From NCBI GenBank assembly GCA_024276125.1, contig JAJRXT010000015.1:1-64000 (forward strand): 64,000 nucleotides of DNA. Direction: 5' to 3'. The number at the start of each line of letters is the position of its first letter. The stretch's first letter is position 1. The notes below the pieces were generated by a model. The model saw only the letters and a list, made by a program, of their open reading frames with translations. It had not been told where the DNA came from and did not search any database. The DNA comes from a bacterium. GTDB lineage: Bacteria; SZUA-182; SZUA-191; JAJRXT01. Made by a program: the position numbers and the translations under genes. Below, one piece after another: positions 1 through 64,000 of the stretch.

Positions 1-337
1 AGGTATACTGGATCAAATGACAGATCCTTGGGGGATCAAGGTTTCTAATGTAGAAATAAAGCATGTGGACTTACCTGAAAACATGAAGCGCGCTATGGCG
101 CGTGAGGCGGAAGCCGAAAGATAGCGGCGGGCTAAAATTATTAGCGCTGAGGGCGAATTTCAATCTGCTGAAAAGCTGGTTCAGGCCTCTGAAATGATGG
201 AAAAACATCCGATATCGGTTCAACTGCGCTATTTGGAAACATTGGTTAAAATAGGCGCCGATCAGAACACCACTACGTTATTTCCAATTCCGATGGACTT
301 ATTAAAGATTTTTTCGGGTAAAAATAAAGATGAATGA
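1..337 (+). pseudogene. Slipin/SPFH (stomatin-like) protein, C-terminal part, truncated by window edge, with in-frame TAG at 122-124
   Basis: Translation [69 protein letters not shown]...LLKIFSGKNKDE*; matches the conserved slipin DPWGIKV..VEIK.V.LP..M.RAMA.EAEAERE(R/K)RAK motif on both sides of the stop. Confidence 0.85.
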
Positions 338-360
338 TATGGCCGGATAAGTATAATTGG

Positions 361-418
361 ATAAATATCTATAACTTGTGTTGTCGGATTCTAAAATCCG
401 ACAACAGTGGCTTTGGGG
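361..418. repeat. Repeat family E copy 1 with TGTTGTCGGATT/AATCCGACAACA hairpin
   Basis: ataaatatctataacttgtgttgtcggattctaaaatccgacaacagtggctttgggg; near-identical copy at 46729-46787. Confidence 0.85.
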
Positions 419-531
419 GTAGATTTATAGAATCTGAACCAGCCAAAAAGATTATAGACGATGCTTCTTCTGTAGGATAGGGGCATATCTCCCTTCAGTT
501 GCAGGCAATGCCGTCGACTTAAGGTGGAAAC

Positions 532-619
532 CTGTCATTCCGAGGCTGGAGGCCGAAGAATCTTTCCCCCGCAATAGCGAGCAGATTCTTCATTCCACTC
601 CGTTACATTCAGAATAACA
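532..619. repeat. Repeat family A (GTCATTCTGA-type nested palindrome) copy
   Basis: cctgtcattccgaggctggaggccgaagaatcttt...cagattcttcattccactccgttacattcagaataaca; outer and inner inverted arms. Confidence 0.8.
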
Positions 620-730
620 ATTTCCTTAGCATTGGGTTTTAAACCCGCCCTACGCAATAAAATCAACAACTTTTATGTCTAAATAGGCATAAAAAGGATA
701 ATTACAGAACATACGATTAGACACAAAAAA

Positions 731-756
731 CCCCGGCATAGCCGAGGTTTTTTTAA
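731..756. terminator. Rho-independent terminator hairpin, possibly bidirectional
   Basis: aaaaaaccccggcatagccgaggttttttt: G/C-rich stem with T-run on plus and A-run (T-run on minus) on the other side. Confidence 0.75.
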
Positions 757-1043
757 TATATCTAACTCGAATAATTCGGGAATTAAACATAGCAAAACTC
801 ACCCACTTAGCATTATAAGCGCGTTATACTTATAATCCAAAATTGTACCTAAACAAACGCTGACTTATCAAGCTATTTAAAGTATAGCTTTAGAAACTAA
901 TCGTAAGACCTCTTGAGATTAGCAAACTAAAAGCTAACACAAAAGATGTTCTAAATCTTTATGTTAAGCCCTTGAATCAGCCTAGACGTTATTTAGACAC
1001 AACTCTTCATCCAAAGCGGAAAACTTGAATTTTGTTGACAGAT

Positions 1044-1217
1044 TTAATCGCTGGAAGCCAGCGAAGTACCGCCATGTCCAGGAGGTACCCATGGGGCGCC
1101 GCCGCCAAAAGGAGGACCAGGAACATCAATAAAACTAGTCTGACCTTGAAGTCCCTTAAAAGTGTTTTTTAACTCTTGCCTGGAATATTAAGTTATAATC
1201 TGGGGTTTTTCATACAT
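1044..1217 (-). pseudogene. Short peptide ORF with leader-like N-terminus and Gly/Pro-rich C-terminus, interrupted by TAA at 1188-1190
   Basis: Minus-strand frame reads MYEKPQIIT*YSRQELKNTFKGLQGQTSFIDVPGPPFGGGAPWVPPGHGGTSLASSD*; GGAG upstream of ATG; terminator hairpin downstream at 731-756. Confidence 0.45.
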
Positions 1218-2090
1218 AATTTATTTTCTCCAATACCCCCTTCATGAACTGCATTTATTCTTTTTCTATTATTGTTGCTTTATTCTTAATTTTACTGCTT
1301 AAATCTTAAAAACGATCATTTTAAATGTAGGCGGAAGGGCTGGTTAAAATTCTTCACTTTGTACAGGTAAACAGCCAAGCAAAACTTTAAAGTTAACCCA
1401 AAGAATAACCTGACAAAGCCAAGATTCAGGACCTCGCATGCCTTATTTCTATAATTAAACCAGTTAAGGAATATATTGTCAAGAAAAAAAGTACAATTAC
1501 AGCAATAAAAATTAATTATAACAATGATATTCCCGGATATTCCTGTAAAATGTCTGTGAAGCCGAAAGAGCATACAGCATACGGTATTTCTGGAAACTTT
1601 TATGTCCTGTATCTTGTTGTGTGTGATGATAAATTTTACTTTTTAGGAAATCATCAATAATTCAGGCTAGAATATAAATCTATTGTGCAAGCCAGAGCTT
1701 GACGTGAAACTTGTTGGATTTACTGTCTTGCAGGCGCTGGTGTGGGATAATGTCCTGTCTTCGTCCGCTAATTTGTAAGAGATAAGCCCTTTGCTGATTT
1801 TACTCAAAAAGCGGCAGATGATGTTTTTGCACTGACTTAAAAACTACAAAAAGCAGACTTCTTGTAAAGCGGGGGGGGGGCTGTTTAGGAAAATTGGTTG
1901 CAATGCTTGTCACGGTTTGCTATAATAAAATAGAGTAGTTTTGTTGTATAGGGGCGGAGGGTGGTTTGCGCCATCCTAGCGGTGATATGATTTATAATGT
2001 TTTATTTATCCTTCCTATTTTTCTAAATTTGCAAAATAGTAGTTTTTTTTAATAATGTAAGACCTTTGTGTTTTTTTGTGGAGGGGGAAC

Positions 2091-5000
2091 GTGTTTACTT
2101 GGCATAATCTAAAGTTCAGGATTCTTTCTTTGGCGCTTGGTGTCTTTATGGCAATGGCGCTTTCTTATTCGCCGGCTTGGGCGGCTGTTTATACTGTTTG
2201 TTCTTCCGGTTGTGATTATACGGGGTTACAGCCGGCTATTAATGCAGCGTTGTCTGACGGCGCCGCAAGTACCATAAACATTACTGAAGCAGGGGTGTAT
2301 TCAGGCCCCTTTAAGGTTCCTTATGTTGAAGCTGAGCGTTCGTATGAGCTTAGTATTGTAGGAAATACCGCCTCCAGAGATGATGTGATTTTGGATAATC
2401 CTACGGCGTCTATTGCCCCGGGGATTCCCATTCCAGCGGTTATCGCTACTGAATTTAATGTGATAGGCACGCAATCCGCCTATGGTATGCCCTTAAAGCT
2501 TAAACATTTAACGATTACCGCATCAGAACTGCTGGTTAACGGCGATATGGAGGGCGCTTATAACGGCGGTCTGGCCTCCGGTTGGAGTAAAGCCGGCGCT
2601 CCTGTTTTAAGCGAGGTAACTTACGGCAGCCTAACAACTGCTCAGGGCGCTGTTTTAAAGGTGCTATCCGGTAATAAGGCGCAAGGTTTTACCGGTACTG
2701 ATGCCAGTAACTATATATATACCACAGTAAGCGGCGCTAAGCTGGGCGCTAACCGCACTTACACCTTTTCCGTATGGTTCAGGCGTACGGCAGGCGCCGG
2801 TAATGCAAAGGTAATGGCGGAGCTGGAATTCTCAGGAATAGGTACTACTACCGTATTGTCTACTTCGGCGGTAAATTATGCGGATATGTATAATCAATTG
2901 ACATATACCTTTATTACCACCGCTAATCCTGCTGATTTAAAAGTCAAACTTTATTGTGATTCCCTCTCCACTGCGGCGGTAGTGGACGGCGCGGCTATTG
3001 CCTCTCCGCTTACGGCGGGTGTGTTTTTTAAGGGTCCCGCAGGCAGTACGGATTTGCAGGGAGTGGAAGACTGCGTAGTACGCAATATCGGGCATGTTTC
3101 CAGTCAAGGCGGCAATGGTAAGTATCTGCCGGCTACTTGGAATGATCTGGATGACCCTTTGGGTGAGAACGGCGATGATGTACACGGACATGGGGTTGTG
3201 ATTTTTACCGGCGCTGCGCCCTTGATTGTAGATAATGATATACGTCAGAATTATGACGGGGTGAGTATCTCCGAATCGGTGTTAGGTTCAGCCAGCGTGC
3301 AGGCGGATAATCCGCGTTTGTGGAGTACCGGTTATGCGGATCAAACCTATTGGCAGATGAAGCAGCGTATACGCCAAAATGCGCGCTTTGGTATAGCCGT
3401 AAGAAACGGCGCTACGCCTTATATTGGTAATATGAATTATGATACGAAAATTACCTCGTTTCCATTGGATTACGCTAATGATATTGCCGGTAATGGTTAC
3501 GCCAATATAGCCGCACAAGATGATGCGGCGCCGCGTATATATTATAATTATATTCAGGGTAATTTCGATTATTTGTTTGATCTGTATTATATGGGAGAGC
3601 AAAACCCTAGCCAGTACGGTATTTTGTCCAGGGAAGCGGCTTCTGCTGTTATAGTCGGAAATAAAATATATGATCATAATAGGGCTGCGGTGGCCGTGCG
3701 CGATAATGCCGCTCCTTTATTGGGGGACAATAGCACGTGGATTAGCTGGGATGGTGATTTGGTCAATCTGGATGTCAGGGTAAACCAGATATACGGCAAC
3801 AACTTCTACGCCTCTTTGGGAGACGATGATGCTAGGCGTGTATTTTGTAATCATGGGGCTTTCGATAATATAGATTGCGCTGCGGTGGCCAGTATGGACG
3901 GCGCTATGCCGGTTATACGCAACAATTATATCAATTATAATCATTGGGCGGGAGTAGGAAGCCGTGATTGGGCGGCGCCTGATGTGCGCGGTAATTGGAT
4001 TGAGAACAATGTTATTGGCATGTCTTTTATGTCGGTGCGGGATTCTGCGACTGCGGCGGCTCGTATAGGCGGTTCGGCGGCCGGCGAGGGTAATGAAGTA
4101 TACTGGAATCAGGTGGGAATTGCTGTGCGCAACAGCGGTAATCGTGAAAATCGGGTATTGATTGAAGGTAATTATGTACATGATAATGAAGGCGTTGACC
4201 GCGGGGTTGGTATTGCCGTAAATAATTCTTATGTGCAGATTACAAATAATGATATAACCAGTAATTCCGCTGCCAGCCTGTGGCCGGGGCGCAAGGCGGC
4301 TATTGCCGTATTTAATGATTCGGATGTATTGATTAATTATAACCGAATCCTAAATAACCGCGGGGTGGGGCTTTCCGCTATAGATTCTGCGGTGGAGGTG
4401 GAGCATAACCTGCTGGCTGATAATTTTCCCGGGACTATTGGCTTTAATGTGCTGTTGGGTGGAATTGATGTTGGAGATTACGGCGGATATTTATTTAACG
4501 GCGGTTTTGAGGATAATGAGATATTTACAGTAGAAAAATGTTGTTATACTGTAGCCCCTGAATGGAAAATGGCCGGTAGTATTTACGCTAGTGAGAATAT
4601 CGTTCAGGTAAAAGAAGGCGGTTCGGCTCAGGAATTTGGCGAAGGCGGGCCGGATAGCAGTTATTTGTATTATCCGGCAATGGTAAGCGCCGGGCAGGAG
4701 TATTATTTCAGCGGCTGGCTGACTAGAGCATCAGGGACAGGTACTGTATATCTGCAATTATCAGAGGCGGCCTATAATAATGTATACACTACTTTTGCGG
4801 TAACCTCTTCGGCTTGGAGCAAGGTGAGTTTTACATTTAAAGCCATATCGAATGATGTGGTGATAAAACTTTATACCGTAGGCGCCGGCGCTATTGGTTT
4901 GGCGGATGGTTTTGAATTAAGAAGAATTAAGCCGGGCGCTATCGTCAGGAAATTCAATCATAATATTTTAGCGGGCGATGTATGGTTTGACGGGCGTTAT

Positions 5001-8000
5001 GATGTAAGCCAAGTTTATATTGAAGGCGGCGCCCTGGTTAAGGAATTAAAGCATAATATTATCGGGCGCTGCTTTCTTGGGGTTAATCTGGATCCCGGCC
5101 GGGTTGAACATAGCGGTACATTGCCGGTTCAGGGCGCCTTAGGCGCCAATGAAGTGCAACTGGCGGCTTCTGCGGCTTCGGGTAATGATGATGCTTATGC
5201 AGGTATGATGTTGGTATTGCCGGGCAGCGGTATGGGGTTGCCGGTAGAGGCTATGATTACAGCTTATAATAGCTCAACTAAAGTAGCTACTATAGAATAT
5301 CCAACGTGGGTTACTCCGCCTGCGGCGGGGCAATTATATGAAATACGTTCTCGGCGCGGCAGGATTGATGCTAATGCGGTGGATTATAATCTGGTCTATG
5401 CCTGGAGTAATGATGCTGATACCGACGGAGTGTCCGACGGCTATTTGCTAAACGGTGCATTGCCCGGAGAGAATACGTATTATTACGGGGAATATTATGG
5501 CGCTACCCCCCTGCCGTTTTTTGAAGACCCGAATCATATTTATCCTTCTACGCAGGATTATCATATATACTCTAATTCTTCGGTGTATACTTACACTTAC
5601 AAAAATGGCGCTTTATGTGCCGATACAGACGGGCAGCGTTTGGGACCGGACTGTAATTTTACCTATCCGCCGGCAGATTATCAGTATTTTTGGCCGAGGG
5701 TAGTTCCTTTTCCCGTTTCTCCGCCGGCAGATACGGCGGCGCCTGCCGTAGTGTCGATTAATCCGCCGGATGGCGCAGCGTCCGCCTCGCCATATACGCC
5801 GGTCAGCATTTATTTACAAGATCAAGGTATCGGCAGCGCCGCTAATTCGGGTTTAGCGCTGGATGGGATTGTCCGCAACACTATAAAGGTGCAGGTAAAT
5901 TCTCCGGTGTATAGCGGGCAATACTCTTATGGCGATGCCGAGCTTATCATTTTACCTGATTATAATAATGCCAGCCAGTATAAGATATTGTTTGCGCCGG
6001 CGGCTCTTGAGGGTTTTGGAATTGGTACGGTGGATATTGGTCTTTATGCGGCAGACGCACAGGGGAATATTTTTAGTAATACTATGACACCATATTCCTT
6101 TATTACCTCAAGCGGGGATGTAACGGCTCCGCAGTTGGCGGATTTCTTTCCCAAGCCGGATGATGTTTGTGCATATTTACAGCCTGCTGATATTCCCATA
6201 GATTTTCGTCTAACAGACGGGGCGGCCGGAGTTAATATATACAGCGCCACGCTGAATGTAGCTACCTATGATATGGGCGGCGGCTTTATTGAGACCTTAT
6301 ATAATGGTTCTATTTATTCATATGCGGTAATTAGTAATACTCCATTATATAGTAATTATAGTGTTTTTTATCATCCCGAATGTGATTATGATAATGATGT
6401 GATGGTGAACGCCACTATTACAGCCTATGATTATGAAAACAATCATTTGTCTACTACCCGTAAATTCTGTATTGCCGCAGACAGTACCCCGCCGGAGGAG
6501 GTTTCTTATCTAAAAGCCAAGGTTTCGGCGGCCGGTGTGGTGTCTTTAACCTGGGATGCCAGCATAGACGCGCCGGGCGGCGCGTCTGCTGGTTGTGTAG
6601 TTGGCGGGGATCTGGCCTATTATGAACTTTTGGTCTGCGGCGGCGGTCTGGAGGACAGTCTGCTGTGTACGTTTGGTGACTGGGTTTTATGGAAGACTAA
6701 TATCAGCAATTTGGCCACTGCGGTTACGGTTTATGATTTGCCGGAGGGTAAGTATAAATTCAGATTGCGCGGGGTGGATTCTGCCGGTAATAAGAGTATG
6801 GGCGCTTTGGCTAATAGAAATGTTTTTTATCCCTATGGAGAGCCCTTAACCCTTTATGAGGGGTTTTTCGATGAGGATTTTAACGGCGTAAGCGATAATT
6901 TTTACGCTGCATATTTGAATAAATGGCTGCGTTTCGGCGGTATTAATTGTAATAACTCTATTGGCAGTAAATTGAGCGTATCCGGTGAGAATGGCGAGTA
7001 TCTGGCGCACAATTTTTCTGCCGGTGATTTGCAATACAGCGCTGATTTGACTTTAGATGCCGGCGAGGCCGGTTATCTTTTAATTCGCAAATTATACGGT
7101 AGCGAGGTGGGAACTACGGGCTATGCGGCTTTTGTGGATTTAGCCAACGCCCGTATTGGTATATATGATGTAGGCGACGCTACTGTGGTGGCGCAAGCGC
7201 CTATTAGCGCGGTTGTCGGCGCTTATAATTTAAAGCTTACTACGCCGGGCAATAAAATCCGCTTGGTTGTTACTGGTGCGGCTAGCGCTACTACTGAATA
7301 TATTGGGGCAATCCATTATCTTTACGGGCAAGCGGGTATTTGGCAGCCTGATTCTGCGAGCGGGCTTACTGTATCTAATGTGGAATTTGATAATATTGTA
7401 ATTAAGGATTATCAAGACCGCTGGCAAGCTGCCGGTTCTTGGAATACTACTGGTTATGCCGGTGGCGGCTATGCCTTAAGGCCGTATTCAGATAATCAGG
7501 ATATTGTAGTGGGTGATTTTGTACTTCCAGATGATTTTATTTTGCAGGCTGATGTTAAGCTTAAGGCGGAGGGGACCCAGGGCGCTATATTGTTTCAAAA
7601 AAAAGATGAACAATCGGTGGTCTATAGTGGTGGTTATGCGGCTTGTATAGAAAGCAATGGCGCGACTGATACGGTTTCTTTCTATCGGATAGATAATGGA
7701 GCGCTTAGCGTTTTGGCTGACACCACTGTCCATACAATTGATATCAACACCAATTATCACCTTAAATTGTTGGTATCAGGCGGTCAGTTTGCCCTTTATG
7801 CTTCTTCTGATACAGCTAAACCGTATAATTATGAGCGCTGGCTGGTAGGCAGCGATTCCGGCGCCCCGTTTACTGGCGGTTATGCCGGTTTTTGGCAGCA
7901 GACCGGAAAGGGCTATGATGTGAGCTATGATAATTTTTCCTTTGGTACGACTGAACCATTTAAATTTCCCGGTCTTGGCGTTGCTCATGCTGTAACCAAT

Positions 8001-11000
8001 TCAGTGATTACTACTGAGCAGTATGCCAATATAAATAGCGCTATAAACAGCGCCGCCGCAGATGGGGGTTATGTATATTTTGATGGCTGTAATCCCGGGG
8101 TTACGGTTTATAACATCGGCAAGAATGTTATTAGAATGAAACCGGGCGTCAGCTTTTTAGGTGAGGGGCCTGATTGCACCGTGATTCGCGGAAGCGGGCC
8201 GGTGATACTTTATACGGCTGATGATGTGGTTGTAGAAGGTATAAAAATAGAAGGGGCGAATAAAAAACAAATAGGGGTTTATTGTACCAATGTATCGCCC
8301 ATGCTGATTGACTGTAAGGTTACAAATTGTGCTGATGCAATTAGAATTGGCGGTTCTGAGGGTACTTCGCCTACGATAACCGGCTGTGATATCTACAATA
8401 ATGCGCGTATGGGGATTGGTAACAACCTGTTTTCATCAGCCTGGATTTTTGATAATCGTATCGGGCTAAACGGCTTAAACGGAGTCGGCGCCAGAGACAA
8501 TGCCGCTCCCCGGATTGAAGATAATTTGATCGGTTCACATTTTGCAGATTTGGAACGCGATAACAGTTTGGGCAGTCAAGGCGGCTTAGCGGATAATCAA
8601 GTAAAATTGGATAGCGGGGCTAGTCCTACTGATGATTATTATAAAAATATGGTGCTTATCTTAACCAGCGGTTTGGGCAAACCTAAGATGGTGCGTATTA
8701 CCGGTTATGCGGGCGCCACTCAAATCTGTACAGTATCGCCCGGGTATGCGGTACATCCGCTTATGGGAGATAACTATAAGATTATGAGATGGTTTCCCGG
8801 TAATGGTTATGTGGGTATTGCTCTTCGGGGCAATTCCATGGCGCGTGTTGTACGCAATCGGGTGACTAAAAACTTTGGACCGGGTATTGGTTCTCGCGAT
8901 GATGCGACGCCTAGTATTGAGCGGAATATAGTTTATGAAAATGCTCAGCACGGTATAGGAAATTATGCCCGCAGTAATGCCAGTGTGGTGGGTAATATAG
9001 TTTACGGAAATGCCAATGTAGGTATTGGAATGCACTCTAATTCTCAGGCTGAGGTTATTGGCAATACTGTATACAGTAATGGCGGTGATGCCGGAATCGG
9101 CGGTGGCAGCAGGGCTTCCGGGCTTATTCGCGACAATATTGTCTATAACAGCGAAAATGCGGGAATAGGCTTTCATGCCAGCCGCGGCGATTTTGAAATA
9201 TACAATAATTATGTGTTTGCCAATGCCTTTAATGGTATTGCGATTGATAATGCTATCGGCAGTTTTACGGTTCAGGGTAATATGGTTGTTTCCAATGGTT
9301 TTAGCAGCGGGCTTGACCAGGGCGGGGGAATTGCCCTGCGGGATTTTAATGGAACGCTTAAGCTGACTGATAACCGGTTGCATTCGAATAATCATGCCGG
9401 TATTTCTTTGATACGCGTTAATAACGTTACTCTGAGCAATCTGACAGCTACTCATAATGGGCGAGGAATGACAATGCCGAGCGTTATGATGTGTGCCGGA
9501 GTGCGTATTAATGATTGTAATGGAATAATCGTTGAGAATTGTACCATAAAGGATAACCATGGATTAGGTATTGCTGTGGCGGATTTGACAGCCGGCAATC
9601 AAGTTACTATCCGTAACAACATTATTGGCGGGGCATCTGGAGCGGGTAATACTACCGGTGGTATTGGAATCGGTATAAATGAAGCGGCAAGTAATGCCGG
9701 TACAGTGTATATCAACGGTAATAATATTATTAGTTCCAATGGCGGCTCTGCTATGGGAATTGATATGGCCGGCGGTATCGCTGTTTATAATTTTTCGGGT
9801 ACAGCGAATATTTACGGTAACCAAATATTAGAAAATACCGGCACCCAGAGCGCTGCCGGCGGTATTGGTATCAGAGATTTGATGGGCGGTACGGTAAACA
9901 TAGGGGTTCAGGCTGCTAATATCATTAGAGGCAATATTGGTGATATGGCCGGCGGTATCGGCGGAACCGGAGGGACGGGCGCTGTTAATATCAACCAAAA
10001 TGAGATTACTGATTCTGTCCGTAATGGTATTGGTTTTATCAGGACCGATGTAGCGTTACAGATTAATAATAACCAGATTTATAAAAACACTTTGACTGGA
10101 GTAGGTTTAAGAGAGATAACCGGCCAGATTAAGCTTACTGATAATACAATTTCATCAAATGGCAATGGTTCAACATCTGTACCTATTGCAGCGGGTGTGG
10201 CGATTAATGAGTGTGCTGATGTAAGTATTACGAGCAGTAATACTATTCGCAATAATAATGGTTACGGGATAAGTATGGCCGATTTAACCAGCGGTGATAC
10301 TGTGCAGATTAGCGGTAATACTATCGGCGGCGCTCTTGGCGCAGGGAACCTGCTTGGCGGAATCGGGGTTAGCGTGGATGATGCTTTGACAAATCAGGGG
10401 ACTATCTCTATAAGCGCAAACACCATAAGCTATAATCAGGCGACCGATCGGGCGGCGGGTATCGGTCTTAAAAAATTTGCCGGTACGGCTGATATAAGTA
10501 ATAATACCGTAGCCTATAATGTAACTACCATTAATACCTTAATTACCAGCGGCATACCAGGCGGTATCGGCGTATTAGAGCCGCAGGATATTGCAAGTAG
10601 TACCAGTGTTACCATAAACAATAACATCATAAATTCCAATCAAACCGACCCTAGCTCTACGGTTGGCGGTATCGGGGTAATTGGCGCCTCCGCCTTGGCT
10701 AAAGGAACTCTAACCACTTTGGTTATTACCAGCAACCGCATTTCCAACCATTATCATCCAGTACAAGGGAAAAAGGCTAGCGGAATCGGTATTAGGTGGA
10801 TCGATTTTACCGATGCAAGTCTTACAATTAGAAACAATAAAAAAGATAATATAGGTATACAAAATAATGTTTATGGTATATCGCTACTGGAAAATGCAGG
10901 CGGGGCTACTGCCAGTGTACAGATTTCTGATAACAGGGTGTATAGTCATCTAAAAGATGGAATAAGGCTGAAAAATAACCTGTTTGATTTTAATATCAGT

Positions 11001-14000
11001 AAAAATATTTTGGATAATGATACGGTAATCGGTTCCGGTGGTGATTACGGCATAAGTATGCTGGGTCAAAGCGCAACTTATGTGGCCAGCGCTACCTTAC
11101 ATAGTAATACCATTAAAAATTTCGGCTTATCCGGTATCAGGACATATGATTATCCCAAAGGCTCGGGTTTGGCGGTTACCTCTAATCTGATAAGCACCAA
11201 TGGCCGGCGGGATAAGAAGTATCGTAAAGGTGAGCCATTGGATGACGGGACGACCTGTAATTCGCTGTATTCATGTTCGGCGGCCTCCGGTATTCAGGCC
11301 AAAGCAAGCTACTTTGATACAGTTACAGATAACACTATCCGCTATAACCTATATGCCGGTATTGCCCTGGATAATACTGACGGCTGGATTGGTACAGTGG
11401 GGGCGGGTAATGAGATTTCCTATAATGGTAATTCAACCGGCAATGAAAAGTGTCCGCCTGTAGCTATTCCCGGCGGAGACGGCGGGATTGCCGTCTATGG
11501 TTTAGACGCAGGCAAAAAGCTGGTTATTTCAGGTAATTCTCTTCACGATAATTTTGGAGATAATGTGAATGTTAATAATGCGTTAGGCAGCATTATCTAT
11601 GACGGCACTACAATCCCGGGCGGCGGCAGTTCAGGAGAAGGTCATGGTATTGTTCGTGATTGCACCCAGCCCGGCAGTTGTAATGAAACAATTGATTGTA
11701 TTGCGACACCCGGTTATCAAGCACAGGTTGTCGGGAATAAGGGGTACGGTGTTTTGATTTTTGGCGAGCATGCTGAAAATCTGATAATTCAAAACTGCGA
11801 TATTTATAGTAACGGGCGCAATGGAGAATTCATCGGATGCGATGGCAAGCCGATAGGCGGCGGTGTCGCTCTTGCAATGGGGGCTGATCCCACTATTCGC
11901 AATAATAATATTTACAATAACGGTATTTCCGCTCAGCCGGAAGGCTCCGGCGGTAATTCGGGGATTAACTTAAATAATGCCGGCAGTGTAAAAATCTACA
12001 GGAATGAAATCTATAATAATGCTAATGACGGCATCAGCATTATGGATAGCTCTACTCCGGTAATTGGCGGGGATGACGCGACTTTCAGTAACAGAATTTA
12101 TGCTAACTGGCGTTTCGGCGTGGGAATCAGCGGCTTTGAGACGGAGCCGTCGGTAAGTATAAAATATAATCATATCTACTCTAATGTCCGAGTGGGATTA
12201 AGCGCTAGAAATACCAATGTGTTTGAAGTTATTGGTAATAAAATCTACGACAATGGTAGGGGATATCCTAAAGTGCCGGGTACCACTACTCCTGATGCGG
12301 GTATTAGGATTAATGCGGGTTATTTGAATATAATTAAAGACAATATCATTTGTACTAATGATGGTTTCGGGGTTAGTTTGGCTGAACATTCAGATGGTGA
12401 TACAACTATTATTAGCAACAATATTATTGGCAGGGCTGATATATTGGGGAACAATCATGGCAATAGCTTTGCCGGAATGGGAGTTGGTAAAATCAGCTTC
12501 AGCCGTTTAGAAGGCGGTATACCGGCGGGCGCTTTAGGCTATTGGAAGTTTGAGGAAGGAGTCGGTACCCTTACTTATGACGAAACCGTTGCCGAAAATA
12601 ATGGCATTGTGTATGGCGCTAGTTGGATAGCATCGGGTAAATCAGGAAATGCTTTGTCCTATGACGGCACGGATGATTATGCTGAAATAGCCGGACTTAT
12701 ACCTGGCGCTATCAGGGGTTCTTACTATGACGGGACAAATTTTGATACCTTTGCTGATTCTGATATATTTACCGGGATAAATTTTCCGGCTGATGAGGAT
12801 TCATGGCTTTGGAGTGACGGTGATAATAGCTGGGTCTGGAGCGGTGATCCGCAGGATTCATGGATTCCAACTTCTGTCGGCCCGGACTATTTCTCAATGC
12901 GTTTTGATGGTTATGTTAAAGCGGATGCCGATGGAACATACACATTTTATTCAACCGCAGATGACGGTCAAAAATTGTGGGTTGATAATCAATTGGTATT
13001 CAGTGATTGGACTATTCACAGCGGAATGCAGGAGGTATCTGGCAGTATAGCATTAAGCGCCGGCTGGCATTCATTAAGGTTGGAATATTATCGCGATTCA
13101 TTTTTGGTGCAGGAGGCAACTGCCCCGCCCGGCGTAATTTTGGAATATGAGAATGTAGCGCTGTTTTCCAGGCAAGTTATTCCAGCCGATCATTTTGGTT
13201 TTAACAGCGGTACATTAATGTTGGAGGCGCCGGCTATGACGGCGGAGGCCTGGATTTATCCCACGGCCTATCCCGCGAGTGATACGGCTATTTTAAATAA
13301 ATGGCTTAATAATAATGTACTCGACGGAGAAGATGCCTGTAAGCAATATATGCTTTATTTTATGAGTAACGGGCATGTCAGGTGGTATTCTTCGGACGAC
13401 TGTTCCGGTACGCATCAGGGAAATGTGGAAAGCACGGAAGCGCTTGCCCTAAATACCTGGAATCATGTGGTAGCGGTTACAGATGGAAGTAAACTGCGTT
13501 TATACATAAATGCCAGCAATGGAATTGAGAATAACAGTATAGACTGGCCGTATAGTATTAATGGGGTCAGTACCGGTACCTTACAGATTGGTAAGTATGA
13601 TAATAAATTCTTCTCAGGCGTTATTGACGAGGTTGTTTTATATGATCGAGCTTTATCCAGTTCAGAGGTTCAGGAGCGTTTTCATTATACCGGCTTATTA
13701 TGGATGGCGGCGGCTAATGATGCCTCAGGCGGCGGCCCTGGCGTTCAGGCAGGCGATCAGGTCGTTCTTAAGTTCAGCGGGCAGACTAACGGTCGGCAGA
13801 TAACAGCAGCCAATATAGATACGGTTTTGGCTCTAAGTGACGGTCATACTTGGCTGGATGCCGATGGAACTATTAGCAGCGCGCTGTGGAGCGCTCAGTC
13901 TTATCCCAATGATACGCTTACCATTACCCTAAGCGATACCAACGGTGCGCCTACTATATCCGTTGGCGATACTATTATTATGGACGGCAGTATTAAAGAT

Positions 14001-17000
14001 GTAGACGACAGGCCGGTTAAGAATTATCAGGCGATTACTAAAAGCTTTGGTATGCCTGATGGTTTGGTCTCCCTGTGGTATTTTGACGAGGGAGGCGGTC
14101 TTACTGCTTTTGACAGCGCAGATAATAATGATGGGAATATCAATGGAGCCAATTGGACTGATGAGACGGTTTCCGGTTATGCGCTGGAGTTTGACGGAAT
14201 TAGCGATAATGTGCAAGTTGCCGATTCTGCCAGTCTGGATTTAGCTAATCAAATAACTATTGAAGGCTGGATAAAGCCGTTAAATTTTAATGGCGCCGAT
14301 CATTTGCTGAAAAAAGGGACTGTTTATCGTCTTTCTTTAGCAAGCGGGGTTCCTACGGGTTGTGTCTCTATTTCAGGCGGTGAAAAATGTGTCAGCGGTG
14401 CAACCATAAATACAAATAAATGGACGCACCTTGCACTAACCTATGATGGCGCTTTGTTAAGTATTTATCAGGATGGAGCTGTATATACCACTACCCAAAC
14501 TGGTTTAATAGATGTTGATGCCAATCCTTTAAAAATTGGCGAGTCATTTGAAGGAATAATTGATGAGACAGCTGTTTATAGCCGGGCATTAACGACGGCT
14601 GAAGTAACCGCTATATATAATTTGCACAAAGATGTGCAAGTGGGCGGTACATATTATATTAAACATAATACGATAAGCTATAATGGCGGCGGAGCATCTT
14701 TTGATGTGACCGGCGGGATTGGTCTAAACAGCTTTGCCGGTACGGTAGAGATTTTAAATAATACAATAGTATCTAATACTGATAGCGGAGTTGGCGCCGG
14801 CGGTATAGGTATCTTTGAATTAAGCGGCGGCGCCGTAAATATTTTCAGTAATGACTTTAGACATAATACAGGTGATACCGCAGGCGCTATTGGCGCTTCA
14901 AATGGAATTGGAAATTTATCCATTATAGATAATACAATAGCTAGTTCCGGTATATTTACTCCGTGTCAGTTGGACCCGCCTGTAGGTTTATCGGTTCTGT
15001 ATACATATACTTGTAATATATTGGTCAGGAATCAAGGTATTGGTTTAGTTGATATGTCGTTTGAGGATACTGTGATAATCAGCAGTAACTATATTTATGA
15101 CAACAGCGGAAGCGGTATTGGGATAAAGAACACTCGGGCGCAAAGTGATATCAGCTTAGGCAGTGTGCGGATTTATTCTAACAAACTGCATAACAATCAA
15201 ACCGGAGCTATAGGAGTGGTAGCGCCTAATTCTGATTTTGATGATAGAGTGGAAATAATAAAAAATATAATCAGCAGTAATTGGGCGGTGGGCAATAGGG
15301 TTCAATATGGGATTCCGACAGTAAATAATGTTGCCGGTATTGGGACATATTTTAGAGGATATTTGACTATTGCGAATAATGACCTTCACTCAAATACATC
15401 TACTCGAGGCAGAGGGCCTGTGGCTATTGGTATTGGTAAGCTTCACGGACCATTGACATTGATTGAGCAAAACAATATATATCGAAATTATTCCCCCATA
15501 GGCCTAGGTTCGTATACAATGAATCCTGACAGTTTTCCGGGTAAAAGTATTTTTATTGGTATAACTGATGGAGGGGAAGGCCCGATTCTTATACGTAATA
15601 ACAACATACACAACCATGGTTATCCTTGTGGCTGTTGGCCTTTGCCTCGAGGCCTGGTAGCCCTAGAAGTCGGCGGTGTGTTGTTGGTTGATGATCCTGA
15701 TACTCAAATATATATAGAAAATAATACTCTTTATTCAAATCAGTATGGAATGAGCGATACCCAATTAATCGGTTTTCTGCCGGAGGTTCATATTCGCAAT
15801 AATATTATTTGGGACAAGATACTTGGCGGCGGCAGCGGTAAGGGGCGTGCTTTTGATAGTTATAATTCATTTGATTTTAATGATTTTCTGCAAGTTGGCG
15901 GCGATTATTATAATGCCTCCACCTGGGCTGGCCTGCATGGGCCAACCCCCTTATATAATGTTGGGGTATGGCCTGATTTTGTAGATGAGGCAAATATGGA
16001 TTCACATCTACAAAGCACCTCCACGCTAATAAATTTTACAGGAAATGAATTTGTGTATTCTAATGTATATGACTATGATAATAATCCTGCTCCATTGGTG
16101 AATTACTATGATGTGGGTTCTGATGAGACGTATTTTTCTTCAATTAAACGGGCGATGGCTTATGATGCTTCAGGCGGCGGCGACGGCTTGCAGCCCGGAG
16201 ATCAGGTAATAATTGATTTTGGCGGCGAGACTAACGGCGCTGTGTTAGGTGATCTGGATACAGCGCTTGCATTAGATAATGGACATATCTGGAGTAATAG
16301 TAGTATCTATACCTGGAGTCAAAAAAAATATCCAAATGACACTTTAACGATAACCCTGGCGGGAGGGGCTACTATAGAACCGGGTGATATGATTACGCCT
16401 GATGGCAGTATTTTGAATGAATACGGGAATGGGATTAAGGCTGCCAGGAGATTGGGCGGTAATTTTGGGGCTATTAATGGCGCTGTTGCCTGGTGGAAAT
16501 TAGATGAAGATACTGGTAGTGCAATTGCGGTAGACAGCGTTAATAATGTTAATTATGGAAGGTGTGCCGGCGTTAAAGATCGCTGGAGTGTTTTGGGTAA
16601 ATATGATAATGCCGTGAGATTTGATGGAGATAATGATTATATATGGATACCGTATGGAATCTTAAATGGCGCCAAGCAGGGAACAATAGAAGGCTGGCTA
16701 AAGCCGGAAGCAAGTCCTGATTTAAGAACATTTGTATCTTTAGAAGATGACAATGGTAATGGCTTAAGAATACTTTTGGGCGCTGACGAGCGTATCAGGG
16801 TTGAGGCGACTACAACAACAAACCAGTGGATATTCAGCTCTACCGCTTATGTGCGGGAGGCGGCATGGTCGCATGTCGCATTAACCTGGGATGATACAAG
16901 CATACGATTGTATATAAATGGGCAGCCGGAGGTCCATGTTTCTGCAACTGGGTTTGCTCTGGGTAAAAATGAAGGCTGGAGCGAGTTAACCAGATACAGA

Positions 17001-17501
17001 AAACGCTTGGGTAATGTTTCGGGAACAAATTATTATTATCAGGGTCTTATGGATGATGTAGTCTTTTACGAAGAGGTTTTGTCTCCTGCTGAGATAGCAA
17101 CTCATTATAAAGTTTTGTTTAAGAGCGCCAGAGCAAATGACGCATCAAGTTTAGGAGACGGATTCCAAGCAGGGGATCAAGTTGTTATTAAATTTGACGG
17201 GGAGACCAATGGCCCTGTTATTGATAATAGTAACATTAATAGTGTGCTTATTCTGGATAAACCTGGGCGCACCTGGGTACTGCAAAGTACAGGGGTTTGG
17301 TCATCCACACATCCGAATAATCCCAATGATGTATTAATTCTTACTTTAGACGATACGTCTGTTGTTTCTGTTGGGGATATAGTAACGTTGGACGGTATAA
17401 CTATTAAAGACAAGCTGGGTAATAGTATAATCGGTTCGGTAAATATTACCGGGAATTTTGGTTTATCCAGAAATTATATGGCTTATTGGAGGTTTGATTA
17501 A
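2091..17501 (+). CDS. Giant secreted protein, N-terminal part: signal peptide, right-handed beta-helix repeats, LamG-like domains, PA14 domain, recurring ~110-aa module; ends at in-frame TAA
   Basis: GTG at 2091 preceded by GGAGGGGG; signal peptide ILSLALGVFMAMALSYSPAWA; many NxIxxN / GIGI..NNxI beta-helix rungs; PA14-like ADGTYTFYSTADDGQKLWVDNQLVFSDW; LamG-like IEGWIKP...WTHLALTYDG...IYQDG. Confidence 0.9.
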   Translation: MFTWHNLKFRILSLALGVFMAMALSYSPAWAAVYTVCSSGCDYTGLQPAINAALSDGAASTINITEAGVYSGPFKVPYVEAERSYELSIVGNTASRDDVILDNPTASIAPGIPIPAVIATEFNVIGTQSAYGMPLKLKHLTITASELLVNGDMEGAYNGGLASGWSKAGAPVLSEVTYGSLTTAQGAVLKVLSGNKAQGFTGTDASNYIYTTVSGAKLGANRTYTFSVWFRRTAGAGNAKVMAELEFSGIGTTTVLSTSAVNYADMYNQLTYTFITTANPADLKVKLYCDSLSTAAVVDGAAIASPLTAGVFFKGPAGSTDLQGVEDCVVRNIGHVSSQGGNGKYLPATWNDLDDPLGENGDDVHGHGVVIFTGAAPLIVDNDIRQNYDGVSISESVLGSASVQADNPRLWSTGYADQTYWQMKQRIRQNARFGIAVRNGATPYIGNMNYDTKITSFPLDYANDIAGNGYANIAAQDDAAPRIYYNYIQGNFDYLFDLYYMGEQNPSQYGILSREAASAVIVGNKIYDHNRAAVAVRDNAAPLLGDNSTWISWDGDLVNLDVRVNQIYGNNFYASLGDDDARRVFCNHGAFDNIDCAAVASMDGAMPVIRNNYINYNHWAGVGSRDWAAPDVRGNWIENNVIGMSFMSVRDSATAAARIGGSAAGEGNEVYWNQVGIAVRNSGNRENRVLIEGNYVHDNEGVDRGVGIAVNNSYVQITNNDITSNSAASLWPGRKAAIAVFNDSDVLINYNRILNNRGVGLSAIDSAVEVEHNLLADNFPGTIGFNVLLGGIDVGDYGGYLFNGGFEDNEIFTVEKCCYTVAPEWKMAGSIYASENIVQVKEGGSAQEFGEGGPDSSYLYYPAMVSAGQEYYFSGWLTRASGTGTVYLQLSEAAYNNVYTTFAVTSSAWSKVSFTFKAISNDVVIKLYTVGAGAIGLADGFELRRIKPGAIVRKFNHNILAGDVWFDGRYDVSQVYIEGGALVKELKHNIIGRCFLGVNLDPGRVEHSGTLPVQGALGANEVQLAASAASGNDDAYAGMMLVLPGSGMGLPVEAMITAYNSSTKVATIEYPTWVTPPAAGQLYEIRSRRGRIDANAVDYNLVYAWSNDADTDGVSDGYLLNGALPGENTYYYGEYYGATPLPFFEDPNHIYPSTQDYHIYSNSSVYTYTYKNGALCADTDGQRLGPDCNFTYPPADYQYFWPRVVPFPVSPPADTAAPAVVSINPPDGAASASPYTPVSIYLQDQGIGSAANSGLALDGIVRNTIKVQVNSPVYSGQYSYGDAELIILPDYNNASQYKILFAPAALEGFGIGTVDIGLYAADAQGNIFSNTMTPYSFITSSGDVTAPQLADFFPKPDDVCAYLQPADIPIDFRLTDGAAGVNIYSATLNVATYDMGGGFIETLYNGSIYSYAVISNTPLYSNYSVFYHPECDYDNDVMVNATITAYDYENNHLSTTRKFCIAADSTPPEEVSYLKAKVSAAGVVSLTWDASIDAPGGASAGCVVGGDLAYYELLVCGGGLEDSLLCTFGDWVLWKTNISNLATAVTVYDLPEGKYKFRLRGVDSAGNKSMGALANRNVFYPYGEPLTLYEGFFDEDFNGVSDNFYAAYLNKWLRFGGINCNNSIGSKLSVSGENGEYLAHNFSAGDLQYSADLTLDAGEAGYLLIRKLYGSEVGTTGYAAFVDLANARIGIYDVGDATVVAQAPISAVVGAYNLKLTTPGNKIRLVVTGAASATTEYIGAIHYLYGQAGIWQPDSASGLTVSNVEFDNIVIKDYQDRWQAAGSWNTTGYAGGGYALRPYSDNQDIVVGDFVLPDDFILQADVKLKAEGTQGAILFQKKDEQSVVYSGGYAACIESNGATDTVSFYRIDNGALSVLADTTVHTIDINTNYHLKLLVSGGQFALYASSDTAKPYNYERWLVGSDSGAPFTGGYAGFWQQTGKGYDVSYDNFSFGTTEPFKFPGLGVAHAVTNSVITTEQYANINSAINSAAADGGYVYFDGCNPGVTVYNIGKNVIRMKPGVSFLGEGPDCTVIRGSGPVILYTADDVVVEGIKIEGANKKQIGVYCTNVSPMLIDCKVTNCADAIRIGGSEGTSPTITGCDIYNNARMGIGNNLFSSAWIFDNRIGLNGLNGVGARDNAAPRIEDNLIGSHFADLERDNSLGSQGGLADNQVKLDSGASPTDDYYKNMVLILTSGLGKPKMVRITGYAGATQICTVSPGYAVHPLMGDNYKIMRWFPGNGYVGIALRGNSMARVVRNRVTKNFGPGIGSRDDATPSIERNIVYENAQHGIGNYARSNASVVGNIVYGNANVGIGMHSNSQAEVIGNTVYSNGGDAGIGGGSRASGLIRDNIVYNSENAGIGFHASRGDFEIYNNYVFANAFNGIAIDNAIGSFTVQGNMVVSNGFSSGLDQGGGIALRDFNGTLKLTDNRLHSNNHAGISLIRVNNVTLSNLTATHNGRGMTMPSVMMCAGVRINDCNGIIVENCTIKDNHGLGIAVADLTAGNQVTIRNNIIGGASGAGNTTGGIGIGINEAASNAGTVYINGNNIISSNGGSAMGIDMAGGIAVYNFSGTANIYGNQILENTGTQSAAGGIGIRDLMGGTVNIGVQAANIIRGNIGDMAGGIGGTGGTGAVNINQNEITDSVRNGIGFIRTDVALQINNNQIYKNTLTGVGLREITGQIKLTDNTISSNGNGSTSVPIAAGVAINECADVSITSSNTIRNNNGYGISMADLTSGDTVQISGNTIGGALGAGNLLGGIGVSVDDALTNQGTISISANTISYNQATDRAAGIGLKKFAGTADISNNTVAYNVTTINTLITSGIPGGIGVLEPQDIASSTSVTINNNIINSNQTDPSSTVGGIGVIGASALAKGTLTTLVITSNRISNHYHPVQGKKASGIGIRWIDFTDASLTIRNNKKDNIGIQNNVYGISLLENAGGATASVQISDNRVYSHLKDGIRLKNNLFDFNISKNILDNDTVIGSGGDYGISMLGQSATYVASATLHSNTIKNFGLSGIRTYDYPKGSGLAVTSNLISTNGRRDKKYRKGEPLDDGTTCNSLYSCSAASGIQAKASYFDTVTDNTIRYNLYAGIALDNTDGWIGTVGAGNEISYNGNSTGNEKCPPVAIPGGDGGIAVYGLDAGKKLVISGNSLHDNFGDNVNVNNALGSIIYDGTTIPGGGSSGEGHGIVRDCTQPGSCNETIDCIATPGYQAQVVGNKGYGVLIFGEHAENLIIQNCDIYSNGRNGEFIGCDGKPIGGGVALAMGADPTIRNNNIYNNGISAQPEGSGGNSGINLNNAGSVKIYRNEIYNNANDGISIMDSSTPVIGGDDATFSNRIYANWRFGVGISGFETEPSVSIKYNHIYSNVRVGLSARNTNVFEVIGNKIYDNGRGYPKVPGTTTPDAGIRINAGYLNIIKDNIICTNDGFGVSLAEHSDGDTTIISNNIIGRADILGNNHGNSFAGMGVGKISFSRLEGGIPAGALGYWKFEEGVGTLTYDETVAENNGIVYGASWIASGKSGNALSYDGTDDYAEIAGLIPGAIRGSYYDGTNFDTFADSDIFTGINFPADEDSWLWSDGDNSWVWSGDPQDSWIPTSVGPDYFSMRFDGYVKADADGTYTFYSTADDGQKLWVDNQLVFSDWTIHSGMQEVSGSIALSAGWHSLRLEYYRDSFLVQEATAPPGVILEYENVALFSRQVIPADHFGFNSGTLMLEAPAMTAEAWIYPTAYPASDTAILNKWLNNNVLDGEDACKQYMLYFMSNGHVRWYSSDDCSGTHQGNVESTEALALNTWNHVVAVTDGSKLRLYINASNGIENNSIDWPYSINGVSTGTLQIGKYDNKFFSGVIDEVVLYDRALSSSEVQERFHYTGLLWMAAANDASGGGPGVQAGDQVVLKFSGQTNGRQITAANIDTVLALSDGHTWLDADGTISSALWSAQSYPNDTLTITLSDTNGAPTISVGDTIIMDGSIKDVDDRPVKNYQAITKSFGMPDGLVSLWYFDEGGGLTAFDSADNNDGNINGANWTDETVSGYALEFDGISDNVQVADSASLDLANQITIEGWIKPLNFNGADHLLKKGTVYRLSLASGVPTGCVSISGGEKCVSGATINTNKWTHLALTYDGALLSIYQDGAVYTTTQTGLIDVDANPLKIGESFEGIIDETAVYSRALTTAEVTAIYNLHKDVQVGGTYYIKHNTISYNGGGASFDVTGGIGLNSFAGTVEILNNTIVSNTDSGVGAGGIGIFELSGGAVNIFSNDFRHNTGDTAGAIGASNGIGNLSIIDNTIASSGIFTPCQLDPPVGLSVLYTYTCNILVRNQGIGLVDMSFEDTVIISSNYIYDNSGSGIGIKNTRAQSDISLGSVRIYSNKLHNNQTGAIGVVAPNSDFDDRVEIIKNIISSNWAVGNRVQYGIPTVNNVAGIGTYFRGYLTIANNDLHSNTSTRGRGPVAIGIGKLHGPLTLIEQNNIYRNYSPIGLGSYTMNPDSFPGKSIFIGITDGGEGPILIRNNNIHNHGYPCGCWPLPRGLVALEVGGVLLVDDPDTQIYIENNTLYSNQYGMSDTQLIGFLPEVHIRNNIIWDKILGGGSGKGRAFDSYNSFDFNDFLQVGGDYYNASTWAGLHGPTPLYNVGVWPDFVDEANMDSHLQSTSTLINFTGNEFVYSNVYDYDNNPAPLVNYYDVGSDETYFSSIKRAMAYDASGGGDGLQPGDQVIIDFGGETNGAVLGDLDTALALDNGHIWSNSSIYTWSQKKYPNDTLTITLAGGATIEPGDMITPDGSILNEYGNGIKAARRLGGNFGAINGAVAWWKLDEDTGSAIAVDSVNNVNYGRCAGVKDRWSVLGKYDNAVRFDGDNDYIWIPYGILNGAKQGTIEGWLKPEASPDLRTFVSLEDDNGNGLRILLGADERIRVEATTTTNQWIFSSTAYVREAAWSHVALTWDDTSIRLYINGQPEVHVSATGFALGKNEGWSELTRYRKRLGNVSGTNYYYQGLMDDVVFYEEVLSPAEIATHYKVLFKSARANDASSLGDGFQAGDQVVIKFDGETNGPVIDNSNINSVLILDKPGRTWVLQSTGVWSSTHPNNPNDVLILTLDDTSVVSVGDIVTLDGITIKDKLGNSIIGSVNITGNFGLSRNYMAYWRFD

Positions 17502-20500
17502 AATGGCAGTGATCCTATAGCGGGCGACGGGTATGATTTTTATGATGAGCTGGCGGTAAATCATGGATATCGCGGACCTAATCCTGAATTTGCGGATTCT
17601 GAAGACCCTAGTTGGATTGGCGGCAGGCTGGGAGATAGCGCCTTTAGTTTTGATGGCGCTAGTTACAGGGGTGATTTTGCGTATATTCCTCCTTCTGTTG
17701 ATTTAAATTTAACTAATAAGCTTACCATTCAAACCTGGTTTTATGGTAAAACAGCTACTTTCCAAGATTATCCTTATGAACAGCATGGAATTTCAAAAAT
17801 TGGCACTAGTTCAGGTTTTGTGTTTCCATATAGTGATAATAACTGGGAAACATTATCTGTTAAGTTATATATAGAAGGTACCGGTTGGGTTACAAAGACT
17901 GTTAATTACAGCATGGTTGGTGAGTGGCATCATCTTACGATGACTTACGATAATATTTCAACCACGAGTGATAATTTAAGTATCTATATAGATGGTGAGT
18001 TGGCTGATTCATGGGTTCAGACTGGAGAAATAAGGTCTAATACTTTACCGATCTATTTGGGAACAAAATCGACCCCATGTAGTGGTTATGCTAAGCTGAT
18101 ATGTAAGTTACGCGGTTATTTAGATGAGGCAGTAATATATGACAGGGCATTGAGTCCAGAGGATATAAAAAACAGTTATGGAACTTTGCTGGATAGCGCT
18201 GTTGCTTATGATGCTTCTACTCATGGAAACGGGATTCAAACCGGAGATCAGGTGGTTATAAGGTTTAGCGGTGAAACAAATAGTCTTGCGATAGATAACA
18301 GCAATATTGATAGTGTGCTGTTTTTGAGCAATGGTCATAGCTGGCTAGATAGCGGAGGGAACTTGGGAAGCGTTACCTGGAGCAGTATATATACCAATAA
18401 TGATACCTTAACCGTTAATTTAATTGCCAGTAATGGTGTACCTACTGTTGTGCCTAGAGATTTGATTACCTTAAATCAAACGATAGGTTCTAAGATTATC
18501 GATAAAAACAATAATCCGATAATGGATACTGTGGGAATAGAAGGGAGTTTCGGCTTTATTCCTGAATCGGCGGTTATGTATTTGAAACTGGATGAGAACG
18601 GCAATGACCCGTTGACAAATGACGGCTTTGATTTTTATGATGATACTATGAAGAATAATCATGGTTATTTGGGGGTAAATCCGGAAGATAGCCCCTGCAG
18701 GAGTGATCCTGCGTGGGTAGCTGGTCGGGTGGGCACGAGCGCCCTATCGTTTAATCAAAGTGCATATCCTTATAATCATGCGGTAGTGCCTAATTCGGAA
18801 TCACTGAATCTTTCTGATGCAATTACTATTCAAGCATGGATTTCCGGTGAGCCATCGGAATTTTATGGTATACCGATGCAGCAACATGTTGTTTCTAAGG
18901 CTGGCGTTGCCAGTGGTTATGTTTTTCCTTTTAGTACGGATAACTGGCAGAACCTGGGGGCTTATCTTTATTTGGATACTGAAGGCTGGGTGAGGGAGGA
19001 TATAGTATATAATAAAGTTGCTGAATGGCATCATCTTACTATGACTTATGATAGTAATATCAGCAGTAATAATCTTAAAATTTATATGGATGGCGAGTTG
19101 AGCCAATCTTGGAACCATACTGGTAAGATCGTGACTAATAGTCTACCCATAAATCTTGGCGCTAGGCCTGAGGGTTGTACTGGCGATAAAATTGTTTGCA
19201 GGTTTGATGGTATGTTGGATGAAGTAATTATATATAGCCGTGCAATAACTGCCGCTGAGGTGAAAAGTAGTTATGGCAGTTGGCTGGATACTGCTGTTGC
19301 TGAGGATTCATCAGGCAACGGCGACGGCATTCAAGTACAAGATAAGGTGGTTATAAATTTTATTAGTGAGACTAACGGCTTGGCTATTGATAATACTAAT
19401 ATCGATAGTGTGTTGTCATTGAACAATAATCATAGCTGGCTTGATGGTAATGGCCAGATTTATACAACTATTTGGAGCCAAAGAGATTATCCAAATGATA
19501 CATTGACCGTTGTTTTGTCAGATACCAACGGAGCGCCGTCTGTGGCGGTTAGGGATATTATTACGTTGAATCAAACCAGCGGGTTTAAAATAATTGGTAT
19601 GGGTGAACCTATAATGGATTCAGTAGTTATTAATGGAACTTTTGGGGTAGCTTATGCCGGCTTGGTAGGGCATTGGAGACTTGACGAAGGCGGTAATGAC
19701 CCCAATCCCATTGATGGATTTGATTTTTATGATGAAAGCCCTAATAATAATCATGGCTACCTGGGGGAAGCTCCTGGCGGTACAAGGAGCGATCCAGCTT
19801 GGATTGCCGGTAAGGTCGGCAGTCATGCGCTGGATTTTAATGGGATGGACTATCCATTTCATTTTACAAACATACCTGATTCTGACAGCTTGGACCTTAC
19901 GGACAAATTGACTATACAGGCTTGGGTTTATGGCAAGCCCGCTACTTATAAAGGAGTACCGCATGGACAACATGTGATATCTAAAGATGCCGGAAACAGC
20001 GGATACGTATTTCCTTATACTGATGATAACTGGGCAACATTATCCGCACGTCTTTACTTGGAAAATGAAGGCTGGGTCCAAATAAACGTTCCTTACAATA
20101 AACCCAATGAATGGCATCATATGGCGCTGACCTATGATTCTACTGTGGTGGGTACTAAAAACTTAAAAATTTATATTGACGGTGAGCTTGTAAATTCATG
20201 GGAAAAGAATAATCCGGTTGTTCCCAATAGCACGGAGCTTAAATTTGGTATAAGACCGGTTGATTGGACGTGTGGTTATAACTGGCGTTGTACGTTTAAT
20301 GGATCGCTAGATGAAGTGTTTATTTTTAGTAAAGCTCTGTCTGATGCTGAAATTAAAGATTTTTATGGTTCTTCGTTATTAAGCGCTACTGCTTTTGACA
20401 CAGGAATTAATCCAGGCGTTCAAATTGGTGATACTGTAGTTTTTAGTTTTAGCGGCACAACGAATGGATATCCGATTGATAGTTCCAATATTGACAGTGT

Positions 20501-23297
20501 GTTACAGTTAAGCAATAGTCATAGCTGGCTGGACAGTAGCGGTAATATTAGTAGTGTGGTTTGGGATAGTGTGATTAATACTAATGATAGACTTACTGTT
20601 ACTTTGAGTGGTGCAGCCGTAAAAGTGAGTAAAGCTACAATATATTTAGAAGGCGGTAATGTATCGGCAGCAGATGCTAGTAATTATTCAGCTACCTTAA
20701 CCAAAATTCCCAACGATGATCTAAACTTGTTGGGTCTATGGCATATGGATGAGGGTTCGGGGCAGATACAGGATTCTTCGGGGAATAATAATGCTAGCGA
20801 CTATAATACTGCTGCTTGGCAGGGTAATGATGGCGGTAAATGGGATAGTGTTGACCAGCAATTTATTAGTGGTGATCATTTAGGGTTTAGTGGCGCTAAG
20901 AATAAATATGTCGGCATACCGGATTCTTCAAGTCTACATTTTGGGGTTGATAGCTTTGGTGTTGTTTCTTGGTTAAAAGCCACTTCATTTTCTTCATTTG
21001 ATGCACCGGATTATATAAGATGGTTTGCTAAAAGTGGTTATTGCCGCTCTTGGCAGACTAGCCCTGCATGTACTTGGATTGCCGGCCAAATTAATAGTGA
21101 TGGTAGTGTGGAAGTTTGGGGACGTGGATATGCGGATGCGAATTTATTTAGTATTAGAACTCCTCCGGGTGTAATAACTTTAAATGAATGGTACCATGTA
21201 GCAGTAGTATTTGATAGAAATGCTTCCAAGGGATTTATATATGTAAATGGGGTAAACCAGAGTGGCGCCGGCGCTGATATTTCTAATTTAACCGGAAGTT
21301 TGGATGTTTCTGGTAAACCGTTAACCTTGAGCGCTGATTGGGGTGAATTTAGGGGAAATATGGATGAGGCGGCTATTTATAAGGGGGTTTTGTCGGAAGA
21401 AAAGATAAAAGCTTTGTATTACCGCCGCAGGTTTGCCGACCCACAGCCTACTTGGCAGATTGGCGTGCAAGAGTCTTCATTGCTTACCAGTTGGTCGAGC
21501 AGATGGCCGGTTACTATTACAGAAAATACAGGTACAATGTTATTTAGTCATCAAGTAGGTGAAATAGATATTCAGGGCAATAATCCAGCCCAGCCCAATT
21601 ATGTTGATTTCAACGTATTTAATACAGATTGCTCAGATGTTCGATTTACCGATTCTAATGGTTTGACATTCTTGCCGTTCTGGCGGCGCAGTTGGGATAA
21701 TGTAGGTAAAACGGCAAAATTGTGGGTATTAGTGCCTGTTATGGGAAGCAAGGCTATGGTGGCAACAGGTGATATTGTAACTCTTGACGGCAGCATAAAA
21801 GATGTGCTGGGCAGGAGTATGGTTGATTCTGTAATTATCAGCGGGACGTTTGGCAGTCTGGCGCCGTATACTCCGGTGAATGTCTCCCCGCCGGACGGGA
21901 TTTTCGATGTGCCGATAGCGCCGAGTTTGGAGTCATCAGCGTTTTCCGATCCGGATGTTACGGATTTACATCAGGCCTCTGAGTGGCAGATTGCTTCAAA
22001 TGCTGCTTTTACGACGATAGTATATGACAGCGGGGTTACAACCGACTTAGTCAGCCATACCATATCTTCTAGCCTGCTTTATTCAACGCAGTATTATTGG
22101 CGCGTTAGACATCAGGATAATCAGACCTACTGGTCGGATTATTCAGTACCGACTTCATTTACTACTACGGCTTTTGGTATGGCGGCTCACTGGATGTTTG
22201 ATGAGACTATCGGCAGTACGGCTTCTGATGATACTGCCAATAATAATGACGGGGTTTTAATGGGGCAACTTGAGCTAATTGAGGCTTGTGACAATGTTAC
22301 TGGTTGGGATGGAAATTTAGGTAGTCTGAGCTTAAATACAACTACCTATAATCAAGGTACGGGGGCTTTGAATCTGATAAAGACATCCGCCAGCAGCGCT
22401 GATTCCAGATACTGGAAAAATATCGCTACTACCAACAAGATGACCGATAAAATAATCAATATTATGTTGTATATTAAGGATGCTGCGACTTTGGCCAAAA
22501 TACAAAGGGTGCAGATTACGCTGCACGACAGTTATCTTGGCGGTACAGGCGGTTGGGCATGGGAGATTGGCAAGAACATTGATCATGTTGATGTGGTTGA
22601 AGGCTGGCAGGTACTGTCTTTTGATGTTAATAATCCTGATTATACCAGCGGTACGCCTGATCTTAATGCAGTAGGGGCGATTAGATTGGATGTGGATACG
22701 TATAATATTGGCGCTACTTATGCTGCCGGGGATGTAGTTATGGATTCATGGTTTGTTGGTAATTCCAGTTCAGGGCCTAATTGGGTAACTGGTAGGTATA
22801 ATAATGCGCTTAGTTTTAATGGTATCAGCAGCCGTCATAGTGTTCGGGTGGCTAATTCTGATACTTTGAATATACAGGGTGATTTTACAATTGAGGGCTG
22901 GATAAAAACCGCATCTCCATTGGAGGCGGGATATATTTTCTATAAATATGATGATAACTCGCCTTATGGAGGCTATGGGCTGCGTTTGAATGCGGATGGT
23001 ACTTTGAGTGCCAGAATTGGAGCTGCCTGGTATACTTCAAGCCTGACTGTTACGGCAGGTGTATGGACGCATGTCGGGGTGGCTGTGCTGGGGAATACCT
23101 TGACATTTTATGTGAACGCTGTTGCTGATACGCCGGTTGTTGTCTCTCCGGTTGGCAGCTGGGTTGGTAATGCGTATATCGGTTCTGGAGAAGATACTGG
23201 TTTCTTCCATGGAGTAATGGATGAGCTGGCGGTATATGACCGCGGTTTGACGGGAGTGGAAATAACGACCAGGTATAATATGCCGCCTATACCGTAG
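17502..23297 (+). CDS. Continuation of the giant protein in the same frame: tandem LamG units, recurring module, FN3-like segment, final LamG (the ORF track starts it at a GTG at 17820)
   Basis: 2076 and 17820 share a frame; the 17502-17819 interval is open (NGSDPIAGDGYDFYDELAVNHGYRGPNPEF...GTSSGF) and aligns with paralogous units at about 18590 and 19680. Confidence 0.85.
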   Translation, partial: NGSDPIAGDGYDFYDELAVNHGYRGPNPEFADSEDPSWIGGRLGDSAFSFDGASYRGDFAYIPPSVDLNLTNKLTIQTWFYGKTATFQDYPYEQHGISKIGTSSGFVFPYSDNNWETLSVKLYIEGTGWVTKTVNYSMVGEWHHLTMTYDNISTTSDNLSIYIDGELADSWVQTGEIRSNTLPIYLGTKSTPCSGYAKLICKLRGYLDEAVIYDRALSPEDIKNSYGTLLDSAVAYDASTHGNGIQTGDQVVIRFSGETNSLAIDNSNIDSVLFLSNGHSWLDSGGNLGSVTWSSIYTNNDTLTVNLIASNGVPTVVPRDLITLNQTIGSKIIDKNNNPIMDTVGIEGSFGFIPESAVMYLKLDENGNDPLTNDGFDFYDDTMKNNHGYLGVNPEDSPCRSDPAWVAGRVGTSALSFNQSAYPYNHAVVPNSESLNLSDAITIQAWISGEPSEFYGIPMQQHVVSKAGVASGYVFPFSTDNWQNLGAYLYLDTEGWVREDIVYNKVAEWHHLTMTYDSNISSNNLKIYMDGELSQSWNHTGKIVTNSLPINLGARPEGCTGDKIVCRFDGMLDEVIIYSRAITAAEVKSSYGSWLDTAVAEDSSGNGDGIQVQDKVVINFISETNGLAIDNTNIDSVLSLNNNHSWLDGNGQIYTTIWSQRDYPNDTLTVVLSDTNGAPSVAVRDIITLNQTSGFKIIGMGEPIMDSVVINGTFGVAYAGLVGHWRLDEGGNDPNPIDGFDFYDESPNNNHGYLGEAPGGTRSDPAWIAGKVGSHALDFNGMDYPFHFTNIPDSDSLDLTDKLTIQAWVYGKPATYKGVPHGQHVISKDAGNSGYVFPYTDDNWATLSARLYLENEGWVQINVPYNKPNEWHHMALTYDSTVVGTKNLKIYIDGELVNSWEKNNPVVPNSTELKFGIRPVDWTCGYNWRCTFNGSLDEVFIFSKALSDAEIKDFYGSSLLSATAFDTGINPGVQIGDTVVFSFSGTTNGYPIDSSNIDSVLQLSNSHSWLDSSGNISSVVWDSVINTNDRLTVTLSGAAVKVSKATIYLEGGNVSAADASNYSATLTKIPNDDLNLLGLWHMDEGSGQIQDSSGNNNASDYNTAAWQGNDGGKWDSVDQQFISGDHLGFSGAKNKYVGIPDSSSLHFGVDSFGVVSWLKATSFSSFDAPDYIRWFAKSGYCRSWQTSPACTWIAGQINSDGSVEVWGRGYADANLFSIRTPPGVITLNEWYHVAVVFDRNASKGFIYVNGVNQSGAGADISNLTGSLDVSGKPLTLSADWGEFRGNMDEAAIYKGVLSEEKIKALYYRRRFADPQPTWQIGVQESSLLTSWSSRWPVTITENTGTMLFSHQVGEIDIQGNNPAQPNYVDFNVFNTDCSDVRFTDSNGLTFLPFWRRSWDNVGKTAKLWVLVPVMGSKAMVATGDIVTLDGSIKDVLGRSMVDSVIISGTFGSLAPYTPVNVSPPDGIFDVPIAPSLESSAFSDPDVTDLHQASEWQIASNAAFTTIVYDSGVTTDLVSHTISSSLLYSTQYYWRVRHQDNQTYWSDYSVPTSFTTTAFGMAAHWMFDETIGSTASDDTANNNDGVLMGQLELIEACDNVTGWDGNLGSLSLNTTTYNQGTGALNLIKTSASSADSRYWKNIATTNKMTDKIINIMLYIKDAATLAKIQRVQITLHDSYLGGTGGWAWEIGKNIDHVDVVEGWQVLSFDVNNPDYTSGTPDLNAVGAIRLDVDTYNIGATYAAGDVVMDSWFVGNSSSGPNWVTGRYNNALSFNGISSRHSVRVANSDTLNIQGDFTIEGWIKTASPLEAGYIFYKYDDNSPYGGYGLRLNADGTLSARIGAAWYTSSLTVTAGVWTHVGVAVLGNTLTFYVNAVADTPVVVSPVGSWVGNAYIGSGEDTGFFHGVMDELAVYDRGLTGVEITTRYNMPPIP

Positions 23298-23384
23298 GGT
23301 CGAATTTGTTTATAAACTATATTTGGGGTTATTTGACTTTGGATGCTACGGGGGGATTGACGCTCAATATTGTTGACAGATCAG

Positions 23385-23470
23385 CTGTCATTCTGAATGA
23401 AGAAAAGCGGACTGAAGAATCTGCCCACGTATGCGAGTAGATTCTTCAGTCTTCGACCTCAGAATGACAA
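23385..23470. repeat. Repeat family A copy
   Basis: ctgtcattctgaatgaagaaaagcggactgaagaatctgcccacgtatgcgagtagattcttcagtcttcgacctcagaatgacaa. Confidence 0.85.
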
Positions 23471-23575
23471 TGAAAAAAAGCTGTTTTTTTAAGTATAATA
23501 AGCCCTTAAGTCAACATGATCCTGAAGATTGTTGACTTAAAAAGAATTGTAATTTTGAACTAAACGAAGTCCTTT

Positions 23576-23650
23576 ATTCTAGGATAAATTCCGTGAAGAA
23601 TCTGCCCCCACATGTTATGCTGGTAGATTCTAATCCTAAGAATAACAACG
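23576..23650. repeat. Degenerate repeat family A copy
   Basis: ccgtgaagaatctgcccccacatgttatgctggtagattctaatcctaagaataac. Confidence 0.6.
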
Positions 23651-23892
23651 AGCTTGTTTCAGGCTGAGATACCTCGACATACAATTGTTCTTGTTTTGTC
23701 ATTCCCTCGAAAGTGGGAATTCAATCTTTTCAATATATTATGGATTACTGTTTTTATGGGAAGGACATGAAATTTCAGTCATGATGGATGTGTATTATAT
23801 AATTCTTTTTCCATTGACTTTAAAAATTAAAAAATAGGCTTATCCTGAATTAGCGTCAGGGTTGTTCACTTCTACTGAAAAATGCTTATTTT

Positions 23893-23956
23893 CTGTCATT
23901 CTGAAGCGAAGAATCTCCTTGTTCACAAAAACAGTTGGATTCTTCGCTCCGCCTTG
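23893..23956. repeat. Repeat family A copy (short)
   Basis: ctgtcattctgaagcgaagaatctccttgttcacaaaaacagttggattcttcgctccgcc. Confidence 0.7.
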
Positions 23957-24028
23957 GAATTAGCGTACTTTATGAGTAAAGGTGTTTTTGTAAAGTACGT
24001 AAAAACTATAAGAACCACGATGTTATTA

Positions 24029-25363
24029 TTACAGACCGATTTCTGCCTGATTACCTACTATTACCAGAACATAGTCATCTGGATGCAGGTATTTGATGGC
24101 GGCTTGGTGGATTTTTTCTTTGGTTACTGTATTTATGTATTTGGGGAATTTTTCCAAATAATCCATTCCCAAGTTATGGTTTTCCATATAGGTTAGATAG
24201 GAGACTATTTTACTGTTAGTATCCAGTTTTAAGGGAAAGTTGCCGGTAATAAAGGCTTTAGCGGCTTGCAGCTCCTCATCTGTAATTGGTTTGTAAATAA
24301 TTTTCTTCATCTCTGCCAAAACAGATTTTACCACCTGTTTAGCGGATTCATTTTTGGTCTGAGCGATTATTTGAAAGCTGCCCGGCTGCCTATTGGCCAT
24401 AAAATAACTGCTGACACTGTAGGCTAAGCCTTGTTCATCTCTTATATTGGTTAATAATCTTGAAGAAAAACCGCCGCCGCCTAAAATATAATTCATAACA
24501 TAGCAGGCGTAATAATCAGGATTATTGCGGGCGATTCCCATGTGTCCCAGCATAACAGTAGCTTGTGTTAGCGGCTTGTCTATAAGCTGTCTGTTTACTC
24601 CCTTAATATCTCGAGCGTTATTTATTTCAGGAAAATCTATGGCTTTAGAGCCCCAGGATGATAAATATTTTTTTATCAGGTCTTTTGCCTCGGTCATAGT
24701 AATATCTCCGCCGATTACCATAACCGCATTATTAGGCCGGTAGTATTTTTGGTAGAAAAATTCTACGCTTTTTTTAGACAAATTGTTAACAGATTCACGA
24801 ACGCCTTCAGTAGGGTGCCAATATGGATGAGAGCCGAAGACTGATTTATAAAAAGCTTTAGCGCTTACCTGCCTGGGATCGTCTTCCTGCTGAATAATAT
24901 CTGCGGTAATCTCTTTTCGTTCTCTGGCTAATTAGTTTTCGGGGAATGTTGGATTAAGCAGAATATCGGACAATATATCAAAACCAACGGAAATATCCTT
25001 TTTTAGTATTTTTAGGTTTAATTGGGCAAAATCCGAACCGGTGGTATTGCTAAGCATTCCGCCTACAAAGTCTATTTCTTGGGAAATTTGTGTAAGGTTA
25101 CGTTTTTTAGTGCCCATACTTAAGCCGTTATTGGTTATATTAGCCAGTCCCTCCATACCGGGGGGATCATATATGGAGCCTGCCTTAAAGCTTAAAGATA
25201 CATTTACCATTGGCAGGGCATGTTTTTCCATAACAATAAGCACCATACCATTATCTAACACCTGACGCTCAGGCCTTAGAGCGGCTTCAAGTGAAAGAGG
25301 GACGGATAATATCAATAATAAAAAACAAATTAAATAAGAGTGTTTATTATGCTTATTTTGCAT
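24029..25363 (-). pseudogene. M16 family peptidase, non-catalytic-type paralog, interrupted by TAA at 24932-24934
   Basis: N-part MQNKHNKH...LLNPTFPEN* continues in the same frame as LARERKEITADIIQQEDDPRQVSAKAFYKSVFGSHPYWHPTEGVRESVNNLSKKSVEFFYQKYYRPNNAVMV; the HxxEH position reads NITNN. Confidence 0.85.
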
Positions 25364-26708
25364 GAGGGGCAGCCTCCTTGTTTTTGTTGTTTTCCGGTAC
25401 TAAAATTGCCACTGTACGGTTTTTGGGTATAAAGTATGTTTGCGCTACTCGTTTTATATCTTCCTTGGTTACTGTTCTTATGTTGGGTATAAAGTGTTCC
25501 AGATATGTTTTATGATTAGCGTTAATTGTTTCTAACATACCTATTTTCATAGCTTGATAAAAAATAGAATCCTGTTCAAAAATAAAAGACGCCTCCAATT
25601 GGTTTTTGGCTTTTTGCAGTTCTTCGTCGGTGATAAGATTATCCGCTAATTGTTTGATCTGTCCATAAAGCGCTTCTTCAAATTCCTGCGTGGTTTTTTC
25701 AGGTTGCAAGCCGCCGTAAAATATAAAGAGACCAGGCGATAGTTTGACGCCGTTATAATAGCCGCCGGCATATAGGGCGATACGTTTTTTATATACCAGT
25801 TCCTGATACAGCCTTGAGCTTTTACCGGCTGACAGGATATTTTGCAGGACTTCAAGCGCGTAATAATCAGGGTGCTTGAGATTAGGGACGTGATAACCGA
25901 TAGTTATAAAGGGTAGTTGGGCTAGTTTATTTATCTTTATTCTTTTTTCGCCTAATTGTTCGGGTTCGGTTAGAATGCGGCGCTTATAGGGCTTGCCCGC
26001 TGGAATAATACCAAAAGTTTTTTTTATCTCAGCGACAAGCGAAGCAGTATCAAAATCACCGACTACTACGATAATGGCATTACTGGGCACATAGTATTTT
26101 TTATAATGTTCTACTAAATCCTCATGTTTAAGGGAGTTTAGTTCGGTCATCCAGCCGATAATCGGCGAGCGATAGGGATGTACCTTAAAAGCTGAAGCAT
26201 ATAATTCCTCAAATACAACCGACGAGGGGTCATCGTCTGTGGAACTGCGCCGCTCTTCTTTTACCACATTTAATTCTAGGTCAAATTCTTTGGAGTCCAG
26301 CAGCAGATTTTTCATCCGGTCGGATTCCAGCGTTAGGGAAAGCCCGATGCGGTCACTGGCGAATTTTTCAAAATAAGCGGTATATTCTTTACTGGTAAAA
26401 GCGTTTTCCGTGCCGCCGGCTTTGGCTACCACGCGCGAGAATTCCCCTTTTGGATATTTAGAGGTTCCCTTAAACATCATATGTTCCATCAAATGAGTAA
26501 GCCCGCCTGTGCCGGAGTTCTCATCTATGGCGCCGAAGCGGTACCATATTTGAAAGGTTACTACCGGCGATTTTTTGTCTTCCAAGGTAATTATTTTAAG
26601 ACCATTATCCAGCGTAGTAACCTGGCTTTCTATCGCTTGAGCTGACAAGGGGAGAAGCGCTATAAAACAATAAACTAATAAAATCCTGAACCTCTTCATA
26701 ATAATCAC
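25353..26708 (-). CDS. M16 family zinc peptidase with HxxEH motif
   Basis: GGLTHLMEHMMFKGTSKYPKGEFSRVVAKAGGTENAFTSKEYTAYFE. Confidence 0.92.
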   Translation of the reverse strand: MIIMKRFRILLVYCFIALLPLSAQAIESQVTTLDNGLKIITLEDKKSPVVTFQIWYRFGAIDENSGTGGLTHLMEHMMFKGTSKYPKGEFSRVVAKAGGTENAFTSKEYTAYFEKFASDRIGLSLTLESDRMKNLLLDSKEFDLELNVVKEERRSSTDDDPSSVVFEELYASAFKVHPYRSPIIGWMTELNSLKHEDLVEHYKKYYVPSNAIIVVVGDFDTASLVAEIKKTFGIIPAGKPYKRRILTEPEQLGEKRIKINKLAQLPFITIGYHVPNLKHPDYYALEVLQNILSAGKSSRLYQELVYKKRIALYAGGYYNGVKLSPGLFIFYGGLQPEKTTQEFEEALYGQIKQLADNLITDEELQKAKNQLEASFIFEQDSIFYQAMKIGMLETINANHKTYLEHFIPNIRTVTKEDIKRVAQTYFIPKNRTVAILVPENNKNKEAAPHAK

Positions 26709-26771
26709 ACCTATATAAAAGATAATGAGTTTAAATTGAATAATTTAAAAAAAGAATAACATCTGCTATAG

Positions 26772-26968
26772 CTGTAGAGTGGATTAAGGGGCTTTTATAT
26801 AACCGAACACCAAAAAATGAGCAAATAACACAAAATGGTTAAAAGATTACCCCGAATCCACCACCTGGCAGCGGACAATGAAGGTGGGTCCGCAACAATT
26901 AATACAATATACACCTAAAAAGATATTGTTTAAACTCTTTCACAATACGGGCTTGACCCACCCTACGC
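26772..26968. repeat. Repeat family F copy (tagRGTGGATTAAGGGG...CCACCCTACGCC)
   Basis: tagagtggattaaggggctttt...ccccgaatccaccacctgg...gacccaccctacgcc; related copy at 61165-61296. Confidence 0.65.
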
Positions 26969-27257
26969 CAAAAAGCATACTTTGCGTAACATCAGTAATT
27001 AAAAAAAGGATAACATCTGATATATCATAAATCAAGTCGGCTTGACAAGATTAGGAAAAAACTTGAAAAAATATAGTATGTGTTATAATATATTTCAAAC
27101 TATAAAATTACTAAACTGTTTTTAAGGTGAAAAACCCCGCTTAAACAAGACGATATTAAAATAAAACATTGGTTTATTGTAGGGGTTAACGGCATTTGTT
27201 TAAACTTATTATTTATCAGAAATAACCGTCAGACTATAAAAAAAGAGGTCATAAATA

Positions 27258-27719
27258 ATGCAGCCTATTGATTTGAGTAAAACCTATAGCATACTAAAGT
27301 TGCATCAAGGCAAATCCGGCAGCCTTATTCCCATATTACAGGAAGTACAGGCGCAATACGGTTACTTGCCGGAGGAAGTTATGCAGTGTATTGCCGATAA
27401 ATTAAAAATACCGGCCAGCAAGGTATACGGAGTCGTCACCTTTTATGCTCAGTTTCGCATTAGCCCGCAAGGAAAAAATCTGCTTAAGGTCTGTTGCGGA
27501 ACGGCCTGTCATGTGCAAGGCGGCGGGCAGATATTAGAGAGCATAAAGGACGCTTTGGATTTACATAGCGCAGATACCACCACAGACGGTAAATTCACTT
27601 TGCAGGAGGTGGCCTGTTTGGGCTGCTGCGGTCTGGCGCCGGTGGTAACGTTAAATGAAGAGGTACATGCTAAAATAACCAATAAAAAAGTAAAAGAGAT
27701 TATAAATCATGCCAAATAA
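27258..27719 (+). CDS. NuoE-like thioredoxin-like 2Fe-2S subunit (NADH dehydrogenase / NAD-linked hydrogenase or formate dehydrogenase)
   Basis: VTFYAQFRISPQGKNLLKVCCGTACHVQGG...EVACLGCCGLAPVVTLN. Confidence 0.93.
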   Translation: MQPIDLSKTYSILKLHQGKSGSLIPILQEVQAQYGYLPEEVMQCIADKLKIPASKVYGVVTFYAQFRISPQGKNLLKVCCGTACHVQGGGQILESIKDALDLHSADTTTDGKFTLQEVACLGCCGLAPVVTLNEEVHAKITNKKVKEIINHAK

Positions 27720-29496
27720 TAATAATATTCCTAAAATTATGGTATGCCTGGGTACAGGCGGTATAGCGGCCGGCGCTCAGGAGGTGCTGACCGCCTTTAG
27801 TGAGGAGTTGGAGAGACACCGGATTTCCGGTCAGCTGGGTTCCCGTCCCTGCTCTGCTAAACAAACCGGATGCCGCGGCTTATGCGCTTTGGATGTGTTG
27901 GTTGATATTTACGTTCCCGGGCTAGGCACACATACTTATAGTATGGTTACTCCAGAGATGGCGCCTGAAATTGTAGAGCGGCACATTTTGGGACAAACCC
28001 CGGTGGAAAAATGGTTAGCCCCGCCCGCCTATCATCAATTCCATGACAAGCAGCAGCGCTTGGTAATGGCTCACTGCGGTATAATTGACCCGGAAGATAT
28101 TAATGATTACCTTGCCGTGGGCGGGTATACGGCTTTGCCCAAGGCGCTTGCTATGGAACCGGTAAAGGTGCTGGAGGAGGTAAAAAAATCCGGTCTGCGC
28201 GGCCGCGGAGGAGCGGGTTTTTCTACCGGCTTAAAATGGCAAATCTGCCGTCAGGCTGCGGGTGAGCAAAAGTATATTATCTGTAATGCCGATGAGGGCG
28301 ACCCCGGCGCCTTTATGGACAGAAGCGTGTTGGAGGGTGATCCGCATGTTGTATTAGAGGGTATGCTTATCGGCGCTTATGCAATTGGCGCCAATAAGGG
28401 ATACATATATTGTCGGGCTGAATATCCTTTGGCCCTAAAACGCCTGCGTATTGCTATGGATCAGGCCAGGCAGCGTAATCTGTTGGGTGATAATATTTTA
28501 GGCGCTGATTTTTGTTTTGATATAAAATTAAAGGAGGGCGCAGGAGCCTTTGTCTGCGGGGAGGAGACGGCGCTTATGGTCTCTATTGAGGGAAACAGGG
28601 GAATGCCCCGGCCAAGGCCGCCCTTTCCGGCTCAGCGGGGACTATGGAATAACCCTACCAATATAAATAATGTGGAGACCTGGGCAAATATACCGGTTAT
28701 AATACGTAATGGCGGGGACTGGTTTGCCGGCGCTGGTACGCAAAAAAGCAAAGGAACTAAAATTTTCGCCCTGACCGGCAATATAAAAAATACCGGTCTG
28801 ATTGAAGTGCCCATGGGGATTACCTTGCGCGAAATAGTAAAGGATATCGGAGGGGGCATTCCAAAGCGTAAAAAGTTCAAAGCGGCTCAATTGGGCGGTC
28901 CCTCTGGCGGTTGTATCCCTGCTCATCTGATGGATACGCCGATTGATTATGATTCACTGGTCAGCGCCGGCGCTATTATGGGTTCGGGCGGAGTGGTGAT
29001 TATGGATTCTTCCACTTGTATGGTGGATATGGCGCGCTATTTTCTGACCTTTACGCAGAATGAATCCTGCGGCAAGTGCGTTCCCTGCCGGGTGGGCGCC
29101 AAGCGTATGCTGGAGATATTACAGCGTATTACCGCAGGAGAGGGTAAGCCGAGCGATATTGATCTGTTGTGCGAAATGGCGCAGGAGATAAAGAAAACCT
29201 CGCTCTGCGGTCTGGGGCAGACGGCGCCCAATCCGGTATTATCGACCATCCGCTATTTTAAAGATGAATACGAGGCGCATATAAATGATAAAATCTGTCC
29301 GGTGGGTTGCTGCCCTTCGCTTATCCGCTTTACGGTTAATGATGACTTATGCAAAGCCTGCGGATTGTGCGCAAAGGAATGCCCGGCGGGCGCTATATCC
29401 GGCGGGGCGAAAAAGGTACCGGCTGCGATAGATAAAGATAAATGCACCAAATGCCGCGCCTGCATTGAAGTGTGTCCCTTTACTGCGATTTATTAG
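27709..29496 (+). CDS. NuoF-like FMN/NAD-binding subunit with C-terminal 2[4Fe-4S] ferredoxin domain
   Basis: GLRGRGGAGFSTGLKWQ; ICNADEGDPGAFMDRSVLEGDPH; ESCGKCVPCRVGAKRM; C-terminal CKACGLCAKECP / CTKCRACIEVCP. Confidence 0.95.
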   Translation: MPNNNNIPKIMVCLGTGGIAAGAQEVLTAFSEELERHRISGQLGSRPCSAKQTGCRGLCALDVLVDIYVPGLGTHTYSMVTPEMAPEIVERHILGQTPVEKWLAPPAYHQFHDKQQRLVMAHCGIIDPEDINDYLAVGGYTALPKALAMEPVKVLEEVKKSGLRGRGGAGFSTGLKWQICRQAAGEQKYIICNADEGDPGAFMDRSVLEGDPHVVLEGMLIGAYAIGANKGYIYCRAEYPLALKRLRIAMDQARQRNLLGDNILGADFCFDIKLKEGAGAFVCGEETALMVSIEGNRGMPRPRPPFPAQRGLWNNPTNINNVETWANIPVIIRNGGDWFAGAGTQKSKGTKIFALTGNIKNTGLIEVPMGITLREIVKDIGGGIPKRKKFKAAQLGGPSGGCIPAHLMDTPIDYDSLVSAGAIMGSGGVVIMDSSTCMVDMARYFLTFTQNESCGKCVPCRVGAKRMLEILQRITAGEGKPSDIDLLCEMAQEIKKTSLCGLGQTAPNPVLSTIRYFKDEYEAHINDKICPVGCCPSLIRFTVNDDLCKACGLCAKECPAGAISGGAKKVPAAIDKDKCTKCRACIEVCPFTAIY

Positions 29497-29561
29497 CTTG
29501 TAGAATATAGATCGGCATGGGGGAATAAGGCTATGGATACAGATATCTTGGGAATAGGGCT

Positions 29562-29909
29562 ATGAAATATTTGGCGGACTGGAACAAAGGTACTTTTAGT
29601 GAGCGGCGACTTTTGATGCGCTGCCGTAAAGAGGTGCAAAAAATTGCGCCTGCGGCAGATGTTATTCTTTATGGCTCACGTGCCAGAGGCGAGGCTGGCA
29701 TTGAATCAGACTATGATTTTCTGGTCTTGGTTAAACAAAAGTTGACCCGAAAATTGGAAGATAGTATACATCATACCTTATATGCTATTGAGCGGGAAAC
29801 CGATACGGTTTTAAGCGTGCAGGTGTTTGAATACCGGCAATGGCGTTCTTTGCGGTTTAAAATCACCCCTTTTTTTCGGAATGTCGAGCGTGAGGGGATA
29901 CGTGTATGA
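29562..29909 (+). CDS. MNT-type minimal nucleotidyltransferase (antitoxin-like)
   Basis: VILYGSRARGEAGIESDYDFLVL (GSxxxG..SDxD). Confidence 0.85.
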   Translation: MKYLADWNKGTFSERRLLMRCRKEVQKIAPAADVILYGSRARGEAGIESDYDFLVLVKQKLTRKLEDSIHHTLYAIERETDTVLSVQVFEYRQWRSLRFKITPFFRNVEREGIRV

Positions 29910-30307
29910 AGCCTGAAGAAGTAGAACTAATAAAATATAAATTAGCCCGGGCGCAGGAAACTTTGGATGAAGCCAGGTTGTTGCTGGATGCGGGACATAA
30001 TATTGCTACAGTAAACCGATTATACTATGCTTGTTTTTATGCAACACTGGCGCTGTTATTGACAGATGGTCTGTCTTCTTCAAAGCATGCCGGAATTCGC
30101 TCATTGTTTAATAGATACTGGATTAAAACCGGAAAACTGTCGGTAGCTTTTGGTAACCTCTATAATGACTTATTTGATCATCGTCAAAGGGGTGATTATG
30201 CTGATTTTATAAGCTTTGATACGGCGGATGTAAAAAAATGGCTTGAGGGAGCAGAGGATTTGATTAAGGCAATCTCTGGGAAGGTTGAAGCGAAAATATA
30301 TGCCTGA
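29906..30307 (+). CDS. HEPN domain protein, partner of the MNT gene
   Basis: ATGA overlap with the preceding MNT; KLARAQETLDEARLLLDAGHNIATVNRLYYACFYATLALL. Confidence 0.85.
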   Translation: MKPEEVELIKYKLARAQETLDEARLLLDAGHNIATVNRLYYACFYATLALLLTDGLSSSKHAGIRSLFNRYWIKTGKLSVAFGNLYNDLFDHRQRGDYADFISFDTADVKKWLEGAEDLIKAISGKVEAKIYA

Positions 30308-30309
30308 AG

Positions 30310-30462
30310 ATAAACCGATTGGATGAATTTTGTGTTATGGAGCAAGAGCTTGCTCGTCTTTTAGGCGGGTGGAAGGTAGATTTGCATACGCCGCATTCTA
30401 TCTCCCGATATTTTCGGCAAGATGTATTAAATACAGCCGAGGTGCAGTATGAGCAAAGATGA
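30310..30462 (+). pseudogene. C-terminal remnant of a second nucleotidyltransferase
   Basis: LDEFCVMEQELARLLGGWKVDLHTPHSISRYFRQDVLNTAEVQYEQR*; MNT C-terminal VDL.TP..IS.Y.R..VL..AEV.YE pattern without the catalytic N-terminus. Confidence 0.5.
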
Positions 30463-30501
30463 TTTTATTTGTTCCGAAGGATTAAACAAAATAGGGATAA
30501 T

Positions 30502-30732
30502 ATGATGAAAACAATGGAATATTATGCTAAAGTTTTGCAAGATGGTCATCTTTGTGTCCCCCGGGAAGCCGGACTTAGCCCTGGGGAGTTGGTGCGCGTG
30601 ATAATTTTGTCTGATGAGGAAGAATATGAATTGTCCCTTAAAGAAGAATTTATTAGCTAATTAAAAGCCGCCCAACAGGAAGATTTGAAGGGTGAAGGAA
30701 TAAGCCTTACAGATTATGAAAAAACACTATAA
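30502..30732 (+). pseudogene. AbrB/MazE-like small antitoxin candidate interrupted by TAA at 30658-30660
   Basis: MMKTMEYYAKVLQDGHLCVPREAGLSPGELVRVIILSDEEEYELSLKEEFIS*LKAAQQEDLKGEGISLTDYEKTL*; the frame stays open after the first TAA. Confidence 0.5.
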
Positions 30733-31010
30733 AATCATTCTTGTGTGTATAAAAAATTGAGAAAAAATATATGAGTAAAAAAACGCAAGAATATAATCCT
30801 TTGAGCGTAGAAAACTATGAACTCATTAGTGACTGGGCAAAATATACTAATGCCCGATGGGATACCCATTTAGCTGCATTGCTTGTTCTGCATGGTTTTA
30901 TTCTAAGTGGTCTTTTTGCAGCATTAGTAAGGATGAGTTACCATGCCTTGGATAAGGTTCAAAGCGCAATATAAGCACTTTTTGTTATGTCTTACGGAAA
31001 AGGATATTAA

Positions 31011-31268
<258 letters not shown>

Positions 31269-31270
31269 AT

Positions 31271-31639
31271 ATGAGGATAAAACTGGATGAAAATATGCCC
31301 TCTGATTTGACCTTATTATTGAAAAAAGAAGACCTTGATGTGCATACGGTTTATGATGAACAGTTAGCTGGCAGTTGTGATGAATCTATTCTTGAAGCTG
31401 CGGTAAAAGAGAAAAGGGCGCTATTAACTTTTGATGTGGATTTTGCTGATATTCGCAAGTACCCTCCTGGGAAACATTGTGGTATTGTTGTCTTTCGCTT
31501 ACCCGATACCCGTTGGGCAGCGCTTAAACCGAGGGTTAACCAAATCCTTGAATGGTTAAAATCTTCAGATTTGTATCATTGTTTGGTTATTGTTGATCGT
31601 AGACGGATTAGAATTAAAACAGAAAAAATTGGGGTTTAA
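31271..31639 (+). CDS. DUF5615 PIN-like toxin
   Basis: KLDENMPSDLTLLLKKEDLDVHTVYDEQLAGSCDESILEAAVKEKRALLTFDVDFADIRKYPPGKHCGIVVFRL. Confidence 0.9.
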   Translation: MRIKLDENMPSDLTLLLKKEDLDVHTVYDEQLAGSCDESILEAAVKEKRALLTFDVDFADIRKYPPGKHCGIVVFRLPDTRWAALKPRVNQILEWLKSSDLYHCLVIVDRRRIRIKTEKIGV

Positions 31640-31824
31640 TTATCTCGATATCAATTCCAAACAGCTTAAAATATCAAATCAGATGTGTTTTGGAACGATT
31701 CCCAAAGCACAAAACTCCCCAAAGAAAGATATTACAGAAGGTTGGAAATAGCATGTTGCCGTGTTTTGGGAATTTTCCTCTAAGTACAAAAAATTGTTAC
31801 TTACGAGGCTCTTACCTAACTATG

Positions 31825-31910
31825 TGTCATTCCCGAATGCCTTTATCGGGAATCTGGTTTTTCAAGTAGTTAAAACCAGATTCCCGCTCAAAATCACTGC
31901 GGGAATGACA
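31825..31910. repeat. Repeat family B (GTCATTCCCG...CGGGAATGAC) palindromic element
   Basis: gtcattcccgaatgcctttatcgggaatctggtttttcaagtagttaaaaccagattcccgctcaaaatcactgcgggaatgaca. Confidence 0.8.
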
Positions 31911-31946
31911 TTTTGAGGGATTTTTGCAAAAGGTTCTTACTATATT

Positions 31947-32336
31947 ATGAAACTTGCGGAAAAAATTAGTTATTGGTTGGACATAGCCCAATATGATTTG
32001 GATACTGCAATAAGCATGTTTCAAAGTAAAAGATATCTTTATACTGTGTTTATGTGTCAGCAAGCGTTGGAGAAAATGCTAAAAGCGATTTTCCTAAAAC
32101 AATTCGGCAAAGAACCGCCAAGAACACATAGTTTGGTATACTTAGAGAGTTTGTTGGAGCTAGATTTGACTGAATCGCAAAATAAGCTTTTGGCGGAGCT
32201 AACCTCTTATTATATTGAGGGACGTTATCCGACTTATAAACAGAAGTTATCTCAACTGGTTCATGAAGCAAAGGCTGAAAGTATGCTGCAAAATACCAAG
32301 GAAGTATTTATATGTCTAAGCTGCCGCTTAAAGTAA
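31947..32336 (+). CDS. HEPN domain protein (toxin-like)
   Basis: WLDIAQYDLDTAISMFQSKRYLYTVFMCQQALEKMLKAIFLKQFGKEPPRTHSLVYL. Confidence 0.88.
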   Translation: MKLAEKISYWLDIAQYDLDTAISMFQSKRYLYTVFMCQQALEKMLKAIFLKQFGKEPPRTHSLVYLESLLELDLTESQNKLLAELTSYYIEGRYPTYKQKLSQLVHEAKAESMLQNTKEVFICLSCRLK

Positions 32337-32662
32337 AAAAGACGATAATAAGTTACCTAAATGAGATAAATTCTCTTTGTCCCATAGAGAAGGCCTTTTT
32401 GTTTGGTTCATGGGCCAGACAACGTGGCAGTATAGACAGTGATATTGATTTGGCGATATTTTCCAAAGCAGCAAATGATGAAAATCGACTTGAAATTATG
32501 ACCCGATATTTAATGAAAGTCAGTAAATACAAGCTGGATTTACAACCGTTGGTGTTTTCCTATGAGGATTATTTTGATGAAAATAACGATTTTATCATGC
32601 AGGAAATAAGGAAAAAAGGTATAGAGATTCATTTCCCTGAAATAAACATTCTTAAAACATAA
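32312..32662 (+). CDS. MNT-type nucleotidyltransferase (antitoxin-like)
   Basis: AFLFGSWARQRGSIDSDIDLAIF; 25-nt overlap with the upstream HEPN gene. Confidence 0.88.
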   Translation: MSKLPLKVKKTIISYLNEINSLCPIEKAFLFGSWARQRGSIDSDIDLAIFSKAANDENRLEIMTRYLMKVSKYKLDLQPLVFSYEDYFDENNDFIMQEIRKKGIEIHFPEINILKT

Positions 32663-32683
32663 TTTATAACTAAGGTACTTACA

Positions 32684-35355
32684 ATGATTAATCTGACTAT
32701 TGACAATAAAGCAGTCTCCGTAACGGAAGGCAGCGCTATATTGGATGCTGCCAAGGCCTGCGGGGTGAAGATTCCCTATTTGTGTAACTACAGTCTGGTA
32801 AAACCTACCGGCGCCTGCCGTATATGTCTGGTGCAGGTAGAAGGTAATCCCAAGCTGATGGCATCGTGTACCACGCCGGTGACAGAAGGTATGAGCGTTA
32901 TTACTGATTCACCGGAAATACACAAAGCCCGCCGCTTTGTGGTGGAGCTTTTATTATCAGATCACGACTGCCGCTGTATCACTTGCGAAAAGGACGGGGT
33001 TTGCAAATTGCAAGCTTTGGCCTATCAATATGGTATAGATGATAATCGCTTTGACGGCGAGAAACGTACATATAAGAACGAAGCGGATAATGCCTTCTTA
33101 GAACACGATCACGGAAAGTGTATTCTGTGCGGACGCTGTGTGCGCGTATGTGAGGAGGTGCAGGCTGTAGGCGCGGTTGATTTTTCAAGGCGCGGTTTTC
33201 CGCTAAAATCTCAGCCGCTTTCGATAAACCGCTGGACTGCCTTTTTTGCGGCTCATGCTTTCATGCCTGTCCTACCGGCGCGATTAATTCCAAGATTGCC
33301 CGCTTTAAGGGGCGTGCCGCCGATTTAACTCAAACTGAATCAGTGTGCCCGTTCTGCGGCTGCGGTTGTAATCTTATTCTAAACAGTAAAGACGGTCAAT
33401 TGGTGAAAGTTACTCCCCAAAAGGGTACTATTGTAAATCAGGGTTCATTATGCGTTAAGGGCAGTTTTGGTTATGACTTTGTAAATCATAAAGACCGGCT
33501 GACCAGCCCATTGATTAAAGAAAACGGCGCCTTTCGTGAAGCATCATGGGAGGAGGCATTAAGCTTAGTCGCCAGTAAGCTGGCCGATACCAAATCCAAA
33601 TATGGTGCGGATAGTATTGGCGGTTTAAGCTCAGCTAAATGCACTAATGAGGAAAACTACATTTTCCAAAAATTTATGCGTGCGGCTATCGGCACTAATA
33701 ATGTGGATCATTGCGCCAGATTGTGCCATGCTTCCACCGTAGCCGGACTTGCAGCGGCCTTTGGCTCCGGCGCTATGACCAATTCCATAGCGGAAGTTGA
33801 GTATGCGGATGTTATATTTGCAATAGGCTCAAATACTACAGACAGCCACCCTATTATTGGTATCGGGGTGATAAAAGCGGTACGCGAAAATGGCGCCAAG
33901 CTGATTGTAGCCGATCCGCGCAAGATCAGGCTTACCGAATATGCCGATGTATGGATGCGGCAGAAACCGGGTACTGATGTGGCGCTGATAAACGGTCTTA
34001 TGAATGTGATTATAAGCGAAGGGCTGGAGGATAAGGATTTTATTGCTAATCGTACGGAAGGCTATGAGGATGTGAAACAGGCGGTGGCCGAATATAGCCC
34101 GGATAAGGTCTCTGAAATTACCGGTATACCAAAAGAGGATATAATATCCGCTGCGCGTATATATGCCAAAGCCGATAGGGCGTCAATCCTTTATTCCATG
34201 GGTATAACCCAGCATGTGGCCGGTACTGATAATGTAAAATCAATGGCTAATTTAGCAATGCTAACCGGTAATATAGGCCGAGAGAGTACCGGAGTAAACC
34301 CCTTGCGCGGGCAGAATAATGTGCAGGGCGCATGCGATCTTGGGGCGCTGCCTAATGTGTATCCGGGATATCAGAAGGTGGTTGATGATGCGGCTCGCGC
34401 CAAATTTGAAAAGGCTTGGGACGTAAAATTAGATAATAAAGTCGGTCTTACAGTAGTGGAGATGATAAAGGCCGCTTATGCCGGCAAGGTTAAGGCTTTA
34501 TATATAATGGGTGAGAATCCTATGGTAAGCGATCCGGATTTAAATAAGGTAGAAAAAGCGCTTGAGAGCCTTGATTTTTTAGTGGTGCAGGATATATTTT
34601 TAACGCCAACCGCAAAGCTGGCTGACGTGGTATTGCCGGCGGCATCCTTTGCCGAGCATGAGGGAACATTTACCAATACGGAGCGCCGGGTACAAAGGCT
34701 TTATAAGGCGATTGATGCGCCGGGGGATGCGCGCGAGGACTGGCGTATTGTTTGCGATATAGCCGGCAGATTGGGCTATCAGATGAGCTATGATTGCCCT
34801 GCCGATATTATGGATGAGATAGCCTTGGTTACGCCGATTTACGGCGGTATGGGGTATGAGCGGTTAAATGGAGTAGGGTTGCAGTGGCCGTGTTTGGATA
34901 AGAGCCATCCGGGTACCAAGTTTTTGCATCAGGATAAGTTTGCCCGCGGGCTGGGTAAGTTTTTTCCGGTTGAATTTAAAGCGCCGCCTGAATGGCCGGA
35001 TGCGGAATATCCTTTAATATTAACCACAGGACGCATGTTGTTTCATTTCCATACCGGCAGTATGACGCGTCGGGCTAAAGCGCTTGATGAGCATATCCCT
35101 GAGGGTATGGTGGAGCTAAATCCGGCTGATGCCAAGCGTTTGGGTATTACGCATAATGAGCGGGTTAAGGTTTCCTCACGGCGCGGCGAGATTAGTATTA
35201 AGGCGCAGGTAACTGACAAGGTAGGAGAAGGAGTGGTGTTTATTCCGTTTCATTTTGCCGAATCAGCGGCCAATACGCTGACCATTGCAGAGCTTGATCC
35301 AGTAGCCAAAATACCGGAGCTTAAGGTATGTGCGGTTAAGCTGGAGAGGATATAG
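32684..35355 (+). pseudogene. FdhA/NuoG-like molybdopterin formate dehydrogenase alpha subunit, split by a -1 frameshift near 33206-33209
   Basis: N-part: 2Fe-2S CNYSLVKPTGACRICLVQV, His/Cys cluster LLSDHDCRCITCEKDGVC, 4Fe-4S CILCGRCVRVC. After the shift: KISAAFDKPLDCLFCGSCFHACPTGAINSKIARFKGRAADLTQTESVCPFCGCGCNL, then the MopB domain (33343-35355) with Cys at the Sec position (CARLCHASTVAGL). Confidence 0.9.
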
Positions 35356-35396
35356 CATAATAAATTATTGTTGTATCAATTATAAAGAGTCGTAAG

Positions 35397-35600
35397 CTGT
35401 CATTCTGAACGAAGAGACTGTGTCGTAAGCCCTTTTGATAAGATTTACAGTCTACATGTAGTAGGTTTACAAAAACTTACCTGCCACATATGGTAGTCGA
35501 CCTACCTGAAATTGAGTTATGACACAGCCTCCAAGCGGAGTGAAGAATCTCTTCCCCATATGCGAGGAAGATTCTTCGGCCTTTGGCCTCAGAATGACAG
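35397..35600. repeat. Repeat family A copy interrupted by a TIR-bearing insert (family C, 35414-35531)
   Basis: ctgtcattctgaacgaa | gagactgtgtcgtaa...ttatgacacagcctc | caagcggagtgaagaatctcttcc...agattcttcggcctttggcctcagaatgacag. Confidence 0.75.
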
Positions 35601-35646
35601 TGACAAAGCAGCCTTGACACGACAATATTAGGATAATGGTATAAAA

Positions 35647-35844
35647 ATGGCTGGAGTAAAAGAACAGGTAATTGAAATGATTAGATATTTGCCCGAAGAT
35701 GTTACGGTTGATGATATTCTGGCGGAATTGTATTTCAAGCTTAAAGTTGATGCTGGTTTAAGGGAATTAGATGAAGGTAAGTACAGGGGGATATTACTAG
35801 AAAAGGCCTCGTTTATGATTGGGAGGTTAAAAAAGTGGGTATAA
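35647..35844 (+). CDS. Small antitoxin-like protein
   Basis: MAGVKEQVIEMIRYLPEDVTVDDILAELYFKLKVDAGLRELDEGK resembles the 'ALPDD.T.DDI.E.LY...KVE.GL...DEG' addiction-module family. Confidence 0.6.
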   Translation: MAGVKEQVIEMIRYLPEDVTVDDILAELYFKLKVDAGLRELDEGKYRGILLEKASFMIGRLKKWV

Positions 35845-35948
35845 AATTGAAGATGGGTTTAAGTGGAGACTGTTTTAAAATAGTATTTTATTTTTGAGAT
35901 GGAATGATTTTAAGATTTAATTTTCAGACAAGATATTAATGCTGTCTT

Positions 35949-36353
35949 TTAATATTCAAAGCTGGGATTATGCAAGCTGTTTAAATATCTGAAAGATTGA
36001 GGGGGGTATGAAATGCCTAACTTATCCAATGATAACGGAGCATCGTATGTTTTGGAGTTTTTTATTTTTATAGCATAAGCCTTAGTCGTATTAAAAAAAT
36101 AATCAAAAAACTTTTCTTTGCTTATTCCTGCATAATCTTTGGTTTTTGTCCACAACTTTCGGGGCTCGTTATGCAGAATTTCTTCAACTTCAAACTCTCC
36201 GATAACTTCACTTATAGGTGCAGACGCGTAAACAATTATTCTTGCGATGTTGTCTCGTTTAAATATGATACGCCGATATTCATATTTTTTGGAGCCATCG
36301 AATATTTTTAAAGCAAATTCAGGTTTAATTGACAGCAATACGTTCATCTGCAC
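35949..36353 (-). CDS. ASCH domain protein
   Basis: VLLSIKPEFALKIFDGSKKYEYRRIIFKRDNIARIIVYASAPISEVIGEFEVEEI. Confidence 0.85.
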   Translation of the reverse strand: MQMNVLLSIKPEFALKIFDGSKKYEYRRIIFKRDNIARIIVYASAPISEVIGEFEVEEILHNEPRKLWTKTKDYAGISKEKFFDYFFNTTKAYAIKIKNSKTYDAPLSLDKLGISYPPQSFRYLNSLHNPSFEY

Positions 36354-37836
36354 GACACTCCTTCATAATATCCGTTAAATTTTTTATAGAAATTCTTGTA
36401 AATCCCCTGGGGGCTGATTTATAATCTGAAATAACACCTATTTCAATTAGTCTTTTTAGGTTAATTCTTTTAGGAAACGAATATGAATATAAAAAATTAA
36501 CGATAAATGGCCTGTTATATCTGCTGTAATTCCAATGTTTAGATAACTCCCGATCTGTGAATACACTTCTTTTTCTACATAATCTAATAAAGTGGGATTC
36601 ATTTGATATATTGTGAATAACGTTTTCGACTATTCCGATGGAGGTAACTACACTTTTATAATACCCACCGGTTCGATAAAAGATAATAATATCCCCTGAA
36701 TTAAGATTTCTTTCTATAGAACGTGATATATAGACCTTGCTTATAGCATTTCGATGAGGTTCATTTTCAACAAAATCAACAGGTGATTCTGTTCGCAAAA
36801 TCGAATCAGGTAATAATTCTGTATGGTATTGGGGATATATCGGAACAATAAAGACCTGACCTTTTGTGGAGAAAAAGGGATAGGTTTGTTTTGGGAATGA
36901 ACGTGTTGCTGTCCCAGCGAAAGGGCGTACATATACAAGTTCATTATTGTTCAAACCTTTTTTATATCCATGTAGAGAGAAGCCGTATTGCTCAAAAAGA
37001 TTAATAAGACGTTGTTGTTCGATACGCTTATTGAACAAGGTAACATATATTTCTTCTACATCAAAGCGTAGGGCATTATCAAAAACAATCTTGAGAAATC
37101 TTTCTCCCAATCTAAATCCATTTAATGCAACCTTGAAAGTTCCAATCTTCAAGCGTCTCTTTGGTTAAAACGGAGAACTTATATCGGCATAATTTTCAGT
37201 CTTATTCTCAATTTTTAGGTAAAGAAGAGCCATCAACCGATTATCAGAACGGCAGATATAAACTGTTTCCTCAGATTTACGGTTAACCCACTTCTCAAAA
37301 CTAGGGTAATCCTCTTTCAGAGAATCAAAAAAGCTATCTTGAATGTTAAGATTACCAAAATATTGTTTCTGTACGGCAAGAACTTTGTAATCTGCTAATC
37401 CTTGATTTTCTGCTGTTACTTTCTCTAAAAAGGCATCTATCGTGTATACTTTGTCGGCAATTTCCAACAAAGAAGCTTTGCGTAAAAGTTTTTTGTCCTC
37501 TGTAATTAAGAGATCGGCTCTTTCGTTATATACTTCATTAATTATAATTGTATCGTTGATGTCGTTTTGATTTTTGTCGAGTTCAGAAGAGAGATTCTTG
37601 ATGGGTTCTGCTAATGGAGTACTTACTTTCAGAACATTATAATTGGCAAGTTTAATCTTAATTGTTTTAAGAAGTTTTTGATCTCTATATTTTCCAATTT
37701 CATCTACTGTGATTTTATGAATACATTTCGTGTAATGAAGGTTGTCAAACCATCGGAAGAGTACACCAATATCTTCATTAATGACTGTACTGGCTTCTCT
37801 GTGAATTACAATATTGGTGTCAAGCAAGACCTTCAT
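36325..37836 (-). pseudogene. PIN domain + GNAT-like + EVE/PUA-like fusion, interrupted by TAA at 37165-37167
   Basis: 37836..37165 (MKVLLDTNIVIHREA...) and 37152..36325 (KIGTFKVALNGFRLGERFLKIVFDNAL...GDIIIFYRTGGYYKSVVTSIGIV) are in one frame joined by SSPF*PKRRLKIGTFKV. Confidence 0.75.
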
Positions 37837-38217
37837 AGTTTTATTATGCCTTCATCTAAAGATCGATTATTAATTTTGAATCCATGTGTTATATATTAAC
37901 ACACTCCTCTAATTATTTCTACTATAATTCTTATATAAAGACTAAATTTAAACCCGTTTCCCGATCCAGACTACACTGCCTATTCTGCGGAGGGTTGTGG
38001 TTTTGTCTTGGGGACTGTTTGTCCTTTATAAGCAGGGTTATCGCTTTTTTATAACCACGCTTCCGTCATACATGCGCTGGAGGCGTTTTATGTTTTTATG
38101 TTGGGGGTGTGGTCTCACCCCCGAAACATAGACAAATCCAAACTGTCTAACTTAAATAGCTTCAGACTCTTTGCCGGTAGGTTTTTGCTTTGTTGAGTAG
38201 TCCTGAAGCGAGGAAGT

Positions 38218-39144
38218 CTAGTCTTCTACAATAAGTGATTTACGCTTTAGGTTACGTATTTGCTGCTGAGTACGTTTTTGCAACTCAAATTTTCTTAATT
38301 CTAAGTTATCGCCTTTTTCATTCATTTGATTAATAGAATTTTTAGTCATCAGTAGTTCTTTATTGATTAAATACTCTATCATGACTTCAGTTAAGCCGAA
38401 ACGTTTTCTAATACGCGCTGATTTACGGAATGAGCGGAAGGCTTGAATGTGGTCTTCTCTGGCTTGCGCTATTTGGTAGGCTCTGTAGTTTATATTTATT
38501 GCCTGCATTAAGATAAGAGCGCCTACTGCATCGTATCTGCTTACATCCAAATTGAAACTGCGGCTGGGGCGGGTGTTGCCGAAAATAACGGCATCGCTGC
38601 GTTTTCTATCGTCCTGCAACGCCTCGGCAAAATCTCTTTTAGCTTGTCTTTTGGCTCTGATTTTATTAGATGTTAAATCTAAATATAATTTACTACAGGC
38701 CTCAGCCAAGGCATTTTTTAAAGAGACTACATTATCGCCCAATATTTCGTGCTTCCAAGCCAATTCTGTTAAAAATTCAATTATATCAATATATTCAGAT
38801 AAAGTATAAGAGTTGGCGTTATCTATTATTCTTTGAAATTCAGCAGAAGTTACTGATTTGGTATCAATATACGGGTCTTCCGACATTGTTTTGATTGTCT
38901 TCTGAAAAGTTTTTTTATTGAATGCAGCGGTAGTTTCATCATCTTTAACTACCCCCACTATTTTCCAAAAATCATATAATTTGAGCGCTAGATTCTGCTG
39001 GATTGTTTTTATATCCTCCAGCATATATTGGTAAGCAACTTCAGTATAGCAAAATTCTTCGTCAATTACTTCAGGAAATGCTGAAATTACATCAATTTGG
39101 GTTAATTGAACATAGAGTGACTTTAATTTTCTGCCAAATCTCAT
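38218..39144 (-). CDS. Hypothetical protein, 308 aa
   Basis: Intact ORF, MRFGRKLKSLYVQLTQIDVISAFPEV...; no family recognised. Confidence 0.6.
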   Translation of the reverse strand: MRFGRKLKSLYVQLTQIDVISAFPEVIDEEFCYTEVAYQYMLEDIKTIQQNLALKLYDFWKIVGVVKDDETTAAFNKKTFQKTIKTMSEDPYIDTKSVTSAEFQRIIDNANSYTLSEYIDIIEFLTELAWKHEILGDNVVSLKNALAEACSKLYLDLTSNKIRAKRQAKRDFAEALQDDRKRSDAVIFGNTRPSRSFNLDVSRYDAVGALILMQAININYRAYQIAQAREDHIQAFRSFRKSARIRKRFGLTEVMIEYLINKELLMTKNSINQMNEKGDNLELRKFELQKRTQQQIRNLKRKSLIVED

Positions 39145-39350
39145 ATATGTTTACTCCCTTATTGAAGCTACAAATATAGCCGATTTTTTTTGATTAACAA
39201 AACAGTTAACTTGATAGTATATGAAATTCCATTTTTATCTTTTGCAAATGCCGACCTTCAGGCCGGCTTGGTTAGACGTAGAAAGCAAGTCTTATGACCA
39301 GCGTAGCGACTCTCGGATATCTACAGTCGGACTATGTTCTTTTTTGCAAA

Positions 39351-39502
39351 GAGGCTGTGTTATAATTGCCTATAATCCGAAAAATGCTCTCAACCTGTCA
39401 TCCCTGCGAAGGCAGGAATCCAGCTTTTTCAACAACTTATTGGTTCTTGCCTTCGCAGGAATGACAGGAAAAAAGCGATTTTTCTGGTTGTGACACAGTC
39501 TC
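39351..39502. repeat. Repeat family C copy 2 (GAGGCTGTGTTATAA...TTGTGACACAGTCTC) containing a family B element
   Basis: TIR-like ends; CAAAG on both sides; internal cctgtcatccctgcgaaggcaggaatcc...ccttcgcaggaatgacagg. Confidence 0.7.
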
Positions 39503-39516
39503 AAAGTAGAGCGGCG

Positions 39517-42180
39517 CTACCTACTCTCTTGTATTTTAGCATGGGCCGCTGCAAGTTTTGCAATGGGTACTCTATAAGGCGAACAGCTTACATAATTTAA
39601 GCCCACCTGATGACAAAATATTACAGAGCTTGGGTCGCCGCCGTGTTCTCCGCAAATACCTACCTTAAGATCAGCCCGAGCGTCTCTTCCGCTTTTAACC
39701 GCCATTTTAATCAATACTCCAACTCCAGCCTGATCAATACTGACAAACGGGTCCTGCGGCAGGATGCCTTTTTCTACATAAGCCGGAAGGAATACACCGG
39801 CGTCATCTCTGGAAAAACCAAAAGTCATCTGTGTTAGATCATTGGTGCCGAAAGAGAAGAATTCAGCCTCTTTAGCAATCTCACCGGCAGTCAAAGCCGC
39901 CCGCGGTACTTCTATCATAGTACCTATTTTATATTCAAGCATTATTCCATAATCAGCCATTACCTGTGCGGCCACCTTTATTGCATGTTTTTTAGTAAAA
40001 CGCAACTCTTCAATATGCCCCACCAATGGAATCATTACCTCCGGTACAATACTGTAACCCTCTTTTACCAATTCGCAAGCGGCTTCAAAAATAGCCCGCA
40101 CCTGCATCTCATATATTTCAGGATAAGTAATCCCCAAGCGGCATCCGCGATGCCCTAACATGGGGTTAAATTCATGTAAGGCAGCGGCTTTTTTTAAGAT
40201 AGCCTTTTTTTGTGCATCTGAAAGACCGGTATCTTTTTCCAATTCCTCTGCTTTTGGTAAGAATTCATGCAGCGGCGGGTCTAGTAATCTGATAGTAACC
40301 GGCCGCCCCTTCATTACCTTAAAAATTCCCTTAAAGTCACTTTTTTGAAAAGGCAGTAATTTATCCAATGCGGCTTTACGCTCTTTGACGTTATCAGCCA
40401 TTATCATCTGACGGACGGTAGGCAGGCGTTCATCTCCAAAAAACATATGTTCAGTACGGCACAATCCGATTCCCTCCGCTCCAAAATCTATAGCGACTTG
40501 CGAATCATGGGGTGTGTCGGCATTGGTGCGTACTTTTAATGTTCTAATCTCATCCACCCAAGACATTAAAGTGGTAAAATCCCCTGATAATTCGGGTTCT
40601 ACTAAATCAACTTTACCCAAAATCACCTCGCCGGTACTGCCGTTTAGGGTTATGTAATCCCCCTCGCTTACTACGATATCACCGATTGTAAAGCTTTTTG
40701 CTTCTTCGTCAACACTGATTGCGCCGCAGCCGGCTACGCAGCATTTTCCCATTCCGCGGGCGACTACCGCTGCATGAGATGTCATACCGCCGCGCGCAGT
40801 AAGTATGCCTTGCGCCGCATTCATACCGGCAATGTCTTCAGGTGAGGTTTCGGTTCGGACTAAAATAACCTTTTTGTCATGAACCGCCTCGCGGACGGCT
40901 TTTTCAGCGGTGAATACCACGTGTCCCACCGCAGCTCCGGGGGATGCGGGCAGACCTTTAGCCGCAGCTTTTAGTTTAGCTTTGGGATCGATATTCGGAT
41001 GCAACAGTTGATCTAATTGTTCAGGCGCAACTCTTAATACCGCAGTTTTTTTGTCGATTAACCCCTCTTTGACCATATCTACGGCAATCTTTATGGCTGA
41101 TACCGCCGTACGTTTACCGGTGCGTGTTTGCAGGAGGTACAGGCGCCCTTTTTGAATTGTAAATTCTATATCCTGCATATCAGTATAATGATGTTCCAGC
41201 TTTTTGTAGATATCTTCCAGTTGTTTATATACTTCAGGCATTTCTTCTTCCAGTGAGGGAAGTTGTGAATTACCTTTTTTCTGGGCTATATTTATAGGCT
41301 GCGGGGTGCGTATACCGGCTACCACGTCTTCACCTTGTGCGTTTAGCAGATATTCGCCAAAAAACACCTTTTCTCCGGTAGCCGGATCGCGGGTAAAGGC
41401 TACGCCAGTACCGGAATCATTCCCCAGATTGCCGTATACCATTGATTGTACATTAACCGCTGTACCCCACTGACTGGGTATCTTGTTAATTTTTCTGTAT
41501 TTTATGGCGCGTTCAGTATTCCATGAATCAAATACAGCGCCAATTGCTTTGTCCAATTGCTGTTTAGGTTCCTCAGGAAAATCTTCACCGGTTGCTTTTT
41601 TGACTAATTGTTTGAATTCAGCCACCAGTTCCTTTAAGGCGTCTGCATTTAACTGCGTATCCTGTTCAACATTTTTTTCCGCCTTCTTTTTTTCTAATAA
41701 CTTCTCAAAATTTTCACCTTTAATTCCTAAAACAACATTGCCGTACATTTGTATAAAACGACGATAACTGTCATAGGCAAAACGTTCGTTACCGTTTTGG
41801 CGGATAACGCCTTTTATGGTGTTATCATTTAATCCCAGATTAAGGACGGTATCCATCATACCGGGCATAGAGATACGCGCGCCGCTTCGCACGGAAACAA
41901 GTAATGGATTCTCAGAATCACCGAATTTGGCGCCCATAATTTTTTCTACTTTTTGTAGATTATTTTTTATTTCCGGCCATAGCGTAGGCGGATATTTTTT
42001 TTGGTTATTATAATATGCGGTACATACTTCTGTAGATATAGTGAAGCCGGCAGGTACAGGAACACCTAGATTAGTCATTTCAGCCAGATTTGCGCCCTTA
42101 CCGCCTAATAGATTTTTCATTTCGGCCTTGCCCTCTGCTTGGCCAGCGCCAAAAAAATAGACAAATTTAGCTTTATCCAT
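39517..42180 (-). CDS. ppdK: Pyruvate, phosphate dikinase
   Basis: [66 protein letters not shown]; full-length 887 aa. Confidence 0.97.
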
Positions 42181-42418
42181 TAAAATTCCTCCTTGAAATA
42201 ACGATAAGCTTTATGCCGGCTTTCTGATTATAGATTAGTTTATGATTGCTAATATTTTTTCAGAAAAAACCGTATATGGTTGATTTTGTATAATACTTGT
42301 AAAAATAAGCCCGGTTTTTGGAGATATTGAGACAATAAATTAGTGATTGAATTTTAGTTTATTGTACTATATTAACATCTATTAATTTAAATTGTCAATG
42401 CCTACCGAAAATCTTAAG

Positions 42419-42462
42419 ATACTAACCAAGACCAAATTGTATGAATTGTTCTTGGTTAGTAT
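42419..42462. promoter_or_regulatory. 13-bp perfect inverted repeat in the divergent ppdK / SDH-protease intergenic region
   Basis: ATACTAACCAAGA - 18 nt - TCTTGGTTAGTAT. Confidence 0.6.
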
Positions 42463-42573
42463 AGCTTCTTGATTCTTTTTAATTGAATTGTTTAAGTTGT
42501 GATGATATACTTTAGGTGTGAAAGTGACACTATGTGATAGAACTTGTTTTATAGGGGGGGGTAAAAAAATAGC

Positions 42574-43470
42574 ATGTTAGCACAACCATCATCGATCAAT
42601 TCTAATATTATTATAGAACATGAATTAATGAAATTCATTAATATAATAGGGAACATCTTAAACGCAGATGTGTTAACTCTTTTTGGCCCGATTATTGATG
42701 GGATAGATTTAGAGGTGCGCGATGCGTTGGAGTTGTTTGGTAAAAAGGCAAAGAAATTAGTAGTTATTTTGGAGACAGAGGGTGGATATATTGAGACGGT
42801 TCAGCGAATAGTTGATATTTTGCGGAAACATTATACTGAGGTAGATTTTGTTGTTCCAAATTTTGCAATGTCTGCGGGAACAGTTCTTGTTATGTAAGGT
42901 GATTCTATATATATGGATTATTTCTCAGTATTGGGACCAATTGACCCACAGGTAAGCCGACCAGATAGACGGGATTTGATACCTGCGCTTGGTTACTTAG
43001 AAAAATACGATCAATTAATAGAAAAATCAAATGAGGGAAAACTTAATTCAGCCGAGTTACATTATTTAATAGCAAAATTCGATCCAGCGGAGCTTCATAA
43101 GTACGAACATGCCAGAGAACTTTCAATATCACTTTTAGAAGAATGGCTGGCAAAATATAAATTTAAAAATTGGAAAGAAAAACAAACATCAAAAACAAAG
43201 GTAACACACGAAATGCGGCAAGAGAGAGCCAAACAAATAGCAGAAAAGTTAAGTGAAACAAAATTATGGCATTCTCATGGACGCGGTATCTCAATGAATG
43301 TTCTTAAAAAAGTTTTAAATTTGAAGATAGAAGACTTTGAACAAAATAAAGATTTATCGAAGAACATAAAATTATACTATCGGCTATTAAAGGATTTTAT
43401 GGTTAAATTAAATATGTTTGCGGTTCTTCACACAAAAAATGAGCTAAAACCCATAATTTCACATTCTTGA
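42574..43470 (+). pseudogene. SDH-type (serine dehydrogenase proteinase / ClpP-class) protease, interrupted by TAA at 42895-42897
   Basis: VVILETEGGYIETVQRIVDILRKHY...FVVPNFAMSAGTVLVM*GDSIYMDYFSVLGPIDPQV; both halves in frame. Confidence 0.85.
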
Positions 43471-43508
43471 TTTACTTATTAAAGCATTCTTTATTTAAGG
43501 AGCTTATT

Positions 43509-43718
43509 ATGCCTAAAGAAATCAATCTAGAAAAAATTATAGCCAACAATCTCTTGATAAGTAAAGATATTTTTTATGAAGAGACAAAAGAACTAAAACA
43601 AGTTGCTATTAAAGAGGAAGGATATAATATACTTTCCCCTTTTTCGACAAAACCCAGGATAAGAGCGCTTGATGAAATAGAAAAAAACATTATATTTGCG
43701 TCCAGCCCAAAACAATAA
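43509..43718 (+). CDS. Small protein downstream of the SDH-type protease
   Basis: ATG at 43509 preceded by aagg; MPKEINLEKIIANNLLISKDIFYEETKELKQVAIKEEGYNILSPFS. Confidence 0.55.
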   Translation: MPKEINLEKIIANNLLISKDIFYEETKELKQVAIKEEGYNILSPFSTKPRIRALDEIEKNIIFASSPKQ

Positions 43719-43944
43719 TAAACCATTATATACTGTAGAAGGTCATATCTCGTGAATTCACAATAGTTTTTTACCACAAAGAACACAAAGGGTTTAACCC
43801 GATTTAAAAATCTCTTTATGTTTCTGTATAGGAAATTATAAAAATTTGACAATCGTAACTATCAGAAGTTATTAGGTAAAATTTGTATCAAAGTGTTGTG
43901 CCTTTAGCTTTATCAACTGGTTAGGTGTAACTATCGGATTTTGA

Positions 43945-44032
43945 AAGATAAATATTAGCCACAGAGGTACACAGAGAATTAACAAAAAAACCTCTCTGCC
44001 CTCTGTGGTTAATATTTATCTTTGTTCTGTTG
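43945..44032. repeat. Long imperfect palindrome (CCACAGAGG...CCTCTGTGG class)
   Basis: AAAGATAAATATTAGCCACAGAGG...CCTCTGTGGTTAATATTTATCTTT. Confidence 0.8.
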
Positions 44033-44220
44033 AGTATAGCTTAGCTTTAGGAAAAACCTTGACAGATTTTGTTAAGGCTTTTTTTATGGGGGGGCAATAC
44101 TTGATTGTGTCGTAAAAAGCCTTATCCATATATTTTATGAGACATAGCAAATGTCCACAAAAATAGCTTGTAAAACAACAAAATAGCACAACGTATAAGA
44201 TGCAATCTGTAAGGGCTATA

Positions 44221-46407
44221 TTATAGATAGCCTAAAGATTTTAATCGCTGTTTGGCATCATCATTAAATTCAACATCTTTAGATGAATCAACATGGACTA
44301 AAGATTCTTTTATCTCATTGCAATCTTTTTGCCAATTAAGGATTTTATTTTTAAATTCAAGTGCAAGCCGGGGGTTTTGTAAAACAATATTATTTAATTC
44401 CAGAGGGTCTTCTTGTATATTATATAATTCCATCTTATTGTAATCAGGGAAAAAAATAAAGCTGTATTTGCCGTCTCTTATAGACTTTCTTTCCACATAA
44501 TATAACAGGCTTTCACTGAAGGCAACTCTGTCTTTGGTTTCTTCTCCCGCTATTAGCGGTAACAGGCTTTCACCTTGCATGTTTAGGTCGTGCCTGATTG
44601 AGAGCATTTCTAAAATAGTGGGCATTACATCTATAGAACGAACTTGCGAGGTTATTTTAAGTCCCTTAGGAAATTTTTTAGGGTAATAAAATATCATAGG
44701 AACATGTACTAATTCTTGATATAAAGAATGGCCGTGTTCATAGTAGTTATGTTCCCAAAATTCTTCGCCATGATCACTGGTCAAAACAATTAGCGTATTA
44801 TTATCAATCCCTAATTCTTTAAGTTTTTTTAAGATCAATCCTATTTCTTCGTCTACAAACATAATCTCTTCATCATAGATCAATTTAAGATAATTTTTAT
44901 CAGCAGTTGTCAAATTGTATTTACCTAACCAAATAAAAAATTTATCTAATGTTCTAACAAATCCTTCGTCCTTTAGCCTTCCATTGTAACTGCTTGCCAG
45001 ATTATATATCTTGTCGCGTTCATATGGAAAATGCGGGTCTAAATAATGCACCCATAGGAAAAATGGTTTTTGCTTGCTTGCCTCCAACCAATTTATCGTT
45101 CTTTGAGTAATTGTCGTGTTTTCATTTTTGGCAACAAAAGTTTTGTAAAAAACATTCTCTGAAATAATCTCTGTTCCCAAAAGGTAAGTCCACAAAAACG
45201 CCCTTCTTTTTTTGGACTTATCATCTGTTGAAGGATACATTAGATTAAAAAATTCATCATAGCCTTTGGAAAATCCAAAGCTTTGTGCAAGCACAGGATT
45301 AACGATAAAGGCTTGGGCCTGATAACCAGCATTTTTTAAGATTTCCGGTAACCAAGTTATGTTTCCATTAATTTTTGAATAAGACGTGCTAGGTATATTA
45401 GGAGTTTTAGAAGTACGTCGTTTTTCTCCGTTATGAACACTCGGATAAAACGAGGTAAACAGTGAAGCCATAGAGGGCAACGTCCAAGGGGCTTGAGAAA
45501 TAGCGTGTTCAAATAATACACCGTTATGGGCTAAAGAATCAATGTTTGGTGTTTTTATCTTTTCATATCCGTAGCAGCTTAAGCTGTCTGCTCGTAAGGT
45601 ATCTACTACAATAAATAAAATATTTGGTTTGGCGGCGGTCTTGTTTACTTTTTGGGTCAGGTTTTTCTCTGCGCTATTTTTATTGCCTGAAGCAATACCA
45701 ATGGAAGTAAAGGCAATTAGTACCAATAAAACCGGTAAGCAAACTCGATTTCGGGTAGATAGCCTCATTAATGAAACAAGAATAAAATAAATCCCTATTC
45801 CCAACAAAATACAGCTTATAAAATTCAGCAGATTATATATTATGCTTTTTTGAGTTAAAAAACCCGGCAGAAAAAATGCGTTTAAATACATTCCAATACC
45901 AATAAATGTATATATAGAAAAAGATATGCTTATAAAATAACGGACTAGTTTTTTCCTGTCTTGGCAGTTTTTAAAAAGATTGTATAAAAAACAAACAAAT
46001 ATATACAACATTGCCATCAAACCCATTCCGGCCAGATAATTTATAATATTTTTAAGGCCGCCAATAGAAAAAACATCCCATGCCCAAAGAGCGCCCCAAA
46101 CTAATATAATAGATGATATATTTGAAGCCATATAAAAAGCATCCAAATTAACATTGTTCTTGTTAAATGATTTAGCAAATAAAGCGGTAATGCACCCCAA
46201 CAGAGCGCCTATCAGGCAGCCTATAATTAAATATATAAGGATACCGATTATCATCTTGTCCAAATATTTTAATTCTTGTGAATACAGGCCAATGGCAACT
46301 AAAAATTCCACTACAGCAAATATACCGGTTCCTATAACCCAAAAGAACATTGCTTTTAATACAGATTGGTTTATATTTTTTGTTTCAGGTTTTGCATAAT
46401 CATTCAA
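44221..46407 (-). CDS. Membrane-anchored sulfatase (alkaline phosphatase superfamily)
   Basis: N-terminal TM segments; NILFIVVDTLRADSLSCYGYEKIKTPNIDSLAHNGVLFEHAISQAPWTLPSMASLFTSFYPSVHN; LTSDHGEEFWEH. Confidence 0.92.
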   Translation of the reverse strand: MNDYAKPETKNINQSVLKAMFFWVIGTGIFAVVEFLVAIGLYSQELKYLDKMIIGILIYLIIGCLIGALLGCITALFAKSFNKNNVNLDAFYMASNISSIILVWGALWAWDVFSIGGLKNIINYLAGMGLMAMLYIFVCFLYNLFKNCQDRKKLVRYFISISFSIYTFIGIGMYLNAFFLPGFLTQKSIIYNLLNFISCILLGIGIYFILVSLMRLSTRNRVCLPVLLVLIAFTSIGIASGNKNSAEKNLTQKVNKTAAKPNILFIVVDTLRADSLSCYGYEKIKTPNIDSLAHNGVLFEHAISQAPWTLPSMASLFTSFYPSVHNGEKRRTSKTPNIPSTSYSKINGNITWLPEILKNAGYQAQAFIVNPVLAQSFGFSKGYDEFFNLMYPSTDDKSKKRRAFLWTYLLGTEIISENVFYKTFVAKNENTTITQRTINWLEASKQKPFFLWVHYLDPHFPYERDKIYNLASSYNGRLKDEGFVRTLDKFFIWLGKYNLTTADKNYLKLIYDEEIMFVDEEIGLILKKLKELGIDNNTLIVLTSDHGEEFWEHNYYEHGHSLYQELVHVPMIFYYPKKFPKGLKITSQVRSIDVMPTILEMLSIRHDLNMQGESLLPLIAGEETKDRVAFSESLLYYVERKSIRDGKYSFIFFPDYNKMELYNIQEDPLELNNIVLQNPRLALEFKNKILNWQKDCNEIKESLVHVDSSKDVEFNDDAKQRLKSLGYL

Positions 46408-46650
46408 CTTTAATCTCCTTTTCAGTTGTATGATAAGGGATTTTTAGTCCTGTAAGATATCTTGTTTTATCATGCGTATAAAAAAAATTAGACTGAAGCA
46501 ATGAGTAGTTACAATGCTTACACCAATTTATTTTGAAGGTTTAATTAAGGCAGGTTTTACAATATGTAAAATCAACTTGTACGACATTTTATGGTTGAGG
46601 TGATGCTAGTACAGTGTGTTGTAAGTTTTTGAGTTTATTTTGCGTCCTTT

Positions 46651-46678
46651 TGTCATTCCTGCGAAGGCAGGAATCCAT
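46651..46678. repeat. Repeat family B fragment
   Basis: tgtcattcctgcgaaggcaggaatccat. Confidence 0.7.
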
Positions 46679-46728
46679 AAGTTTTTTTATCGTTTTAAAT
46701 TCCTGGTCAAGGGGCGGTGTTATAAACA

Positions 46729-46787
46729 TAAATATCTATAACTTGTGTTGTCGGATTCTAAAAATCCGACAACAGGGGCTTCGGGGT
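46729..46787. repeat. Repeat family E copy 2
   Basis: ataaatatctataacttgtgttgtcggattctaaaaatccgacaacaggggcttcgggg. Confidence 0.85.
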
Positions 46788-46859
46788 CAGAACTCTTAAT
46801 TTGCCCCCCCCATTAAAAATATTATAGCTAATTATGCAACTATGTTTAATTACACTTTC

Positions 46860-46956
46860 CAGTCATTCCCGTGAAGTTTGTTCTTGTGAAAACAGGGGAA
46901 CGTGAACATATAACTTGTTTAAACTACTAAATTACTGCCTTCGCAGGAACGACAGG
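46860..46956. repeat. Repeat family B divergent copy
   Basis: agtcattcccgtgaag...tgccttcgcaggaacgacagg. Confidence 0.6.
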
Positions 46957-47344
46957 AAAAGAGCATTTTTTTAGGTTATAAGCTTTACGACACAACGTCA
47001 ATGGCAGGAATGACAGAGGGTATAAACCCAATTATTTACGAAACATTGTACTAGAAGCGATAATCTTAGTTTTCCTATTGCTTGGCGTTTTCTTGGCTAT
47101 GGAATCAAATAAACCTGTCTTTCTAGCTTGCAATATGAAAACATTATAAACGGTATTTTAATATGTTTCAAGTCCTTAAAAGGTAAGGCGGAATAAATTT
47201 TTTGTGAGGGTCTCTTATATACAAGAAGTAAAAAATTACATTATAGCCGTTATTTTGTAAGAGATTTTCTGGGCAGGGGTTTGTTGTGAGCAAGTTTACA
47301 TTAGCGGGTAACAGAAATTAATACATATTTAAAGGATTTAGGGT

Positions 47345-47605
47345 TGTTTTTTAGAAAAAATAAAGCAAAAAGCCTCTGGAGCGCCCTAAAAAAGACATAG
47401 GGCACCCCAAAGGCATACAAAACGATTGCAAACACTATATGCGACATGCTAACATATTTAATCAAATGGCAGTAAGTGTTGCTAGGACACTTTACTACCG
47501 ACGGTCGCTTTACGAGGGAGAACAGGGAACTTCGCATCCTATTGGTGGCATGAGCATAAATGCTATAGGTAGGAAGTTCCCTTGCTATACAGACTAGTTC
47601 TGTTG
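47345..47605 (-). ncRNA. Candidate structured RNA / long structured 3'UTR downstream of nrdG
   Basis: Minus strand: GGGAACTTC-CTA-CCTAT-(AGCATTTATGCT)-CATGCCACCA-ATAGG-ATGC-GAAGTTCCC nested stem; GGTAGTAAAGTGT/ACACTTACTGCC stem; final GCCTTTGGGGTGCCCTA...TAGGGCGCTCCAGAGGC-TTTTT terminator-like hairpin. Confidence 0.55.
47372..47414 (-). terminator. Terminator-like hairpin followed by TTTTT on the minus strand
   Basis: GCCTTTGGGGTGCCCTATGTCTTTTTTAGGGCGCTCCAGAGGCTTTTTGC. Confidence 0.65.
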
Positions 47606-47610
47606 GTGGT

Positions 47611-48360
47611 TTATTCTACGACCCTTAACTCATTTACATATCCTTCGCTCATTTGCCCTAATTCTTGCATATATTCTTTAGGATAGGGCATAAGGTGCTG
47701 TAAGCGGGAATCTATGGTTTGAGAAGGTCTGAAGTTTTGCAGGACTAGTCTCTTCGCTCCCTTAATTTGAGGCAGCAACTGTTTGAGTTTTTTCTTATCA
47801 ATTAATCCAGGACAAACAGTTGTCCGCAACTCGTAGTCTATGTTAGATGATTTTAACAGTTCCAGGCATTCCTTTATTGATTCTATTATAAAGCAGCGCC
47901 CGGTTGCTCTGTAATAATCAACTTCATTTAATGGCGCTTTGATATCTAAGGCCACACAATCCAGTAACTGTTCATCAATTAATTGTTTTAACATATCAAT
48001 GTTTGAACCGTTAGTATCCAATTTTACCAACCAATTTTTTTTCTTTATTCGACGTATGAAGCTTGGCAGAGCAGGCTGTAATGTGGGTTCCCCCCCGGTA
48101 ACCACGATTCCGTCTATCCAACCCTTAAACTTACGCAACCTTCTTAAAACATAATCCATTGAAACGTCAGGCAACTTGTGGGGCTGGAGTACTAATTCTG
48201 TATTATGACAATACGGACAACGAAAATTACATCCCGGCAAAAATAAAACTGCCGACAACTTACCACACCAATCAAGTAAAGATGTTTCTAAAAAACCCTT
48301 TATCGGAAAGGACTCCACTTTATGTAAGAGGCGTTCATCTTTTTTTATTAAAGCATTCAT
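47611..48360 (-). CDS. nrdG: Anaerobic ribonucleotide reductase activating protein (radical SAM)
   Basis: LPGCNFRCPYCHNTELVLQP; VTGGEPTLQPAL; adjacent to nrdD. Confidence 0.93.
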   Translation of the reverse strand: MNALIKKDERLLHKVESFPIKGFLETSLLDWCGKLSAVLFLPGCNFRCPYCHNTELVLQPHKLPDVSMDYVLRRLRKFKGWIDGIVVTGGEPTLQPALPSFIRRIKKKNWLVKLDTNGSNIDMLKQLIDEQLLDCVALDIKAPLNEVDYYRATGRCFIIESIKECLELLKSSNIDYELRTTVCPGLIDKKKLKQLLPQIKGAKRLVLQNFRPSQTIDSRLQHLMPYPKEYMQELGQMSEGYVNELRVVE

Positions 48361-48440
48361 GATAGATTTACTTTTTTTTATTTCTTAAATTTAAGTTAAG
48401 AAACCGTTGGGTTGAATTTATTATTTACGTATAAAAACGA

Positions 48441-48704
48441 TCACATCATAGCCCATTCTCTTTTTACTTCATCCGGCGAAGGAACTACCCCCCGCCATTC
48501 AGCCAGTTCCTGATCGTCCTCATCAACCAATAGCAACGTAGGCGCACTCATTACACTATGGTAAGCCCCCTCAGCCAGTCCGTCTACTGTGCTAAGATCA
48601 TAATATTCGACCACATAACCGTCTTGTTTAAGCTCCTCGGTGACCGTTTTCATCTGCGGACACCGAGGACAGTTTTTCTGCCAAAAAGCTTTCAGTACAA
48701 GCAA
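48441..48704 (-). CDS. Glutaredoxin/thioredoxin-like protein in the nrd operon
   Basis: LKAFWQKNCPRCPQMKTVTEELKQDGYVVEYYDLSTVDGLAEGAYHSVMSAPTLLLVDE. Confidence 0.85.
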   Translation of the reverse strand: MLVLKAFWQKNCPRCPQMKTVTEELKQDGYVVEYYDLSTVDGLAEGAYHSVMSAPTLLLVDEDDQELAEWRGVVPSPDEVKREWAMM

Positions 48705-50858
48705 CTATATCACCTCCTTGAGATTTCTTACTTTATTCATCTTCTGAGTAAAAAGTTCCGCATTACGATGCCTGTCCGTTAACTCTCCCTTTTTACCCTT
48801 ATTCCAAATAGACGTTTTTGTAAAATAACCGGTAATACGCGTTATTCCGTCAACATTGTCAGAACCGCAATAGCTGCAATTATCCTTTAGCCCTCTGCTG
48901 GTTTTGTTACAATCATTACAGCTTGTAAATTCGGGCGAAAAGGCTACCTGATCGTTTTGCGTCTGGTGAAATGTTTTGGTAACAAAATTAGCCAAAGATT
49001 CCGCCGGAGGCTTAGCCTCGCCCAACCATATATGCGAAATGGAACCGGCTGTAATCAGCGGGTGAAACAGACCTTCCGTTTTTACCCTTTCGATAGGATT
49101 TATCGGAGCGCCCACATTAAGCAAGGTAGAGTTTGTATAATAAACCTCTCCCTTGGAAAGATCACCTTTAACTACGGCTCCCGAAGCGGGAGAATGGTAA
49201 CGTAAATCAAGCTTTGCAAAACGATAAGCCGTAGATTCCGCCGGAGTCTGCTCAAGTACAAATTTCAGATGATGCTTTTTGGACAATTTTTCCGATACTA
49301 TTTTCATATGGGAAATAATACGTAAACCAAGTTTAAGCGCTTTGTTGGATTGGTGCAATTCCTCGCCGCAATGTATTTGCACCAACTCATTTAAACCAAC
49401 CATACCCATCAGGTAGCTAGCCTTGTTCAATCGCAGATAAGAGCTGCCATCATGTTTCATGCTTAGTATTGATAATGGCCCAAGCTCCCCCAAGGCTAAG
49501 AGTTTCTCTATAAATACCCTCTTATGGAGGTGGGCTCGCGCCGCCAGTTCCATAACATCGGTAAGCTTTGAAAAGAGGGTAGTATCATCTCCCTTCGCCA
49601 GATAGCCAATTCTGGGAAGGTTGACGGTTACATTCTGCAAGGCTGTATATCGCATTTTCCAGGGCTGAGAGGCGTCGGCCAAGTCAGATGCTTCCAACTT
49701 AAAACTAAGCCGGCAGCACTGGCTGATCTTGGCGGTATCTCCCCGGTCAAAGACAAAGTAAGTATTGCCTTTTTCTGAAGCGACCTTGCAAATGAAATCA
49801 AGAAACTCCTGGTGCCGAGGGGTCTGGAAGAACTTTTCTGTTATGTGAACTAGCGGCTTGGGGAAGAAGAACGGACGCCCAGAGGCATCTCCATCTAAAT
49901 AAACCTCAAACAGGGACCAAACAAACTTTTGAGCTTCTTCTGTATAATCAGCATAGGTCAAACCGGTATATTTACCGCCCGGGCCGATTGCAGGTACATC
50001 AGCAAAGTGTTTGGGTATTTCCCAATAAAGGTTAATATCACTAAATATTGCCTGTCCTCCGCGGGCTACTGCCTGTTGAGAGAATTCAAAAATCATCATT
50101 TGCGCTAATTGATGAATTTCTCTGTCGGAGAGTCCCCGTAAATAGGGAGCGAAAAACAGGTTTACAGCATCCCAGCCGATTGCTCCAGCAAAATGACCCT
50201 GGAGAGTAGCTGAGAATTTTACCATATGAGCTAACAATACCTCCGCATGCTTAGCCGGCTGGGCTACTGATGCGGCATTAGGTAAGTGTAACCCGAATTT
50301 TTTAACATATTCAAGGGATTGACCGGAACAATACGGGCGGTCACAAAAGCCCAGATCGTGTAAGTGAATATCCCCTCTCATGTGAGCATCGCCCACTTCT
50401 TGCGAAAAAACGCTTAAGAGAGCATATTCTTTTTTTATGCTTTCTGCCAAGGTTAGATTAGTTGCTTCAGGGCCGTGGGGCACATTAGCATTTTCTCTGT
50501 TTGGCCGCAAGATTAACTGGTCTACATCATATAGGGGCATTCCCAGACGTGTGTGCATTTTCCGCGCCTTTTCCAGTCCGTATTCGATCAGCTTGGCATC
50601 TACCAGCTCTCTAATAAGCGGAGATGTAAGCACGCCGATTTTGGAAGACATAATAACATCTTCTACTTCCTTGCTGATACGTTCTGCGGTTTCCACATCA
50701 AGATATGTCTCCCGCACCAAGGCGGCAACAATTTTCTGCCTGTTCCATCCATCCATATCCTCATTGGAAGTACGTACAAACAAAGCAAGGTCTGTCGATT
50801 CTTGAAAATCGTTTTTTAAGTGAGTTGTTTTTTTAGCCATTCGCGACTCCAACGACAT
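48705..50858 (-). CDS. nrdD: Anaerobic ribonucleoside-triphosphate reductase with N-terminal ATP-cone
   Basis: ATP-cone WNRQKIVAALVRETYLDVETAERISKEVED; GDIHLHDLGFCDRPYCSGQS; C-terminal CNDCNKTSRGLKDNCSYCGSDNVDGITRITGYF. Confidence 0.95.
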   Translation of the reverse strand: MSLESRMAKKTTHLKNDFQESTDLALFVRTSNEDMDGWNRQKIVAALVRETYLDVETAERISKEVEDVIMSSKIGVLTSPLIRELVDAKLIEYGLEKARKMHTRLGMPLYDVDQLILRPNRENANVPHGPEATNLTLAESIKKEYALLSVFSQEVGDAHMRGDIHLHDLGFCDRPYCSGQSLEYVKKFGLHLPNAASVAQPAKHAEVLLAHMVKFSATLQGHFAGAIGWDAVNLFFAPYLRGLSDREIHQLAQMMIFEFSQQAVARGGQAIFSDINLYWEIPKHFADVPAIGPGGKYTGLTYADYTEEAQKFVWSLFEVYLDGDASGRPFFFPKPLVHITEKFFQTPRHQEFLDFICKVASEKGNTYFVFDRGDTAKISQCCRLSFKLEASDLADASQPWKMRYTALQNVTVNLPRIGYLAKGDDTTLFSKLTDVMELAARAHLHKRVFIEKLLALGELGPLSILSMKHDGSSYLRLNKASYLMGMVGLNELVQIHCGEELHQSNKALKLGLRIISHMKIVSEKLSKKHHLKFVLEQTPAESTAYRFAKLDLRYHSPASGAVVKGDLSKGEVYYTNSTLLNVGAPINPIERVKTEGLFHPLITAGSISHIWLGEAKPPAESLANFVTKTFHQTQNDQVAFSPEFTSCNDCNKTSRGLKDNCSYCGSDNVDGITRITGYFTKTSIWNKGKKGELTDRHRNAELFTQKMNKVRNLKEVI

Positions 50859-51436
50859 AATCTCTCCCTTCTTTCTAAATTAAGTAATCTCTCGTGTTTG
50901 ATATCGGATAATCAACGAGCTTGAATTTGCACATGATTTGATTGGTGGTAAGTCTTTGTGCTTGTGGTGTAAGTGTCTAGTGAATTTGGTGTTAGGTGTC
51001 ATTGTATTGTTTCGGTGTCGTTGTCTGTTTTAGTTGGTGGTAATGTATGTCTCAAATGTATGTCTCAGTGGTTTTTTAAGTGTCTTATGAGTTTGTGTTC
51101 TTGCTTCTGGCGATAGAAGAAAAGTTATGGTGTTATGATTTCCAAGAAAATTGTTGTCGTTCAAATTTGCCATTGATTTATTATTTGCTAGAAAGCGTTG
51201 TGCCTTATGTTATAGTAACAGCACAATAAGTTATTAATACCGGAAAATGTTATTGGGGACATTTGTTAAGAATCTTTTTATGGTTAAGCATCCCAATGTC
51301 CCGATTTTTCATCAAACACTATATAGGGAAAATGGTTATGAACCTTTTTTTAGCGTACTGCTGTTTATTTGTTGCAATCTTTGCTGCTCGGTAAAGACAA
51401 GCTTTTTGCTATAAGCGTCTTACTTATGCCTACAGG

Positions 51437-51763
51437 CTATAATTGCCTGTGAGCGCCTCTTGTGGCTCTAATCCTCACCCTGTTTATAGAAGAGGTTTTT
51501 TCAAGCCTTTTCAATATGGCTTGATTTATTATCAACTTGTCTTGTTCCATCAATGCCTTATGCTCTAGCCTGGTGACGACTAACTCGTTTTTGTTACCGG
51601 GCTTTTTTAAGTACAAATACAGGATATAATCATTGTCGCCATCTTTGTCTATGAAGGATTTATATAATAGTATGTCTATACCAAACCTTCTTCCTATCAC
51701 GCCTGTAATTGACTTAACAAGCCCAATCCCGGGTACATCTCTTAGGTCTATTTCGGTAATCAC
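51437..51763 (-). CDS. Hypothetical protein
   Basis: Intact ORF MITEIDLRDVPGIGLVKSITGVIGRRFGIDILLYKSFIDKDGDNDYILYLYLKK; no family recognised. Confidence 0.45.
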   Translation of the reverse strand: MITEIDLRDVPGIGLVKSITGVIGRRFGIDILLYKSFIDKDGDNDYILYLYLKKPGNKNELVVTRLEHKALMEQDKLIINQAILKRLEKTSSINRVRIRATRGAHRQL

Positions 51764-51872
51764 GACCTTGCCCCCTAACCCGAATCATTCGGGAAGCAAT
51801 CCATGAAAAAACTTATTTTGCTGATTCTATAAACTTTTTTGTTGCTAATTGTCCTGCTTAACAAAAACGGCC

Positions 51873-52313
51873 TTAAGCATTTCCTACTTTTCTTTGCTCC
51901 GGCCAGATACGGTCATAACGTAAGCTGAACAAACCGACTACTGCTAATTTTATTTTATCGAATTCTACATAGTCAATGCTTCCGTTGCGCCAACGTACCC
52001 TCAGAGAATGTGTTTTTTTCTTTTCTATCTTAACAGGTAGTTGAAATATCAACCTTTTTTTTCGCCCGCTGTTTGGGGCGCCTAACAATACCACACATCT
52101 GTTAAGCCGCGGGGCGATGTTAATGCTGATATGCAGTCCCCACTGATAGTTTACTACGGTATTGTTTAGCTGTGATTCTGATGCAAATTGCTTCGCATTA
52201 AAAATTGTTTCAAAGCTTCCTTCCGTGGGATTTGTCTTTCCTTTTGGAAGAATCAGTTGCGTTTGTTCGATCTTAGGTGTGTAGGATCGAATAACCTGAA
52301 CAAAGGGTTTCAT
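51873..52313 (-). CDS. Hypothetical protein downstream of a strong promoter/operator
   Basis: Intact ORF MKPFVQVIRSYTPKIEQTQLILPKGK...; promoter-operator at 52478-52519. Confidence 0.55.
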   Translation of the reverse strand: MKPFVQVIRSYTPKIEQTQLILPKGKTNPTEGSFETIFNAKQFASESQLNNTVVNYQWGLHISINIAPRLNRCVVLLGAPNSGRKKRLIFQLPVKIEKKKTHSLRVRWRNGSIDYVEFDKIKLAVVGLFSLRYDRIWPEQRKVGNA

Positions 52314-52477
52314 GACGTCCTTTCGGTGATTAACTGCTTGGTGAAGGCAGTTTATTTACCTTGTTCATGTTTTTGTGCGACTGACTCAAATTTTAGGTTC
52401 TGTGAATAATAGGTGTATAACCCGGTGAATAACTTGTGGATACATCCCCTTTATTTTGAGTGTCTGTTTCTCTTGAC

Positions 52478-52519
52478 TACTACATGTAGTATATTATCGA
52501 TCATTGACCCAAAAGTCAA
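52478..52519 (-). promoter_or_regulatory. Sigma70-like promoter (TTGACT-17-TAATAT) followed by perfect 14-bp palindrome TACTACATGTAGTA
   Basis: Minus strand TTGACT TTTGGGTCAATGATCGA TAATAT, with the palindrome at 52478-52491 overlapping the expected start site. Confidence 0.7.
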
Positions 52520-53122
52520 GAAAAAAATAAGATTAAATGAAAAAAAATAAAGTAATGATAGATGGCGCTTTAGATATAAACTCTTGTCTGTGCCGCTAGA
52601 GAAAGTAGGGTAGGGCTATTTTGTTGATAATATAAAAGTTATTTTGTTTAAATGCGTTAAACATTAAGGTGTCGTTGGGCTTTGATAGTATTTATATCAT
52701 TCCATAGAAGGTAAACATCGTGAGCCGTGAATGGATTGTTTGATGTTATGTTGATAAATTAACAAACTTGCCTGTTTGTCACAAAAGTGTTTAAATAGGT
52801 ATTTATAACAAAGTCATTAGCCTGAAAAGTTTGGGTTAACGGGTTAAGCGTTCTTGTTGTTTTTTTGCATAACAAGAGCAAATAAAATTACTCTTTACTA
52901 TAATGACACAATCGTTGTATGCTAAAATAATAAGTTAGCGTTCTTTGTTGTAAAATAATTTACGACTTGGGAATAAAGCGGGTTGACAATGTTGTTATTA
53001 CAGATAAAATATATCTGGTTGTTAACCAGAACTTTTATAGTATGGTTATGTTGTATAATGGTACAAATGATGATTAAATATTGATAGATGTACAAACTTG
53101 AACAGGGAATACAACAAGGTAA

Positions 53123-55299
53123 ATGAACTATAATGACAGGTTTGAAAAAGAGAATAAAAAAATAATTGAGCTTTGGTTCAATGGTATTTGTAGTTTTTGT
53201 GAAATCGCAAATGAAGAAGAATGCCGCAAGTTTCTATCTAAATATTTTTCTATTATTTTAAATAATCTTATTGAATTTAACCCTAAATCAGTAACTTATT
53301 TAAATAGAAACCTAAGAAACGGTTTTTTTTCTGATTTTAGTTTAGACCAGATATTTAATATTCATTTGAAACTAAAAAAAATACTTATACAAGAGATTAA
53401 ACAACAACCTGCGGAAACACAAATACAACGAAATGCTTGGCTGCTGGTTCTGCTTCAGGAAATAGACAAATACTTCCTAAGAATTTTAGAGCTTTTTAGT
53501 CCTCAATTCGATTTGTTGGTTAAATATTATAAATCCAGATATACACACCTTACCGAAAATATCAGTGAAATTGTATACAGTCTTTCTCCTAGAGGGACGT
53601 TCAATTATATAAGTCCTTCCATTAAAAATATTTTGGGAATCTGTCATGATGAAATAAAAGATATTAATCAATTTATAGAATATATTTTGCCGGAAGACAG
53701 AAAACTTTTTCGTGACAATTTTAAAAAACAAATTAAGCATAAAACGGAATCAAAATTAAACTTACGAATAATAAATCAACCTCAAGATAAACGTCACTAT
53801 TTTTTCAATCACTCTGTGCCCAATTTGGATACATTCGGGAATTTAATCGGTGTTGAGGGGATTTTATTTGATATAACAGAACGCGAGCTGCAACAAAAAG
53901 CGCTGGAATAATCAAAATCCGAACTTGATATTAGAAACAGAATATGCGACGTATTTCTGATGGTGGAAGATGAGAAGATGTATGCCGAGGTGTTAAAAAT
54001 AATATTGGAAGTAATGCACAGCAAGTATGGGGTTTTTGGATATATAGATGAAGCTGAAAATTTGGTATGTGCATCATTTAGCGAAGACATCTGGAATAAA
54101 TGTCAAGTAAATGATAAAACCAATATATTTTCCCGCAAGGCATGGACTGGGATTTGGGGAGACGCCTTAATCAGTAAAAAAACGCTTTTCTCAAATAAAA
54201 AAAGAAAAGTACCCAAAGGACATGTTCCTATAAATAAAGCTATGGCTGTACCTATTGTACATAGAAATAAAACCATCGGCCTTTTGCTTGTTGCCAATAA
54301 AGCTGAAAATTACACTCGTAAAAATAGCAGGCGACTAAAGACTATCGCAAATTTTATAGCGCCGATATTAGATGCCAGATTACAACGCGATAGGCAGCAG
54401 AAAAAATGTAAGCAAGCTGAGACGCTATTTTATAAATTAATGGAAACAGCAAGTCAAGCCGGAGAGGGTATCCTGCTGGTAAGTTACAAGGAAAACCATC
54501 CTCAAGTTATACTTGCTAATGAAGCGGCTTACAAAATTACCGGTTACTCTAAAGAAACCCTGTTTAAAAATATTGATCTAGAAAAATATGTAGCTGCCGA
54601 ATCGCTGCCTTTAGCTGTCGAACTTTATAAAAAGAGCAAAACAGGACTGCAAGAACCGCTGTCCATTGAAATTGCTATACTGCATAAAAACGGTCATAAA
54701 GTCTATCTTGAAATAAAATCCGCTGTAACAACCTATGAAAATCAATCATGCTCAATGATTTTTATGCGGGATGTCAGTGAAAAAAAGAAATTACAAAAAG
54801 AAGTCTCCCAAAAAACAAGAGGTGTCTGCCTGTTTAAAGATATAGCCCAAATAATAAACAAAACCCATAATCAAGATGATATGCTGCATGAAATCTTATG
54901 CGAGGTAAAAGAATTTATGGGGTTAAATCAAATTGGTATTTATTCATTGGACAGCCAAAAAAATAAGCTGTATTTAAAAAAAGAAATCGGATTAAATAAT
55001 GATGTAATTAATTACATAAGGGAAATAGATTTAAAGGATAATCCTCTTTCCGCCTCTGTAGTAGAAAACAAAAAAACAATGACGGCTGTGCTGACAGAGA
55101 CAAAAAAATAAACCCGCAGACCAAAGCCCTGTTTTTATCACAGGGAATAAAGGAGATAATCTGTATTCCTTTAATCGCAAATAATGAAATAATCGGCCTA
55201 ATGTATGCTAACAGCAAAGAAATCGCTTATTTTAATTCATGGGAGCAGGATTTTTTGGGGTTAATCGGCTCTCAGATAGGCCGCGCTATTTCCGAATGA
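53123..55299 (+). pseudogene. PAS/GAF multi-domain sensor-like protein with in-frame TAA (53909-53911) and 1-nt A-run frameshift (~55101-55107)
   Basis: PAS: SEIVYSLSPRGTFNYISPSIKNILG...GNLIGVEGILFDITERELQQKALE*SKSELDIRNRICDVFL; GAF: MHSKYGVFGYIDE...AVPIVHRNKTIGLLLVANK; after +1 shift: KKINPQTKALFLSQGIKEIICIPLIANNEIIGLMYANSKE...GRAISE*. Confidence 0.85.
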
Positions 55300-56428
55300 A
55301 TAAATCAAGTCCGGTAAATGCCAGCGCTTTGGCAGCGCAAAGCATACGCATCTGCGCCTCCTGCGAGCCGGCGGCTTCGGCGAATTCGGATGTATTGATT
55401 GATAAATCAGCGCTACAGACAGCAACCGCCGCATGCAGCGTGGGTATAATTTGACTGACATTACCTATATCGCTTGAACCGATATTCTCTAATTCCGAAG
55501 CCGTATCTTCGGCGACTCCCAAACTTTCCAGATTATTCCTGTATAATTGAGCAAGTCTGTAATCCGGCTTAAAAGGCGCATAGGTTAGTAAAGAGCGCTT
55601 TAATTCAAGATGCGTACCGCTAGCTAGCGCCGCTGCTTTCAGGCAATTTTCTACTCGCTGCACCAATTCTTCCAAATAAACAGCATCCAAAGAGCGAACC
55701 ATAAATTTAGCCGCTGCAAATTCCGGTATGATATTCGGCGTATCGCCGCCGTGGGTGATAATACCGTGAATACGGGCGCTAGAGCGTATCTGCTGGCGCA
55801 AGGCTGAAATATTATTAAAGCCTAAAATTACCCCGTCAAGCGCATTCCTACCCTCATATGGGGCCGCCGCCGCATGAGCAGGCTTACCATAAAAACAAGC
55901 GGTTAGGCTTACCATAGCAAGCGATTGCTTTACAATCTGCGTGGCAGAATCAGGATGAAACATCAGCGCCGCATCTAAATCATTAAATATACCGGCATCA
56001 ACCAGCTTGATCTTGCCCCCGCCGCCTTCCTCTGCCGGCGTTCCTATTACTAATATGCGTCCCCAACTCTCATCAAAAAACTTGGACAGACCGATTGCGG
56101 CGGCAATGCCGGCAGCCGCTATAAGATTATGGCCGCAGGCATGCCCTATTTTGGGCAGGGCGTCATATTCAGCTAAAAAAGCTATAGTTGGCCTGCTGGT
56201 TTTATCCGGTGGATAGGCAGCTATAAAAGCGGTAGGCAGATTAGCTATTCCCAATTGACAGGAAAAACCATATCCGCTTAAAAAATCACACAAAAGCCTG
56301 CTGGCTTTAATTTCCTCAAAGGCAAGCTCCGGCTCTTCGTGAATAGCCCTGCTCAGCTTAGATAAGGCGGGGGACAATTCGTCAATATAAGCTGCTATTT
56401 TTTGTTTTAATAAGGTTGTATTATTCAT
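55286..56428 (-). CDS. M20 family amidohydrolase / peptidase
   Basis: RAIHEEPELAFEEIKAS; GHACGHNLIAAAGIAAA; GTPAEEGGGGKIKLVDAG. Confidence 0.92.
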   Translation of the reverse strand: MNNTTLLKQKIAAYIDELSPALSKLSRAIHEEPELAFEEIKASRLLCDFLSGYGFSCQLGIANLPTAFIAAYPPDKTSRPTIAFLAEYDALPKIGHACGHNLIAAAGIAAAIGLSKFFDESWGRILVIGTPAEEGGGGKIKLVDAGIFNDLDAALMFHPDSATQIVKQSLAMVSLTACFYGKPAHAAAAPYEGRNALDGVILGFNNISALRQQIRSSARIHGIITHGGDTPNIIPEFAAAKFMVRSLDAVYLEELVQRVENCLKAAALASGTHLELKRSLLTYAPFKPDYRLAQLYRNNLESLGVAEDTASELENIGSSDIGNVSQIIPTLHAAVAVCSADLSINTSEFAEAAGSQEAQMRMLCAAKALAFTGLDLFIRK

Positions 56429-56516
56429 TTGTTAATATTAACCAATATTGAGCCTCTTTTATGTTTGGTTTGTCCTCAAGCCAAACTGTTATAAGGCGCC
56501 CGTAATGGGTTTCGGC

Positions 56517-56953
56517 TTAAGAACAAGCCGAAACATCGATTATCTTAAATGGATTCACTATTTTAAGTTTATTTTCTACGATTAAACCATTCTGCATATC
56601 TTTAGAATAAAGAATACCAGCATTTGAATACAATGCACTGGCTGTAATAATACTGTCCCAAAAGGAAAATCTATTTTGTTTGCGTAATTCGGATGCCTTC
56701 AATAAGATGTTCTTGTTTAGCTCTATCACAGGGTATTTCTGGTAAAAGGATGCGATTAGTTCTTGTATCTGCTTTTCTGGAAACCGTACTTTTTTTATGA
56801 GATTAACACAAATCTCGTTAATTATTTGTGTACTAATGGTTATTTCTTTTCTTTTAATAACGGACTTGGCAGTTATAGATTTTTCATAATCTTGAGTTTC
56901 TAAAAAGGCATACAACCAGATATTTGTATCAATAAAACAGTATTTAACGTGAG
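56517..56953 (-). pseudogene. PIN domain (VapC-like) protein without a recognisable start codon
   Basis: Open frame upstream of the listed M reads (V)KYCFIDTNIWLYAFLETQDYEK...FSFWDSIITASALYSNAGILYSKDMQ; expected start position is GTT. Confidence 0.65.
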
Positions 56954-56985
56954 TTCGACATAAAAGTTCTTGATTTTGTTATCTT

Positions 56986-57014
56986 GTAGGGGCGGGTTTC
57001 AAACCCGCCCCTAC
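56986..57014. repeat. 29-bp perfect hairpin GTAGGGGCGGGTTT-C-AAACCCGCCCCTAC
   Basis: Seen directly; the following bases are half of a family A element (to 57060) and a family F-type segment (57069-57102). Confidence 0.85.
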
Positions 57015-57095
57015 TTCCATATGCGGGCAGATTCTTCGGCCTTTGGCCTCAGAATGACAGAACATTTGGTGGAACCGCCTCCGGCTTGTTCCACC

Positions 57096-58058
57096 CTACA
57101 TAATACCAACAGCCTGTTTTACCTTATACATACTAGCCTGCGCAATCTCCTGCGCTCTTTTTGCTCCATCCGCTAGTACCTGTTCGGCATAATCCAGATT
57201 ATTTTCCAGTTCCTGCCTTTTTGTGCGATAGGGGGCAAAATATTCCATTATCTTTTGGAATAATTCCTTTTTTACCTGCCCGTAACCCAATCCTCCCGCT
57301 CTAAATTTTTGCGCCATATCGCTTTTTTCCTGCTTATCAGCAAAAAGAGCATACAGGGCAAATAAATGGCTTTGCTGCGGGTCTTTAGCCTCTTCTACGG
57401 CTTTAGAATCAGTTATAATCCCCATTACCTTTTTTTTAATAATTTTTTCCGCTTCAAACATACCTATTGTATTATTATAGCTTTTACTCATTTTCTGCCC
57501 GTCGACACCGGGCACAACCTCGCATCCTGCAACTGTGAATTCATCGGGAATCTTAAACGCCTTACCGTATATATTGTTAAATTTTATAGCTATATCGCGG
57601 GTTACTTCAATATGTTGCTTTTGATCCTTACCAACCGGTACCAGCTCAGATTGATAGATCAAAATATCGGCCGCCATTAACACCGGATAAGCAAAAATCC
57701 CATGACAAGGCAATAAGCCGCGGGCAATTTTATCCTTATACGAATGACAACGCTCCAGCAGCCCCATCGGGGTGATAGTAGATAGAATCCAGGCAAGCTC
57801 TGTTACCTGCGGCACATCGGACTGCTTAAAAAAAATAGTTTTATCAGGATTAAGCCCCAGCGCCAGATAATCCAGCGCAACGTCTAATACATGCCGCTTA
57901 AGCGCATTTTTATCACGAATACTAGTTAAGGCATGATAATCGGCAATAAAATATATCGCATTATGTTCATTCTGCAATTTTATATGCTGGCGCATAGCGC
58001 CGAAATAATTACCCAAATGCAGTTTTCCCGAAGGTTGAATACCTGACAATACCCGCAT
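57096..58058 (-). CDS. trpS: Tryptophanyl-tRNA synthetase
   Basis: VLSGIQPSGKLHLGNYFGAM; KMSKSYNNTIGMF. Confidence 0.96.
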   Translation of the reverse strand: MRVLSGIQPSGKLHLGNYFGAMRQHIKLQNEHNAIYFIADYHALTSIRDKNALKRHVLDVALDYLALGLNPDKTIFFKQSDVPQVTELAWILSTITPMGLLERCHSYKDKIARGLLPCHGIFAYPVLMAADILIYQSELVPVGKDQKQHIEVTRDIAIKFNNIYGKAFKIPDEFTVAGCEVVPGVDGQKMSKSYNNTIGMFEAEKIIKKKVMGIITDSKAVEEAKDPQQSHLFALYALFADKQEKSDMAQKFRAGGLGYGQVKKELFQKIMEYFAPYRTKRQELENNLDYAEQVLADGAKRAQEIAQASMYKVKQAVGIM

Positions 58059-58693
58059 TATAGAGTCCCTAATAATAGTTTTATAAATAAGTTAATAATT
58101 GGAAAAAAAACAATCTCAAATACATTAGTCATAATAAGCGCCAACAAAATAATAAAACCATACGGTTCTATTTTGGCGTAAGCCGCCGCCTGCTCGTGGG
58201 ATAGCATTCCCATTAGTATTTTACTACCGTCCAACGGAGGAATCGGTATCAGATTAAAAATAGCCAGCGCGATATTAATAGTTACGCTAATCTGCACCAT
58301 AATAAATATAGGCATGAGGATCTTAATTGGTATCAAGCCGGCAATCCCCATACTTTTTATAAGGTGATAGATAAGCGCGCTTACCAGCGCCAAGAATAAA
58401 TTAGAAGTGGGGCCGGCTAATGATACCCACATCATGTCGCGTTTAGGATTACCTAAATTATACGGATTTACCGGCACCGGTTTTGCCCAGCCGATCATGC
58501 GCGTAATAAAAAATACTAGCGTACCTACCAAATCCAAATGCTTTAAGGGATTAAGCGTAAGCCGCCCCGCATCTTTTGCCGTAGGGTCGCCCAATTTGTT
58601 AGCTACCGCGCCATGAGAATATTCATGTACTGTAATCGACAGTAAAATAGGCGGCGCGGCGATAATAATCTGTTGAATAGTATTGCTATCCAT
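58058..58693 (-). CDS. Site-2-protease-like M50 membrane peptidase
   Basis: SITVHEYSHGAVANKLGDPTAKDAGRLTLNPLKHLDLVG. Confidence 0.93.
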   Translation of the reverse strand: MDSNTIQQIIIAAPPILLSITVHEYSHGAVANKLGDPTAKDAGRLTLNPLKHLDLVGTLVFFITRMIGWAKPVPVNPYNLGNPKRDMMWVSLAGPTSNLFLALVSALIYHLIKSMGIAGLIPIKILMPIFIMVQISVTINIALAIFNLIPIPPLDGSKILMGMLSHEQAAAYAKIEPYGFIILLALIMTNVFEIVFFPIINLFIKLLLGTL

Positions 58694-58694
58694 A

Positions 58695-59746
58695 CTAATT
58701 TATAAACCCCGCTACCATATCGCCAATCTCATCGGTCTTAAGGCCGCTTCTAGGAGATAAATCCTTCATCTTACCGCTGCCCAGAGCGCCGGCGATAGCC
58801 TTTTCTACCAAAGCGGCAGCCGTCTTTTCGCCAAGATGATCAAGCATCATTTGCGTTGCGCAAATCGCCGCCAATGGGTTAATTATATTCATACCCGTAT
58901 ACTTTGGCGCAGAACCGTGAATCGGCTCAAACATGGAGACGCCTTCAGGGTTGATATTACCCGAAGCGGCAACTCCCATACCGCCTTGTATCATAGCGCC
59001 CAAATCGGTAATTATATCCCCGAACATATTTTCTACTACAATCACATCAAACCATTCCGGGTTTTTCACCATCCACATACAGGTGGCATCCACAAAGGCG
59101 TATTCTGCGGAAATATTGGAGTATTCTTTAGCTACCTCGGCAAAGGCGCGCCGCCATAGGCCGAAAGCATGCACCAGCACATTAGCCTTATCCACTAGAT
59201 GCAGGGTGTTGTTTTTATTTCTGGTCTTAGTTAATTCAAAGGCATAGCGAATGCAGCGTTCCACTCCTTTGCGGGTACAAACCATCTCTTGTATAGCCAC
59301 CTCATCGGGTGTGCCCACCTTAAAATTTCCGCCTAAACCGGCATACATTCCCTCTGTATTCTCGCGTACCACTACAAAGTCGATCTCTTTGGGGCCTTTA
59401 TCCTTAATCGGCGTCCATACTCCGGGATATAATTTTATAGGACGCAGGTTTATATACTGGTCCAGCCCAAAGCGAATTTTAAGCAGAATACCGCGTTCTA
59501 AAATACCGGGCGCTACGTCTGGATGACCGATTGCCCGAAGGTAGATTGCATCAAAATCCTTGAATTCGCTTAATGCCGATTCCGGTAAAATATCACCTGT
59601 ATTAAGATAACGCTCGCCGCCAAAATCATACTCTTTGGTTTCATATTCAAAACCGGTAATCTCCGCGGCTTTTTTAATACCTTTAAACCCTCGCGGGTTA
59701 CTTCAGGCCCAATACCATCACCGGGTAATACTGCTATTTTATACAC
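58695..59746 (-). pseudogene. leuB: 3-isopropylmalate/isocitrate dehydrogenase family (LeuB), 1-nt frameshift in A-run ~59670-59676
   Basis: GTG start: [25 protein letters not shown] then (shifted) [53 protein letters not shown]...VVRENTEGMYAG. Confidence 0.88.
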
Positions 59747-59884
59747 AAAAACCTCCTTATTTGATTAATCTGTGATTAACTTGACAAAAAAAATTATGTT
59801 GGCTATTATTTAGTTGATTACTATTATAAAGGAAAAATTCATGCCTGTCATTACCGTTTATTGATTTCATATTGATTTCAAAAC

Positions 59885-60373
59885 TTACAGGCTTTTGGTT
59901 ACATAATTAAGCAATCCGCCGCAGGCGATGATTTTCTGCATGAAATCTGGTAGGGGTTGAATGTTATAGGTCTCATTAGTCGTCAGATTTTTTATTATCC
60001 CTTGGGTTACGTTAATTTCCAGCTTATCGCCGGCTTTTATTTTTTCTGCCGCATCAGGTGATTCAATAATAGGCAGACCGATGTTTATAGAATTGCGGAA
60101 AAATATACGCGCAAATGATTTGGCGACTACCGCGCTTACCTTTGCGCCTAATATGCTGATAGGGGCATGTTCGCGGGATGAGCCGCAGCCGAAATTCTTT
60201 CCGGCCACCAGAATATCACCCGGGGCTGCATTGCTTGGAAACTCCTCATCCAAACCGGACATACAATGACTGCCTAATATATCCTTATCTATAGTATTTA
60301 AAAAACGCGCCGGTATAATCTCATCCGTATTTATATCATCTCCATATTTATGGGCTGCTCCGCTTATGTTCAT
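59885..60373 (-). CDS. leuD: 3-isopropylmalate dehydratase small subunit
   Basis: GDDINTDEIIPARFL; GKNFGCGSSREHAPISI. Confidence 0.95.
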   Translation of the reverse strand: MNISGAAHKYGDDINTDEIIPARFLNTIDKDILGSHCMSGLDEEFPSNAAPGDILVAGKNFGCGSSREHAPISILGAKVSAVVAKSFARIFFRNSINIGLPIIESPDAAEKIKAGDKLEINVTQGIIKNLTTNETYNIQPLPDFMQKIIACGGLLNYVTKSL

Positions 60374-60382
60374 GTTGATTCC

Positions 60383-60685
60383 TTATTGTTTTTGTTTATA
60401 AATTTCTTTCCTGTGTCCAATAAAATGAACACTAATAAGCTTTTTTATCTGGTTAATTGAATAAAGAACTCTATAGGTTCCAACCCTAAACTTAAATAAG
60501 CCTTTCAAATTTCCGCTTAGAGTTTTGGGAGTAATGTTTTCAAAGTTATCTCCCAGCCATGCTATCTTTTTTAGGATACGTCTTGCAACCATTTTCTCCA
60601 AACCAGCTAAATCCTCTAATGCTTTTGGCCTTAATTCTACGCTGTATTTCATGAGATTATAGACCAAGTCTTTCGGCTGCTTCAT
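60383..60685 (-). CDS. RelE/ParE family toxin
   Basis: YSVELRPKALEDLAGLEKMVARRILKKIAWLGDNFENITPKTLSGNLKGLFKFRVGTYRVLYSIN. Confidence 0.88.
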   Translation of the reverse strand: MKQPKDLVYNLMKYSVELRPKALEDLAGLEKMVARRILKKIAWLGDNFENITPKTLSGNLKGLFKFRVGTYRVLYSINQIKKLISVHFIGHRKEIYKQKQ

Positions 60686-60866
60686 TTAAGGGGATTCCAG
60701 GAGCGCCTTTTTTGGTCTCTTCCAAGGAACATTTTAATCTATTTTTAAGCTCATCTTTTAATTGAAGTCCCCAGTCCGGATCATTTAAAATGTTCCGCAA
60801 GCGTTCCTCTACAGCTTCGCCCACTATATTTTTTAATTCTTCAATTGATAAATCCTGTACTTTCAT
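60657..60866 (-). CDS. RelB-like antitoxin overlapping the RelE gene
   Basis: MKVQDLSIEELKNIVGEAVEERLRNILNDPDWGLQLKDELKNRL; 29-nt overlap. Confidence 0.75.
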   Translation of the reverse strand: MKVQDLSIEELKNIVGEAVEERLRNILNDPDWGLQLKDELKNRLKCSLEETKKGAPGIPLNEAAERLGL

Positions 60867-61020
60867 TTTTGGTTTACCTCATAACATATTGGAACTAAGC
60901 GAAAGACTTAACGCCTAATCTGATAAATAATCCCGTTTGGTAAATAAAGGCTTCAACTTCCTGCTCCTCTGGCGTTTTCTTCGGTTTTGTATTCTTCTCA
61001 ATGCGGTTGACTTAAGATAG

Positions 61021-61125
61021 CTGTCATTCTGAACGAAGCAAAGCCCTTCACTTTGCTCGAAGATAAACTCCGTGAAGAATCTACTCGCTGTTGCGGGGGG
61101 AGATTCTTCGTCCTCAGAATGACAG
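61021..61125. repeat. Repeat family A copy
   Basis: ctgtcattctgaacgaagcaaagccc...gaagaatctactcgctgttgcggggggagattcttcgtcctcagaatgacag. Confidence 0.85.
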
Positions 61126-61164
61126 CTAAAAAAGGTACTTTTTAAGTACAGAATGTTCTTAAGC

Positions 61165-61296
61165 CGTAGGGTGGATTAAGGGGTATTATTAACATATTTA
61201 CAAGAGTATTAATAGCCGATAAGCCACCCCAAATCCACCGCAATTGCTTGCTGTCAGGTATGGTGGAACCGGGCATAGCCCTTGTTCTACCCTACA
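61165..61296. repeat. Repeat family F copy
   Basis: gtagggtggattaaggggtatt...ccaccccaaatccaccgc...gttctaccctaca. Confidence 0.65.
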
Positions 61297-61305
61297 TCCC
61301 CCACA

Positions 61306-61698
61306 TTACCCCGCAAGTTCAGCTTCAATTTTATATTTTAGCGCTTTTGCTTTATCCAAAGCGTGTTTAATTTCCCTATAAGTCGGACCGCTTACGCCGA
61401 AGAACGGATAGCGGTCAAGTACATAATAACTGCTGACCTCTTTGCACAGCGGACGGAATTGCTCCAGATGCGGGGCATGATGTACCGCTTGATTAAGTAA
61501 TTTTACAAGATCGTGTATCCGCCGCAAGCGCCAGCCCTTAGATAACAAATATGCTTTTAGGTATTTTTCTATACCCTGCTGTAAGTGAAAGCTGGCGCCC
61601 TCAAAATCATCAGCGGCAAGCAGGATCCCTACACGTTTTAAATCTTTAGCGGCTTTAATAAGCCAATCGCCCGGGTAGAATGATTCTCTAGGCGGCAT
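61306..61698 (-). CDS. HEPN domain protein
   Basis: GDWLIKAAKDLKRVGILLAADDFEGASFHLQQGIEKYLKAYLLSKGWRLRRIHDLVKLL. Confidence 0.9.
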   Translation of the reverse strand: MPPRESFYPGDWLIKAAKDLKRVGILLAADDFEGASFHLQQGIEKYLKAYLLSKGWRLRRIHDLVKLLNQAVHHAPHLEQFRPLCKEVSSYYVLDRYPFFGVSGPTYREIKHALDKAKALKYKIEAELAG

Positions 61699-62059
61699 AC
61701 AGTACCTCGCCCTGAGAAAGCGCTTTTGTTAAGAATTGATCCCCGCCGGCTAAGCGTTCTTTTAATTCCGCAGGCGTTACCACTACAGGCGAAAAGGCCG
61801 GATGCGCCGGATCGCGGATATCTACAATATCCCTAACCGTTACCATCCGCTGGATTACCCGCTCATTTGTATCCTTTATAATCAAAAGATCAATATCACT
61901 GTCGGCATCCGGCGTACCATAGGCGTAAGAGCCGTACAGAATAATCTTTTCCGGTTGATATTCTTTTTTAATACGCTCTACCAACCATAGGATAAATTTT
62001 TGCATGCGCTTATTGGCTAGCATAGGGTACTCCATGGGGAAATTGAAATTGGCTGTCAT
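61688..62059 (-). CDS. MNT-type nucleotidyltransferase (true start may be the ATG near 62036)
   Basis: KIILYGSYAYGTPDADSDIDLLIIKDT. Confidence 0.9.
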   Translation of the reverse strand: MTANFNFPMEYPMLANKRMQKFILWLVERIKKEYQPEKIILYGSYAYGTPDADSDIDLLIIKDTNERVIQRMVTVRDIVDIRDPAHPAFSPVVVTPAELKERLAGGDQFLTKALSQGEVLYAA

Positions 62060-62138
62060 TCTGAGGCCGTAGGCCGAAGATTCTCACTCGCATATGTGTG
62101 TAGATTCTTCACTCCGCTTCGTTTCGTTCAGAATGACA
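62052..62138. repeat. Repeat family A copy touching the MNT start
   Basis: gctgtcattctgaggccgtaggccgaagattctcactcgcatatgtgtgtagattcttcactccgcttcgtttcgttcagaatgaca. Confidence 0.85.
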
Positions 62139-62210
62139 AACATAAAACATATCCTTTTTTATCCCTTTCAATTACCACACTCACTTTGTAAGACATCTTT
62201 ACTAACTCCC

Positions 62211-63470
62211 CTATAATGTCTCAGGACTTACAATATTACCGGTCACAGCCGATGCGGCGGCCACGGCAGGGTTACACAGGTAGACTTCGCTTTTTAGATC
62301 GCCCATACGGCCTACAAAGTTGCGGTTAGTAGTAGCCAAACAACGCTCGCCTTCGGCCAGTATTCCCATATAACCGCCCAAGCAAGGCCCGCAAGTCGGG
62401 GTGCTGACCACCGCTTCGGCGTCAATAAATATTTCCAACAATCCTTCGTTCAGGGCTTGTTTATATACAGCTTGCGTTGCCGGAATAACAATTAAGCGTA
62501 CATTTGGATGCGCCTTGCGCCCTTTTATAACCTGTGCCGCTGTTCTCAGATCATTTATACGCCCATTGGTGCATGATCCGATTACCACCTGATCGATTGT
62601 TATATCGGATAACTCACTCACCGGTTTTGCGCCGGAAGGCAGCGGTGGGCAGGCCACCTGCGGCTCTATTTCCGATAGATCGTACTCATAGGTTTTGGCG
62701 TATTAGGCATCCGGGTCGCTTTCATAAAATTTATAAGGCCGCTTGGCGCGCGATAATACATATTGCTCGGTTATATCATCCGGCGCTATAATTCCGTTTT
62801 TACCGCCGGCTTCAATCGCCATATTACATATAGTAAGCCGTTCTTGCATGGACAGGCTGGCAATAGCTTCGCCGGTAAATTCCATAGCCTGATATCTGGC
62901 GCCGTCTACTCCGATTTGACCGATAATGTATAATATAATATCCTTACCGGTTACCCATTTGGATAATTTTCCATTACAGATAAACTTCAAGCTCTCTGGC
63001 ACCTTAAACCAGAGCTTACCGCTTATCATAACGCAGGCCAAATCCGTACTGCCGACGCCGGTGGAAAAAGCGCCCAGCGCTCCATAGGTACAAGTATGCG
63101 AGTCCGCGCCTATTATCAGATCACCCGGCAGCGCCAATCCTTGTTCGGGTAATAGGGCATGTTCAACACCCATGCGGCCTACTTCAAAGTAGTTTTCTAT
63201 ATTATATTTACGGGCAAAATCCCGCAGGACTTTACACTGTCCGGCAGATAGAATATCCTTATTGGGAGCATAGTGATCCGGCACCAAAACCAGCCGCTTT
63301 CGATCGAATACCTCGGCTATTCCCAATTTTTCAAAGGCATCAATGGCAAGTGGCGCTGTAATATCATTACCCAAGGCCAAATCTATGCTGGCTTCAATAA
63401 ATTCCCCCGGGGATACACTTTGTTTTCCGGCATGCGCCGCTAATATTTTTTCTGTAATTGTCATATTCAT
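62211..63470 (-). pseudogene. leuC: 3-isopropylmalate dehydratase large subunit, in-frame TAA at 62703-62705
   Basis: [25 protein letters not shown]...[62 protein letters not shown]; same frame. Confidence 0.92.
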
Positions 63471-63565
63471 TTATCTTATTTTAAGGTTAGTGGTTTGTAT
63501 TGTTTGAACAAACGATATAAAAAAAATAGATTATTCCAAGTAAGTAAAAAGGGCTTGTTGGTCCG

Positions 63566-63883
63566 TCATATGCTAACCCCGTACTCCATAATATTTTTTA
63601 CAATAGGCGATGCCCTTAATGGGGATTTTTCAATCTCGTATCTTGTAAAAATTAAGGCGGATATTACCATAAAATGTTCAAAGCATACAGCCCATACTAT
63701 ATCATAGATTTTATTTTCCAATGCTTTATCAAGTGACTCCACATCTAAGAAAACATCCATATCCGAATATTCATCCGCCTTACCGCTTGCTCTTGAGCCA
63801 AACACCCTAAAATCAACCAGCTTAACCACGTTGGCCAATTCTTGTTTTAACTTTTGGGCTATTTGGTAGTCATGAGTGTTCAA
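63566..63883 (-). CDS. Orphan MNT-type nucleotidyltransferase
   Basis: FRVFGSRASGKADEYSDMDVFLDVESLDKALENKIYDIVW. Confidence 0.85.
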   Translation of the reverse strand: MNTHDYQIAQKLKQELANVVKLVDFRVFGSRASGKADEYSDMDVFLDVESLDKALENKIYDIVWAVCFEHFMVISALIFTRYEIEKSPLRASPIVKNIMEYGVSI

Positions 63884-63891
63884 GGCGGATA

Positions 63892-64000
63892 CTACCCCCG
63901 TTCTTTTTCATGGATAGCTCGATTTATAGCATGCAGGTATGCTTTAGCGCCGGCTTCTATAATATCGGTAGACGCTCCTTTACCAAATACGGTTCGTCCG
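63892..64000 (-). CDS. leuA: 2-isopropylmalate synthase, C-terminal end (truncated by window edge)
   Basis: GRTVFGKGASTDIIEAGAKAYLHAINRAIHEKERG*. Confidence 0.85.
   Translation of the reverse strand, partial: GRTVFGKGASTDIIEAGAKAYLHAINRAIHEKERG

Follow-up and report, generated by a model that had tools for sequence, protein, structure and literature searches.

A single in-frame TAA at positions 17499-17501 interrupts a giant gene in the window (the whole stretch of 64,000 nucleotides analysed here, taken from a bacterial draft genome), and we hold it, with a probability of about 0.9, to be a consensus error in one continuous gene rather than a biological split. It is read as an error because a sample of the same genome contains about 50 similar stops, essential genes among their sites, and because a second contig lacks the stop in both of the overlaps where one could be compared.

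The stop would have arisen when the consensus of a short-read metagenome assembly took up a wrong base, a GAA being recorded as TAA. Such a G>T error would be of the kind made by oxidised guanine, and it would have been kept if read depth were so low that a single read could decide a consensus base. For the T at 17499 the causes that we infer are oxidation and low coverage. Features of the window are collected in Table 1.

Table 1. Features of the window, with strand and the residue or evidence at each
Feature	Coordinates	Strand	Remarks
Contig-end overlap with start of contig C27	1..341		339/341 identical; one mismatch is window position 122
TAG in stomatin-type gene	122..124	+	Glu in contig C27 and in same-family relative
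Giant gene	2091..23297	+	7,068 codons including the stop position; open frame except for one TAA; Pfam
In-frame TAA of giant gene	17499..17501	+	Every other LamG copy found has Glu; G>T consensus error most likely
Mechanical ORF after the stop, not a separate gene	17820..23297	+	GTG inside LamG, without Shine-Dalgarno
TAA in M16 peptidase	24932..24934	-	Glu in three relatives
TAA in serine-protease-like (SDH/ClpP-like) gene	42895..42897	+	Ser in two relatives
TAA in PAS/GAF sensor gene	53909..53911	+	In-frame stop
TAA in LeuC-type aconitase gene	62703..62705	-	Lys or Gln in relatives; substitution class ambiguous

Extent and domains of the giant gene

Upstream of the TAA, positions 2076 to 17498 form an open stretch of 5,141 codons. 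The frame is open again from 17502 to 23294 (1,931 codons) and closes with a TAG at 23295-23297, the TAA being the sole stop that interrupts an otherwise open frame of 2076-23297. A preliminary description of this DNA had reported one TAA dividing an ORF of about 7,070 codons and had taken 2091-23297 for a single gene apart from that stop. Both statements agree with what we find: the stop is present, 7,068 codons are counted over that interval, and everything lies in one frame behind a credible start. This best start is a GTG at 2091 with GGAGAGG immediately 5′, and the N-terminus that follows from it, judged by eye, resembles a signal peptide (MFTWHNLKFRILSLALGVFMAMALSYSPAWA). The frame is one gene, since no sensible start is found past the stop and the first one available cuts into a LamG domain.

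In a Pfam search the upstream part matched right-handed beta-helix repeats (PF13229, PF05048), PA14 (PF07691) and Laminin_G_3 (PF13385), and the downstream part matched LamG throughout (PF13385, E=3.3e-85). The gene therefore carries PF13385 on both sides of the stop, and its length, supposing the stop to be erroneous, would be 21.2 kb. As the preliminary description had also noted, the frame stays open for 5.8 kb past the stop; with LamG domains all along it, this is not a matter of chance. The protein, of about 7,067 residues, would combine a beta-helix part with a chain of lectin-like LamG domains and is probably an exported, adhesin-like surface protein; no C-terminal anchor was seen in it. 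A search of window positions 1-24000 for tandem DNA repeats that might have caused a misassembly found none.

The residue at the stop

The stop belongs to the first strand of a LamG copy, where the codon immediately before it encodes an invariant Asp. Its position is occupied by Glu in five of the five other LamG copies that were aligned, and likewise in all seven found by pattern (at 12543, 14076, 16494, 18582, 19674, 20739 and 22188), which bears out the earlier observation that the stop sits at a conserved Glu of the internal paralogues. The two nearest LamG copies share 46% and 44% identity with the broken one. The single G>T change proposed earlier is still the simplest origin for the stop: with Glu expected here, the original codon would have been GAA, turned into TAA by a change of G to T.

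Interior stops across the genome

A sample of 1.35 Mb of the same draft genome was surveyed, in which stops were scored for coding character on both sides. Ninety-nine candidate interior stops were found, and 50 of these have no start codon within nine codons downstream, an approximate count, with some gene boundaries still among its entries and some genuine interior stops missed. The 17499 stop, which had been singled out as a special event, is thus one of about 50 candidates in 1.35 Mb, and those that can be checked have a G:C>T:A signature in common. The candidates lie in rpoC, dnaB, ftsZ, murE, lon, clpX (two stops in one gene), a PilB-type ATPase and an MsbA-type exporter, among others; these names come from reading the translations, and PDB matches back four of them.

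Orthologues found in eight relatives lack those stops that were searched. A search with ABC_tran met a stop in two of the 21 matches from the present genome and in none of the matches listed for the eight relatives. Two control genomes (G002 and G003) together gave 2 candidates in 185 kb, against about 50 in 1.35 Mb here, a rate contrast that is weak with so small a control; the essential genes that are hit make the stronger point. At the sampled rate, error would place about 1.0 interior stops in 7,074 codons, or 0.5 if only half of the candidates are real, and one is observed.

A second giant LamG gene lies on another contig (C26:14837-34828, 4,667 + 1,995 codons) and is cut once, by a TAG at a LamG Glu. 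A same-family relative (G001) has a few possible interior stops of its own (L065, L066 and C250:27748-28026) and may share the sequencing problem.

Within the window, beyond the stops of Table 1, three genes are broken by the loss of one base in a homopolymer: a formate dehydrogenase-like gene (33196-33199), the PAS/GAF sensor (55102-55108) and a gene of the isocitrate/isopropylmalate dehydrogenase type (59670-59675). These breaks fit a poor consensus; oxidation does not explain them. Two further observations concern the same stretch. The closest records to its pyruvate phosphate dikinase (39517-42180) are archaeal, from Methanosarcinales/ANME-2 (67-68%), with Omnitrophota at 60-62%; gene transfer is a possible explanation. 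Dispersed elements some 90 bases long and 85-96% identical occur on many contigs and in the window at 506-628, 23366-23469 and 62053-62138; in appearance they resemble small mobile or REP-type repeats.

Substitution class at the stops

The residue that relatives carry could be read for 18 stops. Twelve are Glu or Gly, which require G>T, and another three are Ser, with TCA turned into a stop by C>A; for LeuC, FtsZ and a molybdopterin oxidoreductase the class is ambiguous. Disagreements among relatives were settled in favour of the residue that, in the closest of them, is a single change away from the stop. The Lon stop is counted as Glu on this basis, with Asp in ten relatives and Glu in two. 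G>T or C>A fits 15 of the 18 stops, against 25.3% expected under a uniform spectrum with the codon use of this genome (p=4e-7). Four further stops replace Glu (RpoC, an NtrC-type gene and methionine aminopeptidase) or Gly (glycogen synthase), but they were chosen because their families were recognised and are not an unbiased addition; for methionine aminopeptidase the best match has Glu and the second match Leu.

Contig-end overlaps as a second copy

Many contig ends in this assembly overlap exactly by 141 bases, the trace expected of a de Bruijn assembly at k=141. Five contig pairs overlap by 220-429 bases and contain mismatches, so that a short stretch is present in two versions. Two interior stops fall inside these overlaps. 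At window position 122, in the same stomatin-type gene, the window has T (TAG) and contig C27 has G (GAG). At the start of contig C19, which overlaps C62 over 374 bases, the stop at C19:132 is a TGA in a glycogen synthase, and its T is G in C62, which reads GGA (Gly). Both stops are therefore contradicted by the other contig, with T against G each time (2/2). Position 17499 itself is covered by one contig and lies outside the contig-end overlaps.

The mismatched overlaps hold 10 mismatches in 1,730 bases, a rate that overstates the genome-wide one, overlapping contig ends being spots where the assembler stumbled. Seven of the mismatches are G:C/T:A, two are other transversions and one is a transition. 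Differences between strains are expected to be mostly transitions. With seven of ten in the one class and a single transition, the pattern is unlike ordinary strain variation.

Alternative explanations

The stop might be a recent nonsense mutation or a strain polymorphism, with a truncated giant protein in part or all of the population. We consider this improbable, even though giant surface genes bear loss better than essential genes do and 17499 has no second contig over it. Stops of this class are also present in rpoC, dnaB, ftsZ and murE, genes that a cell cannot do without; the two stops that can be checked are contradicted by another contig; G:C/T:A makes up most of the mismatches in the overlaps, with a single transition among the ten; and the number of stops in the giant ORF is what error alone predicts. 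A living mutator was also considered as a source of the changes and rejected, since stops in rpoC or dnaB would not persist in it.

Less probable still is a reading in which the DNA truly carries the stops and translation passes them by inserting an amino acid, mostly Glu, through a changed code, a suppressor tRNA or some other mechanism yet unseen; both giant genes would then be functional, along with dozens of essential genes. In the window, TAA at a Glu position does account for most in-frame stops, and the genes affected include essential ones. However, no tRNA with a stop anticodon is present among the 43 tRNAs found (the genome is 94% complete and one could be missing), and both ordinary Glu tRNAs are there. 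All three stop codons (TAA, TAG and TGA) are involved, and they stand in place of Glu, Gly and Ser, a combination beyond the reach of any one tRNA; TAA and TAG also terminate ordinary genes. Read-through would also not account for overlapping contigs that lack the stop, and it leaves the frameshifts unexplained. The narrower proposal that TAA alone is recoded as Glu was rejected on the TAG and TGA stops of the wider sample, the lack of a suppressor tRNA and the overlaps without the stop.

That two separate genes meet at 17499 is scarcely credible: a GTG, the first start codon past the stop, does stand at 17820, but a protein begun there would lose the first third of its LamG domain (the match begins at position 55 of 151 in the profile), the GTG has no Shine-Dalgarno sequence, no promoter-like site was found on the plus strand between the stop and 17820, the product has no signal peptide by eye, the broken LamG domain aligns with internal paralogues across the stop, and a LamG chain of this kind lies in one frame in G003, a genome of the same class. 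That frame (C32:4835-45277) runs uninterrupted for 13,481 codons with LamG copies. The preliminary description had named a separate downstream promoter, ribosome-binding site and signal peptide as grounds for giving up the single gene; for the 17820 start, none of the three was found.

Consequences for the draft genome

Taking the stop at 17499 as a consensus error, the survey suggests a false stop roughly every 27-50 kb in this draft genome, so that gene counts, pseudogene calls and the lengths of giant genes taken from it are unreliable. The longest genes would be affected worst: at the sampled rate the chance that a 20 kb gene appears broken is about 40-60%. Checks of contig overlaps, and of the substitution class behind interior stops, work without raw reads and could be used to flag similar genomes.

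Comparison with known systems

Damage of guanine to 8-oxoguanine gives G>T (C>A) errors. The same substitution class is seen here at the stops and in the contig overlaps, and it suggests oxidised guanine as their source.

Low-quality assemblies with low coverage give false internal stops, according to the abstract of Cooley and Wright (2024, PMC11017572). The present case is like the false pseudogenes of that abstract in having internal stops in real genes, raised in number genome-wide, with low coverage and poor assembly documented there as the cause. It differs in its G:C>T:A signature, none being described in the abstract of that paper.

ORFs of more than 20 kb are reported in Omnitrophota, some with laminin_G_3, and are presumed to serve cell-surface adhesion (PMC10066038). 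The gene described here appears similar in having an ORF of more than 20 kb with LamG domains and a presumed role in surface adhesion. It differs in its large beta-helix part. DnaB of the present genome is 42-46% identical to those of three Omnitrophota genomes, which is no more than suggestive of a place in that phylum. A giant adhesin-like gene is a known kind of gene, and false stops from poor assemblies are a documented problem.
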